Of a stretch of DNA of 52,106 bases, positions 1-52,106 are shown in pieces; the first letter of the stretch is position 1, and each line of letters starts with the position of its first letter. The stretch is from a virus: positions 1-52,106 of IMG/VR virus record IMGVR_UViG_3300027741_003749. The stretch is one strand, 5' to 3'. The translations under genes were made by a program, and so were the position numbers. The notes beneath the pieces are model-generated. The model saw nothing but the letters and a program-made list of their open reading frames with translations. It was not told where the DNA came from and did no database searches.

Positions 1-696
1 ATGACAGAGATTGTTGTTGAGAAAAAGCCGATTGTGATGAGTACGAGCAAGGCTGATGAGTTTTTTAAGAATTTCCCCAAGGATAAGGTAGTAGCGTATA
101 AGGACTATTGGGAAACTGTTCGACCCAAGACTGACGAAGATATTTTTCGTCGCTATCTCTTTAGTTTCATGAGCGTTCATACAACATGGAAATCCAATGT
201 TAATGGATATAATGCTATCAAAAATTTTAGCGATTGGATGGATAACAAAGAGACTCTGAGGGAGAAGATCAAGAATAGTGGTTGTGGACTCTATAATAAT
301 AGAACAAAATTTATTTGGGATTTTAAGGATCAATTTTGGGCTAACCCTAAAGACTTCTATTTTACAGCTAAAAAGGGTCATGTTAAAAAGAGAGATAGTA
401 TTGTAAATAAGATCAGCGGCTTAGGTTCTGCAAAAATTTCATTTTCTTTGGAACAAATTCATCCTAATGAATGTAGAGTATTCTGTGGAGATACTCATAT
501 GCTTGAATTGTATGGAATGAAAACTCTTACATATCAGAGTAAAACAGGACTGGCTTTGTATAAGAAAATGGAAAGACACTGGAGTATTAATTGCGGAAAA
601 CTTAATGTTCCATTGTATATTGCTAGATGTATTTTTTGGGACGCAAAACAGAATAAGACTGATTCTCGTTATTGGTCATACGTTTTTGAAGATTAA
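1..696 (+). CDS. HhH-GPD-like DNA glycosylase/lyase (putative)
   Basis: A 231-residue protein. Around residues 139-168 it has a helix-hairpin-helix-like GLGSAKISF followed by FCGDTHMLELYG. This arrangement recalls OGG-type base-excision glycosylases, where a lysine in the hairpin attacks the damaged nucleotide and an aspartate just before a histidine (D-x-H) assists. Seen: the Lys and the Asp-Thr-His at plausible spacing. Inferred: removal of oxidised or modified bases from phage or host DNA. The ATG is the first base of the window, so the upstream control region is not visible. Codons are richer in G and in CGT/CGC than in the small genes that follow, resembling the rII region. It could instead be a phage-specific relative with another DNA role. 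Confidence 0.5.
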   Translation: MTEIVVEKKPIVMSTSKADEFFKNFPKDKVVAYKDYWETVRPKTDEDIFRRYLFSFMSVHTTWKSNVNGYNAIKNFSDWMDNKETLREKIKNSGCGLYNNRTKFIWDFKDQFWANPKDFYFTAKKGHVKKRDSIVNKISGLGSAKISFSLEQIHPNECRVFCGDTHMLELYGMKTLTYQSKTGLALYKKMERHWSINCGKLNVPLYIARCIFWDAKQNKTDSRYWSYVFED

Positions 697-738
697 TTCT
701 AGTTTCTGGTGTATACAATAAGCAAAGAGGTATACGCT

Positions 739-1359
739 ATGAAAAAACAATGTATAAAATGTAACAAAAAACAAGATCCTGTTAATTTTCATAATCAGAA
801 AACATCAAAAGACGGAAAATCTCCTTATTGCAAATCTTGTCATAAAGAATACAATGTTCTAAGGAGACAAAAGAATAAAAAGAAAATTAAAAAACAACAA
901 CAAGAATATAGATCTAAATATAGAGAGCAATTAAACGAAAATAGAAAACAATGGGGACAAGATAATCCAGACAAAGTTGCTATAAATGCCAAAAAGTATA
1001 GAGAAAAATATCGAGAAAAAATTAACAAAAGACGACGGCAGAAACGTAAAGAAAATATTAATTTTAGACTAAGAACCATCATTAGTAATCGTATTAGGAT
1101 GGCTTTGTCTAGAGGCTCGAAAAATAGCACCTCTTATGACTTAACGGGTTGCTCTTGGGAACATCTTAAACTATATTTAGAGAGTCAGTTCACAGTTGGT
1201 ATGAGTTGGGATAATTTTGGAGAGTGGCATATAGACCATATCAAGCCATGTTGTAGTTTTGATTTAACTGATATAGAGCAACAAAAAATTTGTTTTCATT
1301 ATACAAATTTACAACCGTTATGGGCAATAGATAATCTAAAGAAATCTGGAAAACACTAA
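739..1359 (+). CDS. HNH endonuclease with N-terminal zinc ribbon
   Basis: A 206-residue free-standing HNH nuclease. Two CxxC pairs (CIKC near residue 4, CKSC near 31) form a treble-clef/zinc-ribbon at the N-terminus. A long Lys/Arg-rich helical middle follows (about 40-120), then the catalytic ββα-metal core with WHIDHIKP and TNLQPLWAIDN near the C-terminus. This architecture is common in phage homing-type nucleases that nick DNA and spread into rival genomes. The start is the ATG after an AGAGG Shine-Dalgarno; an upstream in-frame GTG at 709 would add ten residues but lacks a ribosome site. It does not sit inside a recognisable intron. Confidence 0.85.
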   Translation: MKKQCIKCNKKQDPVNFHNQKTSKDGKSPYCKSCHKEYNVLRRQKNKKKIKKQQQEYRSKYREQLNENRKQWGQDNPDKVAINAKKYREKYREKINKRRRQKRKENINFRLRTIISNRIRMALSRGSKNSTSYDLTGCSWEHLKLYLESQFTVGMSWDNFGEWHIDHIKPCCSFDLTDIEQQKICFHYTNLQPLWAIDNLKKSGKH

Positions 1360-1360
1360 G

Positions 1361-1489
1361 ATGAGCCAAAATGGTAAAGGTTCTAAAAGGCGAGCTAGTC
1401 TAGTTTCTCAAGATACTTGGGATAAAAATTACGAAAGAATTTTTAGAAAGAAAAAAGATGGGAAGCATAACAAATCTAAGCGAAAATAA
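1361..1489 (+). CDS. small basic phage protein (42 aa)
   Basis: A 42-residue, strongly basic peptide beginning MSQNGKGSKRRA, with WDKNYERIF in the middle and a Lys-rich tail. Short proteins with an N-terminal GKGSKRR patch followed by a W..N..RIF motif recur in large phages and are of unknown function. It begins two bases after the stop of the HNH gene and overlaps the next gene by 32 bases, typical of this genome's packing. The charge suggests nucleic-acid binding; this is inference. Confidence 0.6.
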   Translation: MSQNGKGSKRRASLVSQDTWDKNYERIFRKKKDGKHNKSKRK

Positions 1490-1736
1490 AACACTGTTCA
1501 TTCCGTGTTCTTGTAAAAGCGAAATTTTAGTGATCGAATATGATCATGAAATTCAATTGGCTGATTTAGCAATATTTGAACATTACACAAACTATAGCCA
1601 TAAGATGTCATTATGGCAGAGATTAAGGTATTGTTTTAAAGTTTTGTTTGAAAAAAAGCCATACGCTGATCAGATGGTGCTTGATAATAAACAGCTTAAA
1701 GATCTACAAAAATTCCTAAATGGACTTAACCTGTAA
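1458..1736 (+). CDS. hypothetical protein (92 aa)
   Basis: A 92-residue protein with an N-terminal PCSCKSEILVIEYD stretch, whose Cys-x-Cys could bind metal, and a C-terminal LRYCFKVLF..KPYADQMVLD segment. Small phage proteins with this RY...KPYAD pattern are known only as conserved hypotheticals. The start ATG lies within the end of the preceding 42-aa gene and is preceded by a purine-rich AAAGAAAAAAG. I do not recognise a function. Confidence 0.65.
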   Translation: MGSITNLSENKTLFIPCSCKSEILVIEYDHEIQLADLAIFEHYTNYSHKMSLWQRLRYCFKVLFEKKPYADQMVLDNKQLKDLQKFLNGLNL

Positions 1737-1781
1737 GGTGTATAGTATGGGGTTATCAAACTCATATCAAGGAGGCTAATC

Positions 1782-1997
1782 ATGGTTGTCAGAACAGCAA
1801 CAGAATACATGAACGATCAATTAGCTAACAGAGTTAAATCTCTTCAAAAGGCTTTAAATCAAGCTGAAAAAATAATGAATACTCTTGAGACAGAAAATCA
1901 AAGACTAAAAGACGTTCTTGCTAACCTAACGTCAGAAAATAATCAAGGTTATATTCTCAATAGTGAGACCTTTAATGAGCCAGTGCTTACAGTCTAA
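1782..1997 (+). CDS. coiled-coil protein (71 aa)
   Basis: A 71-residue mostly helical protein. Residues 12-52 form heptad-like repeats of Leu, Ala and Asn/Glu consistent with a short coiled coil, followed by a polar tail. The start is well supported by AAGGAGG seven bases upstream of the ATG. It overlaps the next gene by 23 bases. Function unknown; an oligomerising adaptor is the most that can be said. Confidence 0.65.
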   Translation: MVVRTATEYMNDQLANRVKSLQKALNQAEKIMNTLETENQRLKDVLANLTSENNQGYILNSETFNEPVLTV

Positions 1998-2256
1998 GAA
2001 TAAGAACAAAAGAATAATAACACAAATTGCGGAATACGAATATTTGGTTGAGGGAGAAAGCGATTGGGCTAAATTTGGTTGTCAATCAGATATTTCAGTG
2101 ATAACTTCTGCTAACTTAGATGGCGGGCCGTTCTTATTGGTTGGAGATTCTTTCTTAGGCAAAGGAAGAATATCCTCAATACAAAATATTGACAGTGGGC
2201 GTGATGGGTATATAATAATTAAGGTTACTCTATACTCTCCAAAGGAAAAATCATGA
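1975..2256 (+). CDS. hypothetical protein (93 aa)
   Basis: About 93 residues, read from the ATG at 1975; an upstream in-frame GTG at 1963 is possible. The central part alternates charged and hydrophobic residues (EYEYLVEGESDW) and looks beta-rich. There is no recognised motif. The 3' part carries a strong sigma70-like promoter (2189-2216) reading into the next genes, so the coding sequence doubles as a regulatory region. Confidence 0.55.
   Translation: MSQCLQSKNKNKRIITQIAEYEYLVEGESDWAKFGCQSDISVITSANLDGGPFLLVGDSFLGKGRISSIQNIDSGRDGYIIIKVTLYSPKEKS
2189..2216 (+). promoter_or_regulatory. sigma70-like promoter inside a coding region
   Basis: TTGACA at 2189-2194, a 16-base spacer and TATAAT at 2211-2216. 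Both hexamers match the bacterial consensus. It points at the 41-aa peptide, the PspC-like gene and the metallophosphoesterase. Host RNA polymerase would probably use it early in infection. Confidence 0.65.
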
Positions 2257-2378
2257 TACACGAACTAATTCCTGTTATCGGCTACCACCAAGCAATGTTA
2301 ATGTCTGGTTATTCAGACTATCAGATTCAACAAATTATTAAGGGGTCTACCTATGAATCAATTTCACAAAAGCAATAA
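2253..2378 (+). CDS. small hypothetical protein (41 aa)
   Basis: A 41-residue reading frame starting MIHELIPVIG. The ATG overlaps the TGA of the previous gene (ATGA) and follows AAAGGAAAAATC, a usable ribosome site. It overlaps the PspC-like gene by 26 bases. The helical GYSDYQIQQII stretch looks like a small DNA- or protein-binding helix pair, but no family is recognised. Support is from signals and packing only. Confidence 0.45.
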   Translation: MIHELIPVIGYHQAMLMSGYSDYQIQQIIKGSTYESISQKQ

Positions 2379-2538
2379 GAATAGAGTTTTCTTTGGTGTT
2401 TGTGGAGGACTTGCTGAAAGTCTAGGGTTAGATGTTTCTGTAGTAAGACTAGGCTTTGTTGCTGGTGCAATTTTTACTGGTAGTATTCTTTTCTGGGCAT
2501 ATTTGCTCATGGCACTGGTTCTTCCAACAGAGGATTAA
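2353..2538 (+). CDS. PspC-domain membrane peptide
   Basis: A 61-residue protein consisting of one PspC domain: a positively charged N-terminus, FFGVCGGLAESLGLD, then a hydrophobic segment (about residues 30-57) that spans or enters the inner membrane. In bacteria PspC senses and counters membrane stress together with PspA/PspB. Here the domain stands alone. AAGGGG upstream supports the ATG. Inferred role: protecting or modifying the host membrane during infection. It shares a transcript with the metallophosphoesterase downstream, five bases away. Confidence 0.8.
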   Translation: MNQFHKSNKNRVFFGVCGGLAESLGLDVSVVRLGFVAGAIFTGSILFWAYLLMALVLPTED

Positions 2539-2542
2539 TACA

Positions 2543-3160
2543 ATGGATAAGATAGTTGGTCAGAAAGTATTTTTTACTGCTGATCTTCACCTTGGACATA
2601 GGAATATTATAGGATATTGTAATCGTCCTTTTTCTACTGGTGGAGAAATGGATGCAAAAATTATTTCTTCTATAAACGAAACGGTTGGACAAAACGATAT
2701 TCTTTATATTATAGGAGATTTCTGCCATAAAGGCGGAACTGCTCTATCTTATAGAGAAAGAATAGCCTGCCAGAATGTTCACATTATTCTTGGCAATCAT
2801 GATGAACCAACTAAATTTACTAGTGGATTCTCTAGTGTCTCTGATCAGAAAATGATTCTGTATATTAATCAAAAAATATTCATGTGTCATTATCCTATGA
2901 GAAGTTGGTCTGGTAGCTATAGGAAAAGCTGGATGCTTTATGGTCATGTTCATGGCAGACTTCATCGTGAGGACGTTGCTTCTGGAACGCTCACGCTTGA
3001 TGTAGGCGTGGACAATAAAAGAGATGGGGTGGAGTTTGGTACTCCTTGGAGTTTTAAAGACGTTCAACAACAATTTCTGGCGAGAACGAAAAAAATTTCA
3101 AGGTCGCCCATTGACATTGACGATACAATGCTGTATAATCGAAGGAACAACGCAAGGTAA
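2543..3160 (+). CDS. calcineurin-like metallophosphoesterase
   Basis: A 205-residue enzyme with all signature blocks of the calcineurin-like phosphoesterase fold: DLHLGH near residue 13, GDFCHK near 57, GNHDE near 85, CHYP near 115, and YGHVHGR near 133. These residues bind two metal ions that hydrolyse a phosphomono- or diester. Phage relatives include 2',3'-cyclic phosphatases and small YfcE-like enzymes; the substrate cannot be told. The ATG at 2543 follows GAGG and is preferred over an in-frame codon 87 bases upstream that would overlap the PspC gene. A perfect sigma70 promoter lies within its last 50 bases. Confidence 0.85.
   Translation: MDKIVGQKVFFTADLHLGHRNIIGYCNRPFSTGGEMDAKIISSINETVGQNDILYIIGDFCHKGGTALSYRERIACQNVHIILGNHDEPTKFTSGFSSVSDQKMILYINQKIFMCHYPMRSWSGSYRKSWMLYGHVHGRLHREDVASGTLTLDVGVDNKRDGVEFGTPWSFKDVQQQFLARTKKISRSPIDIDDTMLYNRRNNAR
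3111..3139 (+). promoter_or_regulatory. perfect-consensus sigma70 promoter
   Basis: TTGACA at 3111-3116, a 17-base spacer and TATAAT at 3134-3139: exact match to the housekeeping sigma consensus with optimal spacing. It lies in the 3' end of the metallophosphoesterase gene and reads into the gene at 3221. Predicted transcription would start near 3146, just before a hairpin. Confidence 0.8.
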
Positions 3161-3185
3161 GATCAGTCATGCGACTGAGCCTTGC
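3152..3185 (+). promoter_or_regulatory. 5'-UTR hairpin
   Basis: GCAAGG (3152-3157) pairs with CCTTGC (3180-3185), and inside it CAGTC (3164-3168) pairs with GACTG (3173-3177) around a four-base loop. It would sit at the very 5' end of the mRNA from the promoter at 3111, a position suited to mRNA stabilisation or to protein binding. The ribosome site of the next gene (TTGGAGG) is 20 bases beyond it and stays free. Confidence 0.55.
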
Positions 3186-3220
3186 TTGTAAGATTGGTTA
3201 ATAATTTGGAGGATTTTATT

Positions 3221-3505
3221 ATGGCTGAAGTTACTACTACTGAGAAGCAGAGTCGTGTTCGTTGCAGTGATGACCAGTTCCTTGAGGCAGTTTTTTCCAG
3301 CAAGACCTATGCTGAGATTGCGTCAAAGACGGGTCAGAAGATTGCTAGTACGATGGCTCGTTATGCTCGTACCAAGTCTGCTCTGGTTAAGAAGGGTATC
3401 GAACTGCCCGCAATGGAGCGAGCAAAGCCGGTAAAGACTGTGGATAATGTTGAGGCTATGGCTGAGACTGTTCGCCGTCTAAAGGCTGCTCATTCTAACG
3501 GTTGA
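3221..3505 (+). CDS. putative small DNA-binding protein (94 aa)
   Basis: A 94-residue basic protein. Residues about 15-50 (DQFLEAVFSSKTYAEIA then STMARYARTKSALVKKG) look like a helix-turn-helix followed by a basic recognition helix, similar in layout to small phage regulators; this is inference from pattern only. TTGGAGG nine bases before the ATG and the perfect upstream promoter imply strong early expression. Codon use is G-rich like the rII genes. No specific family recognised. Confidence 0.7.
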   Translation: MAEVTTTEKQSRVRCSDDQFLEAVFSSKTYAEIASKTGQKIASTMARYARTKSALVKKGIELPAMERAKPVKTVDNVEAMAETVRRLKAAHSNG

Positions 3506-3521
3506 TTTTAAAAACCAAATG

Positions 3522-3603
3522 CTTCCAACTACATCCCTCATAAATATTGGTAGAGACACATAGACAAACATCTAACCAATCGTTATGATATGTAGTTCGG
3601 AAG
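3522..3603 (+). ncRNA. structured leader upstream of the tRNA
   Basis: Two nested helices. CTTCC-AACTACAT (3522-3534) pairs with ATGTAGTT-c-GGAAG (3590-3603, one bulged C), and inside it ATTGGT-AGA pairs with TCT-a-ACCAAT. The region has no convincing reading frame and ends seven bases before the tRNA. It could be a processing signal, the end of the upstream transcript or an independent structured RNA; there is no U-tract. Confidence 0.45.
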
Positions 3604-3609
3604 TGTTAT

Positions 3610-3892
3610 GGGAGCATAGCCCAATTAGGCAGAGGCAATGGACTTTTTTCGTTAAATTGAGTGCTTAAAGAGAAATCTTTAAAGTAGAACTTGTCAAAGT
3701 CGGTGAAGGCTTAACTGCTAATACCGAGCCAAGCTTAATAGAAATATTATGAAGGTGTAGAGACTTGACGGCAGGAACCTAATGTTGTGTAACTATGGTT
3801 AAGGTAAAGTCCAGACTACAAACAGAAATGGTAACGAAAGTTATAGTAGTACGAAAATCCATACAGTGAGGGTTCGATCCCCTCTGCTCCTA
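3610..3892 (+). tRNA. tRNA split by a group I intron; predicted anticodon UAA (Leu)
   Basis: The exons are 3610-3645 and 3854-3892. The acceptor stem is GGGAGCA (3610-3616) with TGCTCCT (3885-3891) and discriminator A3892. The D-arm begins GCC and closes with GGC. The anticodon stem is ATGGA (3638-3642) with TCCAT (3858-3862). The T-arm is GAGGG-TTCGATC-CCCTC (3868-3884). Joining after CTT gives loop CTTAAAA, i.e. anticodon UAA. CCA is not encoded. The variable region is only about five bases, unlike bacterial tRNA-Leu, which normally has a long variable arm; short-armed forms may exist in phages. The last three bases overlap the stop codon of the HNH gene on the other strand. Confidence 0.75.
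3646..3853 (+). ncRNA. group I self-splicing intron (IC3-like) in the tRNA anticodon loop
   Basis: A 208-nt intron with conserved group I core elements. The Q-like segment is ACCGAGCCAAGC (3723-3734). The R-like segment GTGTAGAGACTTGACGG contains AGACT (3761-3765), which can pair with AGTCC of the S-like GGTAAAGTCC (3808-3812) to form P7. The intron ends in G (3853). The 5' exon ACUU pairs with internal-guide GAGU, leaving the diagnostic U·G at the splice site. Layout and sequence closely follow the cyanobacterial tRNA-Leu(UAA) intron, also inserted between anticodon positions 34 and 35. No reading frame is inside. It should splice through two guanosine-initiated transesterifications. Confidence 0.85.
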
Positions 3893-4345
3893 CTTATTTT
3901 TCCCACGATAATTATCAGTTAAAGCATGACAGTTTGGACAAAGTAAAATTAGATTAATTAACTCGTTATTATAATGATCTCCGTCAATATGATGGAGTTC
4001 TAAAGGTATAGAGTAATTTAACCATTTGGTTTGTTTGCATTTAGAACACTTGTGTTCAAAAACATTCTCAGACAATAATCTTTTCTTTAGCCTAAAACTC
4101 TGAACAACAGAATTCTTAGTGAGATAAAAATGGACAGATTTTTTAGGGCCAGTAATTTTTCCTTTATTCCAAGACTGACCCCCGAAATGAGAAGTATCAA
4201 TACTATATTTAGCTATTCTTCTTTTAACTGTTTGATAATTACCTCCAGCCGGAACAATACCAAGCTTATCCAATACTTGCCTAATTGAACGAGAATTTTT
4301 AACAGCATTTTTTAAATTATCGACTGAATATTTATGTCTTTCCAT
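3890..4345 (-). CDS. HNH endonuclease abutting the intron-bearing tRNA
   Basis: A 151-residue HNH nuclease read on the minus strand. The N-terminal half (SVDNLKNAVKNSRSIRQVLDKLG) looks like a helix-turn-helix DNA-reading module. The C-terminal catalytic part has CSKCKQ, LELHHIDGDHYNN and LLCPNCHALT, giving two zinc-binding CxxC pairs and the HH...N core. The minus-strand start is preceded by AGGAG. Its stop codon (3890-3892) lies in the last three bases of the tRNA. It is outside the intron, so it may drive mobility of the intron-tRNA locus in trans or be an independent homing gene targeting the tRNA. Confidence 0.85.
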   Translation of the reverse strand: MERHKYSVDNLKNAVKNSRSIRQVLDKLGIVPAGGNYQTVKRRIAKYSIDTSHFGGQSWNKGKITGPKKSVHFYLTKNSVVQSFRLKKRLLSENVFEHKCSKCKQTKWLNYSIPLELHHIDGDHYNNELINLILLCPNCHALTDNYRGKNK

Positions 4346-4347
4346 AG

Positions 4348-4376
4348 TTGACTCCTTACTAGGTATAGGCTATAAT
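4348..4376 (+). promoter_or_regulatory. sigma70-like promoter
   Basis: TTGACT (4348-4353), a 17-base spacer and TATAAT (4371-4376). It lies immediately upstream of, and divergent from, the HNH gene start and reads into the small-gene run that begins at 4414. Confidence 0.7.
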
Positions 4377-4413
4377 AGTAGTACACCAAAGCGTTTGCAG
4401 GATATAAAATCTT

Positions 4414-4644
4414 ATGACATTCGACCACTGGATAAATGAAGTTGAAGGATATAGCGTCAGACACGAAAGAGCTATGAGCGACATAAGAAATTGTGTTGCA
4501 AAAGGAGAAACTACCGATATAATCAAATGGTTGATGGCGGCGTATGCTATGGGCCATGAACAAGGTTATGATACTGGATATCATGACGCTAATGAAGAAT
4601 GTCAAGAAAAGTTTGATGAATATCGAATGGGAGATGACTTTTAA
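4414..4644 (+). CDS. hypothetical protein (76 aa)
   Basis: A 76-residue acidic, helical protein. The middle segment KWLMAAYAMGHEQGYDTGYHDA carries an alternating G-Y pattern seen in several small phage hypotheticals; no function is known to me. First gene after the promoter at 4348-4376. GGA thirteen bases upstream is a weak ribosome site. Confidence 0.6.
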   Translation: MTFDHWINEVEGYSVRHERAMSDIRNCVAKGETTDIIKWLMAAYAMGHEQGYDTGYHDANEECQEKFDEYRMGDDF

Positions 4645-4646
4645 TT

Positions 4647-4859
4647 ATGAAAATTCACAATAGAACACACATCACAATGACTCCTGACGATGTTAGAAAA
4701 GCTATTGAGAGATATATTGATGATGAGATTATTAATGCTGAAAATGGTTGTGATATTAAGTTTATTGTACATGATATTTATCAGAAAGATAGTTTGACCG
4801 GATATTATAAGTCAGAATTTGTTGGTGCTGAAGTTGTGGTGCGTCCTAATGAAAGCTGA
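4647..4859 (+). CDS. hypothetical protein (70 aa)
   Basis: A 70-residue mixed alpha/beta small protein, with a likely helix around residues 10-30 (MTPDDVRKAIERYIDDEI) followed by two strands ending in GAEVVVRP. It starts two bases after the preceding stop and overlaps the next gene by eleven bases. No family recognised. Confidence 0.6.
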   Translation: MKIHNRTHITMTPDDVRKAIERYIDDEIINAENGCDIKFIVHDIYQKDSLTGYYKSEFVGAEVVVRPNES

Positions 4860-5082
4860 ATTTTTAATGGGCAAGGCATCTAAAGATAGCCCATATATTC
4901 CCAAAAGGGGAGAAACTATTCAGTATGATAGGCTAGGTGATGGAACTTGGTTAACCATTCATGTTGGTGATGGTAAAACCCAGGTTAAAGATTTACCAGC
5001 AATAGCTGACTATGATATTCATGAAAGAGTCAGAATCTTGGAAGAAAAGATAGCAAAGCTAGAAAATGATAGAAGAGTATGA
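4849..5082 (+). CDS. hypothetical protein with a fibre-type GDGKT motif
   Basis: About 77 residues from the ATG at 4849; an alternative start is the ATG at 4867. The centre reads GDGTWLTIHVGDGKTQVKD followed by LP. The pattern [hydrophobic]GDG-x-T-x(3-5)-DLP is widespread in short repeats of phage fibre and appendage proteins. The C-terminus is a charged helix (RVRILEEKIAKLE) that could trimerise. Seen: the motif and the heptads. Inferred: a small structural or accessory protein. Its place in an early-type gene run is a little odd for a fibre piece. Confidence 0.6.
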   Translation: MKAEFLMGKASKDSPYIPKRGETIQYDRLGDGTWLTIHVGDGKTQVKDLPAIADYDIHERVRILEEKIAKLENDRRV

Positions 5083-5362
5083 AAACTGGGAAGATAGTAT
5101 AAGAAGGACTTTTATAGAACTGGCAAATTATATGAATAAACATTCTGATCCTCTTGAAAGTATTATTGATTTTGCATGGAGTGCTGGTGCTGATCTTTTC
5201 TTTGTGCAAAATGCAAAGGACGAACTTAAAAAACTAAGAGAAAAGAATAAAGAGTGGGCAGCAGAAGTTTATAGGGCTAATGAATTTGCTGTTCAGCAAA
5301 CTAATGAGTATCTAAAAATATCTCAACAGATGCAAGAATTAAAAAATTCCCTTGAGTCTTAA
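5066..5362 (+). CDS. hypothetical coiled-coil protein (98 aa)
   Basis: A 98-residue acidic protein with long helical stretches. Residues 45-98 are Lys/Glu/Gln-rich with heptad-like spacing, so a coiled coil is likely. It overlaps the previous gene by 17 bases. No conserved motif recognised. Confidence 0.55.
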   Translation: MIEEYENWEDSIRRTFIELANYMNKHSDPLESIIDFAWSAGADLFFVQNAKDELKKLREKNKEWAAEVYRANEFAVQQTNEYLKISQQMQELKNSLES

Positions 5363-5373
5363 TAGGAAAAATC

Positions 5374-5691
5374 ATGAGTAATAGTTTGTGTAATGGTAGG
5401 ATTAAGAATAATAATCCTAAATCCCCCATAGAATATTTCTTGTTGGTTACTGTACGAGAGTTCAGCGACTATGAGGGTGGATCTTATATAGATGAGATTA
5501 AAAGTGCTGAACACTTTCTAGATTCAGAAGAAGAGGGTTTGGATGATCCTTATTACCAGATCTATGGAGAAAGATATTCCCATGATCCTGAATATAAAGC
5601 TATTTTTCTTGGAGAATTTTACACTCTAGACAAGGCCAAAGAATTTCTCTACAATCTTACTGGCGAAGTTCCAGACATTATCTCTTACTGA
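5374..5691 (+). CDS. hypothetical protein (105 aa)
   Basis: A 105-residue acidic protein rich in Tyr, Asp and Glu. AGGAAAAATC precedes the ATG. A central alternating pattern (YFLLVTVREFSDYEG and later FLGEFYTLDKAKEFL) suggests a small alpha/beta fold. Function unknown. It sits one base before the kinase-fold gene, so the two are probably co-translated. Confidence 0.6.
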   Translation: MSNSLCNGRIKNNNPKSPIEYFLLVTVREFSDYEGGSYIDEIKSAEHFLDSEEEGLDDPYYQIYGERYSHDPEYKAIFLGEFYTLDKAKEFLYNLTGEVPDIISY

Positions 5692-5692
5692 T

Positions 5693-6214
5693 ATGATTAA
5701 TACTAAATATAAAATTGATCTATATTCAGACTTTAATCAAGGTGGATATTGTGCTTTGTATAGCATAAATGATCATTCCAATAAAGCTTTCAAAGAATTT
5801 ATCTCTAAAAGTAGAGCAGAATACGCCAGAAAGATTCAAATCAAATTAAGCAGATATAGTCTTGCACCAAAAGTTTTTTCTAAACTCTGTAAATTGAAAT
5901 ATGAAACATTATTTCCTACCCAAAAAAGCGGTTGGGGATATATTACAGAAAAAGCATTACCGGCTAATCATACAAAAAACACTATGATATTGTTGCAAGA
6001 TTTGGTGGAAAAGATAGAAATTAAAACCAAATTAAAATTTTGGGATTGTCATTGGCATAATATAGGATTTGTCAAAAGGGGGAAATATAAAAAATTAGTA
6101 TGTATTGATACTGGCGAAGAAAGTTTCTCTGGCTATAGTAATGCTTGGGGAAATCCAGATCCCGGCCCAAAATGTTCTTATTGTAACACTTATGATTGTA
6201 AATGCGAGAAATAA
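5693..6214 (+). CDS. kinase-fold protein (aminoglycoside/Ser-Thr kinase-like), putative
   Basis: A 173-residue protein. The segment DCHWHNIGF followed by LVCIDTGEES resembles the catalytic loop (D-x-H-x(2)-N) and metal-binding aspartate of the protein-kinase/aminoglycoside-phosphotransferase superfamily. The protein is short and no clear glycine-rich loop or beta-3 lysine is obvious, so it may be a minimal kinase or a pseudokinase. The C-terminus has CSYCNTYDCKCEK, a cluster of four cysteines that probably binds zinc. Comparable small kinase-like proteins occur in large phages. Substrate unknown. Confidence 0.5.
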   Translation: MINTKYKIDLYSDFNQGGYCALYSINDHSNKAFKEFISKSRAEYARKIQIKLSRYSLAPKVFSKLCKLKYETLFPTQKSGWGYITEKALPANHTKNTMILLQDLVEKIEIKTKLKFWDCHWHNIGFVKRGKYKKLVCIDTGEESFSGYSNAWGNPDPGPKCSYCNTYDCKCEK

Positions 6215-6215
6215 A

Positions 6216-6533
6216 ATGCCATATATTAAAGAAGACTTGAGAAAACAACTAGATAGCTGTATAGACAAGCTGACAGACTGCATTAATACCCCAAAGGGAT
6301 TGCAGGGTCACATGGACAATAATGAATTTGCTACTATTTTAGGTGATATTAATTATTGTTTTTCTCGTATTATTGGAGGTCTTATGGGAGAAGTATCTTA
6401 TCCTAAGATTGCTATGATTACTGGTGTATTAGAAAATATTAAGCAAGAATATTATAGAAGAGTGGCCTCAATTTATGAGGAAAAAAAGATTATTGAGAAT
6501 GGTGATATTAAAGAATATAAACGCCTAAAATAA
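6216..6533 (+). CDS. conserved phage protein, DUF6899-like
   Basis: About 105 residues from the ATG at 6216. It shows the pattern MPYI, LGDINYC in the middle, and EYYRRVASIYEEKK..ENGD near the end, a layout shared by a widespread family of phage hypotheticals. An earlier in-frame codon at 6105 lies deep inside the preceding gene and is unlikely. Function unknown. Confidence 0.7.
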   Translation: MPYIKEDLRKQLDSCIDKLTDCINTPKGLQGHMDNNEFATILGDINYCFSRIIGGLMGEVSYPKIAMITGVLENIKQEYYRRVASIYEEKKIIENGDIKEYKRLK

Positions 6534-6543
6534 AGAGGCCAAA

Positions 6544-6864
6544 ATGTCTAAAAATATTGACGATGTAATTAGAGAAGTAATGAAAAGCAATAAGGAAATT
6601 CATAATATAGATAATCATGTATCTAAAGACATGGCAGAAATGAAAAGACAGATCAAGAGTCTTGAATCCAAAATACTAAGAATGGACGAAACATTACAAA
6701 AGGTTTATGATACATTAGAGGCTATAACAATAGCTCTTCATGATGCCGAAATAGAAGAAGCCATGATGGAAGATTTAGAAGAACAAGAAGAAAACGAAGA
6801 TTGGACTCCATACGAAGATAGAAATTTTACATTCGACCAAGATGACGATGAAGAAGATCTCTAA
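6544..6864 (+). CDS. acidic coiled-coil protein (106 aa)
   Basis: A 106-residue protein. Residues 10-70 are a predicted coiled coil (MKRQIKSLESKILRMDETL and neighbours), and the last 35 residues are almost all Glu, Asp and aromatic. AGAGG precedes the ATG. Its stop overlaps the ATG of the membrane protein, so the two are translationally coupled and may act together. Function unknown. Confidence 0.6.
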   Translation: MSKNIDDVIREVMKSNKEIHNIDNHVSKDMAEMKRQIKSLESKILRMDETLQKVYDTLEAITIALHDAEIEEAMMEDLEEQEENEDWTPYEDRNFTFDQDDDEEDL

Positions 6865-7133
6865 TGGCTAGTTTAGCTCTGCTAGTATCAATAATTTTTT
6901 TATCTGTACTAATTATAGGACCATTAAGTTATCTTCTCTCATTATTCCCTTGGATGCCAAAATTTGTTGTCTGGATCATGGGCCTCCTCTGCATATTCGT
7001 TGGAGGCATGACATTCACGTTGCCCGTAGTCTTTTTAAAACTTTTGGGTCTGATAGACATAGCCATAGGCTTTAAAATAATAGCCGACAGACGAGAAAAA
7101 AAACTGATGCTTGACAAGACGGTTTGCCGATGA
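6864..7133 (+). CDS. small membrane protein (89 aa)
   Basis: An 89-residue, very hydrophobic protein with two to three transmembrane segments (about residues 3-28, 32-55 and 56-70) and a short basic cytoplasmic tail. Its ATG overlaps the stop of the coiled-coil gene. Its 3' end contains the -35 box of the rIIA promoter. No family recognised; a holin-like or membrane-protective role is possible but unsupported. Confidence 0.6.
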   Translation: MASLALLVSIIFLSVLIIGPLSYLLSLFPWMPKFVVWIMGLLCIFVGGMTFTLPVVFLKLLGLIDIAIGFKIIADRREKKLMLDKTVCR

Positions 7134-7139
7134 TATACT
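7111..7139 (+). promoter_or_regulatory. rIIA promoter with shared rII leader
   Basis: TTGACA (7111-7116), a 17-base spacer containing TTGCCGAT, and TATACT (7134-7139). About ten bases later come ATCACAGG and a GATAAC segment, then GGAG before the ATG at 7180. The same series of blocks precedes rIIB, so the two genes are likely co-controlled. Confidence 0.75.
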
Positions 7140-7179
7140 TGAGCCATCACAGGAACGATAACACTTTTGGAGAAATAAG

Positions 7180-9861
7180 ATGAAGTTGGCAGATAGGACG
7201 ATTGAGACTCACAGCGTTGGAGTTGCGAGTAGGAATCAGTTCAATATTGCTCAGACGAGCAAAATGTTTAAAATCCTTTCAGACTCTCTTTATTCTGATA
7301 AGGTTATGGCTGCAATTCGTGAGCTTTCTACTAATGCTTATGATAGTCATATCTCTGCCGGTAATAAGAACCCCTTTAAGGTAACTTTGCCCACCGCTGC
7401 TAATCCCACCTTCATGGTAAGAGATTATGGTACTGGTCTTAGTCAGGCCGATATGGAGGACTTGTATACAACCTATGGAGCATCCAACAAGAATGATAGC
7501 AATGATTTTGTTGGTTGTCTTGGTCTAGGTTCTAAGAGTCCGTTTGCATATACCAAGAGCTTTACTACTGCGTCATACTTCAATGGAAAGAAGTATACCT
7601 ATATTGCAGCGATTGATGAGAGTGGTGTTCCTACTCTGAATCTTTTCAATACTTCAAATACCTCTGAGCCGAATGGTCTTGAGATTAGTTTTGCTGTTAA
7701 GCAGCATGACTTTCAAGAGTTTACAGACAAGGCTAAGAGAATCTTCCACTATTTCCGTATGAAACCCATCCTTGAAGGAGGTATCGGGAATAATCTGCAA
7801 GATCATAAGTACAGTAATACGAACATCATTATTAGTGGTGAGGGCTGGAGGGTTTGCCGACTTAATAATGATAACAACTATTTTCCTAATGGTTATCATC
7901 GAATTGATAGCGGCATCGTAGCTATCATGGGTAATATCGCCTATCCTGTTCAGACCGCACAGATTGTTGGTCAAGAGAAAGATGAGATGCCCGATCATAT
8001 CCAGAAGTGGAATAGGGCTTTCCAGAAAGCAGATATTGATTCTTGGAAGAGCTTTGTGAGCGAGATCATTAACTCTGGTCTTTATCTGGAGCTTGATTTT
8101 GGTATCGGAGAACTTGAAATGGATGTTTCACGCGAAGGTTTGCAGTATACCAAGGATGTTATCAAGACCCTGCGTAAAAAGACTCAAGAAATTTACATGG
8201 AGATGAAGGAAGAATTCTCCAAGAAGATTAAATCTGCCCAGAATAAGGTAGAGGCAATTACTTCATACTATACTATGAATGAATTGGCTGGCGGCTGGGG
8301 TGTTGGTGCTACTTGGACTGATCCCAAGGGCAAAGATCATCCTATCAATTCTGGCAATGACTTGGAATATAAAATTCCTGCGGGCAAGAGTCTGTATGTA
8401 TTTAATTACAAGACTGCTGGCTATCGTTCTCGTCGCCAAGTTGCTCTCACAGATAGAATCCATCACGAAACACTTACTGGTAAAGGTTCCTATTATTGGA
8501 ATAACCAGAAAAAGAAGGGTAAGATGAGTTTCTTTGTGTGCGATGTTGCTAGTGAAGAAAGCGCCAAGAAGATTCTTACAAGGTTTTGTAATGCGAACGA
8601 TTGCTTTGCTTATCTGATGATCGACACTAAGGATCATACCAAAAGCAATGAGGGTTTTGATCAACTAATCGAAGATGTTGGTGCTGAAAATCTTCTCAAA
8701 GTTTCAGACTATAAGCATCTGACACAAAGTTCTGGCCCAAGAAAGTCTTATAACAGAAATTCTAATGGTAGTGTCAGCGATCAAGATGTATTCTTTATTC
8801 ACGGTTATGATAAGGATAGTAAGCAGATTACGAATCCTTATAATGATGCTACATATCTTAGAATTCTTTCAGAAGAACAACTGGAAGATTTTCTGGAACA
8901 AGATGAGATTGTTTATGTCCCCATGTTGAGATATGGAACAGAATCTGAGTCTGGTTGTCCAGAGATTTGTAGCATTACTAGAACTCTCCAAGAAGATACT
9001 CTGAAGAGCATAGTCAAGGATTTGGTTGGCAATAGTAAGATTTATGCTATCAAAACAGCTTTCGTTAAAAAGCTTGAGAAAGATGGCTATAATCTTGTTA
9101 ACTTTAATGACTTTTTGAAGCGTCAACTCAAAGTTGTAGCACAAAAGCACTTCAAGAATCTTGCTTCTATTAATAAGCTTGTTGAATATTGCAAGAAGGA
9201 TTATGCAACAGAAGAGAAGATTTCTGGTGGATACCGATATTATCAGCATGGGACAACAGATAAACAGTTTATGTTTCATATTCTGAATATCTTTGGTCTT
9301 GATTATGACAAGTTTATTAACAACAAGACTCTTGTTGATTGCTTGAATAAAACTATACTTACAGAGTTCTTTGCTCATACTGTTCATGTCAGTCCTTTTA
9401 ATATTCCACGATTCAGTCAAACAGAATATCTTTCCCATATCTCTAAGCTTATGAAAGAGGCTGGGATTGAAGATGTTGACAGTAAAGAGATTCGTAATGC
9501 TAATTTGGCTTATAATACTTTGACACGTATGATTACTGATCATTTGTATTGTGTGCCGAATACAGACAAGGCAGAAAGTTTTGTCAAAATTATTCGTGGA
9601 ACTTCTACAGAGGATCTTAAAAAGTGGAAGATCTCTGAGATTAGGGAAAAGATTAAGACTGAGGTAGACAAGAACCCTATGCTGAAACTTATTATGGGTA
9701 ATCATCAAGTCTCTGGTAATCTGGTAGACCTTAAAGCTAGTCAGAATCCTATCATCGAAGATCGTTCATATTATGGAAAGCAGAGCAGGGATTGGGTTGA
9801 GCAGATGAGCCAGGAAAATATTGACCTATTTAAGATTCAGTTGAGTAGTTTGATCAAGTAG
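7180..9861 (+). CDS. rIIA: rIIA-like protein (GHKL ATPase)
   Basis: An 893-residue homologue of phage T4 rIIA by its N-terminal domain. It has a Bergerat-fold ATP-binding site with IRELSTNAYDSH (E..N..D, about residues 45-57), VRDYGTGL (DxGxG) and GCLGLGSKSPF. The remaining 600 residues carry no motif I recognise. In T4, rIIA and rIIB associate with the host membrane and are needed against the lambda RexAB exclusion system. Here rIIB follows directly with a duplicated promoter. GGAG eight bases upstream sets the start. Codon choice is visibly more G-rich than in the small genes upstream, consistent with high early expression. Confidence 0.88.
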   Translation: MKLADRTIETHSVGVASRNQFNIAQTSKMFKILSDSLYSDKVMAAIRELSTNAYDSHISAGNKNPFKVTLPTAANPTFMVRDYGTGLSQADMEDLYTTYGASNKNDSNDFVGCLGLGSKSPFAYTKSFTTASYFNGKKYTYIAAIDESGVPTLNLFNTSNTSEPNGLEISFAVKQHDFQEFTDKAKRIFHYFRMKPILEGGIGNNLQDHKYSNTNIIISGEGWRVCRLNNDNNYFPNGYHRIDSGIVAIMGNIAYPVQTAQIVGQEKDEMPDHIQKWNRAFQKADIDSWKSFVSEIINSGLYLELDFGIGELEMDVSREGLQYTKDVIKTLRKKTQEIYMEMKEEFSKKIKSAQNKVEAITSYYTMNELAGGWGVGATWTDPKGKDHPINSGNDLEYKIPAGKSLYVFNYKTAGYRSRRQVALTDRIHHETLTGKGSYYWNNQKKKGKMSFFVCDVASEESAKKILTRFCNANDCFAYLMIDTKDHTKSNEGFDQLIEDVGAENLLKVSDYKHLTQSSGPRKSYNRNSNGSVSDQDVFFIHGYDKDSKQITNPYNDATYLRILSEEQLEDFLEQDEIVYVPMLRYGTESESGCPEICSITRTLQEDTLKSIVKDLVGNSKIYAIKTAFVKKLEKDGYNLVNFNDFLKRQLKVVAQKHFKNLASINKLVEYCKKDYATEEKISGGYRYYQHGTTDKQFMFHILNIFGLDYDKFINNKTLVDCLNKTILTEFFAHTVHVSPFNIPRFSQTEYLSHISKLMKEAGIEDVDSKEIRNANLAYNTLTRMITDHLYCVPNTDKAESFVKIIRGTSTEDLKKWKISEIREKIKTEVDKNPMLKLIMGNHQVSGNLVDLKASQNPIIEDRSYYGKQSRDWVEQMSQENIDLFKIQLSSLIK

Positions 9862-9882
9862 TCAGAAATTTCTCAAGACCCC

Positions 9883-9910
9883 TTGACAAGCTTGCCGATT
9901 AGTGTAAAAT
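9883..9910 (+). promoter_or_regulatory. rIIB promoter with shared rII leader
   Basis: TTGACA (9883-9888), a 16-base spacer with TTGCCGAT, and TAAAAT (9905-9910), then ATCACAGG and CGTAAC before GGAG and the ATG at 9955. It is nearly a copy of the rIIA control region. Confidence 0.75.
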
Positions 9911-9954
9911 GACAGTATCACAGGTATCGTAACTAGAAACTAGGAGTTTGAATT

Positions 9955-10824
9955 ATGGCTGTTCCGTTTATGTTTGTGGATGGTAATTTGACGCTGGTTC
10001 TTAATAACCAGAGTTATCAAGTGTTGCCAGATCATATCAACTATAAGTTGATTCTGGAAAGACTACCCTCTGCTACGGCAGAGGAACTGTTGGAAGTTGT
10101 TGATGTTCAAAAAGCTGTTGCTACTTTCAGCGATGGTCTTGTGGAAATCAAGAATGGACAGGTTCTTTATGAGGGTGAGGAAGTTCATGGTAGTATTAGT
10201 AAGCGTATTCTGGAGTTTATGAGCAAGGGATTGCCGTTTCAGCCCCTTGTTAATTTCCTGAATAATCTCATGGAAAATCCAAGTATGCAGAGTCAGAAGG
10301 AACTGTATGATTTCCTGGAGCATGAACATCTGCCTATCACTGAGGATGGTTTCTTCCTTGCTTATAAGGCTGTTCGTTCAGACTTTAAGGATAAGTATAA
10401 GGGGGTTTTTGACAATAGGGTTGGTCAGGTATGCCAAATGCAAAGAGCAAAGGTAGATGATGATCGTGGTCGTGGTTGTTCTAATGGACTTCATGCTGGA
10501 GCATTGAATTATGTTGCTGGCTATGGTAGTCTGGAGGCTGGCGACCGCATCGTGATCGTCAAGATTAATCCCAAGGATGTTGTGAGTGTTCCTAGTGATT
10601 GTAACTATGAAAAGCTCCGCACTTGTCGCTACGAAGTAGTTGGTGAGTACGAGGGTGAACTACTCAAGCCTCTTTATAAAGCTGATTTTAGTCAGGACGA
10701 TTATGAGGATGACGAGGACGATTATCTTAATGATTATGATGAGAGTTATTGGGATCAGTTTGACGAAGAAGATGAAGATGAAGAAGAAGATGAGGATTAT
10801 GACGATGAGGATGACCAGTATTGA
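9955..10824 (+). CDS. rIIB: rIIB-like protein
   Basis: A 289-residue relative of T4 rIIB. The N-terminal half is a small beta/alpha domain. The core has the family's FLEHEHLPITEDGFFLAYK segment (about residues 120-140) and a GLHAG motif about 180 with a following beta-rich part (GDRIVIVKINP). The C-terminal 50 residues are almost pure Asp/Glu/Tyr, an acidic tail that might contact basic partners or DNA-binding proteins. AGGAG before the ATG supports the start. It lies 93 bases after rIIA with its own promoter. Role inferred as partner of rIIA in exclusion or host-membrane control. Confidence 0.85.
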   Translation: MAVPFMFVDGNLTLVLNNQSYQVLPDHINYKLILERLPSATAEELLEVVDVQKAVATFSDGLVEIKNGQVLYEGEEVHGSISKRILEFMSKGLPFQPLVNFLNNLMENPSMQSQKELYDFLEHEHLPITEDGFFLAYKAVRSDFKDKYKGVFDNRVGQVCQMQRAKVDDDRGRGCSNGLHAGALNYVAGYGSLEAGDRIVIVKINPKDVVSVPSDCNYEKLRTCRYEVVGEYEGELLKPLYKADFSQDDYEDDEDDYLNDYDESYWDQFDEEDEDEEEDEDYDDEDDQY

Positions 10825-10837
10825 TTCTTGATAGTCA

Positions 10838-10918
10838 AGGTGGTGTTTGGAACTTGTAAGATAGTAGCTATATAGTTTTTACTATCGTACAATAACGGTT
10901 CGATTCCGTTACCATCTT
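10838..10918 (+). tRNA. tRNA-like or decayed tRNA element
   Basis: A seven-pair acceptor-like helix AGGTGGT (10838-10844) with ACCATCT (10911-10917) encloses a perfect T-arm, AACGG-TTCGATT-CCGTT (10894-10910). The middle has a seven-pair helix GATAGTA/TACTATC (10860-10866, 10880-10886) with a 13-base loop instead of a normal anticodon arm, and no proper D-arm. It may be a degenerate tRNA, a tRNA with an unusual insertion, or a tRNA-mimicking RNA signal. No anticodon can be assigned. Confidence 0.4.
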
Positions 10919-10953
10919 TTAAGATATTGCTTTTGATAGTAGTGTTTACTATC
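10860..10953 (+). repeat. repeated GATAGTA/TACTATC hairpin pair
   Basis: The same seven-base-pair stem occurs twice: 10860-10866 with 10880-10886 (13-base loop), and 10935-10941 with 10947-10953 (5-base loop). The second is also flanked by TTTTGATA...TATCAAAA, an alternative longer stem. They sit between rIIB and the primase gene, where they could form attenuator-like alternatives or be protein-binding sites. Confidence 0.5.
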
Positions 10954-10998
10954 CCAATATCAAAAATGTAGGTAGGAAGTTGGAAAAAGGAATAACAA

Positions 10999-12138
10999 AT
11001 GTTTAGCGATACTTTGGCTTTTAATCCGTTCGATAAGACACATAGTGCTATTGGAACAAAAGATCAGATTGCTTTGCGAAATAAGTTTTTTGATTCTTTT
11101 GGTGGTCAGCAGATTTTTTGCTATAATGGTGATCCTCGTAAGAAGATCAGCAGCATGAATCATACGGATCATCTTACTACCGTTGCTATTGCAAACGATA
11201 GTCAGGGTGCTGATGCTTATTTCTATGTTAATGGTGGACGTAAGCAATATGCTATTAGTAGAATTCGTGCTTGTTTTGTTGATATGGATGCTGGGCGAGA
11301 TGATCAGGGTCGTTATTTTAAGCCTAGTATTGTCATGCAGAAAAAGAAGGGATTCTTGAACCAGATCAATAGCTTTCCTGTAAAGCCAAGCTGGGTTGTT
11401 GATACTCGTAATGGTTATCAGTGCTATTGGATTCTAAACCAAAACAATATAAATCCTCACAAGACTTATTGGAATGGTATTCAAAAGAAACTTGTAAACC
11501 ATTTTGGTGGTGATGCAAGAGCTATCAAGATCAATCAGATTTATCGTATTCCTTATACTTGGTGGAGAAAAGGTTGGGAGGGTAAGCAACCTTACTTTAC
11601 TAGTATTTTGTCGGGATCAACTGGTAATCCGATAAATGTTGAGCAACTTAAACAGGCTCTCGACGGTGTTTCTGCTGTGGTTAATATTATTACCAATAAG
11701 ACTAGTGACGAATGGTTTAAGGAGTATGCTAAGGCTTATAAAAAGTCTGACATAACTGGAGTTCCGGTATCAGTAAATGTTGCAACAAACATCCTGAATC
11801 AGATGAAAACTTTGAATCCTGAGACATATACCAATAGCACAGAAAATACCAAGCCAATTTATGGTTATGCTAGTGGCAGTGTCTTTCAAAAGGCTTATGG
11901 TGATCCAGTGCCAGTATCTCCTGTGACTGAGGACGATACAGATGCTCTTGAGTCCGTTCCTGTTGATGCTGGAGACGAGGATTTAGATCTTGATGGTTCC
12001 CAGACCAAGCTTTTAAAGACGGTTGTGGAGTTCCTTAATCAAGTCTCAACGCCCCTCTACTTTAGCAACAACAGATTTCTATCTAATGCTGCTAAAGAAC
12101 TAGCGTCTAAAATCAGTGATAAATTTTGTATCGGGTGA
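10999..12138 (+). CDS. RepB-like (AEP superfamily) primase
   Basis: A 379-residue protein resembling archaeo-eukaryotic-type primases of the RepB/D5-associated group. ACFVDMDAG (about residues 90-98) gives the catalytic hDhD. VDTRNGYQCYW (about 135-145) fits the conserved strand. GGDARAIKINQIYRIP with the following basic WWRKG fits the family's R-P-G-like segment. The last 120 residues are low-complexity acidic with a terminal helix, and no helicase domain is fused. Expected role: priming phage DNA replication. AAGGAATAACAAATG supports the start. It closes the rII-to-primase early block and is followed by a long hairpin. Confidence 0.7.
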   Translation: MFSDTLAFNPFDKTHSAIGTKDQIALRNKFFDSFGGQQIFCYNGDPRKKISSMNHTDHLTTVAIANDSQGADAYFYVNGGRKQYAISRIRACFVDMDAGRDDQGRYFKPSIVMQKKKGFLNQINSFPVKPSWVVDTRNGYQCYWILNQNNINPHKTYWNGIQKKLVNHFGGDARAIKINQIYRIPYTWWRKGWEGKQPYFTSILSGSTGNPINVEQLKQALDGVSAVVNIITNKTSDEWFKEYAKAYKKSDITGVPVSVNVATNILNQMKTLNPETYTNSTENTKPIYGYASGSVFQKAYGDPVPVSPVTEDDTDALESVPVDAGDEDLDLDGSQTKLLKTVVEFLNQVSTPLYFSNNRFLSNAAKELASKISDKFCIG

Positions 12139-12145
12139 GGGTTCC

Positions 12146-12182
12146 GTGTCAGGGGTATTGGAAATTCCATACCCTTTGACAC
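12146..12182 (+). other. long hairpin after the primase gene
   Basis: GTGTCAGGGGTATTGGAA and TTCCATACCCTTTGACAC form an imperfect 18-base stem with an almost absent loop. There is no following U-run, so it is not a classical rho-independent terminator. It could stabilise the 3' end of the early transcript or be a protein-binding palindrome. The next gene's ribosome site (AAGGAG) is about ten bases beyond. Confidence 0.55.
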
Positions 12183-12203
12183 AACCGAATAAGGAGAAAC
12201 CAA

Positions 12204-12470
12204 ATGGGCAGACAGGGCAGACCTACTAATAAGCTTTTGCAGTTTTTGTTAGAGAATGAAGAAGCTAAAAAGAAGTTTATTGAATTGATGAGCGAGCTAG
12301 GATCAGCAAGAGATCTTCACTATTTTTTTCAAAAGAATACGTTCTATGGTAACAACTATTATCTTAGTTGGCAAACAATCTGTAATATCATAAGAAGATT
12401 AGGCTTTAAGGCTCGGAGAGGACGCAATCGTAAGAATGTAACTTCTCAAAATAGATATAGCTATAGGTAA
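12204..12470 (+). CDS. putative DNA-binding protein (88 aa)
   Basis: An 88-residue basic protein. Residues 50-70 (LSWQTICNIIRRLGFKARRG) read like a helix-turn-helix recognition helix followed by a basic arm. The N-terminus MGRQGRPTNK resembles an AT-hook-like GRP patch. AAGGAG sets the start. Inferred to bind DNA, possibly to regulate the switch after the early block. No family recognised. Confidence 0.6.
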   Translation: MGRQGRPTNKLLQFLLENEEAKKKFIELMSELGSARDLHYFFQKNTFYGNNYYLSWQTICNIIRRLGFKARRGRNRKNVTSQNRYSYR

Positions 12471-12475
12471 ATACT

Positions 12476-12883
12476 ATGCACGAAGATTATGAAGATGACA
12501 ACTATGACGATAATGATAGTCAGGACAATCTAGAGAGTCAGTATAAAAAATACTTCAAGTTTGATCCCAATGCTTGGGATGCTTGGGGAAAAATGCTATA
12601 TGATGCTCTAAACGACATAGTTGAATATCCTTCAAATGTATGGTATATTGGTCCTAGCTTTCCGAAAAGTTCTTTACCTGTGAATGGTTACTTCTCCAAG
12701 TCAGGGAGCTTCAAAAACTCCCTGTATTTGGGGAACAACCATTACAAAGAGCCAATATATAAAACCCAATACTTTGTTCATGATAAGATACACAGTGAAT
12801 ACAAAAATCATTTAAGATCAAATGCTGTTCACTTTCTACAACAGCCCAATTACTATAAAGGAATGTTCGATATTTTAAACTAA
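12476..12883 (+). CDS. acidic hypothetical protein (135 aa)
   Basis: A 135-residue protein whose first 25 residues are almost all Asp, Glu, Asn and Tyr. It is followed by an aromatic-rich body (about 16 tyrosines). It starts five bases after the previous stop. No motif recognised. The acidic start resembles DNA-mimic or chaperone-binding tails, but that is speculation. Confidence 0.55.
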   Translation: MHEDYEDDNYDDNDSQDNLESQYKKYFKFDPNAWDAWGKMLYDALNDIVEYPSNVWYIGPSFPKSSLPVNGYFSKSGSFKNSLYLGNNHYKEPIYKTQYFVHDKIHSEYKNHLRSNAVHFLQQPNYYKGMFDILN

Positions 12884-12892
12884 GGAACAAGG

Positions 12893-13141
12893 ATGTTACC
12901 AGCAATATTTTTATATTTAGCAATAACTTGTGGTTCGTTGACAGAAACTCCTTTTATAGCTTATGATTTAGCGACTCATATGAGTAAAGCACAAAGAGTA
13001 GAGTGGACAAAAATGACTGATGATTCTGGTAATGTTAGATTTACTATCACTTTTCATAAAATGCCAATACTATCAGAGCTAGGTTTTGAGAGAACCTTTG
13101 TAGACAAACATAACAACTGTCAGTCAGAATTAAGGAAATAA
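12893..13141 (+). CDS. hypothetical exported or membrane peptide (82 aa)
   Basis: An 82-residue protein beginning with a hydrophobic stretch (LPAIFLYLAITCG, residues 2-14) that could be a signal peptide or a single anchor. A soluble mixed-charge remainder follows. GGAACAAGG precedes the ATG. It ends two bases before the next ATG. Function unknown. Confidence 0.5.
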   Translation: MLPAIFLYLAITCGSLTETPFIAYDLATHMSKAQRVEWTKMTDDSGNVRFTITFHKMPILSELGFERTFVDKHNNCQSELRK

Positions 13142-13143
13142 AT

Positions 13144-13386
13144 ATGAATACTTATTTTGAAGTATATTTTAGTAGAAAAGAATACAACAAAACTTTTAAT
13201 ACAATGTCAGAGGCTACTATGGCAATAGGCAAAGCCATCAACGATGACAGAGTTATAGCTGAAACAATAATGGAAAGAGACAAAAAAACAAATAGAGTCA
13301 TAACGATTTACAAACCCCAGTTCTCTGCTAAACTGGAATGGACCGATATACCAAAATATGAGGATGGTAACACACTAATATCATGA
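13144..13386 (+). CDS. hypothetical protein (80 aa)
   Basis: An 80-residue small protein with an alternating beta/alpha/beta character (YFEVYFSRKEYNKTF, a helix about 20-32, then RVITIYKP). The layout resembles tiny ferredoxin-fold proteins. The stop overlaps the next ATG by four bases. No function assigned. Confidence 0.5.
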   Translation: MNTYFEVYFSRKEYNKTFNTMSEATMAIGKAINDDRVIAETIMERDKKTNRVITIYKPQFSAKLEWTDIPKYEDGNTLIS

Positions 13387-13817
13387 ATAACGATCAATGG
13401 TTTTTTATTAATGATTTTGATGATTTTGTTGACCATTCAAGATCTTTAGTTTTTAAGTTTTTTGGAGCAGTAAATGAGGTTGCTGATGATTCTATGACAT
13501 CATCCATATCCCAAATGAGTAAAAAAGAACTAACCGAAATGGACAAAACATTAACTCATGATGAATCTGCTATCATAATTAAAAATCATGCAAGAAAACA
13601 AATAAATAAAAAAACAAAAGAGGTCAGATATTGTTTAACAGACAAGCTTCTGCAGTCTATTATAGAAGATCTGAATAATAGAATGATTAGTAATATACTA
13701 AATTCTTTGGTTAATAAGGGAGTTTTAGATAGTGCGTATGATAGCGATCAAAATGACTTTATTTTTTGGGTGAAAGATGACGACGAAACACAAAATAAAA
13801 AATCTGAAACCGATTGA
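13383..13817 (+). CDS. hypothetical protein (144 aa)
   Basis: A 144-residue acidic protein, mainly helical in its second half (LLQSIIEDLNNRMISNILN about residues 90-110), ending in a charged KDDDETQNKKSE tail. It overlaps the RuvA-tail gene by 41 bases. The C-terminal half could be a small winged-helix-like domain; I cannot confirm it. Function unknown. Confidence 0.5.
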   Translation: MNNDQWFFINDFDDFVDHSRSLVFKFFGAVNEVADDSMTSSISQMSKKELTEMDKTLTHDESAIIIKNHARKQINKKTKEVRYCLTDKLLQSIIEDLNNRMISNILNSLVNKGVLDSAYDSDQNDFIFWVKDDDETQNKKSETD

Positions 13818-14193
13818 CTTGGACTTGTCGTTCGGGTATACTTGTCCTAGTTGCTCGACTATCCATTGGGTTAGACTAAAACAGGCACAGTACGATAAGT
13901 TTGTTATAGTCTGTGACTGCGACACTATTTTGAAACCCAAGACTGTAAAAGAAATAAAGATTCTTTACAAGAAAAGAAGAGCTTCTGTTAGGGCAGATAG
14001 TGTTGATTCTATTAAGAATGAAGAGATTGACCCAAAGGTACTAGATATCTGTTGTAAAGCCTTATTGGCTTATGGTTTTTCTAAACAAGAAGCACAAGAA
14101 CTAGTAAAAAAAACTTATGCTGATTGTAAAAGTTTGGATTGTTCTACTTTGATTAAATTATCGTTAACTAATTTTGGAGAAAAAAATGTCTAA
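13777..14193 (+). CDS. zinc-ribbon protein with RuvA C-terminal-like domain
   Basis: A 138-residue protein in two parts. Residues 22-50 form a CPSC...CDCD zinc-ribbon. Residues 85-135 (DICCKALLAYGFSKQEAQ then STLIKLSL) follow the pattern of RuvA domain III, the three-helix tail that docks on the RuvB ATPase. The next gene, overlapping by eight bases, is the RuvB-like motor. Seen: the pattern and the linkage. Known: RuvA domain III binds RuvB. Inferred: a minimal, phage-specific loader or regulator that replaces the DNA-junction part of RuvA with a zinc-ribbon. No OB-fold or helix-hairpin-helix part is present. Confidence 0.6.
   Translation: MTTKHKIKNLKPIDLDLSFGYTCPSCSTIHWVRLKQAQYDKFVIVCDCDTILKPKTVKEIKILYKKRRASVRADSVDSIKNEEIDPKVLDICCKALLAYGFSKQEAQELVKKTYADCKSLDCSTLIKLSLTNFGEKNV
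13814..13842 (+). promoter_or_regulatory. internal sigma70-like promoter
   Basis: TTGACT (13814-13819), a 17-base spacer and TATACT (13837-13842). It starts inside the 5' part of the zinc-ribbon gene and reads towards the RuvB, membrane-anchor and actin-like genes. These may therefore be transcribed separately from the upstream hypotheticals. Confidence 0.5.
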
Positions 14194-15103
14194 TGCAATT
14201 AGGCCAACAAGTTTTGATGGTATTATTGGTCAATCTGATGTTGTGACCAGACTGAAGATCGTGGTTGCTGGTTGTAAAAACTCAGCGGGTGTGATGCCTC
14301 ATATTTTAATAGACGGCCCTCCGGGGCTTGGTAAAACCACTATAGCGAGTTCTATAGCCAATGAGCTTGGTGTAAACCTGTATACCGTCAACGGAGCATC
14401 TATTCGTAGTATCAAAAATATTCTTCCGTATATCATGGGCATTGCACCAAGATCCGTATTATTTATTGACGAAATACATAGGTTGCCTAAAATTGTAGAA
14501 GAATTTCTTTATCCTGTGATGGAAGATTTTGTTCTCAATATTACTGTCAAAGATGAAGAAGATAAGGATAAGCCAGAAACTATTGAGTTACCAATGTTCA
14601 CAATTGTTGGTGCAACAACTAGTGGTGGTTCATTAAGCCAGCCATTCTATGATAGATTTCAAATTAAAGAACATCTATCTTTCTATAGTGTGACTGAACT
14701 AGCTAAACTAGCAAGGTTGAACGCTGAAAAGCTTGGACTAAGTATTACAGACGATGATTTGGTAGAAATTGCAAAAAGAAGCAAAGGAACACCAAGAATT
14801 TTGAATGGTAGACTACAGTGGTATAGAAACTATACATCTTACTATCATGATCAAGAAGTAAATATTGACAATATTTTTAATAGTCAAGGCATAGACAAAG
14901 ACGGTCTTGATGTGTATGATAAGATGTATCTTAAGGTTTTAATAAAGTCTGGCGGTTCTGGCCTGGGTCTCAAAAGCATATCCGCATTAACAGGTATTGC
15001 TATTGATACTATTGAGAACAGTATTGAGCCTTATCTGGTACGAAAAGGGTTTGTGATTAGAACCCAAAAAGGAAGAGTCATAGGGACATATAAAAATGAA
15101 TGA
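14186..15103 (+). CDS. ruvB: RuvB-like Holliday-junction branch-migration ATPase
   Basis: A 305-residue AAA+ motor close to full-length RuvB. IDGPPGLGKTT is Walker A, LFIDEIHRL is Walker B, VGATTSGG is sensor 1, and PFYDRFQI holds the arginine finger. The C-terminal winged helix ends SIEPYLVRKGFVIRTQKGR. RuvB drives branch migration and replication-fork restart, usually with RuvA. Here the gene upstream supplies only a RuvA-tail-like domain. The ATG at 14186 follows TTGGAG and is preferred over the in-frame TTG at 14174. The next gene overlaps by eight bases. Confidence 0.9.
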   Translation: MSNAIRPTSFDGIIGQSDVVTRLKIVVAGCKNSAGVMPHILIDGPPGLGKTTIASSIANELGVNLYTVNGASIRSIKNILPYIMGIAPRSVLFIDEIHRLPKIVEEFLYPVMEDFVLNITVKDEEDKDKPETIELPMFTIVGATTSGGSLSQPFYDRFQIKEHLSFYSVTELAKLARLNAEKLGLSITDDDLVEIAKRSKGTPRILNGRLQWYRNYTSYYHDQEVNIDNIFNSQGIDKDGLDVYDKMYLKVLIKSGGSGLGLKSISALTGIAIDTIENSIEPYLVRKGFVIRTQKGRVIGTYKNE

Positions 15104-15428
15104 CATATCAATATCAATAAATATACCAACATTAATATTTTTTTCAATCACACTCCTAGCAATAGGGGTGTGTTTGTTTTTAATAGGCTATTTTATTGGT
15201 AAACAAAGTGTTATCGGTGTATCTAATGTTATCAACAATGTCAAACCAACTAGTTTTTTCAATGAGCAATCTAGTAAAAATAAACTATTAAGTATTGATG
15301 ATACTAAATATGTTGTTGATATTAAAACATCAGACATGGAAAAAAAATACGAATCTTTGGGTGATATTAAAAAATCTGAAGAAAATATAAGTAATTCTAT
15401 TAATAAGCTTAAAAATATGAAGAGGTGA
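15096..15428 (+). CDS. membrane-anchored protein next to an actin-like ATPase
   Basis: A 110-residue protein. Residues 10-33 (TLIFFSITLLAIGVCLFLIG) form one transmembrane helix with a short N-terminal side. A polar cytoplasmic stretch follows, ending in a Lys/Glu-rich coil (residues 78-108). It overlaps the RuvB stop and lies three bases upstream of the actin-like gene. Inferred: a membrane tether or adaptor for the filament protein or the motor. No family recognised. Confidence 0.65.
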   Translation: MNDISISINIPTLIFFSITLLAIGVCLFLIGYFIGKQSVIGVSNVINNVKPTSFFNEQSSKNKLLSIDDTKYVVDIKTSDMEKKYESLGDIKKSEENISNSINKLKNMKR

Positions 15429-15431
15429 ACT

Positions 15432-16433
15432 ATGGGAGTCGGATTAGATGTTGGTACAAGTTATATAGTTTTATCTAAAGAACATGGAAATAATATTACG
15501 TATAAAGATTTTAGGGATGCATTTTATATCATAAGACCAACCACTCCAGTAGCTACCAAAATGATTGAAAAAGGACTGAACGGAAAAATCTTCATAAAAG
15601 ATAATGATGGAGCATTTATATTACTAGGTAAAGACGCTATAGAAAAAGCTATTGAAAGAAATGATACGGCCAAAAGACCGATGCACAAGGGCGTTGTTTC
15701 GGCTAAAGAAAAGGATGCCAAGCGTATTCTTGCTTTTATTTTAAAAGAGGTCGCAGGAACCGCATCTGAGCCTAATGAGAAACTAGTGTTCTGTGTGCCA
15801 GCACAACCAGTTGACCAAGAAGATGAGGATTTTGATGTTGGATATCACGAAGATGTAGTCAAGACAATACTTGGTGAATGTGGATATGATGCTCGTTCTA
15901 TCAACGAAGCAGAAGCTCTTTGTTATGCTGAATTAGATACTGAGGACTATACTGGTATTGCAATTAGTTGTGGCGCAGGAATGACTAATGTTTGCGTTAT
16001 GTTAAACGGTGAGCCTACGGTGGTATTTAGCACAACCAAAAGTGGAGACTGGATTGATCGTATGAGTGCTGTGGCAACAGGAGAGCCGGATAGTGTTGTT
16101 CAAGCAGAGAAAGAGGGCGGCGGTTTTAAAATAGGAGAACCAACAGAGAATCCGGTTTTGGGCGCAGTGTCAGCTTATTATGAAAGATTAATTGATTATA
16201 CAACAAAACAACTATCTGCTGCATTAACTGGCCATAAATCTTTACCTAAATTTAAAGAGGCCTTAACAATAGTAGTAGCTGGTGGAACATCACAGGCTAA
16301 TGGATATATTGAAGAATTTACTAAAAAATTACAAGACAATAATTTTCCACTCAAAATTAAAGTAGTCAGACATGCTACGGACCCCTTACATGCAGTTGCT
16401 AAAGGTTGTTTAATAGCTGCGAAAGTACTTTGA
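15432..16433 (+). CDS. actin-like ATPase (ParM/Alp-type)
   Basis: A 333-residue member of the actin/Hsp70/MreB superfamily. The phosphate-1 loop is GLDVGTSYIVLS (residues 3-14), phosphate-2 is ISCGAGMTNVCVM (about 174-186) and the adenosine motif is VVAGGTSQANGY (about 283-294). Conserved aspartate and glycines are intact, so nucleotide binding is likely. Bacterial and phage relatives polymerise to segregate plasmids or move phage DNA. GAGGTG precedes the ATG. The membrane-anchor protein immediately upstream and the RuvB motor suggest DNA positioning or handling at the membrane. Confidence 0.8.
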   Translation: MGVGLDVGTSYIVLSKEHGNNITYKDFRDAFYIIRPTTPVATKMIEKGLNGKIFIKDNDGAFILLGKDAIEKAIERNDTAKRPMHKGVVSAKEKDAKRILAFILKEVAGTASEPNEKLVFCVPAQPVDQEDEDFDVGYHEDVVKTILGECGYDARSINEAEALCYAELDTEDYTGIAISCGAGMTNVCVMLNGEPTVVFSTTKSGDWIDRMSAVATGEPDSVVQAEKEGGGFKIGEPTENPVLGAVSAYYERLIDYTTKQLSAALTGHKSLPKFKEALTIVVAGGTSQANGYIEEFTKKLQDNNFPLKIKVVRHATDPLHAVAKGCLIAAKVL

Positions 16434-16738
16434 TGTTTAATTTTTTGAATAAACTAAGATATGCTACCAGATCATCAAAATGGACAGAAGTAAGGAAACA
16501 ACATCTAAAAGAGCATCCTTATTGTATAGCTTGCGGCAGAGACAAGAAGCTGGAAGTACATCATAAAATTCCCGTACATATTAGTCCAGAATTAGAACTA
16601 GATCCTTCAAATCTTGTAACTTTATGTTCTGATCCATGTCATCTTTTATTTGGTCATTTAATGAACTTTAAAAGCTATAATAAATCGGTCGTTGAGGACT
16701 GTACGGTGTATTTAAAAAAGGTGGTGGATAGACCCTAG
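16433..16738 (+). CDS. HNH endonuclease (small)
   Basis: A 101-residue HNH nuclease. CIACGRDKKLEVHHKIPVH and PSNLVTLCSDPCHLLFGH give a CxxC, the HH catalytic pair, the conserved Asn and a second zinc site. The ATG overlaps the stop of the actin-like gene (TGATG). Related short HNH enzymes act as nicking enzymes in packaging or as homing genes; there is no terminase nearby here. Third HNH gene in the window. Confidence 0.85.
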   Translation: MFNFLNKLRYATRSSKWTEVRKQHLKEHPYCIACGRDKKLEVHHKIPVHISPELELDPSNLVTLCSDPCHLLFGHLMNFKSYNKSVVEDCTVYLKKVVDRP

Positions 16739-16760
16739 ACTTTTGCCCAAAGGAGTGATA

Positions 16761-17519
16761 ATGAAAATACTCTCTTTAATATTGGGCATTTATATCTTTA
16801 TGTTTTCTGTTTTTGGTGGGACTATTGATCCGCAAACGCCAGACTCCAAGTATCTAGAATATGGAGCAAAATTTAATCATGTTGTTAAATTGTGTTGTTT
16901 TGATGGTAAAGGGTTCTCTTGTGGATCAGCGGTTGTAATATCTCCTCACTGGATTATAACCGCAGCTCACGTTGTTGAAAATTGTGAATCATGGAAGGTA
17001 ACTTCGGGGGATAAAGAGTATAATCTATCTAAAATAATTATTAATCCTAATTATAATACCCATATTTTTGGAGAATCAGACATAGCATTAGGTTACAGCA
17101 CGGAGTCAATTGAGATAAATTATTATCCTCCATTATATGAAAAACAAAATGAAGTAGGTAAATTATGTTGTATGGCGGGCTGGGGGTTAACTGGAAATTT
17201 TAATACTGGAACTAATATATCAGACGGTAAAATACGTGCCGGATCAAATTTTATAGACAGAATAGAGAAAAAGGTATTAGTCTGTTCTCCCTCTAGAAGA
17301 AATGATAAATTTACAGAATTAGAGTATCTTATATGTAGTGGAGATAGTGGTGGAGGTTTATTTATTGAAGGGAAGTTAGCTGGTATAAATTCTTCTGTTT
17401 TGGGGTATGATGGAAAGCCTAACTCTACTTACGGTGATGAAAGTTGTCATACCAGAATTAGTCTTTATGTTGACTGGTTAAAACAAACCATGGAGGAACA
17501 TAGTGAAGAAAAAAAATAA
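16761..17519 (+). CDS. secreted trypsin-like serine protease
   Basis: A 252-residue chymotrypsin-fold (S1) protease. Residues 1-20 are a hydrophobic signal peptide. The catalytic triad is visible: His70 in ITAAHVV, Asp107 in SDIALG, and Ser196 in SGDSGGGLF. Cysteine pairs around C54/C75 and C175/C192 fit disulphides, so the enzyme likely works outside the cytoplasm. AAAGGAG precedes the ATG at 16761; the earlier in-frame TTG is not used. S1 proteases are rare in phages. It is followed directly by a subtilisin, forming a protease pair. Confidence 0.88.
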   Translation: MKILSLILGIYIFMFSVFGGTIDPQTPDSKYLEYGAKFNHVVKLCCFDGKGFSCGSAVVISPHWIITAAHVVENCESWKVTSGDKEYNLSKIIINPNYNTHIFGESDIALGYSTESIEINYYPPLYEKQNEVGKLCCMAGWGLTGNFNTGTNISDGKIRAGSNFIDRIEKKVLVCSPSRRNDKFTELEYLICSGDSGGGLFIEGKLAGINSSVLGYDGKPNSTYGDESCHTRISLYVDWLKQTMEEHSEEKK

Positions 17520-18420
17520 CTGTAGTTTATTACCATATATTAGAGAAGACGTATATGGACTATCTCCTAAAGACCCACAAGTTTTAGGATGGGAATTAAA
17601 AACATTTGATATTCAATCTCAGTGGAAATGCTCAAAAGGAGAAGGAGTAAGAATTGCTATTATAGATACAGGATGTGATTTGGATCATCCAGATATTAAA
17701 GATAATATTTTACAGGGTATGAATTTTGTAGAGCCAGGAAAAGACCCTATCGACAGAGCTGGTCATGGAACACATACTGCTGGCACAATAGCAGCATCAG
17801 ATAATGGGCTTGGTATGGTTGGAGTGGCTCCAGAAGCCAAAATAATACCTATTAAATCATTAAACGATAAAGGGAACGGCAATCTAAATGATGTAGTTAA
17901 TGGAATAATATGGGCTGCAGATAATAGCGCAGATTTTATATCTATGTCTTTGGGATCTCCACAAAATTCGAAAATGATAGAAGAAGCAGTCAGGTATGCT
18001 GTTTCTAAAAATGTTATTATGTTTTGTGCTGCTGGTAATTCAGGGCCAGATTCAGAAATAATGTATCCAGCAAGATATGAAGAGACCATAAGTACAGCAG
18101 CAATAGACGAAAATCTAAACCGTACAGGTTTTAGTTGTAGTGGAGAGTCTCTTGATTTTCTAGCTCCTGGTCACAATATTTTAAGTTGCGTACCAAATGA
18201 CTCGTATGCTTTAATGAGTGGAACCAGTATGAGTAGCCCATTCGTAGTAGGGTGCGCTGCTTTATTGCTGGCATATAACAGAAGAACAAACCGATATAAA
18301 CTAGAAAATAAAGATGACTATTTAAAAGTTTTGGGATCTATGTGCAGAGACATATCTGATAATAAATTTAAATCAAAAAAATATCAGGGTTATGGGATTT
18401 TAAATCCTAAAATTTGTTAG
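17503..18420 (+). CDS. intracellular-type subtilisin (S8 protease)
   Basis: A 305-residue subtilisin with triad Asp55 (AIIDTGCD), His88 (GHGTHTAG) and Ser242 (SGTSMSSP), and oxyanion Asn in AAGNSGP. There is no signal peptide and no long propeptide. The N-terminus reads SLLPYI, matching the LIPY-type autoinhibitory motif of Bacillus intracellular subtilisins. Translation starts at a GTG after GGAGG and overlaps the trypsin-like gene by 17 bases. Likely cuts host or phage proteins in the cytoplasm, perhaps including its neighbour. The end overlaps the opposite-strand gene. Confidence 0.88.
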   Translation: MKKKNNCSLLPYIREDVYGLSPKDPQVLGWELKTFDIQSQWKCSKGEGVRIAIIDTGCDLDHPDIKDNILQGMNFVEPGKDPIDRAGHGTHTAGTIAASDNGLGMVGVAPEAKIIPIKSLNDKGNGNLNDVVNGIIWAADNSADFISMSLGSPQNSKMIEEAVRYAVSKNVIMFCAAGNSGPDSEIMYPARYEETISTAAIDENLNRTGFSCSGESLDFLAPGHNILSCVPNDSYALMSGTSMSSPFVVGCAALLLAYNRRTNRYKLENKDDYLKVLGSMCRDISDNKFKSKKYQGYGILNPKIC

Positions 18421-18718
18421 GAGCAAATGCTGGAGGACTATTATATAGTTCTGGAAATAATTTTTTAGCTTTTTTAAGCTCTTGTAGTTGTCTTTGTTGT
18501 AATTCAAATAATCCAGGGTACTGGTTTCTATTAAATCTGTTATCTGGTAAAACTTCGAAATCATTACGCAAAGCGAACCCTGGGTAATAATATCTTGTAT
18601 CAAAAGGATTGGGACCTAAAAATCCGTAAACCTGATTCTGTTGATTTGGAATATTGTATTGACAATAAGCTACCGAAGTAGTCAAGAATATCGATAGAGT
18701 CAGCAAAAGTTTATACAT
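18407..18718 (-). CDS. small exported protein (103 aa)
   Basis: A minus-strand protein of 103 residues with a clear signal peptide (LLLTLSIFLTTSVAYC, residues 4-19) and a mature part rich in Asn, Gln, Tyr, Pro and Phe, ending in a helix (LQQRQLQELKKAKKLF). It is the last gene of the minus-strand transcript and has its own promoter 38 bases upstream of its start. It converges on and overlaps the subtilisin gene by 14 bases. Possibly secreted to the periplasm or surface; function unknown. Confidence 0.6.
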   Translation of the reverse strand: MYKLLLTLSIFLTTSVAYCQYNIPNQQNQVYGFLGPNPFDTRYYYPGFALRNDFEVLPDNRFNRNQYPGLFELQQRQLQELKKAKKLFPELYNSPPAFAPNKF

Positions 18719-18755
18719 CGTAGTGTTTCTAGTATGTGGGTTAGTCTCTATCTAG

Positions 18756-18784
18756 AGTATACTTGATGATGAGAATGTGGTCAA
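18756..18784 (-). promoter_or_regulatory. sigma70-like promoter, minus strand
   Basis: On the minus strand TTGACC (18784-18779), a 17-base spacer and TATACT (18761-18756). It lies between the end of the upstream minus-strand GT gene and the exported-protein gene and drives only the latter. Confidence 0.7.
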
Positions 18785-18798
18785 AAAAATTTTTAAGA

Positions 18799-19776
18799 TT
18801 ATGTATTCCATTCATCAGTATTGAGTAACTTTAGTGTGTGTTCAATTCCATTAAGTCCGTGAATGTAATTTAAATAATACTCTCTTGCGTTATTGCTAAT
18901 GAATTGTAAAAAGTCTATATCATTTTTTACTTGTAAAAATTTTTGTTCTATAAGCCTAGAGTGTTCTTTGGTTGCATTTAATTCCATTTTATGCTCGATT
19001 GGAGGCTGTACTGCTATATAATGAAAATTAGGTATTAAATTAGGACTCATTTCATTAACATACTCAAATCTCAACATTGGAATACCCATAGCCATATACT
19101 CTATATCTCTATAGCACAACTGTGCAGATCCAGCACAAGAAAAACCTACTTTATATTTTATAGCTTCATTTGAATAGTTTTCAAAATTACCAATAGAACC
19201 TCCTCCATAAAATAAATCTCTATTAAAGTATTTTATCATAGGTCTATGTTCAAGACCAGAACCTCTAAAATAAAACTTATCAATTAATTGAGAAATTTTT
19301 TGTCGTTTATGATACAATTCATCTAGATCATATAAATTTGACGGAAAATAAATCCAAGGACTATAGATGGAATCTATTACTTTATTGTAGCAGTGGTGTT
19401 GGATGGATTTTCTATTAAACTGAGAAAGAAGAATTCTACTTATGTATTTTTGTGCTACTTCATTATTAAAAAGACCAAGATTAGCATCTGTAAAATAATC
19501 ACTAACAGATAGTATTTTTAATTGTTTAGTATCATAATTCTCTAAAATCATTTCACATTCTAGCATCAGAGTAGAATGAGAAATATTCATATTATGTTCA
19601 TCATATAAAAGTTTTATTGGATATCTATTTTTATGACAATCAATAAAATACCTATTCTCAATAATATCAAATTTATCTTTTAAAGTTTCTACTAATTGAT
19701 CAAAAAAAATATTGTAATATCTGTATTTTTTAGTGCTAAAATTTGTAGGATTATGTATTATAATTTTTGCTGTCAT
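18799..19776 (-). CDS. glycosyltransferase, GT-B-like (putative)
   Basis: A 325-residue protein with no signal peptide. The C-terminal part has GFSCAGSAQLCYRDIEYMA then GIPMLRFEY, the pattern of the donor-binding helix in GT-B enzymes such as exostosin/GT90 relatives (a conserved Gly/Ser patch, then E..A.G.P). The N-terminal half resembles a Rossmann-like acceptor domain. It overlaps the carbamoyltransferase gene by four bases on the same transcript, so both probably act on one glycan. Donor and acceptor unknown. Confidence 0.6.
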   Translation of the reverse strand: MTAKIIIHNPTNFSTKKYRYYNIFFDQLVETLKDKFDIIENRYFIDCHKNRYPIKLLYDEHNMNISHSTLMLECEMILENYDTKQLKILSVSDYFTDANLGLFNNEVAQKYISRILLSQFNRKSIQHHCYNKVIDSIYSPWIYFPSNLYDLDELYHKRQKISQLIDKFYFRGSGLEHRPMIKYFNRDLFYGGGSIGNFENYSNEAIKYKVGFSCAGSAQLCYRDIEYMAMGIPMLRFEYVNEMSPNLIPNFHYIAVQPPIEHKMELNATKEHSRLIEQKFLQVKNDIDFLQFISNNAREYYLNYIHGLNGIEHTLKLLNTDEWNT

Positions 19777-21350
19777 AGTTTATATACAATAAATTGATCA
19801 GTAAAAATATTGTCAAGTCCTGAGTTTTCTAGCATATACAAAGCATCTTTATACGTATTGATTAGAGGTTTACCATTCACGTTAAAAGAAGTATTCAGTA
19901 ATACCCCTATCCCTGATTCTTTTTCAAATTCTGTTAATAGATCGTACAGAAAAGGATTTTGTTCTCTAGTTACTGTTTGGAGTCTGGCAGTACCGTCTAT
20001 ATGAGTAATAGAGACAAGAGGTTCTTTGAATTCTGGTCGCACATTAGCATAAAAACTCATGAATCTACTTTCTCCGTCAAATTCAAAATACTTATTAGCG
20101 TCTTCTAATCTGACAACTGGAGCAAATGGTCTAAACCATTCTCTTTTTTTAACTTTCTCATTAAGAATATCTTTCATATTAGGGATAGAAGGATTGCACA
20201 GTATGCTTCTATTACCAAGTGCTCTAGGGCCATGTTCTGAGTTTCCAGTTATTGTTCCTGTTATATTTCCATTTTTTAGTAGTTTTGCAGCTTTTTCATG
20301 GGAATATATTTCAGAATGTTTATTCTCTATAATTTCATATATCATATATGGATCTAAAATAGGTAAGCCGGAATATGTAACATCTATTTGATTTGAAGGT
20401 TTTTCATAATCTAATAACATACCAATTGCCAAACCACAATCATTTGAATTTGGTGCGACAAAGACTTCTCTTTTAAAGATTTTTTTTGTTTTAGTATTAC
20501 ATATAACATTCAGTGCGCATCCACCAGTTAAGCATATGGGGAGATTTGGGTATGCATTAATTATAGGAGTTATTAGCTCAAAAAATACCTCTTCAAATGC
20601 TGCTTGAGATGTTGCTGCTATATCTAAAGCTATGTCTCCTTCAAGCCTATTTGATGTGGTGAATATTATTCCAATTTTAGAGCCAACTAGCCCATTAATT
20701 TTTGCTAAATAATCACCTCCATGTGGTTTACTATAATAGTAGTCTTTAAAATATGGGAGCCATTCATTTTTAACTTTTCCATATCCGCAAAGACCCATAA
20801 GCTTACCAGAATAAACTAAGTTTCCCATACCCAATTCAGATTCAAATTTAATTTCTTTTAAGAAATGACCAAAAGACATATAAGCAAATCCAAAATCTAT
20901 TTCAATTCGTTTGATATTTTTTACGCTATTTTCTCTGGTCGCATGGAAAATATTAAAAAATCCATCACTACCACCACCATCGTAACTAATAACTATAGCC
21001 TCTCGAAAATTAGATTGATAAAATGTTCCAGCTGCATGAGCATGATGATGTAAAGAATTGATTCTGTTCTTTGCGTTTATAAATTTTTCATAATGTAAAT
21101 ATTCTTCTCCATATATCACATCGGTATTCGAGTATATTACTGTATCAAACTCTAAACTGATATTGAAATTAGTATGAATATAATTAAGCATTTCCTGTAA
21201 AATAAATTTATTATGATTACATAATAGATATTGAGTCAATCCAAAATTTTTCTTATTAATAAATCTTTCTATTTCTATAACATGATATCTATCTTTGCTT
21301 TTGAATGCAATTCCGCCATTATGCGAACCGTATATTCCAATATTATTCAT
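19773..21350 (-). CDS. NodU/CmcH-family carbamoyltransferase
   Basis: About 525 residues from the ATG at 21350. The N-terminal YrdC-Kae1-like half shows LHHHAHAAGTF (metal-binding histidines) and SYDGGGSDG. The C-terminal domain has NSEHGPRALGNRS and a GVLLNTSFN motif, as in TobZ, CmcH and NodU, which carbamoylate sugars or cephems using carbamoyl phosphate and ATP. The start is chosen one base after the upstream gene's stop; a longer in-frame start would overlap that gene. Inferred role: adding an O-carbamoyl group to a sugar made by the neighbouring GTs. Confidence 0.9.
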   Translation of the reverse strand: MNNIGIYGSHNGGIAFKSKDRYHVIEIERFINKKNFGLTQYLLCNHNKFILQEMLNYIHTNFNISLEFDTVIYSNTDVIYGEEYLHYEKFINAKNRINSLHHHAHAAGTFYQSNFREAIVISYDGGGSDGFFNIFHATRENSVKNIKRIEIDFGFAYMSFGHFLKEIKFESELGMGNLVYSGKLMGLCGYGKVKNEWLPYFKDYYYSKPHGGDYLAKINGLVGSKIGIIFTTSNRLEGDIALDIAATSQAAFEEVFFELITPIINAYPNLPICLTGGCALNVICNTKTKKIFKREVFVAPNSNDCGLAIGMLLDYEKPSNQIDVTYSGLPILDPYMIYEIIENKHSEIYSHEKAAKLLKNGNITGTITGNSEHGPRALGNRSILCNPSIPNMKDILNEKVKKREWFRPFAPVVRLEDANKYFEFDGESRFMSFYANVRPEFKEPLVSITHIDGTARLQTVTREQNPFLYDLLTEFEKESGIGVLLNTSFNVNGKPLINTYKDALYMLENSGLDNIFTDQFIVYKL

Positions 21351-21351
21351 T

Positions 21352-22644
21352 TTATAGGTATCCGATAATAGGGGCAGCCCAGCCTTTTGATACACTATGC
21401 GGCCAGACTATCCAGCTTTTTGGTTTCTCTTGAGTTTGAAATTCTCTCCAAATCTTACAATATCCATCAGGATCATTTTTGAGTCTTTTAATTTCTTCAA
21501 TATCGGCATCCAACCTAAATATATCTTTATCTTCTTTATCTCTGAAAGCAACAGCCCAAAAGGTATAGTCGTTTTCAGGAACTTGTCCATACTGAATATC
21601 TATGCAGTGTTTGAAGATATGAAGTAGGCTCTTATCAAATTCTTCATCCGAAATATTTTTATTTAATGGATCTGGCGGAGATCTATTGTCTTTAACTCTT
21701 TGTTGAATAGCCCGTTTTGAAAAACAAAGACCAGAATATATTTCATAGTCTTTTAATGATCTTTTGTCTCCAAAACCATATGGTCCAAAATCGATATCTC
21801 TTTTTTCACCATCCATTTCAAAAAGTTTTCTATTTCTATTATGTGCATTAGAATTTTTTTCAGCCCATTTGCTATCATCGTCCCATTGTTTTGTTCTTCC
21901 TTTTCTTGTATATTCATGCCAACAATAAATTTTATTAGGATGAAATAGGTCATATCCATGGGTATATGCGCGTACTGCTATACTGATTTCTTCACCATGA
22001 AAATAATAATTAGGATCATGTTGAACTTCTTTGGCAAATTCACCAACAGTAAAAGCGAAGTGAGCGCTATAAAATCTAGCGGGTAATGGTTTTGTTTTGT
22101 CGTCCCACTCATCAAATGTTGCAGGAAGGAAAAAGACTGCTCCTTCTGGTATAAATCTATCAAAATTCATTTTCCATGGAACATTAACACGCAAAGCTGG
22201 ATCGTTATCCGGATCAAAACTAGGAATATAGCTTGTGAGCAATGGTTTGGGGTAGCCTTCTTTTTGCAAATCCTCAATAGTCTGTATCAAATCAATATCC
22301 CAATTCTGAGCAAATCTATGATGGCTATCTAATTGTAGGGTATATTTTTCATTTTTGTATAGTTGTTGGACTAAATTTCTCGCCCAACAAACACCTTTAC
22401 TTTGTTTGTAATCAATATCAATTATACGAAACCTATCATCGTTTCTGTAGTCATCCAGATTGTCCCATAAGTCATCTTTACAGTGTTGCCAACACACACC
22501 TATTCTTAAATTTTTAGGATATTTAGCCTTATCCAGCATGTCCTTTAATGTTAAAACTAGCTGCGGATCTCTATAAGAAGCGATTTGCACAAAAATTGTA
22601 TTGTCATTCTTTATTTTAGTTTTCTTTTCTTTCTTTTGCTTCAT
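21352..22644 (-). CDS. GlcNAc-transferase-like glycosyltransferase (Skp1 GT family)
   Basis: A 430-residue GT-A enzyme. Its beginning (IFVQIASYRDPQL), the GVCWARNLVQ segment, LQLDSHHRF (the DxD-equivalent metal site) and YYFHGEEISIAVR belong to the GlcNAc family that includes Dictyostelium Skp1 prolyl-hydroxyl GlcNAc-transferase and bacterial relatives. In the bacterial members the acceptor is a protein or polysaccharide. The first twelve residues are Lys-rich. The gene overlaps the preceding HtrL fusion by 29 bases and is separated by one base from the carbamoyltransferase. Confidence 0.85.
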   Translation of the reverse strand: MKQKKEKKTKIKNDNTIFVQIASYRDPQLVLTLKDMLDKAKYPKNLRIGVCWQHCKDDLWDNLDDYRNDDRFRIIDIDYKQSKGVCWARNLVQQLYKNEKYTLQLDSHHRFAQNWDIDLIQTIEDLQKEGYPKPLLTSYIPSFDPDNDPALRVNVPWKMNFDRFIPEGAVFFLPATFDEWDDKTKPLPARFYSAHFAFTVGEFAKEVQHDPNYYFHGEEISIAVRAYTHGYDLFHPNKIYCWHEYTRKGRTKQWDDDSKWAEKNSNAHNRNRKLFEMDGEKRDIDFGPYGFGDKRSLKDYEIYSGLCFSKRAIQQRVKDNRSPPDPLNKNISDEEFDKSLLHIFKHCIDIQYGQVPENDYTFWAVAFRDKEDKDIFRLDADIEEIKRLKNDPDGYCKIWREFQTQEKPKSWIVWPHSVSKGWAAPIIGYL

Positions 22645-24271
22645 AAAAATGAACCCTATTATGTGTTATGGGACTAGATAGTAATATTGCAGCACGAACT
22701 TTATTTTCTAAAGTTAGATTGTAGATGTGACTCATCCAAGTTTGCTCAAATGGTCTTTCCCATTTAGTATCTAAAAACAACTTTTTATTTCCTTCTTGAT
22801 CTATTATATGAGGCCAATTAGAGTAGTAAATCTGTCCTTCTACATAAGGAACTCTATTATTGGTTTTTATGTATTTAAATTTAGTAAGAGGTCTTTTATT
22901 GATATTACCAAAATATTTAACTTTATTTTCCATTGGAACATTATGCCAACTCCATTGCTCTCCATTATGACCATAAAATTCGCTAAAGCTAAATTTTAGA
23001 AAATCATACTCCTCAAGATCCATGATTCTAATAAGATTATCAAAAAAATTATCTACATATTTAGATAGACCAAATGTGCATCTAGTATTTTTTTCTAAAT
23101 CTATTAGCATATCATCTTCAAAAAACATCATATATTTTGAACCCAATTCAGCAAAATGTTCTGCGGCTAATTGACGACCACCACAAACACCAATATTACC
23201 TTTTCTTATTTCTGTAAAACCATATTTAGCGGAAATAGTGTCGTATTGAGGGAATAGTTCTGATTTAGTGGTGTTATTGATCAGGTATTTATCTGTTTTA
23301 TTGAGAAAGTTTTGATCGTATTGTTCAAATGAATCAATTACCATCTGTAGTTGTTCTGGAGAATTAAAAGCATTAATATAAAGCACAACATTATTATTTT
23401 TTGGTTGAATTCTGTTTGAAATTTTTTGTGATAATTTTGTTGTATTATTTTTGACATTTTCAAAAAATGTATTAATTAAACCATTATCTTGTATCTCTTC
23501 ATATTCATATGTGTCTGGTTCTAGATATGTCATTAGTGTAAAGATACTCTCTTCTGTACCCATAAAACCAGCATCTAATGTGTCTTTCAGCAGGGAATAG
23601 TATAGTTGATTTGCTCCAAATATGTATTCTTTATGTCCTCCAAAAAATCCTCCCCTAGCAACTCTGTCTACAATAGGTGAATTAGCAAATTTTTTCATAC
23701 CCTCAATATTAAAACCATGTATTTCTGTAGTTGTCTCGTACGGGAAGCACACAAACAGAAATTTTTTAACTAATTGCTCAATCTTAGAAATCACCATATC
23801 TTGTGCAAAATATCCTGGATGTACGGTATTGGTTAATCCCCCATCTATCCAGAAATAATAATCACTATTAAATGTATTATATATTTTAGCATTATGCAAT
23901 AAAAACATTTTGCTCATTACTAAGGGATTGTAATACTCTAAAACCGATTGAGTACTATCTTTAAGCCAACCAACTTGGTTTTTCCACTCCTCGTTGTTCC
24001 GTATTTGCTGAACTTTATCAAAAAATGGAAAAAAACTACCGCTAAAATTCTCTTTTGTGTGATGATGAACAGCAGTATTAGTCCTATCTCTGTTGCTCCA
24101 TACTATATCTTCATTATTTGGGTCTATAAAAATAGTCATAGGAATATCTTTGCAAGCTCGCATTAGCTTAACGAAATTGCTGATATAGTGATCAAAATTT
24201 CTAGACCACTCCACCGATGCTTGGGATCTACCTAAATCCCATATGCCTGTAACTAAGGTAGTATTACTCAT
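22616..24271 (-). CDS. HtrL/YibB-like domain fused to a second GT
   Basis: A 551-residue two-domain protein. Residues 1-260 match the HtrL/YibB (WlaTC) family: LVTGIWDLGR at the start, MTIFIDP and FWIDGGLTNTVHP about residue 150. Residues 300-551 form a second GT-A domain with VLYINAFNSPEQ, GNIGVCGGRQ and MFFEDDMLI (a DxD-like EDD). The start is placed at 24271 since the residues before it have no GT character. It is the first gene of the minus-strand operon, with a promoter at 24334-24306. A fused pair suggests two consecutive sugar additions. Confidence 0.7.
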   Translation of the reverse strand: MSNTTLVTGIWDLGRSQASVEWSRNFDHYISNFVKLMRACKDIPMTIFIDPNNEDIVWSNRDRTNTAVHHHTKENFSGSFFPFFDKVQQIRNNEEWKNQVGWLKDSTQSVLEYYNPLVMSKMFLLHNAKIYNTFNSDYYFWIDGGLTNTVHPGYFAQDMVISKIEQLVKKFLFVCFPYETTTEIHGFNIEGMKKFANSPIVDRVARGGFFGGHKEYIFGANQLYYSLLKDTLDAGFMGTEESIFTLMTYLEPDTYEYEEIQDNGLINTFFENVKNNTTKLSQKISNRIQPKNNNVVLYINAFNSPEQLQMVIDSFEQYDQNFLNKTDKYLINNTTKSELFPQYDTISAKYGFTEIRKGNIGVCGGRQLAAEHFAELGSKYMMFFEDDMLIDLEKNTRCTFGLSKYVDNFFDNLIRIMDLEEYDFLKFSFSEFYGHNGEQWSWHNVPMENKVKYFGNINKRPLTKFKYIKTNNRVPYVEGQIYYSNWPHIIDQEGNKKLFLDTKWERPFEQTWMSHIYNLTLENKVRAAILLSSPITHNRVHFYEAKERKEN

Positions 24272-24305
24272 GATATTAGTATATAATAATCTCCGGGGCT
24301 GTACA

Positions 24306-24334
24306 ATACTAATTCCGTTTGTCCACCGTGTCAA
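24306..24334 (-). promoter_or_regulatory. minus-strand promoter of the GT operon
   Basis: TTGACA (24334-24329 minus), a 17-base spacer and TAGTAT (24311-24306). It faces away from the plus-strand promoter 24 bases along. Its -10 box is weaker than consensus. Confidence 0.6.
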
Positions 24335-24357
24335 TTTTACAAAATTTTGTTTGGAGC

Positions 24358-24385
24358 TTGACAGAAATAGGTCCAACCATATAAT
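24358..24385 (+). promoter_or_regulatory. plus-strand promoter, divergent
   Basis: TTGACA (24358-24363), a 16-base spacer and TATAAT (24380-24385), reading to the gene at 24417. Together with the minus-strand promoter it forms a back-to-back pair separating the two GT islands. Confidence 0.72.
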
Positions 24386-24416
24386 ATCATGGAACCCGAT
24401 GGTAACTTAAATCAAG

Positions 24417-24614
24417 ATGACTAACGACGAAGACTACAACCCAAAAGCTCGCAAAGAAAAAAGACTACAAAAGTCTAAGGACAAGTCTATGAATAAAGAC
24501 TTCAAATTGGAGTCTTTTAATGAACAAAAACTCACTAAACAAGAATTCAAAAAGAAAAAGCAAGAGATTGAAGAAGATGAGTGGGAAGATTGGGAGAGGT
24601 ATTATAATAGATAA
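24417..24614 (+). CDS. charged hypothetical protein (65 aa)
   Basis: A 65-residue, nearly all Lys/Glu/Asp/Asn protein, likely disordered or helical, ending EDEWEDWERYYNR. First gene behind the strong promoter. No clear ribosome site. Function unknown. Confidence 0.55.
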   Translation: MTNDEDYNPKARKEKRLQKSKDKSMNKDFKLESFNEQKLTKQEFKKKKQEIEEDEWEDWERYYNR

Positions 24615-24868
24615 TGTCAAATTATATTGAAGAATTAGAAAATGGCGAATCGTTTATATTGGATAGTAATAAATTAATAGTGACTTGTGATTTCAAGTCT
24701 AATGGTAATAGGTTATGTGTTGATTTAAAAAATGGATCATCGAGATGGCTAGGTGGAAATACTATAATAGATAAAATACAACTCTTTACACTAGATAAAG
24801 ATAACAACCTAATAGCCATAAAAGAAACACTCAAAGATGACCTTTCTAAAGATAAAAATATTTCTTAA
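24614..24868 (+). CDS. hypothetical protein (84 aa)
   Basis: An 84-residue protein. Its ATG overlaps the previous stop. It alternates short beta-like segments (FILDSNKLIVTCDF, RLCVDLKNGSSRWLGG). No family recognised. Overlap with the zinc-ribbon gene is 32 bases. Confidence 0.5.
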   Translation: MSNYIEELENGESFILDSNKLIVTCDFKSNGNRLCVDLKNGSSRWLGGNTIIDKIQLFTLDKDNNLIAIKETLKDDLSKDKNIS

Positions 24869-25109
24869 GTCTTTACTTTTCCATGTATGGTCTGGGTTTC
24901 CGAAAAGCACCCAATCAGAAATTCTTCAAAGATTCTCGATATGTAAACAGTGCGAAGAATTCAACTCAACCAAAATGGAATGTTGTATTTGCGGATGTAA
25001 TATCAATACAAAAAAAATATTTATGAATAAACTAGCCTGGGCAGATCAAGAGTGTCCAATGGGAAAATGGGGAAAAATAGGAGAAAATAATGATAACAAA
25101 AACCAATAA
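24837..25109 (+). CDS. zinc-ribbon protein, DUF6171-like
   Basis: A 90-residue protein. Residues 36-75 hold four to five cysteines (CKQC, CCICGC, then QECPMGKW). This is the layout of a small zinc-ribbon family that travels with phage glycan and FkbM clusters. The N-terminal third is hydrophobic/basic. Probably binds zinc and partner protein or RNA; the role is not known. The 3' end overlaps the macro-domain gene by 20 bases. Confidence 0.6.
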   Translation: MTFLKIKIFLKSLLFHVWSGFPKSTQSEILQRFSICKQCEEFNSTKMECCICGCNINTKKIFMNKLAWADQECPMGKWGKIGENNDNKNQ

Positions 25110-25641
25110 AAATAACTATATTCTTACCAATAATGACTTATTTGAATCTATTGAGAAAAGAATATCTGCTGGTAATATGGGATCAACAATTTTTGTTCCT
25201 CATGTGTGCAATAATATCGATTTATTTGGTGCTGGTTTTGCAGGACAAACAGCCGACCATTATCCTGATGTAAAGACCAATTACCACTTATTGGGAAAAA
25301 CTTTTCTTAAGAATAATCTTGGACATTCTCAAATTTTAAAGGTCAAAGAAGACTCAAAATATAGACATAAGCTCTATTTTGTTAATATGATCGCTCAGAA
25401 TGGTATCAGAAATAATTCTAATAGTCGCCCATTAAATTATGCTGCTTTAGTTAGAAGTATGATGTTAGTATCTTCTTTTATACAAAACAATACTGGTTTT
25501 GCTAATAAATCAGAAAATATAGAAATTCACGCACCAAAATTCGGTAGTGGACTAGCCGGTGGCAATTGGAATTTTATCAGCGATCTAATAGAAGATATTT
25601 GGGGTCGATATACTGTTTTTATATACAATTACAAGAAATAG
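25090..25641 (+). CDS. macro-domain protein (ADP-ribose processing)
   Basis: A 183-residue single macro domain. STIFVPHVCNNIDLFGAGFAG matches the adenine/ribose-binding loop, and HAPKFGSGLAGGNW matches the phosphate-binding G[IVL]G..GG loop of the Poa1p/Af1521 type. Macro domains bind or hydrolyse ADP-ribose, ADP-ribose-1''-phosphate or ADP-ribosylated targets. In phages they may undo host ADP-ribosylation defences or recycle NAD derivatives. A 2-deoxyribosyltransferase-like gene lies 3 kb downstream. Confidence 0.8.
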   Translation: MITKTNKNNYILTNNDLFESIEKRISAGNMGSTIFVPHVCNNIDLFGAGFAGQTADHYPDVKTNYHLLGKTFLKNNLGHSQILKVKEDSKYRHKLYFVNMIAQNGIRNNSNSRPLNYAALVRSMMLVSSFIQNNTGFANKSENIEIHAPKFGSGLAGGNWNFISDLIEDIWGRYTVFIYNYKK

Positions 25642-25655
25642 AGATAATAAACACC

Positions 25656-26534
25656 ATGAAAATATCTGTTCTGGGACTATGGAGAGATTCTGCAAATCAT
25701 GCCCAGAGAACTCTGGACAATTTAGGTAATATTGTGGCAGATAATCCTAATATTAATTTTGAATTTTTTTTCTATGAAAATGATTCTATGGATAACACAA
25801 AAGAAATTCTAGAGAATTGGATTAAAAATTATAATGGAAAAATTTTTAGCGAACAATTAGGTTTCCCAAAATTTGGATCAGTAATTGATGTCACAAGACT
25901 TGTGCTGCTCTCCTATTATAGAAACAAACTGAAAGAACTTTGTTTGTCTCAGCTTAGATCTGACTATACTTTATTAATTGATACAGATATTGTATTCGAT
26001 AATAGTCATTTTAAAATATTAATGAACAATATATTGAATCTCAATGCCGCTATGGTTGTTGCAAATACTAGACAAAATACATTTGGAGACTTAATGTACA
26101 ATGAATCTAATGACACATTTTATGATGCGGCCGCTTTTAAAGACAGATATAATCAAGATGCCATATATTTTACTGACTGTCCATTAGTCTTAAGTCAAGA
26201 TAGAGCTTCATGGAAACATGATAAACCTGTTAAAATAGGATCTGGTTTTAGTGGTTTCTCTCTCATAAAAACTGAAATTCTTAAAAAGTGTAAATGGTCA
26301 GTAGTTGGAAATATGCAAAATGTTGAACATGTTAATTTTTGTTATGAGGTCAACAACTACGGAGATATTTTTATCATACCTTCCTGTAAGCCATTCACTC
26401 AATTAAATAAAAATACCTTAAATATGCCAGTCATCAAAGAGTACGCTCTTGCACAGATAGAAAAAATCAACAATATCAATCAAATATATATCACATCGAT
26501 ATCGTCTAAATTAGAAAATCAATCTAATGAATAA
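25656..26534 (+). CDS. CAP59-like (cryptococcal-type) glycosyltransferase
   Basis: A 292-residue GT-A enzyme. The start VLGLWRDSANHAQRTL, the FEFFFYENDSMDN..E segment and YTLLIDTDIVF (a DTD metal site) match the CAP59/mannosyltransferase-1 family, known from fungal capsule synthesis and rare in phages. The ATG at 25656 is chosen over the in-frame codon inside the macro-domain gene. It overlaps the CAP10-like gene by eight bases. Probably transfers a hexose or pentose to a nascent glycan. Confidence 0.75.
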   Translation: MKISVLGLWRDSANHAQRTLDNLGNIVADNPNINFEFFFYENDSMDNTKEILENWIKNYNGKIFSEQLGFPKFGSVIDVTRLVLLSYYRNKLKELCLSQLRSDYTLLIDTDIVFDNSHFKILMNNILNLNAAMVVANTRQNTFGDLMYNESNDTFYDAAAFKDRYNQDAIYFTDCPLVLSQDRASWKHDKPVKIGSGFSGFSLIKTEILKKCKWSVVGNMQNVEHVNFCYEVNNYGDIFIIPSCKPFTQLNKNTLNMPVIKEYALAQIEKINNINQIYITSISSKLENQSNE

Positions 26535-27492
26535 CTTTGTTGCCTCCATAATAGATACTCAATTACAAGAATTTCATAGATTTGATGACAACCTAATAGA
26601 AGACTTAGGAGACGAAGAAGTCTTTTTGAAACATCAGTCTAATGGAATAGTAGATATCATAAGAAAAGACTCTATGAATCAAGGGAATATATTTAGATTA
26701 AATCTAATACTTCCCTACATGATGAAGTCAATTATAAAATATGTTCCGGTAGGTAGTGGGGTTATATTATGTTTGGGCGATATTTTAAAGAAATCATACA
26801 ACAAGAAATGTCCAGTTTTATGTTTTTCTAAATATACAAACATCAATGCTTTTTTAATTCCAAATATTGATTTTTTCACCAAGACTGTTTTTGCTGATTT
26901 ACAGATAACAGCTAATGATCTACCATTTCAAAACAAACAAAACAAATCAGTATTTATTGGGGCTTCTACAGGAAGTTTTGAAGATAATATCAGAGTAAAA
27001 TATGGCATATTATGCACCACTCAACCTGATCACAAAGGATATATCAGTAATTTATGTCAAAATAGCGAATCAGCATGGACTGAAAAATACCCTCAAGTAA
27101 AATCGATAGTCCATAGACCAATAAGTGTTCAAGAACAACTACAAAATAAAATTGTCATTAATATTGATGGAAATACGATATGCTGGAGTAGACTATACTG
27201 GCAAATGAACTCAAACTCCATTCCTGTTTATATTAATCCATATGAAAATCAAATACAATTTTTTGATTACATAGATAAAGCCAACTGCTATATAAAAAGT
27301 TCACTTGACGATTGTTTTTCTGTTTACGAATCTATTTTAGATAATAACAATCTTGATAAAATGCTTAATATTATATCTAATGGTAAAAAATATTGCAAAG
27401 ATCTTTTTGATGATTATGTAAATAATCCCAATGAATTTTTACAAGAAATTATAGACAAAATACTTCAACTTTTTTATACAGACAAGCAATAA
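26527..27492 (+). CDS. CAP10/GT90-like glycosyltransferase
   Basis: A 321-residue protein. FIGASTGSFEDNIR, then VINIDGNTICWSRLYW and SIPVYINPYE, match the CAP10/KDELC (GT90) family, whose eukaryotic members add xylose or glucose to proteins or capsule. It follows a CAP59-like gene with overlap, an arrangement reminiscent of fungal capsule genes. No signal peptide, so it acts in the cytoplasm. Confidence 0.75.
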   Translation: MNNFVASIIDTQLQEFHRFDDNLIEDLGDEEVFLKHQSNGIVDIIRKDSMNQGNIFRLNLILPYMMKSIIKYVPVGSGVILCLGDILKKSYNKKCPVLCFSKYTNINAFLIPNIDFFTKTVFADLQITANDLPFQNKQNKSVFIGASTGSFEDNIRVKYGILCTTQPDHKGYISNLCQNSESAWTEKYPQVKSIVHRPISVQEQLQNKIVINIDGNTICWSRLYWQMNSNSIPVYINPYENQIQFFDYIDKANCYIKSSLDDCFSVYESILDNNNLDKMLNIISNGKKYCKDLFDDYVNNPNEFLQEIIDKILQLFYTDKQ

Positions 27493-27525
27493 TATCGTTA
27501 TTGGACTTAATTCAAAACTACAGAC

Positions 27526-27553
27526 TTGACTTCCTCATGTCTGATAGTACAAT
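27526..27553 (+). promoter_or_regulatory. promoter upstream of the FkbM gene
   Basis: TTGACT (27526-27531), a 16-base spacer and TACAAT (27548-27553), followed by GAGG and a GTG start at 27569. It opens the transcript that runs into the dideoxysugar cassette. Confidence 0.65.
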
Positions 27554-27568
27554 AAAATAGAGGCCACA

Positions 27569-28411
27569 GTGATCAAATCAATCAAAATAAATAATGAAAA
27601 TATCCACTATATGGATAGTGATGATCCAGTAATTTCACATCTAAAATCTGGACAACTTTTTGGATATAGTAATTGGTTGACTCTCAATGAATTTATTCTA
27701 GACAATGATGAGGATTCTTTTATTGTGGATTGTGGCGCTCACATAGGAACTTTCTCATTTGTTCCAGCTATATTTTTTGACAAAAAAATGATTTTAATAG
27801 ATGGGGCTAAAAATAATTTTGAATGCCTACAAAAAACATTCCAGGGAAAAACTAATGTAGAATTACATCATTCTATTTTATTGGATAATGAAAGAAATTG
27901 CAACTTTAGTTCAGATTACGGACCCTTCGGATCTGCTTCAAATGACCCAAATGGTTCTGAAAAATCTACTACTCTCGATGCTATCGTAAGAGATAAAAGG
28001 GTTTCTGGTATAAAGCTTGATATTGAAGGAAACGAGCCAGAAGCCCTGATAGGCTCAATTAAAACTCTACAATCGAATAAGCCACCACTTCTAATAGAAG
28101 TTAATGGACATTGTTTAAGACTACATCAAAAATTACCAAAAAATTTATTTGATGTTCTAGATAACTTAGACTATTTGTATTTTATCAAAAATAATAATAC
28201 GCTCATTCATATAGATAAAAATGAAATTTTCCCATTCTGCGTACTAGACATAGTATGTATTCATAAAGATAATGAAAAGTTCTATAGTCATCTGTTTGAG
28301 ATTGCGGAACCCATGCCGGTGATGCAGTTAGTGCATCTAGCTAAACAGAACTATGTGTCCAGTAACCAAGACTGTAAAAACTATTTTGATACTCTTAACC
28401 TAGAATTCTAA
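27569..28411 (+). CDS. FkbM-family SAM-dependent methyltransferase
   Basis: A 280-residue enzyme. VDCGAHIGTFSF (about residues 54-65) is the SAM-binding motif I, ILIDGA is motif II, and GIKLDIEGNEP is the FkbM signature. Relatives O-methylate sugars or glycan ends. GTG start after TAGAGG. Placed between GT genes and the sugar cassette, it probably methylates the same glycan. Confidence 0.85.
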   Translation: MIKSIKINNENIHYMDSDDPVISHLKSGQLFGYSNWLTLNEFILDNDEDSFIVDCGAHIGTFSFVPAIFFDKKMILIDGAKNNFECLQKTFQGKTNVELHHSILLDNERNCNFSSDYGPFGSASNDPNGSEKSTTLDAIVRDKRVSGIKLDIEGNEPEALIGSIKTLQSNKPPLLIEVNGHCLRLHQKLPKNLFDVLDNLDYLYFIKNNNTLIHIDKNEIFPFCVLDIVCIHKDNEKFYSHLFEIAEPMPVMQLVHLAKQNYVSSNQDCKNYFDTLNLEF

Positions 28412-28557
28412 TGGAAATAGTACTTTTTGTATTTTTCGTTCTGTCTGCAATGCTTGGTATACTACATGGTATACTCTCAATGAGACAAGCTAGGAGCAAT
28501 CCTATGTTTGGAGTCAGACCATCCAAAAACTTATTTACTTTTTTGTTTATGGACTAA
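28411..28557 (+). CDS. small membrane protein (48 aa)
   Basis: A 48-residue frame whose ATG overlaps the FkbM stop. Residues 2-23 are one hydrophobic helix (LFVFFVLSAMLGILHGIL), and the tail is basic with GVRPSK and then a second hydrophobic end. The overlap and the TM segment support expression. Function unknown. Confidence 0.5.
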   Translation: MEIVLFVFFVLSAMLGILHGILSMRQARSNPMFGVRPSKNLFTFLFMD

Positions 28558-28566
28558 TAATAAATT

Positions 28567-29103
28567 ATGTCAATTAATAGATTAAAAAATCAACGAGTAT
28601 ATTTAGCTGGAGCAATGGATAGAGTTCCAGACAGAGGAGCAACATGGAGAGATAATATTACTCCATTTCTTCATGGACTAAGTATAGAAGTCTTTAACCC
28701 AATACTAAAACCTACTAATATCGGACTAGAAGACCAAGATACTCACCTCATTAAAACCAAGCTGAAACACCAAGAAAGATATGATGAACTATCATCAATG
28801 ATGAAAACAATAAGATCTGTGGACTTGAGATTAGTGGATATTAGCGATTTTATGATTGTTAATCTGGATCTTTCTGTTCATCCATGTGGAACTCTTGAAG
28901 AAATTTTTTGGGCTAATAGACAAAAAAAGCCTATAATAGTTCATATGGTACAAGGAAAGAACCAAACACCTGACTGGTTATTTGGAACAATACCTCATCA
29001 AATGATTTTTTCTACATGGGATGAAATTAAAACATATCTAAATCATATAGACTGTTCTGAAAACATAAATACTCATAAAAGATGGTATTTTTTCTCGGTT
29101 TAA
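28567..29103 (+). CDS. nucleoside 2-deoxyribosyltransferase-like protein
   Basis: A 178-residue Rossmann-like enzyme with VYLAGAMDRVPDRG at the start and DFMIVNLDLSVHPCGTLEEI, where the catalytic Glu (GT-x-E) sits. Family members cleave or swap the base of (deoxy)nucleosides, and some act on nucleotides or NAD-derived molecules. The substrate is unclear. With the macro domain it may form a nucleotide-scavenging or defence-countering pair. Confidence 0.75.
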   Translation: MSINRLKNQRVYLAGAMDRVPDRGATWRDNITPFLHGLSIEVFNPILKPTNIGLEDQDTHLIKTKLKHQERYDELSSMMKTIRSVDLRLVDISDFMIVNLDLSVHPCGTLEEIFWANRQKKPIIVHMVQGKNQTPDWLFGTIPHQMIFSTWDEIKTYLNHIDCSENINTHKRWYFFSV

Positions 29104-29105
29104 AG

Positions 29106-29312
29106 ATGCCTAAATACTATGTTAAATCTGGTCATTTAAAGTTTATTATAGATTGTTCCGATCAAGATACTGCCATAATGAAGTCAATTAAAAGATATAA
29201 GGGCAGAGGATATATGCTTGGACCTAAAATATGCATTAGCGAACAAGGATTTGAAGATTTTAAACACTGGACCTGTTATGATTCCGATACTTACTTGAAT
29301 AGAGATTATTGA
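29106..29312 (+). CDS. conserved phage protein (68 aa)
   Basis: About 68 residues starting MPKYYVKSGHLKFIIDCSD, with GPKICISEQGF in the middle. Proteins with this MPK[YF].VKSG / GPKI..SE pattern recur in large aquatic phages and have no known function. ATG at 29106, three bases after the previous stop. The stop shares a base with the next ATG. Confidence 0.65.
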   Translation: MPKYYVKSGHLKFIIDCSDQDTAIMKSIKRYKGRGYMLGPKICISEQGFEDFKHWTCYDSDTYLNRDY

Positions 29313-30463
29313 TGATAAAATTAGTAAATGATACAATTTCTTTTGAGGAAATAGACGAGCTATGCAAATGGCTTCAAACTTATCCCCAATTAACCAAAGG
29401 AAAACTGACAGAAAAATTCGAAGAACAATGGTCTTCATGGATTGGTTGTAAATACTCTGTTTTTGTGAATTCTGGATCGTCTGCAAATTTAGCAATGGCT
29501 CATGTGGCTAAGATCAGTGGACTATTAAGAAATAATAAAATCATTGCTCCGTGCCTATGTTGGGCAACAACGATTAGTCCATTCATGCAACTTGGATTCG
29601 ATATAATCTTATGTGATACAGACAGACGAAATCTTGGCATGGATCCAGGTCATTTTGAAAAATTATGCGAAAAATATAAGCCATCTTGCGCTATTCTTAC
29701 ACATATCCTTGGATTCCCAAACGATATGGAACATATACTTAAAATATGTAAAACATATGATATTTTGGTATTAGAAGATACTTGTGAAAGTGTTGGAAGT
29801 AAATTTAATGGACAACATTTAGGACTCTTTGGCTCCATGTCTTCCTTTTCTGCTTACTTTGGACACCATTTTTCTACCATAGAGGGAGGATTGATTTCAA
29901 CTAATAGTTTTGAATTATATGAACTATTAAAGTCTATACGATCTCATGGATGGAGCAGAGATCTTAGTGACACAACTAAAAAACAATTGCAAGAGAAATA
30001 CAATATAGATAAATTCAATGATATGTATACCTTTTATCATTCTGGGTTTAATATTAGGTCAACGGACCTACAAGCTTTTCTTGGTATTTCTCAGCTAAAA
30101 ACCTTGGATTATAAAAATTCTATACGCTATAAAAATCTTATCTCGTATGATAGTCTAATCGAAAACGGTTTTTGGAAAATAGATATATCTCAATTTGATT
30201 TTATTAGTAATTTTGCATATCCGATCATTCATCCTAAAAAAACAGAAATTGCCTCCGCCCTAATTTCTGCAAATATAGAGTGCAGACCACTTGTTTGTGG
30301 AAACATTGGTAAGCAACCTTTTTATTCATCGATATATGGATTGAATAAATATGATTTTGCAGATATTGTTCATGAGTACGGATTATATGTTCCTAACCAT
30401 CCAGATTTAACATATTCTGATATTGAACAGATTAGCAATATCATAAACAACATAACCAAATAA
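29312..30463 (+). CDS. DegT-family PLP enzyme with His-His at the Lys site (sugar 3-dehydratase-like)
   Basis: A 383-residue fold-I PLP enzyme. Where sugar aminotransferases have the Schiff-base lysine, this one has AYFGHHFSTIEGG (His185-His186). That substitution is the hallmark of the sugar 3-dehydratases ColD and the CDP-sugar enzyme E1/RfbH, which remove the 3-OH of 4-keto-6-deoxyhexoses instead of transferring an amine. Other PLP contacts (NSGSSANLA, EDTCES) are conserved. The downstream gene at 33981 resembles GDP-fucose synthase/ColC, so a GDP-linked 3,6-dideoxyhexose is plausible. Overlaps both neighbours by one base. Confidence 0.82.
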   Translation: MIKLVNDTISFEEIDELCKWLQTYPQLTKGKLTEKFEEQWSSWIGCKYSVFVNSGSSANLAMAHVAKISGLLRNNKIIAPCLCWATTISPFMQLGFDIILCDTDRRNLGMDPGHFEKLCEKYKPSCAILTHILGFPNDMEHILKICKTYDILVLEDTCESVGSKFNGQHLGLFGSMSSFSAYFGHHFSTIEGGLISTNSFELYELLKSIRSHGWSRDLSDTTKKQLQEKYNIDKFNDMYTFYHSGFNIRSTDLQAFLGISQLKTLDYKNSIRYKNLISYDSLIENGFWKIDISQFDFISNFAYPIIHPKKTEIASALISANIECRPLVCGNIGKQPFYSSIYGLNKYDFADIVHEYGLYVPNHPDLTYSDIEQISNIINNITK

Positions 30464-31230
30464 TGAATGACTATATAGAGACTAAGGCTCAAATTATCCA
30501 TAGAATTATAGATATATGCTTCTCTAACAAAGAAGGGCATGTAGCTAGTTCATTATCTGTATTGGATTTAATCTATTACATATACAAAGACCATATTACT
30601 ACCAATAACCAAAATAAATTTGTTCTATCCAAAGGACACGCTTCTTTAGGTCTATACGCTATACTGGAACATTTTAATATACTCACATCACAAGAGTCTC
30701 TAGAAACCTTTTGTTCTTTTGATTCTGTTCTAGGAGGACATCCCACGGTTAAAGTTTCGGGAGTAGAAGCCTCCACAGGATCGCTGGGACACGGTATGCC
30801 AATATCGGTCGGGATGGCACTTGCCAAAAAGATAAAAAATGAACCAGGTATTATATTTTGCCTCATAGGAGATGGAGAAGCTAACGAAGGAACAATATGG
30901 GAAAGCGCACTACTAGCGTCTCATCACCAATTAAATAATCTCTGCTGTATTCTAGATCGCAATAAATCAACTGATCGGGCTCTAAGTATAGGAAATATGA
31001 TTAAAAAATTTGAAGCCTTTGAATGGAATACAAAATCTATAGATGGTCATAATTCTGAAGAAATCAAATCGTCTATTAACTCCGCCTTTAACAGTAGTCG
31101 TCCTTTATTCATTGAAGCAAACACAACTAAAGGAAAAGGATGCTCTATCATGGAAAATAACCCAGAATGGCATCACAAAATACCTAATTCAACAGAATAT
31201 CGGTCTCTTCTTGAAAGTATAGTTCGATGA
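30463..31230 (+). CDS. transketolase N-terminal (ThDP-binding) subunit
   Basis: A 255-residue split transketolase half. SKGHASLGLYA contains the family's GHAS-type motif. TGSLGHGMPISVG and IGDGEANEG...E are the thiamine-diphosphate binding GDG...N-type motif. The C-terminus ends soon after, as in two-subunit transketolases. It needs the next gene product for an active site. In sugar clusters such halves move or add a two-carbon unit. Confidence 0.88.
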   Translation: MNDYIETKAQIIHRIIDICFSNKEGHVASSLSVLDLIYYIYKDHITTNNQNKFVLSKGHASLGLYAILEHFNILTSQESLETFCSFDSVLGGHPTVKVSGVEASTGSLGHGMPISVGMALAKKIKNEPGIIFCLIGDGEANEGTIWESALLASHHQLNNLCCILDRNKSTDRALSIGNMIKKFEAFEWNTKSIDGHNSEEIKSSINSAFNSSRPLFIEANTTKGKGCSIMENNPEWHHKIPNSTEYRSLLESIVR

Positions 31231-32102
31231 GAAAACAATTTATTAAAAGCCTACAAAATATTCTATACAAGGACACTCGTACTGTTTTATTATTAGGAGA
31301 TATTGGCGTTTTTGGATTTAGAGAAGAACTTAAAAATATACCTTCACGAACATATAATATTGGAATACTAGAACAGTCCATGATAAGTGTCGCTGCTGGT
31401 CTCAGTCTTTCGGGTTTCATTCCATTCATTCATACTATAGCTCCTTTTTTAGTAGAAAGAGCTTTCGAGCAACTCAAGATTGATTTTGGATATCAGGAAT
31501 TATATGGAAATTTTATTACAGTAGGTAATTCATATGATTATTCAGCATTGGGATGTACACACCACTGTCCTGGAGATATTCAACTAATATCTTCTATTCC
31601 AAACTTTAGAATATATGCCCCAGGAACAAGTTTAGAATTTGATACCTTATTATCTCATCAATATGATAATAAATTTGCTAATTATTGGAGACTAAGCGAA
31701 TATGAAAACAAGAATAGTATGGATGTAATTTCTGGCAAAGCCAATGTGATTAAAAAAGGAGACTTGGCTACTATAGTGGTATACTCTACTATGCTTGATA
31801 GAGTTGTTGAAGCTTGCAAAGATCTTGATGTCACAATTCTTTACTATACTACTATTATACCTTTTGACTCAGATACTCTACTACAAAACTTAAACAGTAA
31901 AATTATTGTGTGCGAACCATTTTATGAATCAAGTACTAATATGCTGATAAGTAGAGAACTAACTAAGCACAATCATTCTATAATAAATATAGGTGTTCCT
32001 AGGTTTTTTTTAAAAAACTATGGATCAAAACAAGAGCAAGACAGTTTTCTAAAATTAGATCAGCAAAACATTAGATATAGGATTATTGAATGTCTAAAGT
32101 AA
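31227..32102 (+). CDS. transketolase C-terminal (pyrimidine-binding) subunit
   Basis: A 291-residue partner half. IGILEQSMISVAAGL contains the conserved Glu that activates thiamine. FIHTIAPFLVERAFEQ and the CTHHCPGDIQ loop follow, then a transketolase C-terminal fold. The ATGA overlap with the N-terminal subunit shows coupled translation in 1:1 ratio. Likely acts on the dideoxy-keto sugar made next door rather than in central metabolism; that is inference from linkage. Confidence 0.85.
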   Translation: MRKQFIKSLQNILYKDTRTVLLLGDIGVFGFREELKNIPSRTYNIGILEQSMISVAAGLSLSGFIPFIHTIAPFLVERAFEQLKIDFGYQELYGNFITVGNSYDYSALGCTHHCPGDIQLISSIPNFRIYAPGTSLEFDTLLSHQYDNKFANYWRLSEYENKNSMDVISGKANVIKKGDLATIVVYSTMLDRVVEACKDLDVTILYYTTIIPFDSDTLLQNLNSKIIVCEPFYESSTNMLISRELTKHNHSIINIGVPRFFLKNYGSKQEQDSFLKLDQQNIRYRIIECLK

Positions 32103-33118
32103 TATCCCAATACACAATAAACACTTTTGAGAAAATAGGTCTTGAGCCATTAAGAAATAAGACCATCCTTATTACTGGTTCAAGTGGACTAATAGGAATA
32201 AATATACTTTCACTATTACAGAATCTCAGAAAACAGCTAAATATAAAAATATATTGTTGGTCTCTTTCTCCTATATCTAGTTATTTTAATGAAATTTTTG
32301 ATGGCTGTATGATTATTAATTCCGACCTATCTGATAATCATACAAAAATACCGAATGATCTAATTGGTGCTTTTGATTTTATATTTCATTGTGCTGGATA
32401 TGGACAACCACAAAAATTTATTGAAAACAAAATTTCTACCATTAATATAAATACACAAAGTATAATCTTGTTATTTTCTCTATTAAAATCTAATGGATCG
32501 TTTTTGTATTGCAGTAGTAGTGAGATATATAGCGGATTAGATATTGAAAAAATATCTGAAAAAGATATTGGAACAACCTCTCCAGATCATCCAAGAGCAT
32601 GCTATATAGAGAGCAAAAGATGTGGAGAAGCTATATGTAATATTTTTGCTGATAGTAATCCAGAACAAAATATTAAAATTGCTAGAATAAGTACCGTATA
32701 TGGTCCTGGAGCCAAGTTGAACGATACCAGAGTTTTGAATTCATTAATACAAAAAGCACTCAATAATAAACGAATAGAGATGCTAGATAGTGGTTCTTCC
32801 ACCAGAACTTTTTGCTATACTGACGACGCTATAGAAATGCTGCTCACCATACTTCTTCATGGAAAACAAAGAACCTATAATATTACTGGTATTGATATAT
32901 TAACCATCAAAGAAGTGGCATCGATAATAGCAAAAACAACATCGTCAGAACTAATTATCCCAACTAGCAATAACGGCTTAATTGGAAATCCTAAAACAGT
33001 AATACCGACTATAGATAGATATATATCTGAGTTTGGAAATAAATCTTTTATGTCATTTGAATCAGGTATTGAAAATACTATTTCATGGTTTAAAGACTTA
33101 CTATCATCTAATAATTAA
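32090..33118 (+). CDS. NAD-dependent epimerase/dehydratase (extended SDR)
   Basis: A 342-residue extended SDR. LITGSSGLIG is the nucleotide loop, CSSSEIYSG and CYIESKR supply the active-site Ser/Tyr/Lys (YxxxK), and VYGPGAKLND is the family's proline loop. Relatives include dTDP-glucose/GDP-mannose 4,6-dehydratases and UDP-glucuronate decarboxylase; the exact reaction is not readable. It may supply the 4-keto-6-deoxy substrate for the 3-dehydratase or reduce its product. Overlaps the transketolase gene by 13 bases. Confidence 0.82.
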   Translation: MSKVISQYTINTFEKIGLEPLRNKTILITGSSGLIGINILSLLQNLRKQLNIKIYCWSLSPISSYFNEIFDGCMIINSDLSDNHTKIPNDLIGAFDFIFHCAGYGQPQKFIENKISTININTQSIILLFSLLKSNGSFLYCSSSEIYSGLDIEKISEKDIGTTSPDHPRACYIESKRCGEAICNIFADSNPEQNIKIARISTVYGPGAKLNDTRVLNSLIQKALNNKRIEMLDSGSSTRTFCYTDDAIEMLLTILLHGKQRTYNITGIDILTIKEVASIIAKTTSSELIIPTSNNGLIGNPKTVIPTIDRYISEFGNKSFMSFESGIENTISWFKDLLSSNN

Positions 33119-33138
33119 TCCAGAAAGAAAAATAAATA

Positions 33139-33984
33139 ATGTTACTATCTATCTTAGTACAAGGAAAAAATGATAACTATGGATCTGACGATAATGGAGT
33201 TGGCGGAGTTTCCCAAAGACTAAAATTAAGCTTAAATAAACTAGCAGACAATATTAATAAGCTTAATAAAAAAGATATTGAAATTGTTCTTTGTGACTGG
33301 GGTTCAGAACAAAAAATAGTTACCGATTTATTGACAATAAAATGTCCACAATTAAAATGTATTTATGTTAGTCCAGAAATAGGCAAAAAATATAGTAAAG
33401 AATCTAATTATTCTATATCTCATGCGTATAATGTTGCTTTTAGACATAGCTCTGGAGAGTATAGAATTTTTTGGGATTCAGACTGTTATATGAGATACGA
33501 AGATATGTTAAAACTATATGAGTTTGTTGTTTTACTAAAGACATTAAATATTCAAGATACTTTTTTTTGGGGATCAAGATACCATGTTCCGCGACCCATA
33601 TGGAATGAATGTAAAGATTTTCAAGAGATAGATAATTTTTTTATTAATGGAGACATATCTAAGTTCAGACACGATAAAATTAATCTAGAGAGTTTCGGTG
33701 GCTGTGCTATGGCATTATTAATACATAAAGACATGGGCTATGAAAGTACCTGCTGGTGGGAAGAACTTCCTTATTGGGGATGGCAAGACATAGAATTACA
33801 TTATAGACTAGCTTCAAGATATAGACTAGGCGTGGATCTAGAAGACCAAGACATGTCATTCTTCCATTTAGATCATCATGATTCTAAACAGGAAAAGCTT
33901 ATTAATCAATATGTTTTTCCAAAATACTTTAATGTCAATAATAATAACTGGGGATTACTAGATGAAAATCTAGAAATTATATGA
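33139..33984 (+). CDS. glycosyltransferase, GT-A
   Basis: A 281-residue enzyme. ISHAYNVAFRHSSGEY then IFWDSDCYM (DSD metal site), plus GGCAMALL and GWQDIELHYRL (E-D acceptor loop), match GT2/galactosyltransferase-like GTs. It lies within the sugar cassette and overlaps the GDP-fucose-synthase-like gene by four bases, so it probably transfers the new sugar. Confidence 0.78.
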   Translation: MLLSILVQGKNDNYGSDDNGVGGVSQRLKLSLNKLADNINKLNKKDIEIVLCDWGSEQKIVTDLLTIKCPQLKCIYVSPEIGKKYSKESNYSISHAYNVAFRHSSGEYRIFWDSDCYMRYEDMLKLYEFVVLLKTLNIQDTFFWGSRYHVPRPIWNECKDFQEIDNFFINGDISKFRHDKINLESFGGCAMALLIHKDMGYESTCWWEELPYWGWQDIELHYRLASRYRLGVDLEDQDMSFFHLDHHDSKQEKLINQYVFPKYFNVNNNNWGLLDENLEII

Positions 33985-34889
33985 AAAATATCTTAATTAC
34001 TGGCGGAAATGGAATGCTTGGATCTCATATTAATTTTGGTTTCAAACCAACATCACAAGAGTTAGATCTTAAAAACTACAATAGTATTGTAAAATATATA
34101 AAAGATCATAATATTACGGAATTAGTACACGCAGCAGGAAGAGTTGGTGGAGTCAGAGCTAATGACTTATATACTTATGATTTTTTGATTGATAATCTAG
34201 ATATGAATATGAATGTTATAAAAGCTTGCAAAGAATTAAATCTATCTAAAATAACCTTATTATTATCTACCTGTGTATTTCCAGTTAGTCTCGACAGAGA
34301 AACCACTGAAGCAGATTTACATACCGGAGAGCCTCATCCAACAAATATAGGCTACGCATATGCTAAAAGGTTTTTAGAAATAGCAGGTAGATGTTTGAAT
34401 AAACAATTTGGCATAAATTCCTCATGTATTGTTCCATGCAATATGTATGGATTTAATGATAATTATAATCTAGAAAATAGCCATGTCGTCCCTGGATTAA
34501 TTCATAAATGCTATTTAGCACAACAAACAAATACAGACTTTATGATATGGGGATCAGGTAAAGGAGAAAGAGAATTTCTATTTGCTGGTGATATGGCAAA
34601 AATACTAAAAATGATTCATTTGGACAAAATTAATATTCCAGAACTAATGATAGTATCACCGGGACAAACATATACAATTAAAGATGTCGTTGACTTAATT
34701 GTTAAACAGTTTAATTTCAAAGGGAAAGTAGTATTCGATACTAGCAAACCAGAAGGAGCAATAAAGAAAAGTTCCTCAAATAAAATTTTTAGAGACATAT
34801 TTCCTACTTTTAAATTTACTGATTTAGAAAATGGACTAGCAATCACAATAGAAGATTTCATCAGAAACTATACAACATTAAGAAAATAA
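33981..34889 (+). CDS. GDP-fucose synthase/ColC-like epimerase-reductase
   Basis: A 302-residue SDR. ILITGGNGMLG is the NADP loop. AAGRVGGVRANDL is a signature of GDP-4-keto-6-deoxymannose epimerase-reductases. TCVFP and GYAYAKR give the catalytic Cys/Ser, Tyr and Lys. GDP-fucose synthase and colitose synthase ColC share this build. With the His-type PLP enzyme upstream, the ColC reaction (3-deoxy product) is the better guess, but fucose synthase cannot be excluded. Confidence 0.85.
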   Translation: MKNILITGGNGMLGSHINFGFKPTSQELDLKNYNSIVKYIKDHNITELVHAAGRVGGVRANDLYTYDFLIDNLDMNMNVIKACKELNLSKITLLLSTCVFPVSLDRETTEADLHTGEPHPTNIGYAYAKRFLEIAGRCLNKQFGINSSCIVPCNMYGFNDNYNLENSHVVPGLIHKCYLAQQTNTDFMIWGSGKGEREFLFAGDMAKILKMIHLDKINIPELMIVSPGQTYTIKDVVDLIVKQFNFKGKVVFDTSKPEGAIKKSSSNKIFRDIFPTFKFTDLENGLAITIEDFIRNYTTLRK

Positions 34890-34897
34890 GGATAATA

Positions 34898-35995
34898 ATG
34901 TTAATCAGTCAAGATATTAAGTTAGATTACGACGATGTCCTCATTGTACCACAAAGAACAACGCTTGAAAGCAGAAAAGATGTTTATTTGGAAAGAGAGT
35001 TTAAATTTTACCATAGTCCAAGAATTTGGAAGGGAATCCCGATAGTCTGCTCAAACATGGTACCATTAACCTCTAAAGCTATGGCCATACAACTATCTGC
35101 ACATAAAATGGTTACAGCACTACACAAATATTATTCAGCATCAGAGATATTTGATATTATTCAAGATTCAGGTATTGATTATACATGGATGTCTATAGGA
35201 AAATCCGATCAAGAGATAGACCGTATAAAAGAAGTGTCTAATTTATTAGGTCGGTCTCCAAATATCGTTATTGATGTACCAAATGGGTATATGGAATCCT
35301 TTGTATTATTTTGTCAAAAAATTAGAGAGCACTTTCCAGACAGTATCATATGTGCCGGTAATGTTACAACACCAGAAATTTGCGAAGAATTAATTATTCA
35401 TGGTGGAGTAGATATTTGTAAAATTCAAATCTCTCCAGGATCTCAGTGCGAAACGCGTAAAATGACTGGGGTTGGATATGGGACATTTTCATGTATTCAT
35501 GAGTGTTCTCATGCTGCTCATGGTTTAAAATCAAAGTCTGGTCATCTTGGACTGGTTATGACAGACGGTGGCTGTAAGACTCCGGGAGACATTTGTAAAG
35601 CCGTGTGTGGAGGATCTGATTGGGTGATGCTTGGAGGTATGTTCGCCGGTACTGAAGAATGCGACGGAGAATGGACTTATGAGTATTTATGCAATAAGGC
35701 TGGGCTAGCTGGAGAATTCTGGCAACCCTTTTCACCAGGATATGAAACAAAAAAAAGAAAAACTAGTCTAATATTCTACGGCATGTCAAGTCATTATGCT
35801 CAAGAAAAACACGGAGTTGGAAAAAAACAATACAGGGCTTCTGAAGGTAAAGTATCAAAAATATCATACAAGGGACCGGTAGATGATATTATTCAAGAAA
35901 TACTTGGTGGACTGCGTAGTTGTGGAGCATATATAGGAGCTAAATATCTAAAAGACTATTCTAAATGTGCAAAATTTATCAAAATAAATAGGTAA
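34898..35995 (+). CDS. guaC: GMP reductase (IMPDH/GMPR family)
   Basis: A 365-residue TIM-barrel enzyme. GSQCETRKMTGVGYG is the family's catalytic Cys-x-Thr loop in its GMP-reductase form, VMTDGGCK and VMLGGMFAG bind the phosphate, and there is no CBS pair as in IMPDH. It would convert GMP to IMP with NADPH. Sitting in a GDP-sugar cassette, it may recycle the guanine nucleotide released by glycosyl transfer or shift the host purine pool. AAGGATAATAATG supports the start. Confidence 0.85.
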   Translation: MLISQDIKLDYDDVLIVPQRTTLESRKDVYLEREFKFYHSPRIWKGIPIVCSNMVPLTSKAMAIQLSAHKMVTALHKYYSASEIFDIIQDSGIDYTWMSIGKSDQEIDRIKEVSNLLGRSPNIVIDVPNGYMESFVLFCQKIREHFPDSIICAGNVTTPEICEELIIHGGVDICKIQISPGSQCETRKMTGVGYGTFSCIHECSHAAHGLKSKSGHLGLVMTDGGCKTPGDICKAVCGGSDWVMLGGMFAGTEECDGEWTYEYLCNKAGLAGEFWQPFSPGYETKKRKTSLIFYGMSSHYAQEKHGVGKKQYRASEGKVSKISYKGPVDDIIQEILGGLRSCGAYIGAKYLKDYSKCAKFIKINR

Positions 35996-35998
35996 CCA

Positions 35999-37057
35999 AT
36001 GAATATAAACATTTCTGCACCAATAAATCATACTGGATATGGTATTGCTTCTTTAAATATTATTAAACAACTAGCTACTAAAACTAAAATAGCTTATTTT
36101 CCAATAGGCAATCCCAACGTTGATAATCAAGAAGAGTATAATCTTATATCTTCCCTGATATATAATAGCAGGGACTGCAAGGTTGATGCTCCATTTTTAA
36201 AAATTTGGCATCAATTCGATTTACTAAATCGTATAGGACGTGGAAAATATTATGCTTTACCCTTTTTTGAATTAGATAAATTTAATGAGCTAGAAAAAAA
36301 ACATATGACAGTACCAGATACTTTATTGGTATCAAGCAATTGGGCTAAAAATGTAATAATATCTAATAATATTCAGACACCCATCGAAGTTGTTCCATTA
36401 GGAGTAGATCTTTCAATATTCGATCAGTCTCTTTATCAAAAAGAACAACTAGACGATTATGTATTTTTAAATATTGGTAAATGGGAAATTAGAAAAGGAC
36501 ATGACATATTATATTCTTTATTTAAACAGGCTTTTCCAAATGAAAAAGATGTAAAATTAGTCTTATTAGCATCAACAACAACTAACTCATATTCTTCTAA
36601 AGAAGAAGTTCAACAGTGGAGGAAACTATATTCATCTAATAATATCAGTGTTATTGATGGCGTTTCTTCGCACACCGACGTTGCAAAATTAATGTCACAA
36701 AGTGATTGTGGTATTTTTCCATCTAGAGCAGAAGGATGGAATTTAGAATTATTGGAAATGATGGCAATGAATAAACCAGTAATAGCAACAAATTATTCCT
36801 CTCATACTGAATTTTGTAATTCTGATAATGCATATATGGTAGAAATAAAAGAAACAGAACCCGCTTATGACGGAAAAGCTTTTAATGGACAAGGTAACTG
36901 GGCTAAAATATCGCAAGATCAAAAAGATCAAATTATCGAGCACATGAGATATCTATATAAAAATAGAATCAATTCTAATGAAAATGGCATAAATACGGCT
37001 AAAAAATTCTCTTGGGAAAATACAGCCTCTAAGATATTGGGTGTATTTAACGAATAA
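35999..37057 (+). CDS. glycosyltransferase family 4 (GT-B)
   Basis: A 352-residue GT4 enzyme. VPLGVDLSIF, NIGKWEIRKGHD, PSRAEGWNLELLEMMA with the E-x7-E donor motif and NKPVIATNYSSH are all visible. It uses a nucleotide-sugar donor with retention of configuration. It closes the sugar cassette, three bases after the GMP reductase, and is followed by the first virion-type gene. Confidence 0.88.
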   Translation: MNINISAPINHTGYGIASLNIIKQLATKTKIAYFPIGNPNVDNQEEYNLISSLIYNSRDCKVDAPFLKIWHQFDLLNRIGRGKYYALPFFELDKFNELEKKHMTVPDTLLVSSNWAKNVIISNNIQTPIEVVPLGVDLSIFDQSLYQKEQLDDYVFLNIGKWEIRKGHDILYSLFKQAFPNEKDVKLVLLASTTTNSYSSKEEVQQWRKLYSSNNISVIDGVSSHTDVAKLMSQSDCGIFPSRAEGWNLELLEMMAMNKPVIATNYSSHTEFCNSDNAYMVEIKETEPAYDGKAFNGQGNWAKISQDQKDQIIEHMRYLYKNRINSNENGINTAKKFSWENTASKILGVFNE

Positions 37058-37067
37058 GGAGTAACAT

Positions 37068-37634
37068 ATGCCAATTCCAACACCCAAAAAAGACGAAGAT
37101 AATCAGGCTTTCGTAGCTCGCTGTATGGGTAACGAAACCATGAAAAAAGACTACCCAGATAATGGTCAAAGAGTAGCGATTTGTTTGGGTCAAACCAAAA
37201 GAAAATCCAAAGGTAATTTATTAGACCAGGTTTTGGAAGTATTAGGATTTAATATGGTCTATAATTGTGAAAATTGTGATGATACAGAAGGCGAAGAGTT
37301 AACATTATCAAATTTGGTTATTCCTAAAGAAGAAGATTATATAGATGCTGGAGAGCAAACTGAAGAGTGCGATATTTCCCATATAGTAGCATCAGAATAT
37401 CAAGGAAGAAAAGTAACTCTTAATAAATACTTTAGAACACCAGATGGTCCTAAAAAATTTAGTGTTTATGTTAAGAATGAAAAGGGCAATGTTGTCAAAG
37501 TAAATTTTGGTGATCCAAATATGGAAATCAAAAAAGATATTCCGGCAAGAAGAAAAAGTTTTAGGGCCAGAATGAGATGTGATAATCCTGGACCCAAGTG
37601 GAAAAGTCGATATTGGGCCTGTAAGAGCTGGTAG
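37068..37634 (+). CDS. phage structural or prohead-associated protein (188 aa)
   Basis: A 188-residue protein with two typical phage segments. The N-terminus reads PIPTPKKDEDNQAFVARCMG, which is found in front of prohead-protease or scaffolding proteins. The C-terminus is basic, with SFRARMRCDNPGPKWKSRYW, seen in phage virion-related proteins. The middle holds CENCDD and a Glu-rich stretch. AAGGAG precedes the ATG. It marks the switch from glycan to virion genes. Confidence 0.6.
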   Translation: MPIPTPKKDEDNQAFVARCMGNETMKKDYPDNGQRVAICLGQTKRKSKGNLLDQVLEVLGFNMVYNCENCDDTEGEELTLSNLVIPKEEDYIDAGEQTEECDISHIVASEYQGRKVTLNKYFRTPDGPKKFSVYVKNEKGNVVKVNFGDPNMEIKKDIPARRKSFRARMRCDNPGPKWKSRYWACKSW

Positions 37635-37672
37635 AACAATTTATATTTACTACAAACAATGGACTAATAATT

Positions 37673-38257
37673 ATGACTAAAAGTATAGAAAAACTATTAA
37701 ATGAACAATCTCAAGTTTCTGAAGTAAATCACACTGCTATAGCAGAAGAGAGTACTAGTCCAGACATAATATCTGGTCAAGAAGTTCAAGGATACTCATC
37801 TGATGCTGTGATTGAGTTACTTAAAAAATCGCTCAATATTCACTGGCAACAAACTACTGTTTTAACAGCTCAAGCAGAACATCTTGATAGATGGGGATAT
37901 AAAAAACTAGCAGCAATTTTTAAAGCAGACGCTATCCAAGAACAAACACATGCTGCAATTAATATTAAAAGATTAGAATTTTTTGATGTTGACTATCAAC
38001 CATTAGTAGTAAGTCCTCCGGTTTGGAAAAGACATGATATGGTATCAATGATTAATTATAATCTTGATTCAGTAAGAGAGGCATCAGCTGCCGAAAGAGC
38101 AACTATCATTGCTGCCAGAGCGGTAGGAGATGAAATTACAGCAAATATGCTTATTGAACTTCTACAAGGTAGTGAAGACGGAATTCAATTATATGAGAGT
38201 TTTCTAAAACTTATTGAACAAATGGGTATTGATAACTTCTTAACATTACAGGTCTGA
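37673..38257 (+). CDS. ferritin-like protein
   Basis: A 194-residue four-helix protein. The long helices (IELLKKSLNIHWQQTT, RWGYKKLAAIFKADA followed by QEQTHAAIN with an E-x-x-H pair, then ATIIAARAVGDEITANM) match bacterioferritin/Dps-like diiron proteins. One glutamate-histidine pair is intact, but the second site lacks the expected His, so iron oxidation may be weak. Phage ferritin-like proteins are sometimes virion or chaperone components. Unstructured first 40 residues. Confidence 0.6.
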   Translation: MTKSIEKLLNEQSQVSEVNHTAIAEESTSPDIISGQEVQGYSSDAVIELLKKSLNIHWQQTTVLTAQAEHLDRWGYKKLAAIFKADAIQEQTHAAINIKRLEFFDVDYQPLVVSPPVWKRHDMVSMINYNLDSVREASAAERATIIAARAVGDEITANMLIELLQGSEDGIQLYESFLKLIEQMGIDNFLTLQV

Positions 38258-38304
38258 TTACTAGATATTGTATAAATTATCACTAACTTATAAAGGGTCA
38301 CATA

Positions 38305-39369
38305 ATGGACAGAATTCATGATCTTCTTAATGGTATTAAACAATCAATATCTATTTATAAAAACAAATTAGATATTAAAAAATCTCAATCAGAACACTTA
38401 ATGCATATGGATCCTTTTAGTATTGGTGATTATGTTAAAAGTATCAATACTTCTTGTATTCACTATGGAAGTGAAGGAGTAGTAGAAGATTTAGAGTCTT
38501 TACCAAGAAATATGGGCAAAATAGTTGTTTATAAAACCACCAATGCTGGATCTAAATGGAATAAAGGAGATATCCTTAGAAAAACTGAATCTCAATTAGT
38601 CAAAGCTAGTTTGCAAATGCAACAACATAGAGAGCCATCTATGACCATAGATGATCAGACTAATACTAATGATATTACTTCTGAAAATATTGATGAGCCA
38701 ACAGTAGTTAACAACCCTACCAATATCAATGAGCCTATGGATAATGCCGATACTAATAGTCCAAAAAAACTTGATAATGAATCTTTTGATCAATATAAAA
38801 CAGAATCTCTTGAGATGGCATTGAGCTCTCTAAGAAAGATATTAAATAATGTATCCAGTATTTTGAATAATTCCGATTTGGATCGAGTAAAAGAAAATTT
38901 GACAGAACCCTGGCTTCAGGGTATGATTGCTGTTGTTGATGATAAAATGAGCACCATTCACGATTTTGTCAAGTTCTATGATCCAGAGGACGATAGTGAA
39001 GAAACCGAGGCTGCTCGTAAAGAAATAGACCATCATCGCAAGCATCATCACAAAGAAAAACCAACTACTAAAGTTTCATATAGAGTATTACCAGCTTTGA
39101 TAACACATATTAATCCATCTCATGATCAGCACAATCAAGAGGAAACACACGAAGAGCCAAATGAAAACCACGGACCAACAAATAGTACGCCTCCTAGCAG
39201 TGACCCACCAGCGCCACCAGCAGCACCAGCAGCACCAGCTTCAGATAGGCCTGGATTATGGGAGAACATCAGAAAGAAAAAACAAAGAGAAGGAAAAAAA
39301 TATAAGCCAGCTAAACCAGGAGATTCTGACAGACCATCCCCAGACCAATGGAAAAAGCTGACTAAGTAG
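38305..39369 (+). CDS. structural protein with conserved N-domain and Pro/Ala-rich linker
   Basis: A 354-residue protein. Residues 35-95 (GDYVKSINTSCIHYGSEG, then NMGKIVVYKTTNAG and KGDILRKT) are a small beta-domain widespread in large-phage virion proteins. The middle has a helical bundle, and a PPAPPAAPAAPA linker leads to a basic end. Histidine/lysine clusters lie at about residues 238-250. Likely a head or internal virion protein. AAGGGT precedes the ATG. Confidence 0.5.
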   Translation: MDRIHDLLNGIKQSISIYKNKLDIKKSQSEHLMHMDPFSIGDYVKSINTSCIHYGSEGVVEDLESLPRNMGKIVVYKTTNAGSKWNKGDILRKTESQLVKASLQMQQHREPSMTIDDQTNTNDITSENIDEPTVVNNPTNINEPMDNADTNSPKKLDNESFDQYKTESLEMALSSLRKILNNVSSILNNSDLDRVKENLTEPWLQGMIAVVDDKMSTIHDFVKFYDPEDDSEETEAARKEIDHHRKHHHKEKPTTKVSYRVLPALITHINPSHDQHNQEETHEEPNENHGPTNSTPPSSDPPAPPAAPAAPASDRPGLWENIRKKKQREGKKYKPAKPGDSDRPSPDQWKKLTK

Positions 39370-39427
39370 TATTGATGATTTTGGATTGATTTTATTTAGG
39401 ATTAGGATTTACCTTAAAGGACAAAAA

Positions 39428-40021
39428 ATGATTAAAGAATATGATAGTCTAGATACGTATATTAACTTAGCAAAAAAAACTATCTCTAAATTTGGGTCTA
39501 AATTTTATTCAGGCCTCTCAAAAGAAATGCTACAGAATAGTGATGCTGTTTCTGATGTTGCAACGGCTATCATGTATGCCGATTGGAGGTTTGACCCTAA
39601 CAGAAAAGGTAAGGGAGGAGAACAAAAAACCCTATATTCTTATCGTAATCAGTGTGCCTTGTGGGCAATCAAAACATATGTTAGTAAGAAATATAAGAAA
39701 TCCAAAAGTATCAGTTTAGATTTTGACTACAACCAGGACTCTGAATCGCTCAATGCTCATATAGCAGATCATCGTAGTCCTAACCCGATTGACTGCTTAA
39801 TAGAAAAAGAATCAGCAGCAAACTTAACAAGAGATATTGCAGATCTTTTAGATAATCAAGTACTCTCAGATAAACAAAAAGATCAGATTAGACTATACTA
39901 TATACAGAATGAAACCCTTTCAGCTATAGGTAAGAAGTATGGAGTTTCGAGAGAAGCCGTAAGACAGAATATTAAGAGAGGATTGGAGATCATCAAGCAA
40001 CATGATAAATGCAAAACTTAA
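39428..40021 (+). CDS. phage RNA-polymerase sigma factor
   Basis: A 197-residue sigma70-family factor. A region-2-like helix set spans about residues 30-90 (ADWRFDPNRKGKGG, NQCALWAIKTYV). Region 4 (residues 155-190) has a helix-turn-helix reading SAIGKKYGVSREAVRQNIKR. Region 1 and the full region 3 are reduced, as in phage late-gene sigma factors. AAAGGAC precedes the ATG. Placed at the front of the virion block, it probably directs late transcription, but no unambiguous cognate promoter is visible. Confidence 0.82.
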   Translation: MIKEYDSLDTYINLAKKTISKFGSKFYSGLSKEMLQNSDAVSDVATAIMYADWRFDPNRKGKGGEQKTLYSYRNQCALWAIKTYVSKKYKKSKSISLDFDYNQDSESLNAHIADHRSPNPIDCLIEKESAANLTRDIADLLDNQVLSDKQKDQIRLYYIQNETLSAIGKKYGVSREAVRQNIKRGLEIIKQHDKCKT

Positions 40022-40355
40022 TCTAGTATTACTTTTATTAGATGAGGAAACATTTAAATATAAGATAATATCACTATCAGACACGTCTATAGTCTGTCCT
40101 TCTGTAGATGTTTTTGAATTTCAAGACATATATGAGTCAATCAGACTATTATTTAAAACCCATTTAGTAATTACCGAAGAACAAAGTTTTAGTTTTGACT
40201 ATAAGCTCACAGATATAGTGATCCATGATATATTGAATATTTATTATCTGACTATTGTGTCTCATGATATAGAAAATAAATATTCCTACAAATTACCTAT
40301 TAAACAATATGAATTTAATTTACCAAATTTATCAAAAATTATTCAACGTCTTTAA
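40002..40355 (+). CDS. hypothetical protein (117 aa)
   Basis: A 117-residue protein overlapping the sigma-factor end by 20 bases. Alternating hydrophobic strands (LNLVLLLLDEETFKYKIISL) suggest a beta-rich fold. No motif recognised. It could be an anti-sigma or accessory to its neighbour purely on position. Confidence 0.55.
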   Translation: MINAKLNLVLLLLDEETFKYKIISLSDTSIVCPSVDVFEFQDIYESIRLLFKTHLVITEEQSFSFDYKLTDIVIHDILNIYYLTIVSHDIENKYSYKLPIKQYEFNLPNLSKIIQRL

Positions 40356-40740
40356 TAAAAAAAGATCTAGCGAGCAAAAAGACCAAGATACTGAAGAGCC
40401 TAAATATTTAGGCGGTGTTTTTTTAAAAATAACAGAAGATCTAGAAATAGATATTGGCTGTGTATTACCAGATGTTCAAGGATTATCTACAGATGAAATC
40501 TCAAATATATCAGAAAAATATGCTGAACTTTTAATTATGATTAATAGTGGAATATTTCGAAACCAGATGTTCGATATGATAAAAAACAAAACCAAAACCA
40601 TAGAAGATGATGATATTAAAGAGCAGCTATTTATTGATAATCTTCTATTTTTTGATAAGATACTTACCCAGGAATTAAATAAAGCGACTAAAAATAATAA
40701 GCCTTTAATTCGACCAGTATCGGTATTTAAAAATTCTTAG
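40309..40740 (+). CDS. hypothetical protein (143 aa)
   Basis: A 143-residue protein, basic helix first (IYQKLFNVFNKKRSSEQK), then an acidic alpha/beta body with the ending FKNS. It overlaps the previous frame by 47 bases. No family recognised; likely a virion-assembly accessory by position. Confidence 0.5.
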   Translation: MNLIYQIYQKLFNVFNKKRSSEQKDQDTEEPKYLGGVFLKITEDLEIDIGCVLPDVQGLSTDEISNISEKYAELLIMINSGIFRNQMFDMIKNKTKTIEDDDIKEQLFIDNLLFFDKILTQELNKATKNNKPLIRPVSVFKNS

Positions 40741-40808
40741 TTTGTTAGGATATCGTCTTTTACCTATTATATAGGGTGTATTCTTAAGATAAAAGAAGGA
40801 ATATCTGA

Positions 40809-41249
40809 ATGTACGACTCTAACACTATCGTCTGGGAAAAATGGATCGACCCTTTCAGTATGGAAGAAGATCTTGGTGACTCATTAAATAATGAAGATCC
40901 GGAATTTTTGGATGATGATTATGCTCCAGATCAAGGAAAAAGTAAAACGCAAGATTTAGCTCCTAGTTCTTTCAGGCATTTCAAAGCAGTTGCAACCCCT
41001 ATGGGTATCATACCGATCAATGAGAGCACCACCAGCGGCAAGGTATTTAATTTTTGGGTAGGGCATACCAACTTTAATATAAGCAAGCCTATTGCCGAAG
41101 TTATAGAAAATGCAGAAGGAGTAGAAACATTAGATATTTTTACTAGGTATAGATTCAGAATATCAGTTGGAAAAGCATTTGATGACTCTACTGTTATGAG
41201 AAATATTAATACCAAAGTTTATACAGAGTTAAATGAGGCAAACTATTAA
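40809..41249 (+). CDS. hypothetical virion-associated protein (146 aa)
   Basis: A 146-residue protein with an acidic N-terminal third (MEEDLGDSLNNEDPEFLDDD) and a beta-rich C-terminal two thirds (FNFWVGHTNFNISKP, RYRFRISVGKAF). GAAGGA precedes the ATG. Overlap with the ClpP-like gene is 17 bases, so translation is coupled. Known only as a phage hypothetical to me. Confidence 0.6.
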   Translation: MYDSNTIVWEKWIDPFSMEEDLGDSLNNEDPEFLDDDYAPDQGKSKTQDLAPSSFRHFKAVATPMGIIPINESTTSGKVFNFWVGHTNFNISKPIAEVIENAEGVETLDIFTRYRFRISVGKAFDDSTVMRNINTKVYTELNEANY

Positions 41250-41907
41250 TAGTATAGATTCAGAACTACAAACTCTTCATTCTTATAATGTTGATATTAA
41301 AAATAGAGAAGTATATTTACATTCCTATATGTCTGATTCTGATATTGAACCAGGAGTAGATTATCGTACTGCTGTTACTTTTGAAAAAAATCTACGATAT
41401 TTAAATTTGCTGTCAAATGACCCAATTTTAGTTCATATGCATCTTCCCGGAGGAGAATGGGAAGACTGTATGGCGATATATGATACCATACAAAAATCTA
41501 AATCTAAAATAACGATATTAGCATATGGAAAAGTTCAGTCTGCTAGTAGTGTTATATTACAAGCTCCTAATCTCAGAGTAATAATGCCAAATGCAAATAT
41601 ACTAATCCATTATGGATCTATAAGCATAGATCAAGAACATAGTAAGGCAGCAGCCAGTAGTTTAAGATGGAATGAAAAAGAATGCGATAAGATGATCGAT
41701 ATCTTTGTTGATCGGTGTATGCAAAGTGAATTAGCTAAAGAAAAAAATTGGAAAAGAATGATGGCAAAAAAACACATTCAATCTCAATTAGCGAATCAGT
41801 GCGATTGGATACTGACGGCACAAGAAGCATTACATTATGGTTTTGTTGATGCTATTATTGGAGAAAAAAAATATCCTAATATTGATTCTCTAAAAAAAAC
41901 TAAATAA
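41233..41907 (+). CDS. ClpP-like serine protease (prohead-protease type)
   Basis: A 225-residue ClpP/crotonase-fold protease. Ser103 lies in GKVQSASSVIL, His126 in ILIHYGSI and an Asp in the DWILTAQEA segment, which is the ClpP triad order. The C-terminus ends soon after YGFVDAII. ClpP-like enzymes mature phage capsids in many large phages. Its place beside virion genes supports that role. Host-type ClpX partners are not encoded here. Confidence 0.82.
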   Translation: MRQTINSIDSELQTLHSYNVDIKNREVYLHSYMSDSDIEPGVDYRTAVTFEKNLRYLNLLSNDPILVHMHLPGGEWEDCMAIYDTIQKSKSKITILAYGKVQSASSVILQAPNLRVIMPNANILIHYGSISIDQEHSKAAASSLRWNEKECDKMIDIFVDRCMQSELAKEKNWKRMMAKKHIQSQLANQCDWILTAQEALHYGFVDAIIGEKKYPNIDSLKKTK

Positions 41908-41909
41908 CT

Positions 41910-42569
41910 ATGATAATAGAATACTCTTTTTATGATATAGCGTCTAACGATGCAGAGACCAAGAGTATTTTAACTGAAGCCGCAACTTTTAAATTAGATG
42001 CTATATCTGTTCTGCCATTTAACCTCAAGCTAGCAAAGAATATTCTAGGCAGCAGCTCCACCACAGCTCTATCTTGCCCAATTGATTATCCATTAGGTAT
42101 AATGGACGCTAAATCCAGAAACGAGAGCCTCTCTTTTGCTATAAAAAATGGCGCTAAAATTATTGACATGGTATGTCCCGTTTATCTGTTATGTAATCGT
42201 AAATATGATAAATTCAAAGAAGATATTAAAATTAGCCAAAATTTTTGTTTAGAGAACGGAGTTATTCTGAGATACATTCTAGAATATAGAGTGTATTCTT
42301 ATGAACTTTTATACAAAGTGGCTCAAATTTTACTAGAACATCAAATAGAGACGATATATCCTTCAACTGGATATTTTATAGACAATATTAGCGATAATGT
42401 TCTTGCTTGTGCTTTAATCAATAAAAAAATTCCAAAAATTAATATCATTTCAAATGCAAACTTTTGGAACAATAGTCATGTTGAATTAGTATTAAAGGCC
42501 AATTTATTTGGTTTGAGAGTCAACTCTATTAATGCCCTAAATATATTGTACAAAAATATACCAAAATAA
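41910..42569 (+). CDS. DeoC-like aldolase fold lacking the Schiff-base lysine
   Basis: A 219-residue TIM-barrel protein similar to deoxyribose-phosphate aldolase. ISVLPFNLKLAKN is the first active-site strand, CPIDYPLGIMDAKSRNE matches the FP-G-x(n)-K-x2-E segment, and GAKIIDMV keeps the Asp. Where DeoC has K-T-S-T-G, this protein has Y150-P-S-T-G, so the carbanion-forming lysine is gone. A downstream Lys in LKANLFGLR is kept. Unless the chemistry is changed it should not be an aldolase; it may be a structural or binding relic in a virion block. Confidence 0.7.
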   Translation: MIIEYSFYDIASNDAETKSILTEAATFKLDAISVLPFNLKLAKNILGSSSTTALSCPIDYPLGIMDAKSRNESLSFAIKNGAKIIDMVCPVYLLCNRKYDKFKEDIKISQNFCLENGVILRYILEYRVYSYELLYKVAQILLEHQIETIYPSTGYFIDNISDNVLACALINKKIPKINIISNANFWNNSHVELVLKANLFGLRVNSINALNILYKNIPK

Positions 42570-42623
42570 ACACTCTAGGTGTAAATAAAAGTATTCCGCA
42601 AACCCTTAAATGGAGAAGAAATA

Positions 42624-43175
42624 ATGGCTACAGCAAAAAAAACAGGTGTTAACTACACTGTTCCACCAAATACTAAAGGTAGTGGAGCACTAAATAATCA
42701 TGGTTCAGCCGCTAGAGTTGGCTCCGCCTCGGCTGCTCTATCAAATGTTGTTGTTAGCAGAGACCAAACAAGCGTTTTTGGTTCAACAGCACTTGATGAT
42801 TCCTATTCCGATAAAGCCGTTAATGCTGGTACATTTAGATATAATGACCAGCGTCCGGTTGGCATGAGAGTAAGTAGCTCACTAGCTGGTGTTGCTAATA
42901 CAGCTCTACGAAGTGGTGCTGGAGTTCCTGGTCAAACTCGTAGTATTAACAAGAGAGAAAGTTTCAGAGTAGTTAAAACAGCTACTGGTATTAGAACAAA
43001 TAAGTATAATAGATACTCAAATACTTGGGATAATGGCTATCCAGTAAGTGCTACAGAAACCCCAGGTTCTGATAATGCCGCTACTCCAACCAGAAGTGCT
43101 CCAGGCCAGCTTACTTACAAGCTTGGTCAACCAGTTCCAGTATCAAATAATGACTATAAGGCCAAGACTGGCTGA
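42624..43175 (+). CDS. abundant virion-type protein (183 aa)
   Basis: A 183-residue small-residue-rich protein (Ala, Ser, Gly, Asn, Thr), basic start (MATAKKTGVNYTVPPN), no hydrophobic segment. GGAGAAGAAATAATG is a strong ribosome site, and a rho-independent terminator follows. This signature fits a highly expressed capsid decoration, fibre or internal protein; no fold is recognisable. Confidence 0.6.
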   Translation: MATAKKTGVNYTVPPNTKGSGALNNHGSAARVGSASAALSNVVVSRDQTSVFGSTALDDSYSDKAVNAGTFRYNDQRPVGMRVSSSLAGVANTALRSGAGVPGQTRSINKRESFRVVKTATGIRTNKYNRYSNTWDNGYPVSATETPGSDNAATPTRSAPGQLTYKLGQPVPVSNNDYKAKTG

Positions 43176-43210
43176 TATTTGGCTAACAATTTAATTAGTT
43201 ATGAATATAG

Positions 43211-43243
43211 AAAGCCAGGGTGTAAAAAACTCTGGCTTTTTCT
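43211..43243 (+). terminator. rho-independent terminator
   Basis: AAAGCCAG (43211-43218) pairs with CTGGCTTT (43232-43239), with a loop containing an A-run, followed directly by TTTTT. It ends the virion-gene transcript before the surface protein and second GT island. Confidence 0.88.
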
Positions 43244-43255
43244 ATTAACGAATTT

Positions 43256-44131
43256 ATGGATTTAAATATGGATAGTATTACGAATTTAACTAGCTATAAA
43301 TACTCTAGTGTATCCACGCCTACTCCAACTCCAACGCCTGTTTTTTCTTTTAAAACGTATGGGGCTAGGTTTCCCACCATCACTAAAGACGAATTAATTA
43401 TTCAGCTAACTGATCTAATAATTAATCATCAATATAAAGTATCTTTAATTCCTGATAACGGCAATTCGCTAGAGACCTCTTCTTTCTCATTTTATGCTAC
43501 TTCTACTAAAAAAACTATAAAAACAAATTTAATTAAAAGCATTTATACAAAAATTGTTAATATTGAAATATCTATTAATAATCTTACTGAAGACACCTAT
43601 ATAAACTATCCTACATTTGTTAAATGCTATGATTATGATGAATGTAGTACAATATGTTTAACTAGCTATACTTATGTCGATACTATTAACGATAATTATA
43701 GGTTCTCATTTGCTAATAATCATATTCCTTTTAGTCCTGAAGTTAGTGACTATAAACTAGGATATGGAATTGGTACTTATATACTTAAAAACGTACCTCA
43801 AAATCATCCAATAGCGATACTGAATAAAGGATATGAAACCTTTATTTCTTATTATGGAGATTCTACTAAACTTTTACAAAAAGCTGTTGATGGAATAGAA
43901 TACAATTTTTATTATGGAGACGTTACTTTATTAGTAAATGGAGTTGGAACACGACCTCCTTTATTGAGTTATTATTGTTATTATGATGGATATATGGGAG
44001 GCCAAGATCGTTTAATCTTCAATAGAGAGTCATGCATCATTCTCACTCCAACTCCATCTATTACTCCTACCATCACGCCGAGCAGATCGTATAGTGGTTT
44101 CTTTCCTTTCAATATAAACTATGTCCCATAA
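43256..44131 (+). CDS. phage surface protein with TP repeats and a cupredoxin-like tail
   Basis: A 291-residue protein. An N-terminal TPTPTPTP linker (residues 21-28) and a second TPTPSITPTITPS linker near the end flank beta-rich domains. The segment HPIAILNKG..FISYYGD and CYYDGYMGGQDRL is a hallmark of a His-Gly-containing beta domain common on marine-phage virion surfaces, proposed to be cupredoxin-like. Start is 43256 or 43268 (both ATG). It overlaps the RgpF-like GT gene by 11 bases, suggesting that the virion surface is the glycan acceptor. Confidence 0.55.
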   Translation: MDLNMDSITNLTSYKYSSVSTPTPTPTPVFSFKTYGARFPTITKDELIIQLTDLIINHQYKVSLIPDNGNSLETSSFSFYATSTKKTIKTNLIKSIYTKIVNIEISINNLTEDTYINYPTFVKCYDYDECSTICLTSYTYVDTINDNYRFSFANNHIPFSPEVSDYKLGYGIGTYILKNVPQNHPIAILNKGYETFISYYGDSTKLLQKAVDGIEYNFYYGDVTLLVNGVGTRPPLLSYYCYYDGYMGGQDRLIFNRESCIILTPTPSITPTITPSRSYSGFFPFNINYVP

Positions 44132-45065
44132 AAATAAAAAAATAGCTGTACTATTATGGTTATTTCATACCGACCTATGGGATGAATTTTATTCTAAACT
44201 ATATCCGCTAAAAGAATATATTCATTTATATTTAGGTATTGATCCTACAAAATCTAATGCAGCATCAATTGCGAATCAAGCAAATGAAAAATTTTCCAAC
44301 ATAACTATCAAGTATTACCCAAATGCCGGTGGAGACATCCTACCTTTTCTGAATCAAATCTCTGATTTGTCTAATGATAAACATGATATTTTTTTAAAAC
44401 TCCACTCTAAAAAAAGTAAACTATTTAACTATATGAACTGGAGAATAGTATTATTAGAAAGTTTAATTGGAAATCAGAAAAAATTTCTTAAAAATATTCA
44501 ACAATTTGATCAAAATGAGACAGGGTGTGTTTGCAACAAGTCTTTACTATTAAATAATCAAGAACATACCAATACAGAACATATACAAAAACTTTGTAAT
44601 ATTTTAGAGATAGACTATCATAATTGTAATAATAAGAGTTTTGCCGCAGGCAGTATGTTTTTTGGCAAGGTCTCACTATTTCAAAAATATTTTAATTCTT
44701 ATACCCTACCAGAACTTTCTCGTTTACTTCAAAATGAAGTTGGTCATGTTACAGACAATATAGAAGGTAAATATTGTCATGCTTTAGAAAGAATATTCGG
44801 ATATCTTGTATTGGCCAATAATCTTAAATTTAAATTCTGTATAGAAGACAAAATAAAGATCCTCAACAAACTTGCACCAAACAAAAAATTGCATATAATT
44901 AAACTATATAATGAATATTGTTATGCAGAGGAGGATCCTCATGTTTATGGTCGAATCCTAAAAGATGTTGGGGACCACATGATTATAGAATGGCACCACA
45001 TCAACCCCAACCCTATTGCTAAATATAAAAAAATAAATAAAAATTCCATGATCAGAACCATATAA
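44121..45065 (+). CDS. RgpF-like (rhamnan synthesis F) glycosyltransferase
   Basis: A 314-residue enzyme with the RgpF family's NAGGDILPFL, FLKLHSKKSK (Lys-His-Lys segment), FAAGSMFFGK and ALERIFGYL. These transfer deoxyhexoses such as rhamnose in cell-wall polysaccharides. First GT of the second island, starting within the end of the surface-protein gene. Confidence 0.85.
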   Translation: MSHKNKKIAVLLWLFHTDLWDEFYSKLYPLKEYIHLYLGIDPTKSNAASIANQANEKFSNITIKYYPNAGGDILPFLNQISDLSNDKHDIFLKLHSKKSKLFNYMNWRIVLLESLIGNQKKFLKNIQQFDQNETGCVCNKSLLLNNQEHTNTEHIQKLCNILEIDYHNCNNKSFAAGSMFFGKVSLFQKYFNSYTLPELSRLLQNEVGHVTDNIEGKYCHALERIFGYLVLANNLKFKFCIEDKIKILNKLAPNKKLHIIKLYNEYCYAEEDPHVYGRILKDVGDHMIIEWHHINPNPIAKYKKINKNSMIRTI

Positions 45066-45066
45066 A

Positions 45067-46311
45067 ATGTCAGTAATTAATCCAGATTTTGATGTTGATA
45101 TTTATCTAAAATATAATCCAGATATTACTGAGTTTTGTCATAACGTGATCAATAACGCTGATCCTTCTCTTATTAAACAAATGGCTATCGCTCATTATAT
45201 TGAATATGGTCATAATGAAAATAGAACTTTTAGTAAACAACAATTAAAAGATAAATGGGTAATAGAGGAAGATATAGATAGTACTTTTGATTATGAATTT
45301 TATGCTTCAGAATATCCTGACGCTTTAGAATTTTGTCACAATATGCAACACATATCTTTAAGAGAAAAATTATTTAATCATTATGATAAATTTGGCAAAA
45401 CAGAAGGAAGATACAAAAACGCTAAACAAAAAAATAGAACATCGTCAAAAACAATTAGCATTAGTGAGATAATACCTCTGTCCTCCATCGTACACAAAAC
45501 AAATAAACTTGAATGCATTTCTCTGCTAATAACACATAGTGAAATACAAAATGGTCAATATGAGCAATTTATTAATAGATTCATTAGTTCTATTAAAAAA
45601 AATGAATCTCAAAAATTAGATTTCAAAATCATTGTCAATAAAAATGATAATCTTAAAATTAAAACTGAAAACTTAAAACAGCTATTTCGAAACGTAGATA
45701 TTATATATCTTAACTTAGAAAAAAATGATGATCTTTATCTTAAAAATAATCAAAAAATAGAAAAAATACCCACATACGGTAGAAAGTCTGGACCAAATGT
45801 AATGTTCTATCGGGGATTAGATATTTGTAAATCATATAATACTACATTATTTTTAGAAACAGATTGTTTCTTTAATCGTTTATGGTTAACCAAACTAAAG
45901 AAATTTATAGATCACTGTAATGGATTTTGGATATCTGGAGCTCTCTATGATGGTGTTATTCCAGGTAAAGCAGGATCAGAAATTTGTACACACATTAATG
46001 GCGGGGTAGGACTATATGCCACAGGCAACGACACATTTCGTCTTTTTATGGGATATTGCGAAAACTTTTTGATAGAAGAAATCTCAAATGGTTTAGTAGG
46101 ACTAGCATATGATACCGCTATCAAAATGTATATAGATCATATAATAAGCACTAATACTACACAAAAAGAAGATATCTTAGTTTCTAAATGTATTCGTCGA
46201 AACTACTTGCCTAATAAAATTATTGGGAATTTTAGTACTATAAATGACATCTCTTTAAAACTTAAAGATATTAATAAAACATATAATTACTATATAATAC
46301 ATAAAAAATAA
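45067..46311 (+). CDS. GT with two N-terminal HY..YG..ENR/EGR modules
   Basis: A 414-residue protein. Two tandem modules (about residues 8-60 and 75-118) read [FI]D-x-[DE]-x-Y...NPD/YPD...HY..[FY]G...[NE][GN]R. The rest (about 140-414) is a GT-A domain with TTLFLETDCFF (ETD metal site), then a GGVGLYATG loop. The module resembles a short repeat found with other glycosyltransferases. The same module occurs in the genes at 46995 and 50704. Confidence 0.65.
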   Translation: MSVINPDFDVDIYLKYNPDITEFCHNVINNADPSLIKQMAIAHYIEYGHNENRTFSKQQLKDKWVIEEDIDSTFDYEFYASEYPDALEFCHNMQHISLREKLFNHYDKFGKTEGRYKNAKQKNRTSSKTISISEIIPLSSIVHKTNKLECISLLITHSEIQNGQYEQFINRFISSIKKNESQKLDFKIIVNKNDNLKIKTENLKQLFRNVDIIYLNLEKNDDLYLKNNQKIEKIPTYGRKSGPNVMFYRGLDICKSYNTTLFLETDCFFNRLWLTKLKKFIDHCNGFWISGALYDGVIPGKAGSEICTHINGGVGLYATGNDTFRLFMGYCENFLIEEISNGLVGLAYDTAIKMYIDHIISTNTTQKEDILVSKCIRRNYLPNKIIGNFSTINDISLKLKDINKTYNYYIIHKK

Positions 46312-46320
46312 AAATTACCT

Positions 46321-46974
46321 ATGATATCAAGACATGTGTACACATATTACGAGCCTATAGACAAAATAGATAGAGACAATCAAGAAGATCTAATTAAAAT
46401 TTGTGCAAAATCTTGGAAACAAAATGGTTGGAAATTTATTGTATTAAATTATGAGAAAGCCAAAGAACACCCATTTTATCTCACGTATTCTGAAATAATT
46501 AAAAAATTACCATCTATAAATCCGCACTCTTACGATTATCATTGTTATATGAGATGGCTGGCAATGTCTCAAATTGGTGGTGGACTAATGATAGATTACG
46601 ATGTAGTAAATACTAATTTTCAATATGAAGACAGTATTCTATTAATCGATAACAAAAAGTTAACCGTCTTACAAGATCATGTTCCTTGTGCGGTCTATGG
46701 GTCTTCCGAACAGTACTTAGAAATTTGTCAAAAATTTTGTGAATTAATCTATAATCCAAAATGCATTATTGAAATTAACAATCAGCCACACACTTCTGAT
46801 ATGATTATGATCGCTATAGAATTTTCAGAAAAAGATATCAATAAACTAAAATATGTAGTAGATTATCCAAATACGGCTCCTTTAATTCATTGTTCCAACA
46901 GATTTTGTACAGAAAATAACAAAAATAAACTTGAAGCAATGAGCGAAATTATAATAGATAAAAATAAAATGTAA
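46321..46974 (+). CDS. GT32-like glycosyltransferase
   Basis: A 217-residue GT-A enzyme. HCYMRWLAMSQIGGGLMIDYD carries the family's R...GG.y.D.D metal motif (DYD). The layout matches capsular or galactosyl GT32 enzymes, here short and without the N-terminal membrane anchor. Donor not readable. Confidence 0.72.
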   Translation: MISRHVYTYYEPIDKIDRDNQEDLIKICAKSWKQNGWKFIVLNYEKAKEHPFYLTYSEIIKKLPSINPHSYDYHCYMRWLAMSQIGGGLMIDYDVVNTNFQYEDSILLIDNKKLTVLQDHVPCAVYGSSEQYLEICQKFCELIYNPKCIIEINNQPHTSDMIMIAIEFSEKDINKLKYVVDYPNTAPLIHCSNRFCTENNKNKLEAMSEIIIDKNKM

Positions 46975-46994
46975 TATAAAAAGTTAAAGAGTAT

Positions 46995-48215
46995 ATGGAT
47001 CTCTTAGAATTTTACAAAGATAATTCAATAGAAATAGAAATAGATTTTGATGAAAATTTTTATCAAAATGAATACCCTGATTTGTTAGGCTATTGGTCTC
47101 CTTGGGCTAAAGATAATGGATTTTCAGAGAAACAAAGACTTTTCCATCATTACTATTTATATGGCAAAAATGAAGGAAGATTCAGTAGCGCAGAAAACAA
47201 ATATAGGAATGCACTAGAAAAAAAACAACTCGTGTCATCTCATGGATTAGATATAAAAACCAAAGGTTCTATTATTAGCATTAACTCAAATGAAATTGAT
47301 TGGCAATTGCCAGCATGCACAGAAAAATTTTATTTTTATAATCACGCTTTTATTGATGCAAAAATAGAAGAATATTATGTTTCATTTCCTTGGGCTACTT
47401 TTATAGACAGAGATATGGTTCTAGACGATAAAGCTATAAAAAAAATCAAAAATATCATATCTATGAAAGATAGTGGTAAAAAACACACAATTTGCCAGCA
47501 TATTAGATATAAACGTTTAATTGATCTATGGGAAGAAATCGGAATCACAGACGTTTATTTATCTCATTATGAAAAAAATGTAAAGAATACAGATAAGATA
47601 AAATTTCATCCATGGGCTTTGACAGCAGCAAATTACGAAAATAAAGATAGGTCAAGAGGTTTAATGATCAAAGAAAATAAAAACAAAAAATATTTAGCAT
47701 CTTTTATTGGGGGTTATAAAGACTGCTACCTTAACACAACCAGACTAGATTTAAAAAATATACTAGAAAAAGAAAAAAAAATAATCTACGAAATAAAAGA
47801 TGAATGGTTTTATCAAAAAATTGTTTTCCAAAAACAGATAAAAAATGAGAAATTGTCTAGTGAGTATATGGAGTATTATGAGAAAGAAACTCAAAGATAT
47901 AATAGTACACTCAGTGACTCAATATTTTCTTTGTGTCCATCGGGAACCGGACCCAACACAATTAGAGTGTGGGAAAGTATGGCAATAGGTGTTATTCCTG
48001 TAATATTCTCAGATGATTGGATACCACCTAAAATAACAGGTTTAGAGTGGAATAATTTTGCTGTTTTTATTAAAAAAACAAACTTGGAAAATACTATTTC
48101 CATACTTCGCTCTTTTTCGAGAAAAAAAATAGAGACAATGAAGTTAAATTGCATCAACGCTTATAAATATTTTAGACAAATGGATTGTTTTACTAATAGG
48201 ATTTTTTATGGATAA
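46995..48215 (+). CDS. exostosin-like GT with N-terminal repeat module
   Basis: A 406-residue protein. Residues 15-65 are the recurrent module (FYQNEYPDLLGYW, HHYYLYGKNEGR). The C-terminal part matches exostosin/GT47-type GT-B folds: FSLCPSGTGPNTIRVWES, then AIGVIPVIFSDDW. No signal peptide. Overlaps the next gene by eight bases. Confidence 0.75.
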   Translation: MDLLEFYKDNSIEIEIDFDENFYQNEYPDLLGYWSPWAKDNGFSEKQRLFHHYYLYGKNEGRFSSAENKYRNALEKKQLVSSHGLDIKTKGSIISINSNEIDWQLPACTEKFYFYNHAFIDAKIEEYYVSFPWATFIDRDMVLDDKAIKKIKNIISMKDSGKKHTICQHIRYKRLIDLWEEIGITDVYLSHYEKNVKNTDKIKFHPWALTAANYENKDRSRGLMIKENKNKKYLASFIGGYKDCYLNTTRLDLKNILEKEKKIIYEIKDEWFYQKIVFQKQIKNEKLSSEYMEYYEKETQRYNSTLSDSIFSLCPSGTGPNTIRVWESMAIGVIPVIFSDDWIPPKITGLEWNNFAVFIKKTNLENTISILRSFSRKKIETMKLNCINAYKYFRQMDCFTNRIFYG

Positions 48216-48755
48216 AATGGAAGAAAAATATTCAGGGTCTTCACTTGATGGCCCTGCGGATATTTTCGATAAATTTAAAATAGCAGAAAACTACAAACAT
48301 ATATTGATAGAAGCGGACGAAAGGATTTCGCCAATTACATTCAAACCTTTTTATGTTTGGCCAAATTTACAAATACCATTCAGATACTACTTTAAAGATA
48401 AATCGCTCAGTATTTTTATTATAGAAAATATAGTTCATAATTTTAATTGGCTTGATGAATGTAAAAATAAAATCAATGATAGTCATTTTTTCTTTGTTTA
48501 CTGTGGTTGGTATATGGATAATCATCATGCCAGGCACTACCACGAAATGTTCGAGTATCTAAAACTGAATAAGAATAATTTCTTTTTTCTGTTTAACTCT
48601 ATTCAAGAGAAAAATTTATCACGATTTTACAATTAGTGTTTAATAAATATAATGTTCAAATTAATGCTAAAGACTATTTTGCAAAAAACTATTATCATAA
48701 AATGAGAAATGATACTCATATAGATGAGATTAAAAATATTTTTTATGAAAATTAA
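48208..48755 (+). pseudogene. apparently frameshifted gene, probable GT
   Basis: The open frame from 48208 to 48636 encodes 142 residues, ending FNSIQEKNLSRFYN. A second frame (-1) then reads ITILQLVFNKYNVQIN and continues to a stop at 48753-48755. That stop overlaps the ATG of the following gene at 48745 exactly as intact neighbours overlap, so the gene once extended there. A shift near 48597-48630 is the likely lesion, or a sequencing error. The N-terminal part has no clear GT motif beyond FFFVYCGW. If intact it would be about 180 residues. Confidence 0.5.
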
Positions 48756-49575
48756 TCTATTTACCACTTATTTTAAGCCTGAATCTGAGGACAGGCAAAA
48801 AGAGTTAGACTATTGTTTAACTCAGAACTTAAAAAATCAATACATCAATAAAATAAATATATTTCTTGATCAGAATACTAGATCTTCTGATTTATACCGT
48901 TTTTTTGAAGAGATAGATGATTATATCTACTCAAATAAATTAAATTTCATAAAAATAAATAGAATCCCGACATATAAAGACTGGATTGACTATTCTATCA
49001 AAAATAATGATATTTCTATATTTGCTAATGCAGATATATATTTCGACGATAGTATCAACAAAGTATACAAATATCTTGAAAAACCAAATAGCTTAATGTG
49101 CTTGTCTAGATATGAAGATTTTGATGAACATATTGTTCCCCACGAAAACCCCCAATGGTCGCAAGATTCTTGGATTATTAATTTTAGCAAAGAAAATAAT
49201 TTTAGCTTTATAAAAGAACTAGATGTACCAACAGGAAAGTATCGCTGTGATAATAAAGTGGCTTATATTTTTTCTGTGCAAGGTTGGGATCTTTATAATC
49301 CTTTTTATGAGATAAAGTCTTATCACAGACACAAATCCAAAAAGAGAACATATGATCAAGCAGACACATCTATTATTGGATCTTTGGCTTTTGTTAGCCC
49401 GACAACTAATCCGGAAACTCCTTCAATCGTAGAATATCATATAATGCCGATTAAAACTGCCAATATTAAAAAAGAAGCAATCGTTAGTCCGTGGCTTGAG
49501 AATAGAATTAGCGGTCTTGAAGACTCAACGCTTGACCGTAGCCTAGATGAACCTATGGATTTTATTATTTTATGA
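48745..49575 (+). CDS. glycosyltransferase-like protein (276 aa)
   Basis: About 276 residues from the ATG at 48745. NLFTTYFKPES at the start, ISIFANADIYFDDS (a D-x-D-like metal site) and SRYEDFDEH follow a GT-A layout. CDNKVAYIF and the FEIK-like end match phage GTs of unknown specificity. An in-frame upstream ATG at 48724 is less likely because the normal spacing is achieved at 48745. Confidence 0.62.
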   Translation: MKINLFTTYFKPESEDRQKELDYCLTQNLKNQYINKINIFLDQNTRSSDLYRFFEEIDDYIYSNKLNFIKINRIPTYKDWIDYSIKNNDISIFANADIYFDDSINKVYKYLEKPNSLMCLSRYEDFDEHIVPHENPQWSQDSWIINFSKENNFSFIKELDVPTGKYRCDNKVAYIFSVQGWDLYNPFYEIKSYHRHKSKKRTYDQADTSIIGSLAFVSPTTNPETPSIVEYHIMPIKTANIKKEAIVSPWLENRISGLEDSTLDRSLDEPMDFIIL

Positions 49576-49590
49576 GGGTGATAGAATAAA

Positions 49591-50493
49591 ATGAAATTTA
49601 AAATAATACTCAAAACAAAAAATGAAGATAATCTAATAGATATGTGGATAAAATACTATTCTAAAATGGTAGGCAAAGAAAATCTAATTATATTTGATAA
49701 TCATAGTACCAACCAAAAGGTTTTAGATGTTTACAAACAACATTCGATAGAACCAATAGCTATTGATAATCCAAATTCAATTGATTTTTTTCATAAACAT
49801 GCAAATTTTTATGAAAACATATTTTCTAGTTGTGATGCTTTTGCCATTTTAGATACAGATGAATTTTTGTGTGTTTATGAAGACGGTGTATTTAGAGCAG
49901 ATAAAGTTTTAGATACAATACAAGGCTCTGAAGCTCAAGTTGTTGGTTCTATTTGGTTAGACCAAATGCATCTAAGCGACAGTATTGAATATTTTTTACC
50001 AAATAAAGATTGGAAAATTGATCACAATAAAAACTACGGTAAGTCTATATTTAAAACATCTTATCAGGGAATTAAAAATTATATTTATGGACATAATATA
50101 TGTTGCAAAGATACTGATACAAATACCAATTTAATTTTATTGCATCTAGATAGAACAAACCCTGAAATTAGAATTAAAAACTGTATCGATCTGAGTATGA
50201 TAGAAAGCCATAATAATCAGAAAAAAGAACTGCTTGATGAACTTCAAAACATTAAACTGACAAATAAAGCCAGTAATTGGTTTCTAGATAGCAAATTTCC
50301 TGATAATTTTATGACAGGGGTTCATAAATTAAGAGAGATACAAGAATATTATCGAGATAAATATTTTTATCTAAAAAAATACTATGGAACAAATGAAGAA
50401 TATATCAGAACAAATGTAATTAATCATTATATTTATGGAGAACAATATAAACAAGAGATTGTTTATAGAAAAAATTCTTTTAAGAGAAAATAA
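49591..50493 (+). CDS. GT2_4/GT92-like glycosyltransferase
   Basis: A 300-residue enzyme. KNEDNLIDMWIKYY and FAILDTDEFL (the D-x-D-E metal motif of this family) are present. A cysteine pair and the HLDR segment follow. Related enzymes add galactose or GlcNAc to proteins or lipids. GAGGGTG precedes the ATG. One-base overlap with the next gene. Confidence 0.72.
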   Translation: MKFKIILKTKNEDNLIDMWIKYYSKMVGKENLIIFDNHSTNQKVLDVYKQHSIEPIAIDNPNSIDFFHKHANFYENIFSSCDAFAILDTDEFLCVYEDGVFRADKVLDTIQGSEAQVVGSIWLDQMHLSDSIEYFLPNKDWKIDHNKNYGKSIFKTSYQGIKNYIYGHNICCKDTDTNTNLILLHLDRTNPEIRIKNCIDLSMIESHNNQKKELLDELQNIKLTNKASNWFLDSKFPDNFMTGVHKLREIQEYYRDKYFYLKKYYGTNEEYIRTNVINHYIYGEQYKQEIVYRKNSFKRK

Positions 50494-50714
50494 TGGGTCA
50501 TATATTAGACTTAAAATCAAAATACAACTTAACTATTAATGTTGATAAACAGATGATTTTTGATGGACCAGATCCTCAAAGACCTTGGTTTTCTTCTTTT
50601 ACAATGGATATTAAGTTAACCGATGAAGCAAATAAAGAAATTATTTTAGACCAAACACAAAAAGATGAAATAATAGCCGTTCTTTCAAAAATAGGGAGTA
50701 TAAATGGAAATTGA
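50493..50714 (+). CDS. hypothetical protein (73 aa)
   Basis: A 73-residue alpha/beta protein (LTINVDKQMIFDGP, DIKLTDEANKEI, DEIIAVLSKIG). No motif. Overlaps GT genes on both sides, so it likely belongs to the GT operon as a small partner. Confidence 0.55.
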   Translation: MGHILDLKSKYNLTINVDKQMIFDGPDPQRPWFSSFTMDIKLTDEANKEIILDQTQKDEIIAVLSKIGSINGN

Positions 50715-52106
50715 AGTAGAAAATGACTTTGACGAAGAATTCTATGAGGCAGTCTTGCCTGAGGTCAAAGACTATTATGAAGGCTCTCAATTATCTAAAA
50801 GAGAAAGATATTACCATCATTATTTGAATTACGGACAACATCTTTACAAGAATTGCACGGATGCAGAGAGAAAACTATTTGGAGACATTGAAGTAAAAGG
50901 GAATTTCAATGAAGATCTTCATGAGAAGAGGCATCCTGAAGTTAAAGAATATATGATCTATATGGGTGATTGGGTAGCACAATTATCTAAAAGGAAAAGA
51001 TACTACCACCACTACTCCACCTATTGTGTCCCTGGCTGTGACACTTCTTCATTAAAAGAGATTAAAGAATATATACAAAATATAAGAAAAAAATTGATAG
51101 ATAACCAAGAACTATACGAAAAACATAAAGGCTCAATTGTTCTTGTTAATCATGTGTCTAATCCTTACGGAGCCACACATTATCTGTTAAGCTTATTCAA
51201 GTTACTTAAAAAAGAAGGAGTCAAAGTCTGCTTATTGGATGAGATAGTAAATGAGAAACTTTACTCAAAATATCAAATAGATACAAAAGATGTGATTTCA
51301 TACGAACAAGACCTATTACTCCTCTGTTATATCTACGAAAAAATCAAACCCAAGGTTTTTTACTTAAACTCGATAAGAGGCATATTTGTAGATTTCATCA
51401 ATTTGAAAAATCCAAATGTGATCACACACAGTCATGAAATAGCAGATGTATACGGACGGTATGACTTGTTACCGACTTATGTCGTATCTGAAAGAATCCA
51501 GAAGGAATTTGAAGACCAATATAACCATAAACCAAAAATTCAATCCCCAATATTTTTAGATGAAACTCTTGAACTTATAGACAAAGAGTTTAACAAGAAA
51601 TTACCGAAAGTTTCAAATAGCAAAGGAGACATGGATCTTTCAAAAATAACTATTGGAATGTGCGGCCAGACCGAGACTAGAAAAAACCCAGAGCTTTTTG
51701 AGGCAGTTTCAAAATTATATCCTCAATACAATTTTTTATGGATAGGGGGAGAAAAAGGACACTTCACAGACTCCGACAATCTGTACCATGTTCCTGTAGT
51801 ACAGTTACCATTTGTCTACTATAAGCTAATGGACTATTTTATTTTATTTTCTCAGGAAGACCCTTGTCCGTATGTGGTATTAGAAAATTTGTATGTTAAT
51901 AATAAAGTAATTACATTCAAAGACAATATATATACAGATCATAAATGCGAACAAACAAAAGAGATATATTTTGAATTTGACGGGGAGGTATCACTTGAAA
52001 ATTTATGTAAGGTCATAGACCAGCAAGCTGTCGAAAAAACAAACAGAAAAGGAAATGGTAAAAAATACATAATAGATAATTTTACTTCCATAAATATAGA
52101 GTGTCT
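50704..52106 (+). CDS. GT4-like glycosyltransferase with two N-terminal repeat modules (cut by window end)
   Basis: An open frame of about 467 codons that runs off the window end. Two modules at residues 4-55 and 65-110 (FYEAVLPEVKDYY..RYYHHYLNYG and its copy with YYHHYSTY) resemble those of the GTs at 45067 and 46995. The body has a Rossmann domain (SIVLVNHVSNPYGATHYLL), then THSHEIADVYG and the C-terminal GT-B part (ITIGMCGQTETRKNP, FLWIGGE, FSQEDPCPYVVLE with the E donor motif). Incomplete at its 3' end. Confidence 0.72.
   Translation, partial: MEIEVENDFDEEFYEAVLPEVKDYYEGSQLSKRERYYHHYLNYGQHLYKNCTDAERKLFGDIEVKGNFNEDLHEKRHPEVKEYMIYMGDWVAQLSKRKRYYHHYSTYCVPGCDTSSLKEIKEYIQNIRKKLIDNQELYEKHKGSIVLVNHVSNPYGATHYLLSLFKLLKKEGVKVCLLDEIVNEKLYSKYQIDTKDVISYEQDLLLLCYIYEKIKPKVFYLNSIRGIFVDFINLKNPNVITHSHEIADVYGRYDLLPTYVVSERIQKEFEDQYNHKPKIQSPIFLDETLELIDKEFNKKLPKVSNSKGDMDLSKITIGMCGQTETRKNPELFEAVSKLYPQYNFLWIGGEKGHFTDSDNLYHVPVVQLPFVYYKLMDYFILFSQEDPCPYVVLENLYVNNKVITFKDNIYTDHKCEQTKEIYFEFDGEVSLENLCKVIDQQAVEKTNRKGNGKKYIIDNFTSINIEC

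Follow-up and report, generated by a model that had tools for sequence, protein, structure and literature searches.

Six consecutive genes of a virus would, on our preferred reading, supply a GDP-activated 3,6-dideoxy sugar bearing a two-carbon branch, a yersiniose-like product for which a transketolase replaces the branching enzyme YerE; judged from gene content and residues, we put the odds of this at about even (roughly 0.5). If true, this would be the first transketolase family found in nature to be devoted to making tertiary alcohols on sugars, a matter named as an open question in a 2025 review (PMC12247030), and it would offer numerous sequences marked by a distinct active-site signature. 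Phages would then also carry modular gene sets for producing rare branched sugars, probably altering virion or host surface glycans. Transfer of a hydroxyacetyl unit onto a keto sugar has been proposed for transketolases but never demonstrated (PMC12247030). Somewhat more tentatively, the two transketolase halves (TKN and TKC) and the short-chain dehydrogenase/reductase behind them (SDR1) may constitute a widespread, unrecognised branching module acting on GDP-4-keto-6-deoxy sugars, with interchangeable C3 steps (ColD or methyltransferase) and C5 steps (Fcl- or RmlC-type), through which phages, bacteria and archaea would make a family of branched octoses.

The cassette and its relatives

The window referred to throughout is the whole 52,106-nt stretch of IMG/VR record IMGVR_UViG_3300027741_003749, not the cassette alone. 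At 29312-34889 it holds six intact ORFs on one strand, in the order originally proposed (Table 1). Neighbouring ORFs mostly overlap by 1-13 bases, with a single gap of 20 bases between SDR1 and GT2, in keeping with the near-zero spacing described at the outset, and both SDRs match Pfam Epimerase (1.5e-35 and 6.5e-36). The conserved block extends past SDR2, taking in a GMP-reductase-like gene and then a GT4 that ends at 37057.

Table 1. Genes of the cassette and its conserved downstream neighbours (window coordinates)
Gene	Position	Strand	Length	Assignment
DegT	29309..30463 (TTG 29309) or from ATG 29312	+	384 aa	ColD-type PMP-dependent sugar 3-dehydratase
TKN	30463..31230	+	255 aa	split transketolase, N-terminal half
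TKC	31227..32102	+	291 aa	split transketolase, C-terminal half
SDR1	32090..33118	+	342 aa	extended SDR, proposed NADPH-dependent hydroxyacetyl-branch reductase
GT2	33139..33984	+	281 aa	family-2-like glycosyltransferase; Pfam Glyco_tranf_2_2 1.9e-7
SDR2	33981..34889	+	302 aa	GDP-fucose synthase/ColC-type epimerase-reductase
GMP reductase-like gene	34898..35995	+		NCBIfam 8.2e-114, under cut-off; syntenic neighbour
GT4 glycosyltransferase	35999..37057	+		Pfam Glycos_transf_1 1.7e-16; syntenic neighbour

The cassette order is repeated in three other viruses (L008, L035 and L030, the last with fragmented ORFs), and the longest sister virus reaches 187 kb. GT2 keeps its position in L008 and L035, the GMP-reductase-like gene sits at the same place in all three, and that gene and GT4 are syntenic in sisters. 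Since the order is kept in these viruses and the family E-values are low, a chance assembly is excluded. Recent acquisition was considered and rejected on base composition, the G+C of the cassette (0.313 against 0.328, z -0.5) showing no deviation.

A constant core with alternating partners

SDR1 accompanies this type of transketolase in 41 of 42 viral loci, the remaining locus ending at a contig edge, and lies immediately behind TKC in 34 of those 41; TKN-TKC-SDR1 is the conserved core, and ColD and SDR2 are the variable parts. The same core is found in diverse bacteria and archaea and in many uncultivated phages, and the cassette is neither phage-specific nor a viral invention. Around the core, SDR2 and an RmlC-like gene never occur together (0 of 48; alone in 21 and 16, p 6e-6), and ColD and the methyltransferase MT6 do so once in 48 (p 9e-7), both p-values ignoring relatedness, with several switches along the tree. 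Such a pattern suggests that SDR2 and the RmlC-like enzyme are alternative C5 steps, and ColD and MT6 alternative C3 steps, about an unchanging core. RmlC-type loci have no dedicated C4 reductase, and their C4 ketone must therefore have another use. MT6 gave a good predicted fold.

A probable GDP-mannose route and the colitose alternative

The original prediction of a PLP-type sugar 3-dehydratase with His-His at the catalytic lysine was borne out. DegT belongs to the DegT/DnrJ/EryC1/StrS family (Pfam PF01041, 1.6e-53), and His-His replaces its PLP-binding catalytic lysine, FGHHFSTIEGG aligning with YSHHIATMEGG of ColD; the pair is retained in 22 of 23 viral homologues, the exception being the distant L043. 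Its best PDB match is ColD/WbdK (1.1e-56, 195.9 bits), against 3.9e-33 (118.5 bits) for E1. We infer strongly from this likeness that DegT is ColD-like, and it is predicted to strip the C3 hydroxyl from GDP-4-keto-6-deoxy-D-mannose. SDR2 proved to be the GDP-fucose-synthase/ColC-like member that had been expected among the two SDRs: it matches NCBIfam GDPFucSynFcl at 2.3e-59 with 201.4 bits, under the curated cut-off of 500 bits, a PDB match at 5.7e-64 points to the same type, and the catalytic S107, C109, Y136, K140 and H179 are all there.

The GDP-mannose 4,6-dehydratase (Gmd) for which a look elsewhere in the genome had been suggested is absent from the 52,106 nt of the window and present in the 187-kb sister, close to the terminase gene (G026:10589-11557). 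Gmd also adjoins the core in many loci, and in cellular genomes 9 of 15 such transketolases have it no more than 10 kb away, versus 2 of 37 others (Fisher 6e-5, a value that ignores relatedness). The genes that accompany the core, namely Gmd, ColD and Fcl, all belong to the GDP-mannose route. That the cassette serves a 3,6-dideoxy GDP-sugar, as first claimed, is well supported by these sequence comparisons, with ColD the best solved relative of DegT and Gmd in the sister virus.

The main rival, which we consider unlikely, is that Gmd, DegT (as ColD) and SDR2 (as ColC) make ordinary GDP-L-colitose, and that TKN, TKC and SDR1 make an unrelated sugar from the same operon. ColD with ColC is the known colitose route, and one operon here holds both a ColD-type DegT and the full Fcl/ColC residue set, with Gmd in sister genomes. 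The cassette departs from that route, however, in adding TKN, TKC and SDR1, which are the constant part of these loci whereas ColD or SDR2 vary; moreover, an RmlC-type epimerase can stand in for SDR2, and L011, L013, L020 and L021, RmlC-type loci that also have ColD and Gmd, lack Fcl/ColC. An IspD-type cytidylyltransferase is absent from the 19 viral records, many of which are fragments, and an NTP_transferase occurs in only 2 of the 19; a second activated sugar therefore finds little support. The absence of such a cytidylyltransferase from these 19 records also led us to reject a CDP-alditol route.

SDR1 as a candidate branch reductase

SDR1 lies away from the GDP-fucose enzymes, nearest to UDP-xylose synthase (UXS) and CDP-6-glucitol synthase (PDB matches UXS1 at 7.6e-27 and 8v4g at 4e-20), the former being the closest by sequence. 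Its AF2 model (pLDDT 91.8) carries a helix at residues 2-13 ahead of the Rossmann fold and fits 8v4h (VIA Z 37.0 over 321 residues) and UXS (36.2) equally well; GDP-mannose 3,5-epimerase likewise has an N-terminal part that aligns with SDR1. The T/S, Glu and YxxxK pattern is present, with Glu, Tyr and Lys invariant in 51 sequences, and the active-site Asn of UXS (N179 in EvdS6; RIFNTFGP in hUXS1) is gone, replaced by L in 45, T in 3 and S in 3 of the 51. At the end of beta-2, where an acidic residue denotes NAD use, SDR1 of the window has Ser, and for at least 24 of 26 sequences the listed residues include neither D nor E; a UXS-like control (L061:15936-16868) has Asp there. By these residues SDR1 falls short of a true UDP-xylose synthase.

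The Campylobacter jejuni HS5.17 CDP-6-D-glucitol synthase (8v4g/8v4h), jointly with UXS the closest fold, has a pre-Rossmann helix, as the SDR1 model does, and also lacks the UXS Asn, but identity is 22%, its cytidylyltransferase partner is missing from the 19 viral records, and SDR1 has L, T or S in place of its sugar-contacting Gln196. As 8v4h reduces the 2-ketone of CDP-6-fructose, a hydroxyacetyl group (PMC10918830), we propose from the model that SDR1 resembles a reductase of a hydroxyacetyl ketone.

Two other roles for SDR1 appear improbable. It could be a UDP-glucuronate decarboxylase giving a UDP-4-keto-pentose for the transketolase to branch, and its sequence proximity to UXS1 agrees with this, as does the proposal that the UXS-like EvdS6 supplies a thiamine enzyme (PMC10338323): in everninomicin eurekanate, a UXS-like SDR (EvdS6) and a two-subunit thiamine enzyme (EvdU5/EvdS3) are proposed for C4 branching. 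That enzyme, however, is of the pyruvate-dehydrogenase type and handles an acetyl unit and a pentose acceptor; the decarboxylase Asn, important for turnover, is present in EvdS6 and lost from SDR1, the terminal Asp of beta-2 is missing, and the core keeps company with GDP-mannose-route genes. Of similarly low probability is a deoxysugar C4 ketoreductase, the transketolase then performing another carbon-carbon reaction or using free sugars. SDR1 is indeed the sole SDR beside Gmd in RmlC-type loci, and epimerase and C4 reductase are separate enzymes in Campylobacter heptose routes (PMC7949155); yet SDR1 is retained even alongside SDR2, a complete epimerase-reductase, which would make it redundant, and it tracks the transketolase, not Gmd or RmlC.

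A transketolase with a remodelled acceptor side

Both halves of the split transketolase were recovered as foreseen. TKN matches Pfam Transketolase_N at 2.9e-33 (best PDB 6yak, 3.1e-44), and TKC matches Transket_pyr at 1.5e-14 and Transketolase_C at 1.1e-5 (best PDB 6yaj, 1.3e-16). The thiamine-diphosphate site and donor histidines are kept, as H26, H66, H100, D155, N185 and H261 in TKN and E411 and H473 in TKC, and R358 is retained. On the acceptor side, S385, H461, D469 and R520, which contact sugar phosphate or acceptor hydroxyls in E. coli TktA, have become F, G, L and E in the window, and F434 has become I; the four are replaced in nearly every clade member, with the signature x-G-L-E, and F434 is replaced too. 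These transketolases form one clade (SH-aLRT 99; 48 rows, 42 with SDR1). Other split transketolases, from an actinobacterial sample, have also lost H461, D469 and R520, yet do not have the G-L-E set, and because they share the loss, it is not in itself proof of a ketone acceptor. Replacement of the TktA acceptor and phosphate residues and the strict SDR1 partnership nevertheless make it very doubtful that this is a normal pentose-phosphate transketolase, an auxiliary metabolic gene by which the phage would divert sugar phosphates of its host, even with split transketolases as the nearest PDB relatives of TKN and TKC.

The idea that the pair forms the branch draws its support from comparison, through the invariant SDR1 partnership, the remodelled acceptor side and the likeness of SDR1 to a hydroxyacetyl-ketone reductase; the donor, acceptor and product of the step we infer.

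Comparison with known branching systems

YerE is a thiamine enzyme that branches C4 of an NDP-4-keto-3,6-dideoxyhexose arising from a PMP-type 3-dehydratase (PMC12247030), and the cassette is alike in this sequence of steps. In that yersiniose route of Yersinia O-antigen, however, the enzyme is a one-chain decarboxylase type (AHAS-type) using pyruvate and a CDP-sugar, whereas here a two-chain transketolase accompanies GDP-route genes, and TKN departs from the single-chain AHAS type with a TPP_enzyme_C match of just 6.6e-4. TKN also differs from AviB1/AviB2 (E1-type alpha-keto acid dehydrogenase), matching E1_dh at 3e-8 against the far stronger Transketolase_N.

For miharamycin and amipurimycin, a split-gene transketolase has been proposed, and is unproven, to move hydroxyacetyl onto a keto sugar, and the 2025 review knows of no more than 13 putative split transketolases with ketone acceptors, every one of them from Streptomycetes and none yet tested (PMC12247030). 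As described, these resemble the present pair in their split genes and proposed transfer; they are known from Streptomycetes clusters only, whereas ours stands among surface-sugar genes of a GDP-mannose route, in viruses and uncultivated prokaryotes, and always with SDR1. Cassette DNA returned zero matches in a similarity search of GenBank phages, whose records contain no transketolase half above about 38% identity, and the literature on phage colitose or transketolase sugar routes offered nothing closer; within these searches, the assertion that no such phage pathway had been described holds.

A proposed pathway

Gene content, residues and association patterns were observed directly, and the branched-sugar reading would connect them as follows. 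Gmd, encoded by the host or by another part of the phage genome as in the sister virus, would yield GDP-4-keto-6-deoxymannose, from which DegT, acting as ColD, very probably takes off the C3 hydroxyl. Thiamine-dependent TKN/TKC may then move a hydroxyacetyl unit from a donor to the C4 ketone, giving a tertiary alcohol, and SDR1 with NADPH would reduce the branch ketone to a 1,2-dihydroxyethyl group. SDR2 would perform C5 (C3/C5) epimerisation, as the RmlC-like enzyme would in other loci, and the GT might, at a guess, attach the sugar to a glycan of the virion or of the host surface. Modification of DNA with sugars was rejected as a destination, no thymidylate-synthase/hydroxymethylase family gene occurring in the window or the 187-kb sister. 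One related contig does carry a gene of that family.

Organisation of the cassette

Within the window, a linear IMG/VR virus record of 52,106 bases, six open reading frames encode, in order, a ColD-type 3-dehydratase (DegT), the N- and C-terminal halves of a split transketolase (TKN, TKC), an extended SDR (SDR1), a glycosyltransferase (GT2) and a GDP-fucose-synthase/ColC-type SDR (SDR2). Family searches concurred with the family calls of the original prediction, and the near-zero spacing it described takes the form of overlaps of 1-13 bases and a single 20-base gap. The cassette stands among phage genes, near an rIIB homologue (7e-72) and a sigma-70 region 4 protein, and its G+C content (0.313) does not differ from that of the rest of the window (0.328). 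The abundance of glycosyltransferases in the window suggests virion or host-surface glycans as the destination of the sugar; a thymidylate-synthase-type gene, a possible pointer to DNA modification, was not found in G026, a 187-kb contig from a sister virus.

Locations of the cassette and associated features
Feature	Location	Strand	Remarks
DegT-TKN-TKC-SDR1-GT2-SDR2 cassette	window 29309-34889	+	six open reading frames
GMP-reductase-like gene (GMPR)	window 34898-35995		constant downstream neighbour of the cassette in four related viruses
GMP-reductase-like gene, L030	L030:13409-14047		
RuvB-like Holliday-junction helicase	window 14174-15103		3.8e-46
Actin-like protein	window 15432-16433		Pfam Volactin match (1.5e-63), in a phage
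Second glycan-modification cluster	window 18799-24376	-	carbamoyltransferase, GlcNAc-type glycosyltransferase, HtrL/YibB-like protein
Further glycosyltransferase-like genes	window 44121-50493		RgpF-like, exostosin GT47, weak GT2-like
GDP-mannose 4,6-dehydratase (Gmd)	G026:10589-11557		E 2.4e-116; 384.6 bits, under the 415-bit cut-off
HAD-hydrolase-like/nucleotidyltransferase fusion	L035:4605-5966		upstream of DegT; none in window

Three related viral loci (L008, L030 and L035, the last on G026) carry the window's block NDT-DegT-TKN-TKC-SDR1-GT2-SDR2-GMPR-GT4 at ~50-70% protein identity, with extra genes inserted in places. L030 is otherwise syntenic, its cassette genes being split into several reading frames through either sequencing errors or decay. 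The catalytic-cysteine motif of the GMP-reductase-like gene reads GSQCETR in the window versus GSVCTTR in L030, and the activity of the window copy may therefore differ.

A constant core and its link to GDP-mannose

When viral contigs were scanned with TKN, 46 loci emerged. TKN, TKC and SDR1 are constant across them, and the presence of DegT, SDR2, Gmd, an RmlC-like epimerase and a methyltransferase of 303 aa (MT6) varies. SDR1 is present in 41 of the 42 viral loci with a transketolase of the window's type (the remaining one, L019, stops within TKC), and in 34 of those 41 it starts no more than 40 bases from the end of TKC. Scanning bacterial and archaeal genomes recovered the same core in Patescibacteria, Omnitrophota, Bdellovibrionota, Actinomycetota, Nanoarchaeota and Alphaproteobacteria, including Pelagibacteraceae. 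In the tree, window-type transketolases form a single clade (SH-aLRT 99; 48 rows, 42 with SDR1) enclosing a viral subclade of 26 rows (support 99). Given this distribution over viruses, bacteria and archaea, the cassette is a widespread module for surface sugars that viruses did not invent.

Among cellular genomes, 9/15 clade transketolases have Gmd within 10 kb, versus 2/37 other split ones (Fisher 6e-5), which ties the module to the GDP-mannose route. The original prediction had suggested seeking Gmd elsewhere in the genome: the window, a fragment of a genome, has none, and for the sister virus the answer is yes, G026 carrying one directly upstream of genes for a terminase-like protein and structural proteins.

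The closest solved relative of DegT is ColD, the GDP-4-keto-6-deoxymannose 3-dehydratase (195.9 bits), with the CDP enzyme E1 well behind (118.5 bits). The predicted His-His at the catalytic lysine aligns with that of ColD and recurs in 22 of 23 DegT proteins of related viral loci, the exception being the distant L043; judged by this motif, these proteins are dehydratases rather than aminotransferases. SDR2, already recognised as GDP-fucose-synthase/ColC-like, matches E. coli Fcl at all five catalytic positions, and scores under the NCBI cut-off for its GDP-fucose-synthase-type family.

A remodelled transketolase

In alignment with E. coli TktA, the clade retains H26, H66, H100, D155, N185, H261, E411 and H473, which serve thiamine diphosphate and the two-carbon donor end. 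Replacements fall on the side that binds the sugar phosphate and acceptor hydroxyl in TktA: S385 becomes F, W, Y or H, F434 I, H461 G, D469 L and R520 E, where 20 canonical split transketolases in the same alignment set have S-H-D-R at 385/461/469/520. These changes are consistent with a bulky acceptor that carries no sugar phosphate, for example a nucleotide sugar, with the caveats that R358 is retained and that the same residues are also missing from some actinobacterial split transketolases that lack the core; only the x-G-L-E combination is peculiar to the clade. The altered phosphate site makes hydroxypyruvate or a free ketose no less likely a donor than a ketose phosphate. Actinomycetota split transketolases at L115-L123 bear other substitutions at the acceptor site and are possibly further branching enzymes.

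Among thiamine enzymes, YerE-like decarboxylases and pyruvate-dehydrogenase-type pairs are known to form two-carbon branches, whereas branching by transketolases has only been proposed, for miharamycin and amipurimycin; the 13 putative branching transketolases are all split, all from Streptomycetes and none tested (PMC12247030). Patescibacteria phages have been reported with nucleotide-sugar genes including gmd, in a main text that does not mention transketolase (PMC12911398), and GenBank phage records hold no TKN relative above ~38% identity. There is hence a real chance that the core transketolases will be the first branching family of this enzyme class to be characterised.

SDR1 as a predicted branch reductase

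In sequence comparisons, human UDP-xylose synthase comes closest to SDR1 (197.8 bits, profile), followed by C. jejuni 8v4g (178.8 bits). Its AlphaFold model (pLDDT 91.8) best matches 8v4h (Z 37.0, 321 residues, 2.4 A), effectively a tie with UDP-xylose synthase (Z 36.2, 305 residues, 2.1 A). The 8v4h enzyme performs NADPH-dependent reduction of the 2-ketone of CDP-6-fructose (PMC10918830), a carbonyl adjoining CH2OH; a sugar branched by a transketolase would bear this same group. SDR1 retains the Ser/Thr, Glu, Tyr and Lys; at the position of the decarboxylase Asn, required by EvdS6 (PMC10338323), 45 of 51 SDR1 proteins have Leu, whereas 8v4g has Gln. The end of beta-2 lacks the acidic residue found in the UDP-xylose-synthase-like protein of L061, pointing to NADPH use and net reduction. 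On the strength of the likeness to 8v4h, the missing Asn and the non-acidic beta-2 end, we therefore take SDR1 to be a predicted branch reductase.

Combinatorial gene content and proposed chemistry

Among 48 non-redundant clade loci, none has both an SDR2-type and an RmlC-type gene (alone in 21 and 16; p 6e-6), and one has both ColD and MT6 (alone in 19 and 21; p 9e-7), both p-values ignoring relatedness. Well-supported branches force at least 4 to 7 switches of each gene label on the tree, and the mutual exclusion therefore does not stem from a single inheritance event. ColD and MT6 would be alternative treatments of C3, and SDR2 and RmlC alternatives for C5 (or C3/C5) epimerisation. RmlC-type loci with ColD and Gmd are left with no dedicated C4 reductase, which means that something else must use up the C4 ketone: the transketolase would do this by adding a two-carbon unit, and SDR1 would reduce the resulting branch. 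MT6, a SAM methyltransferase of roughly 303 aa (L006, L033, L049 and others) that almost never accompanies ColD, is a candidate C3 or O3 methyltransferase.
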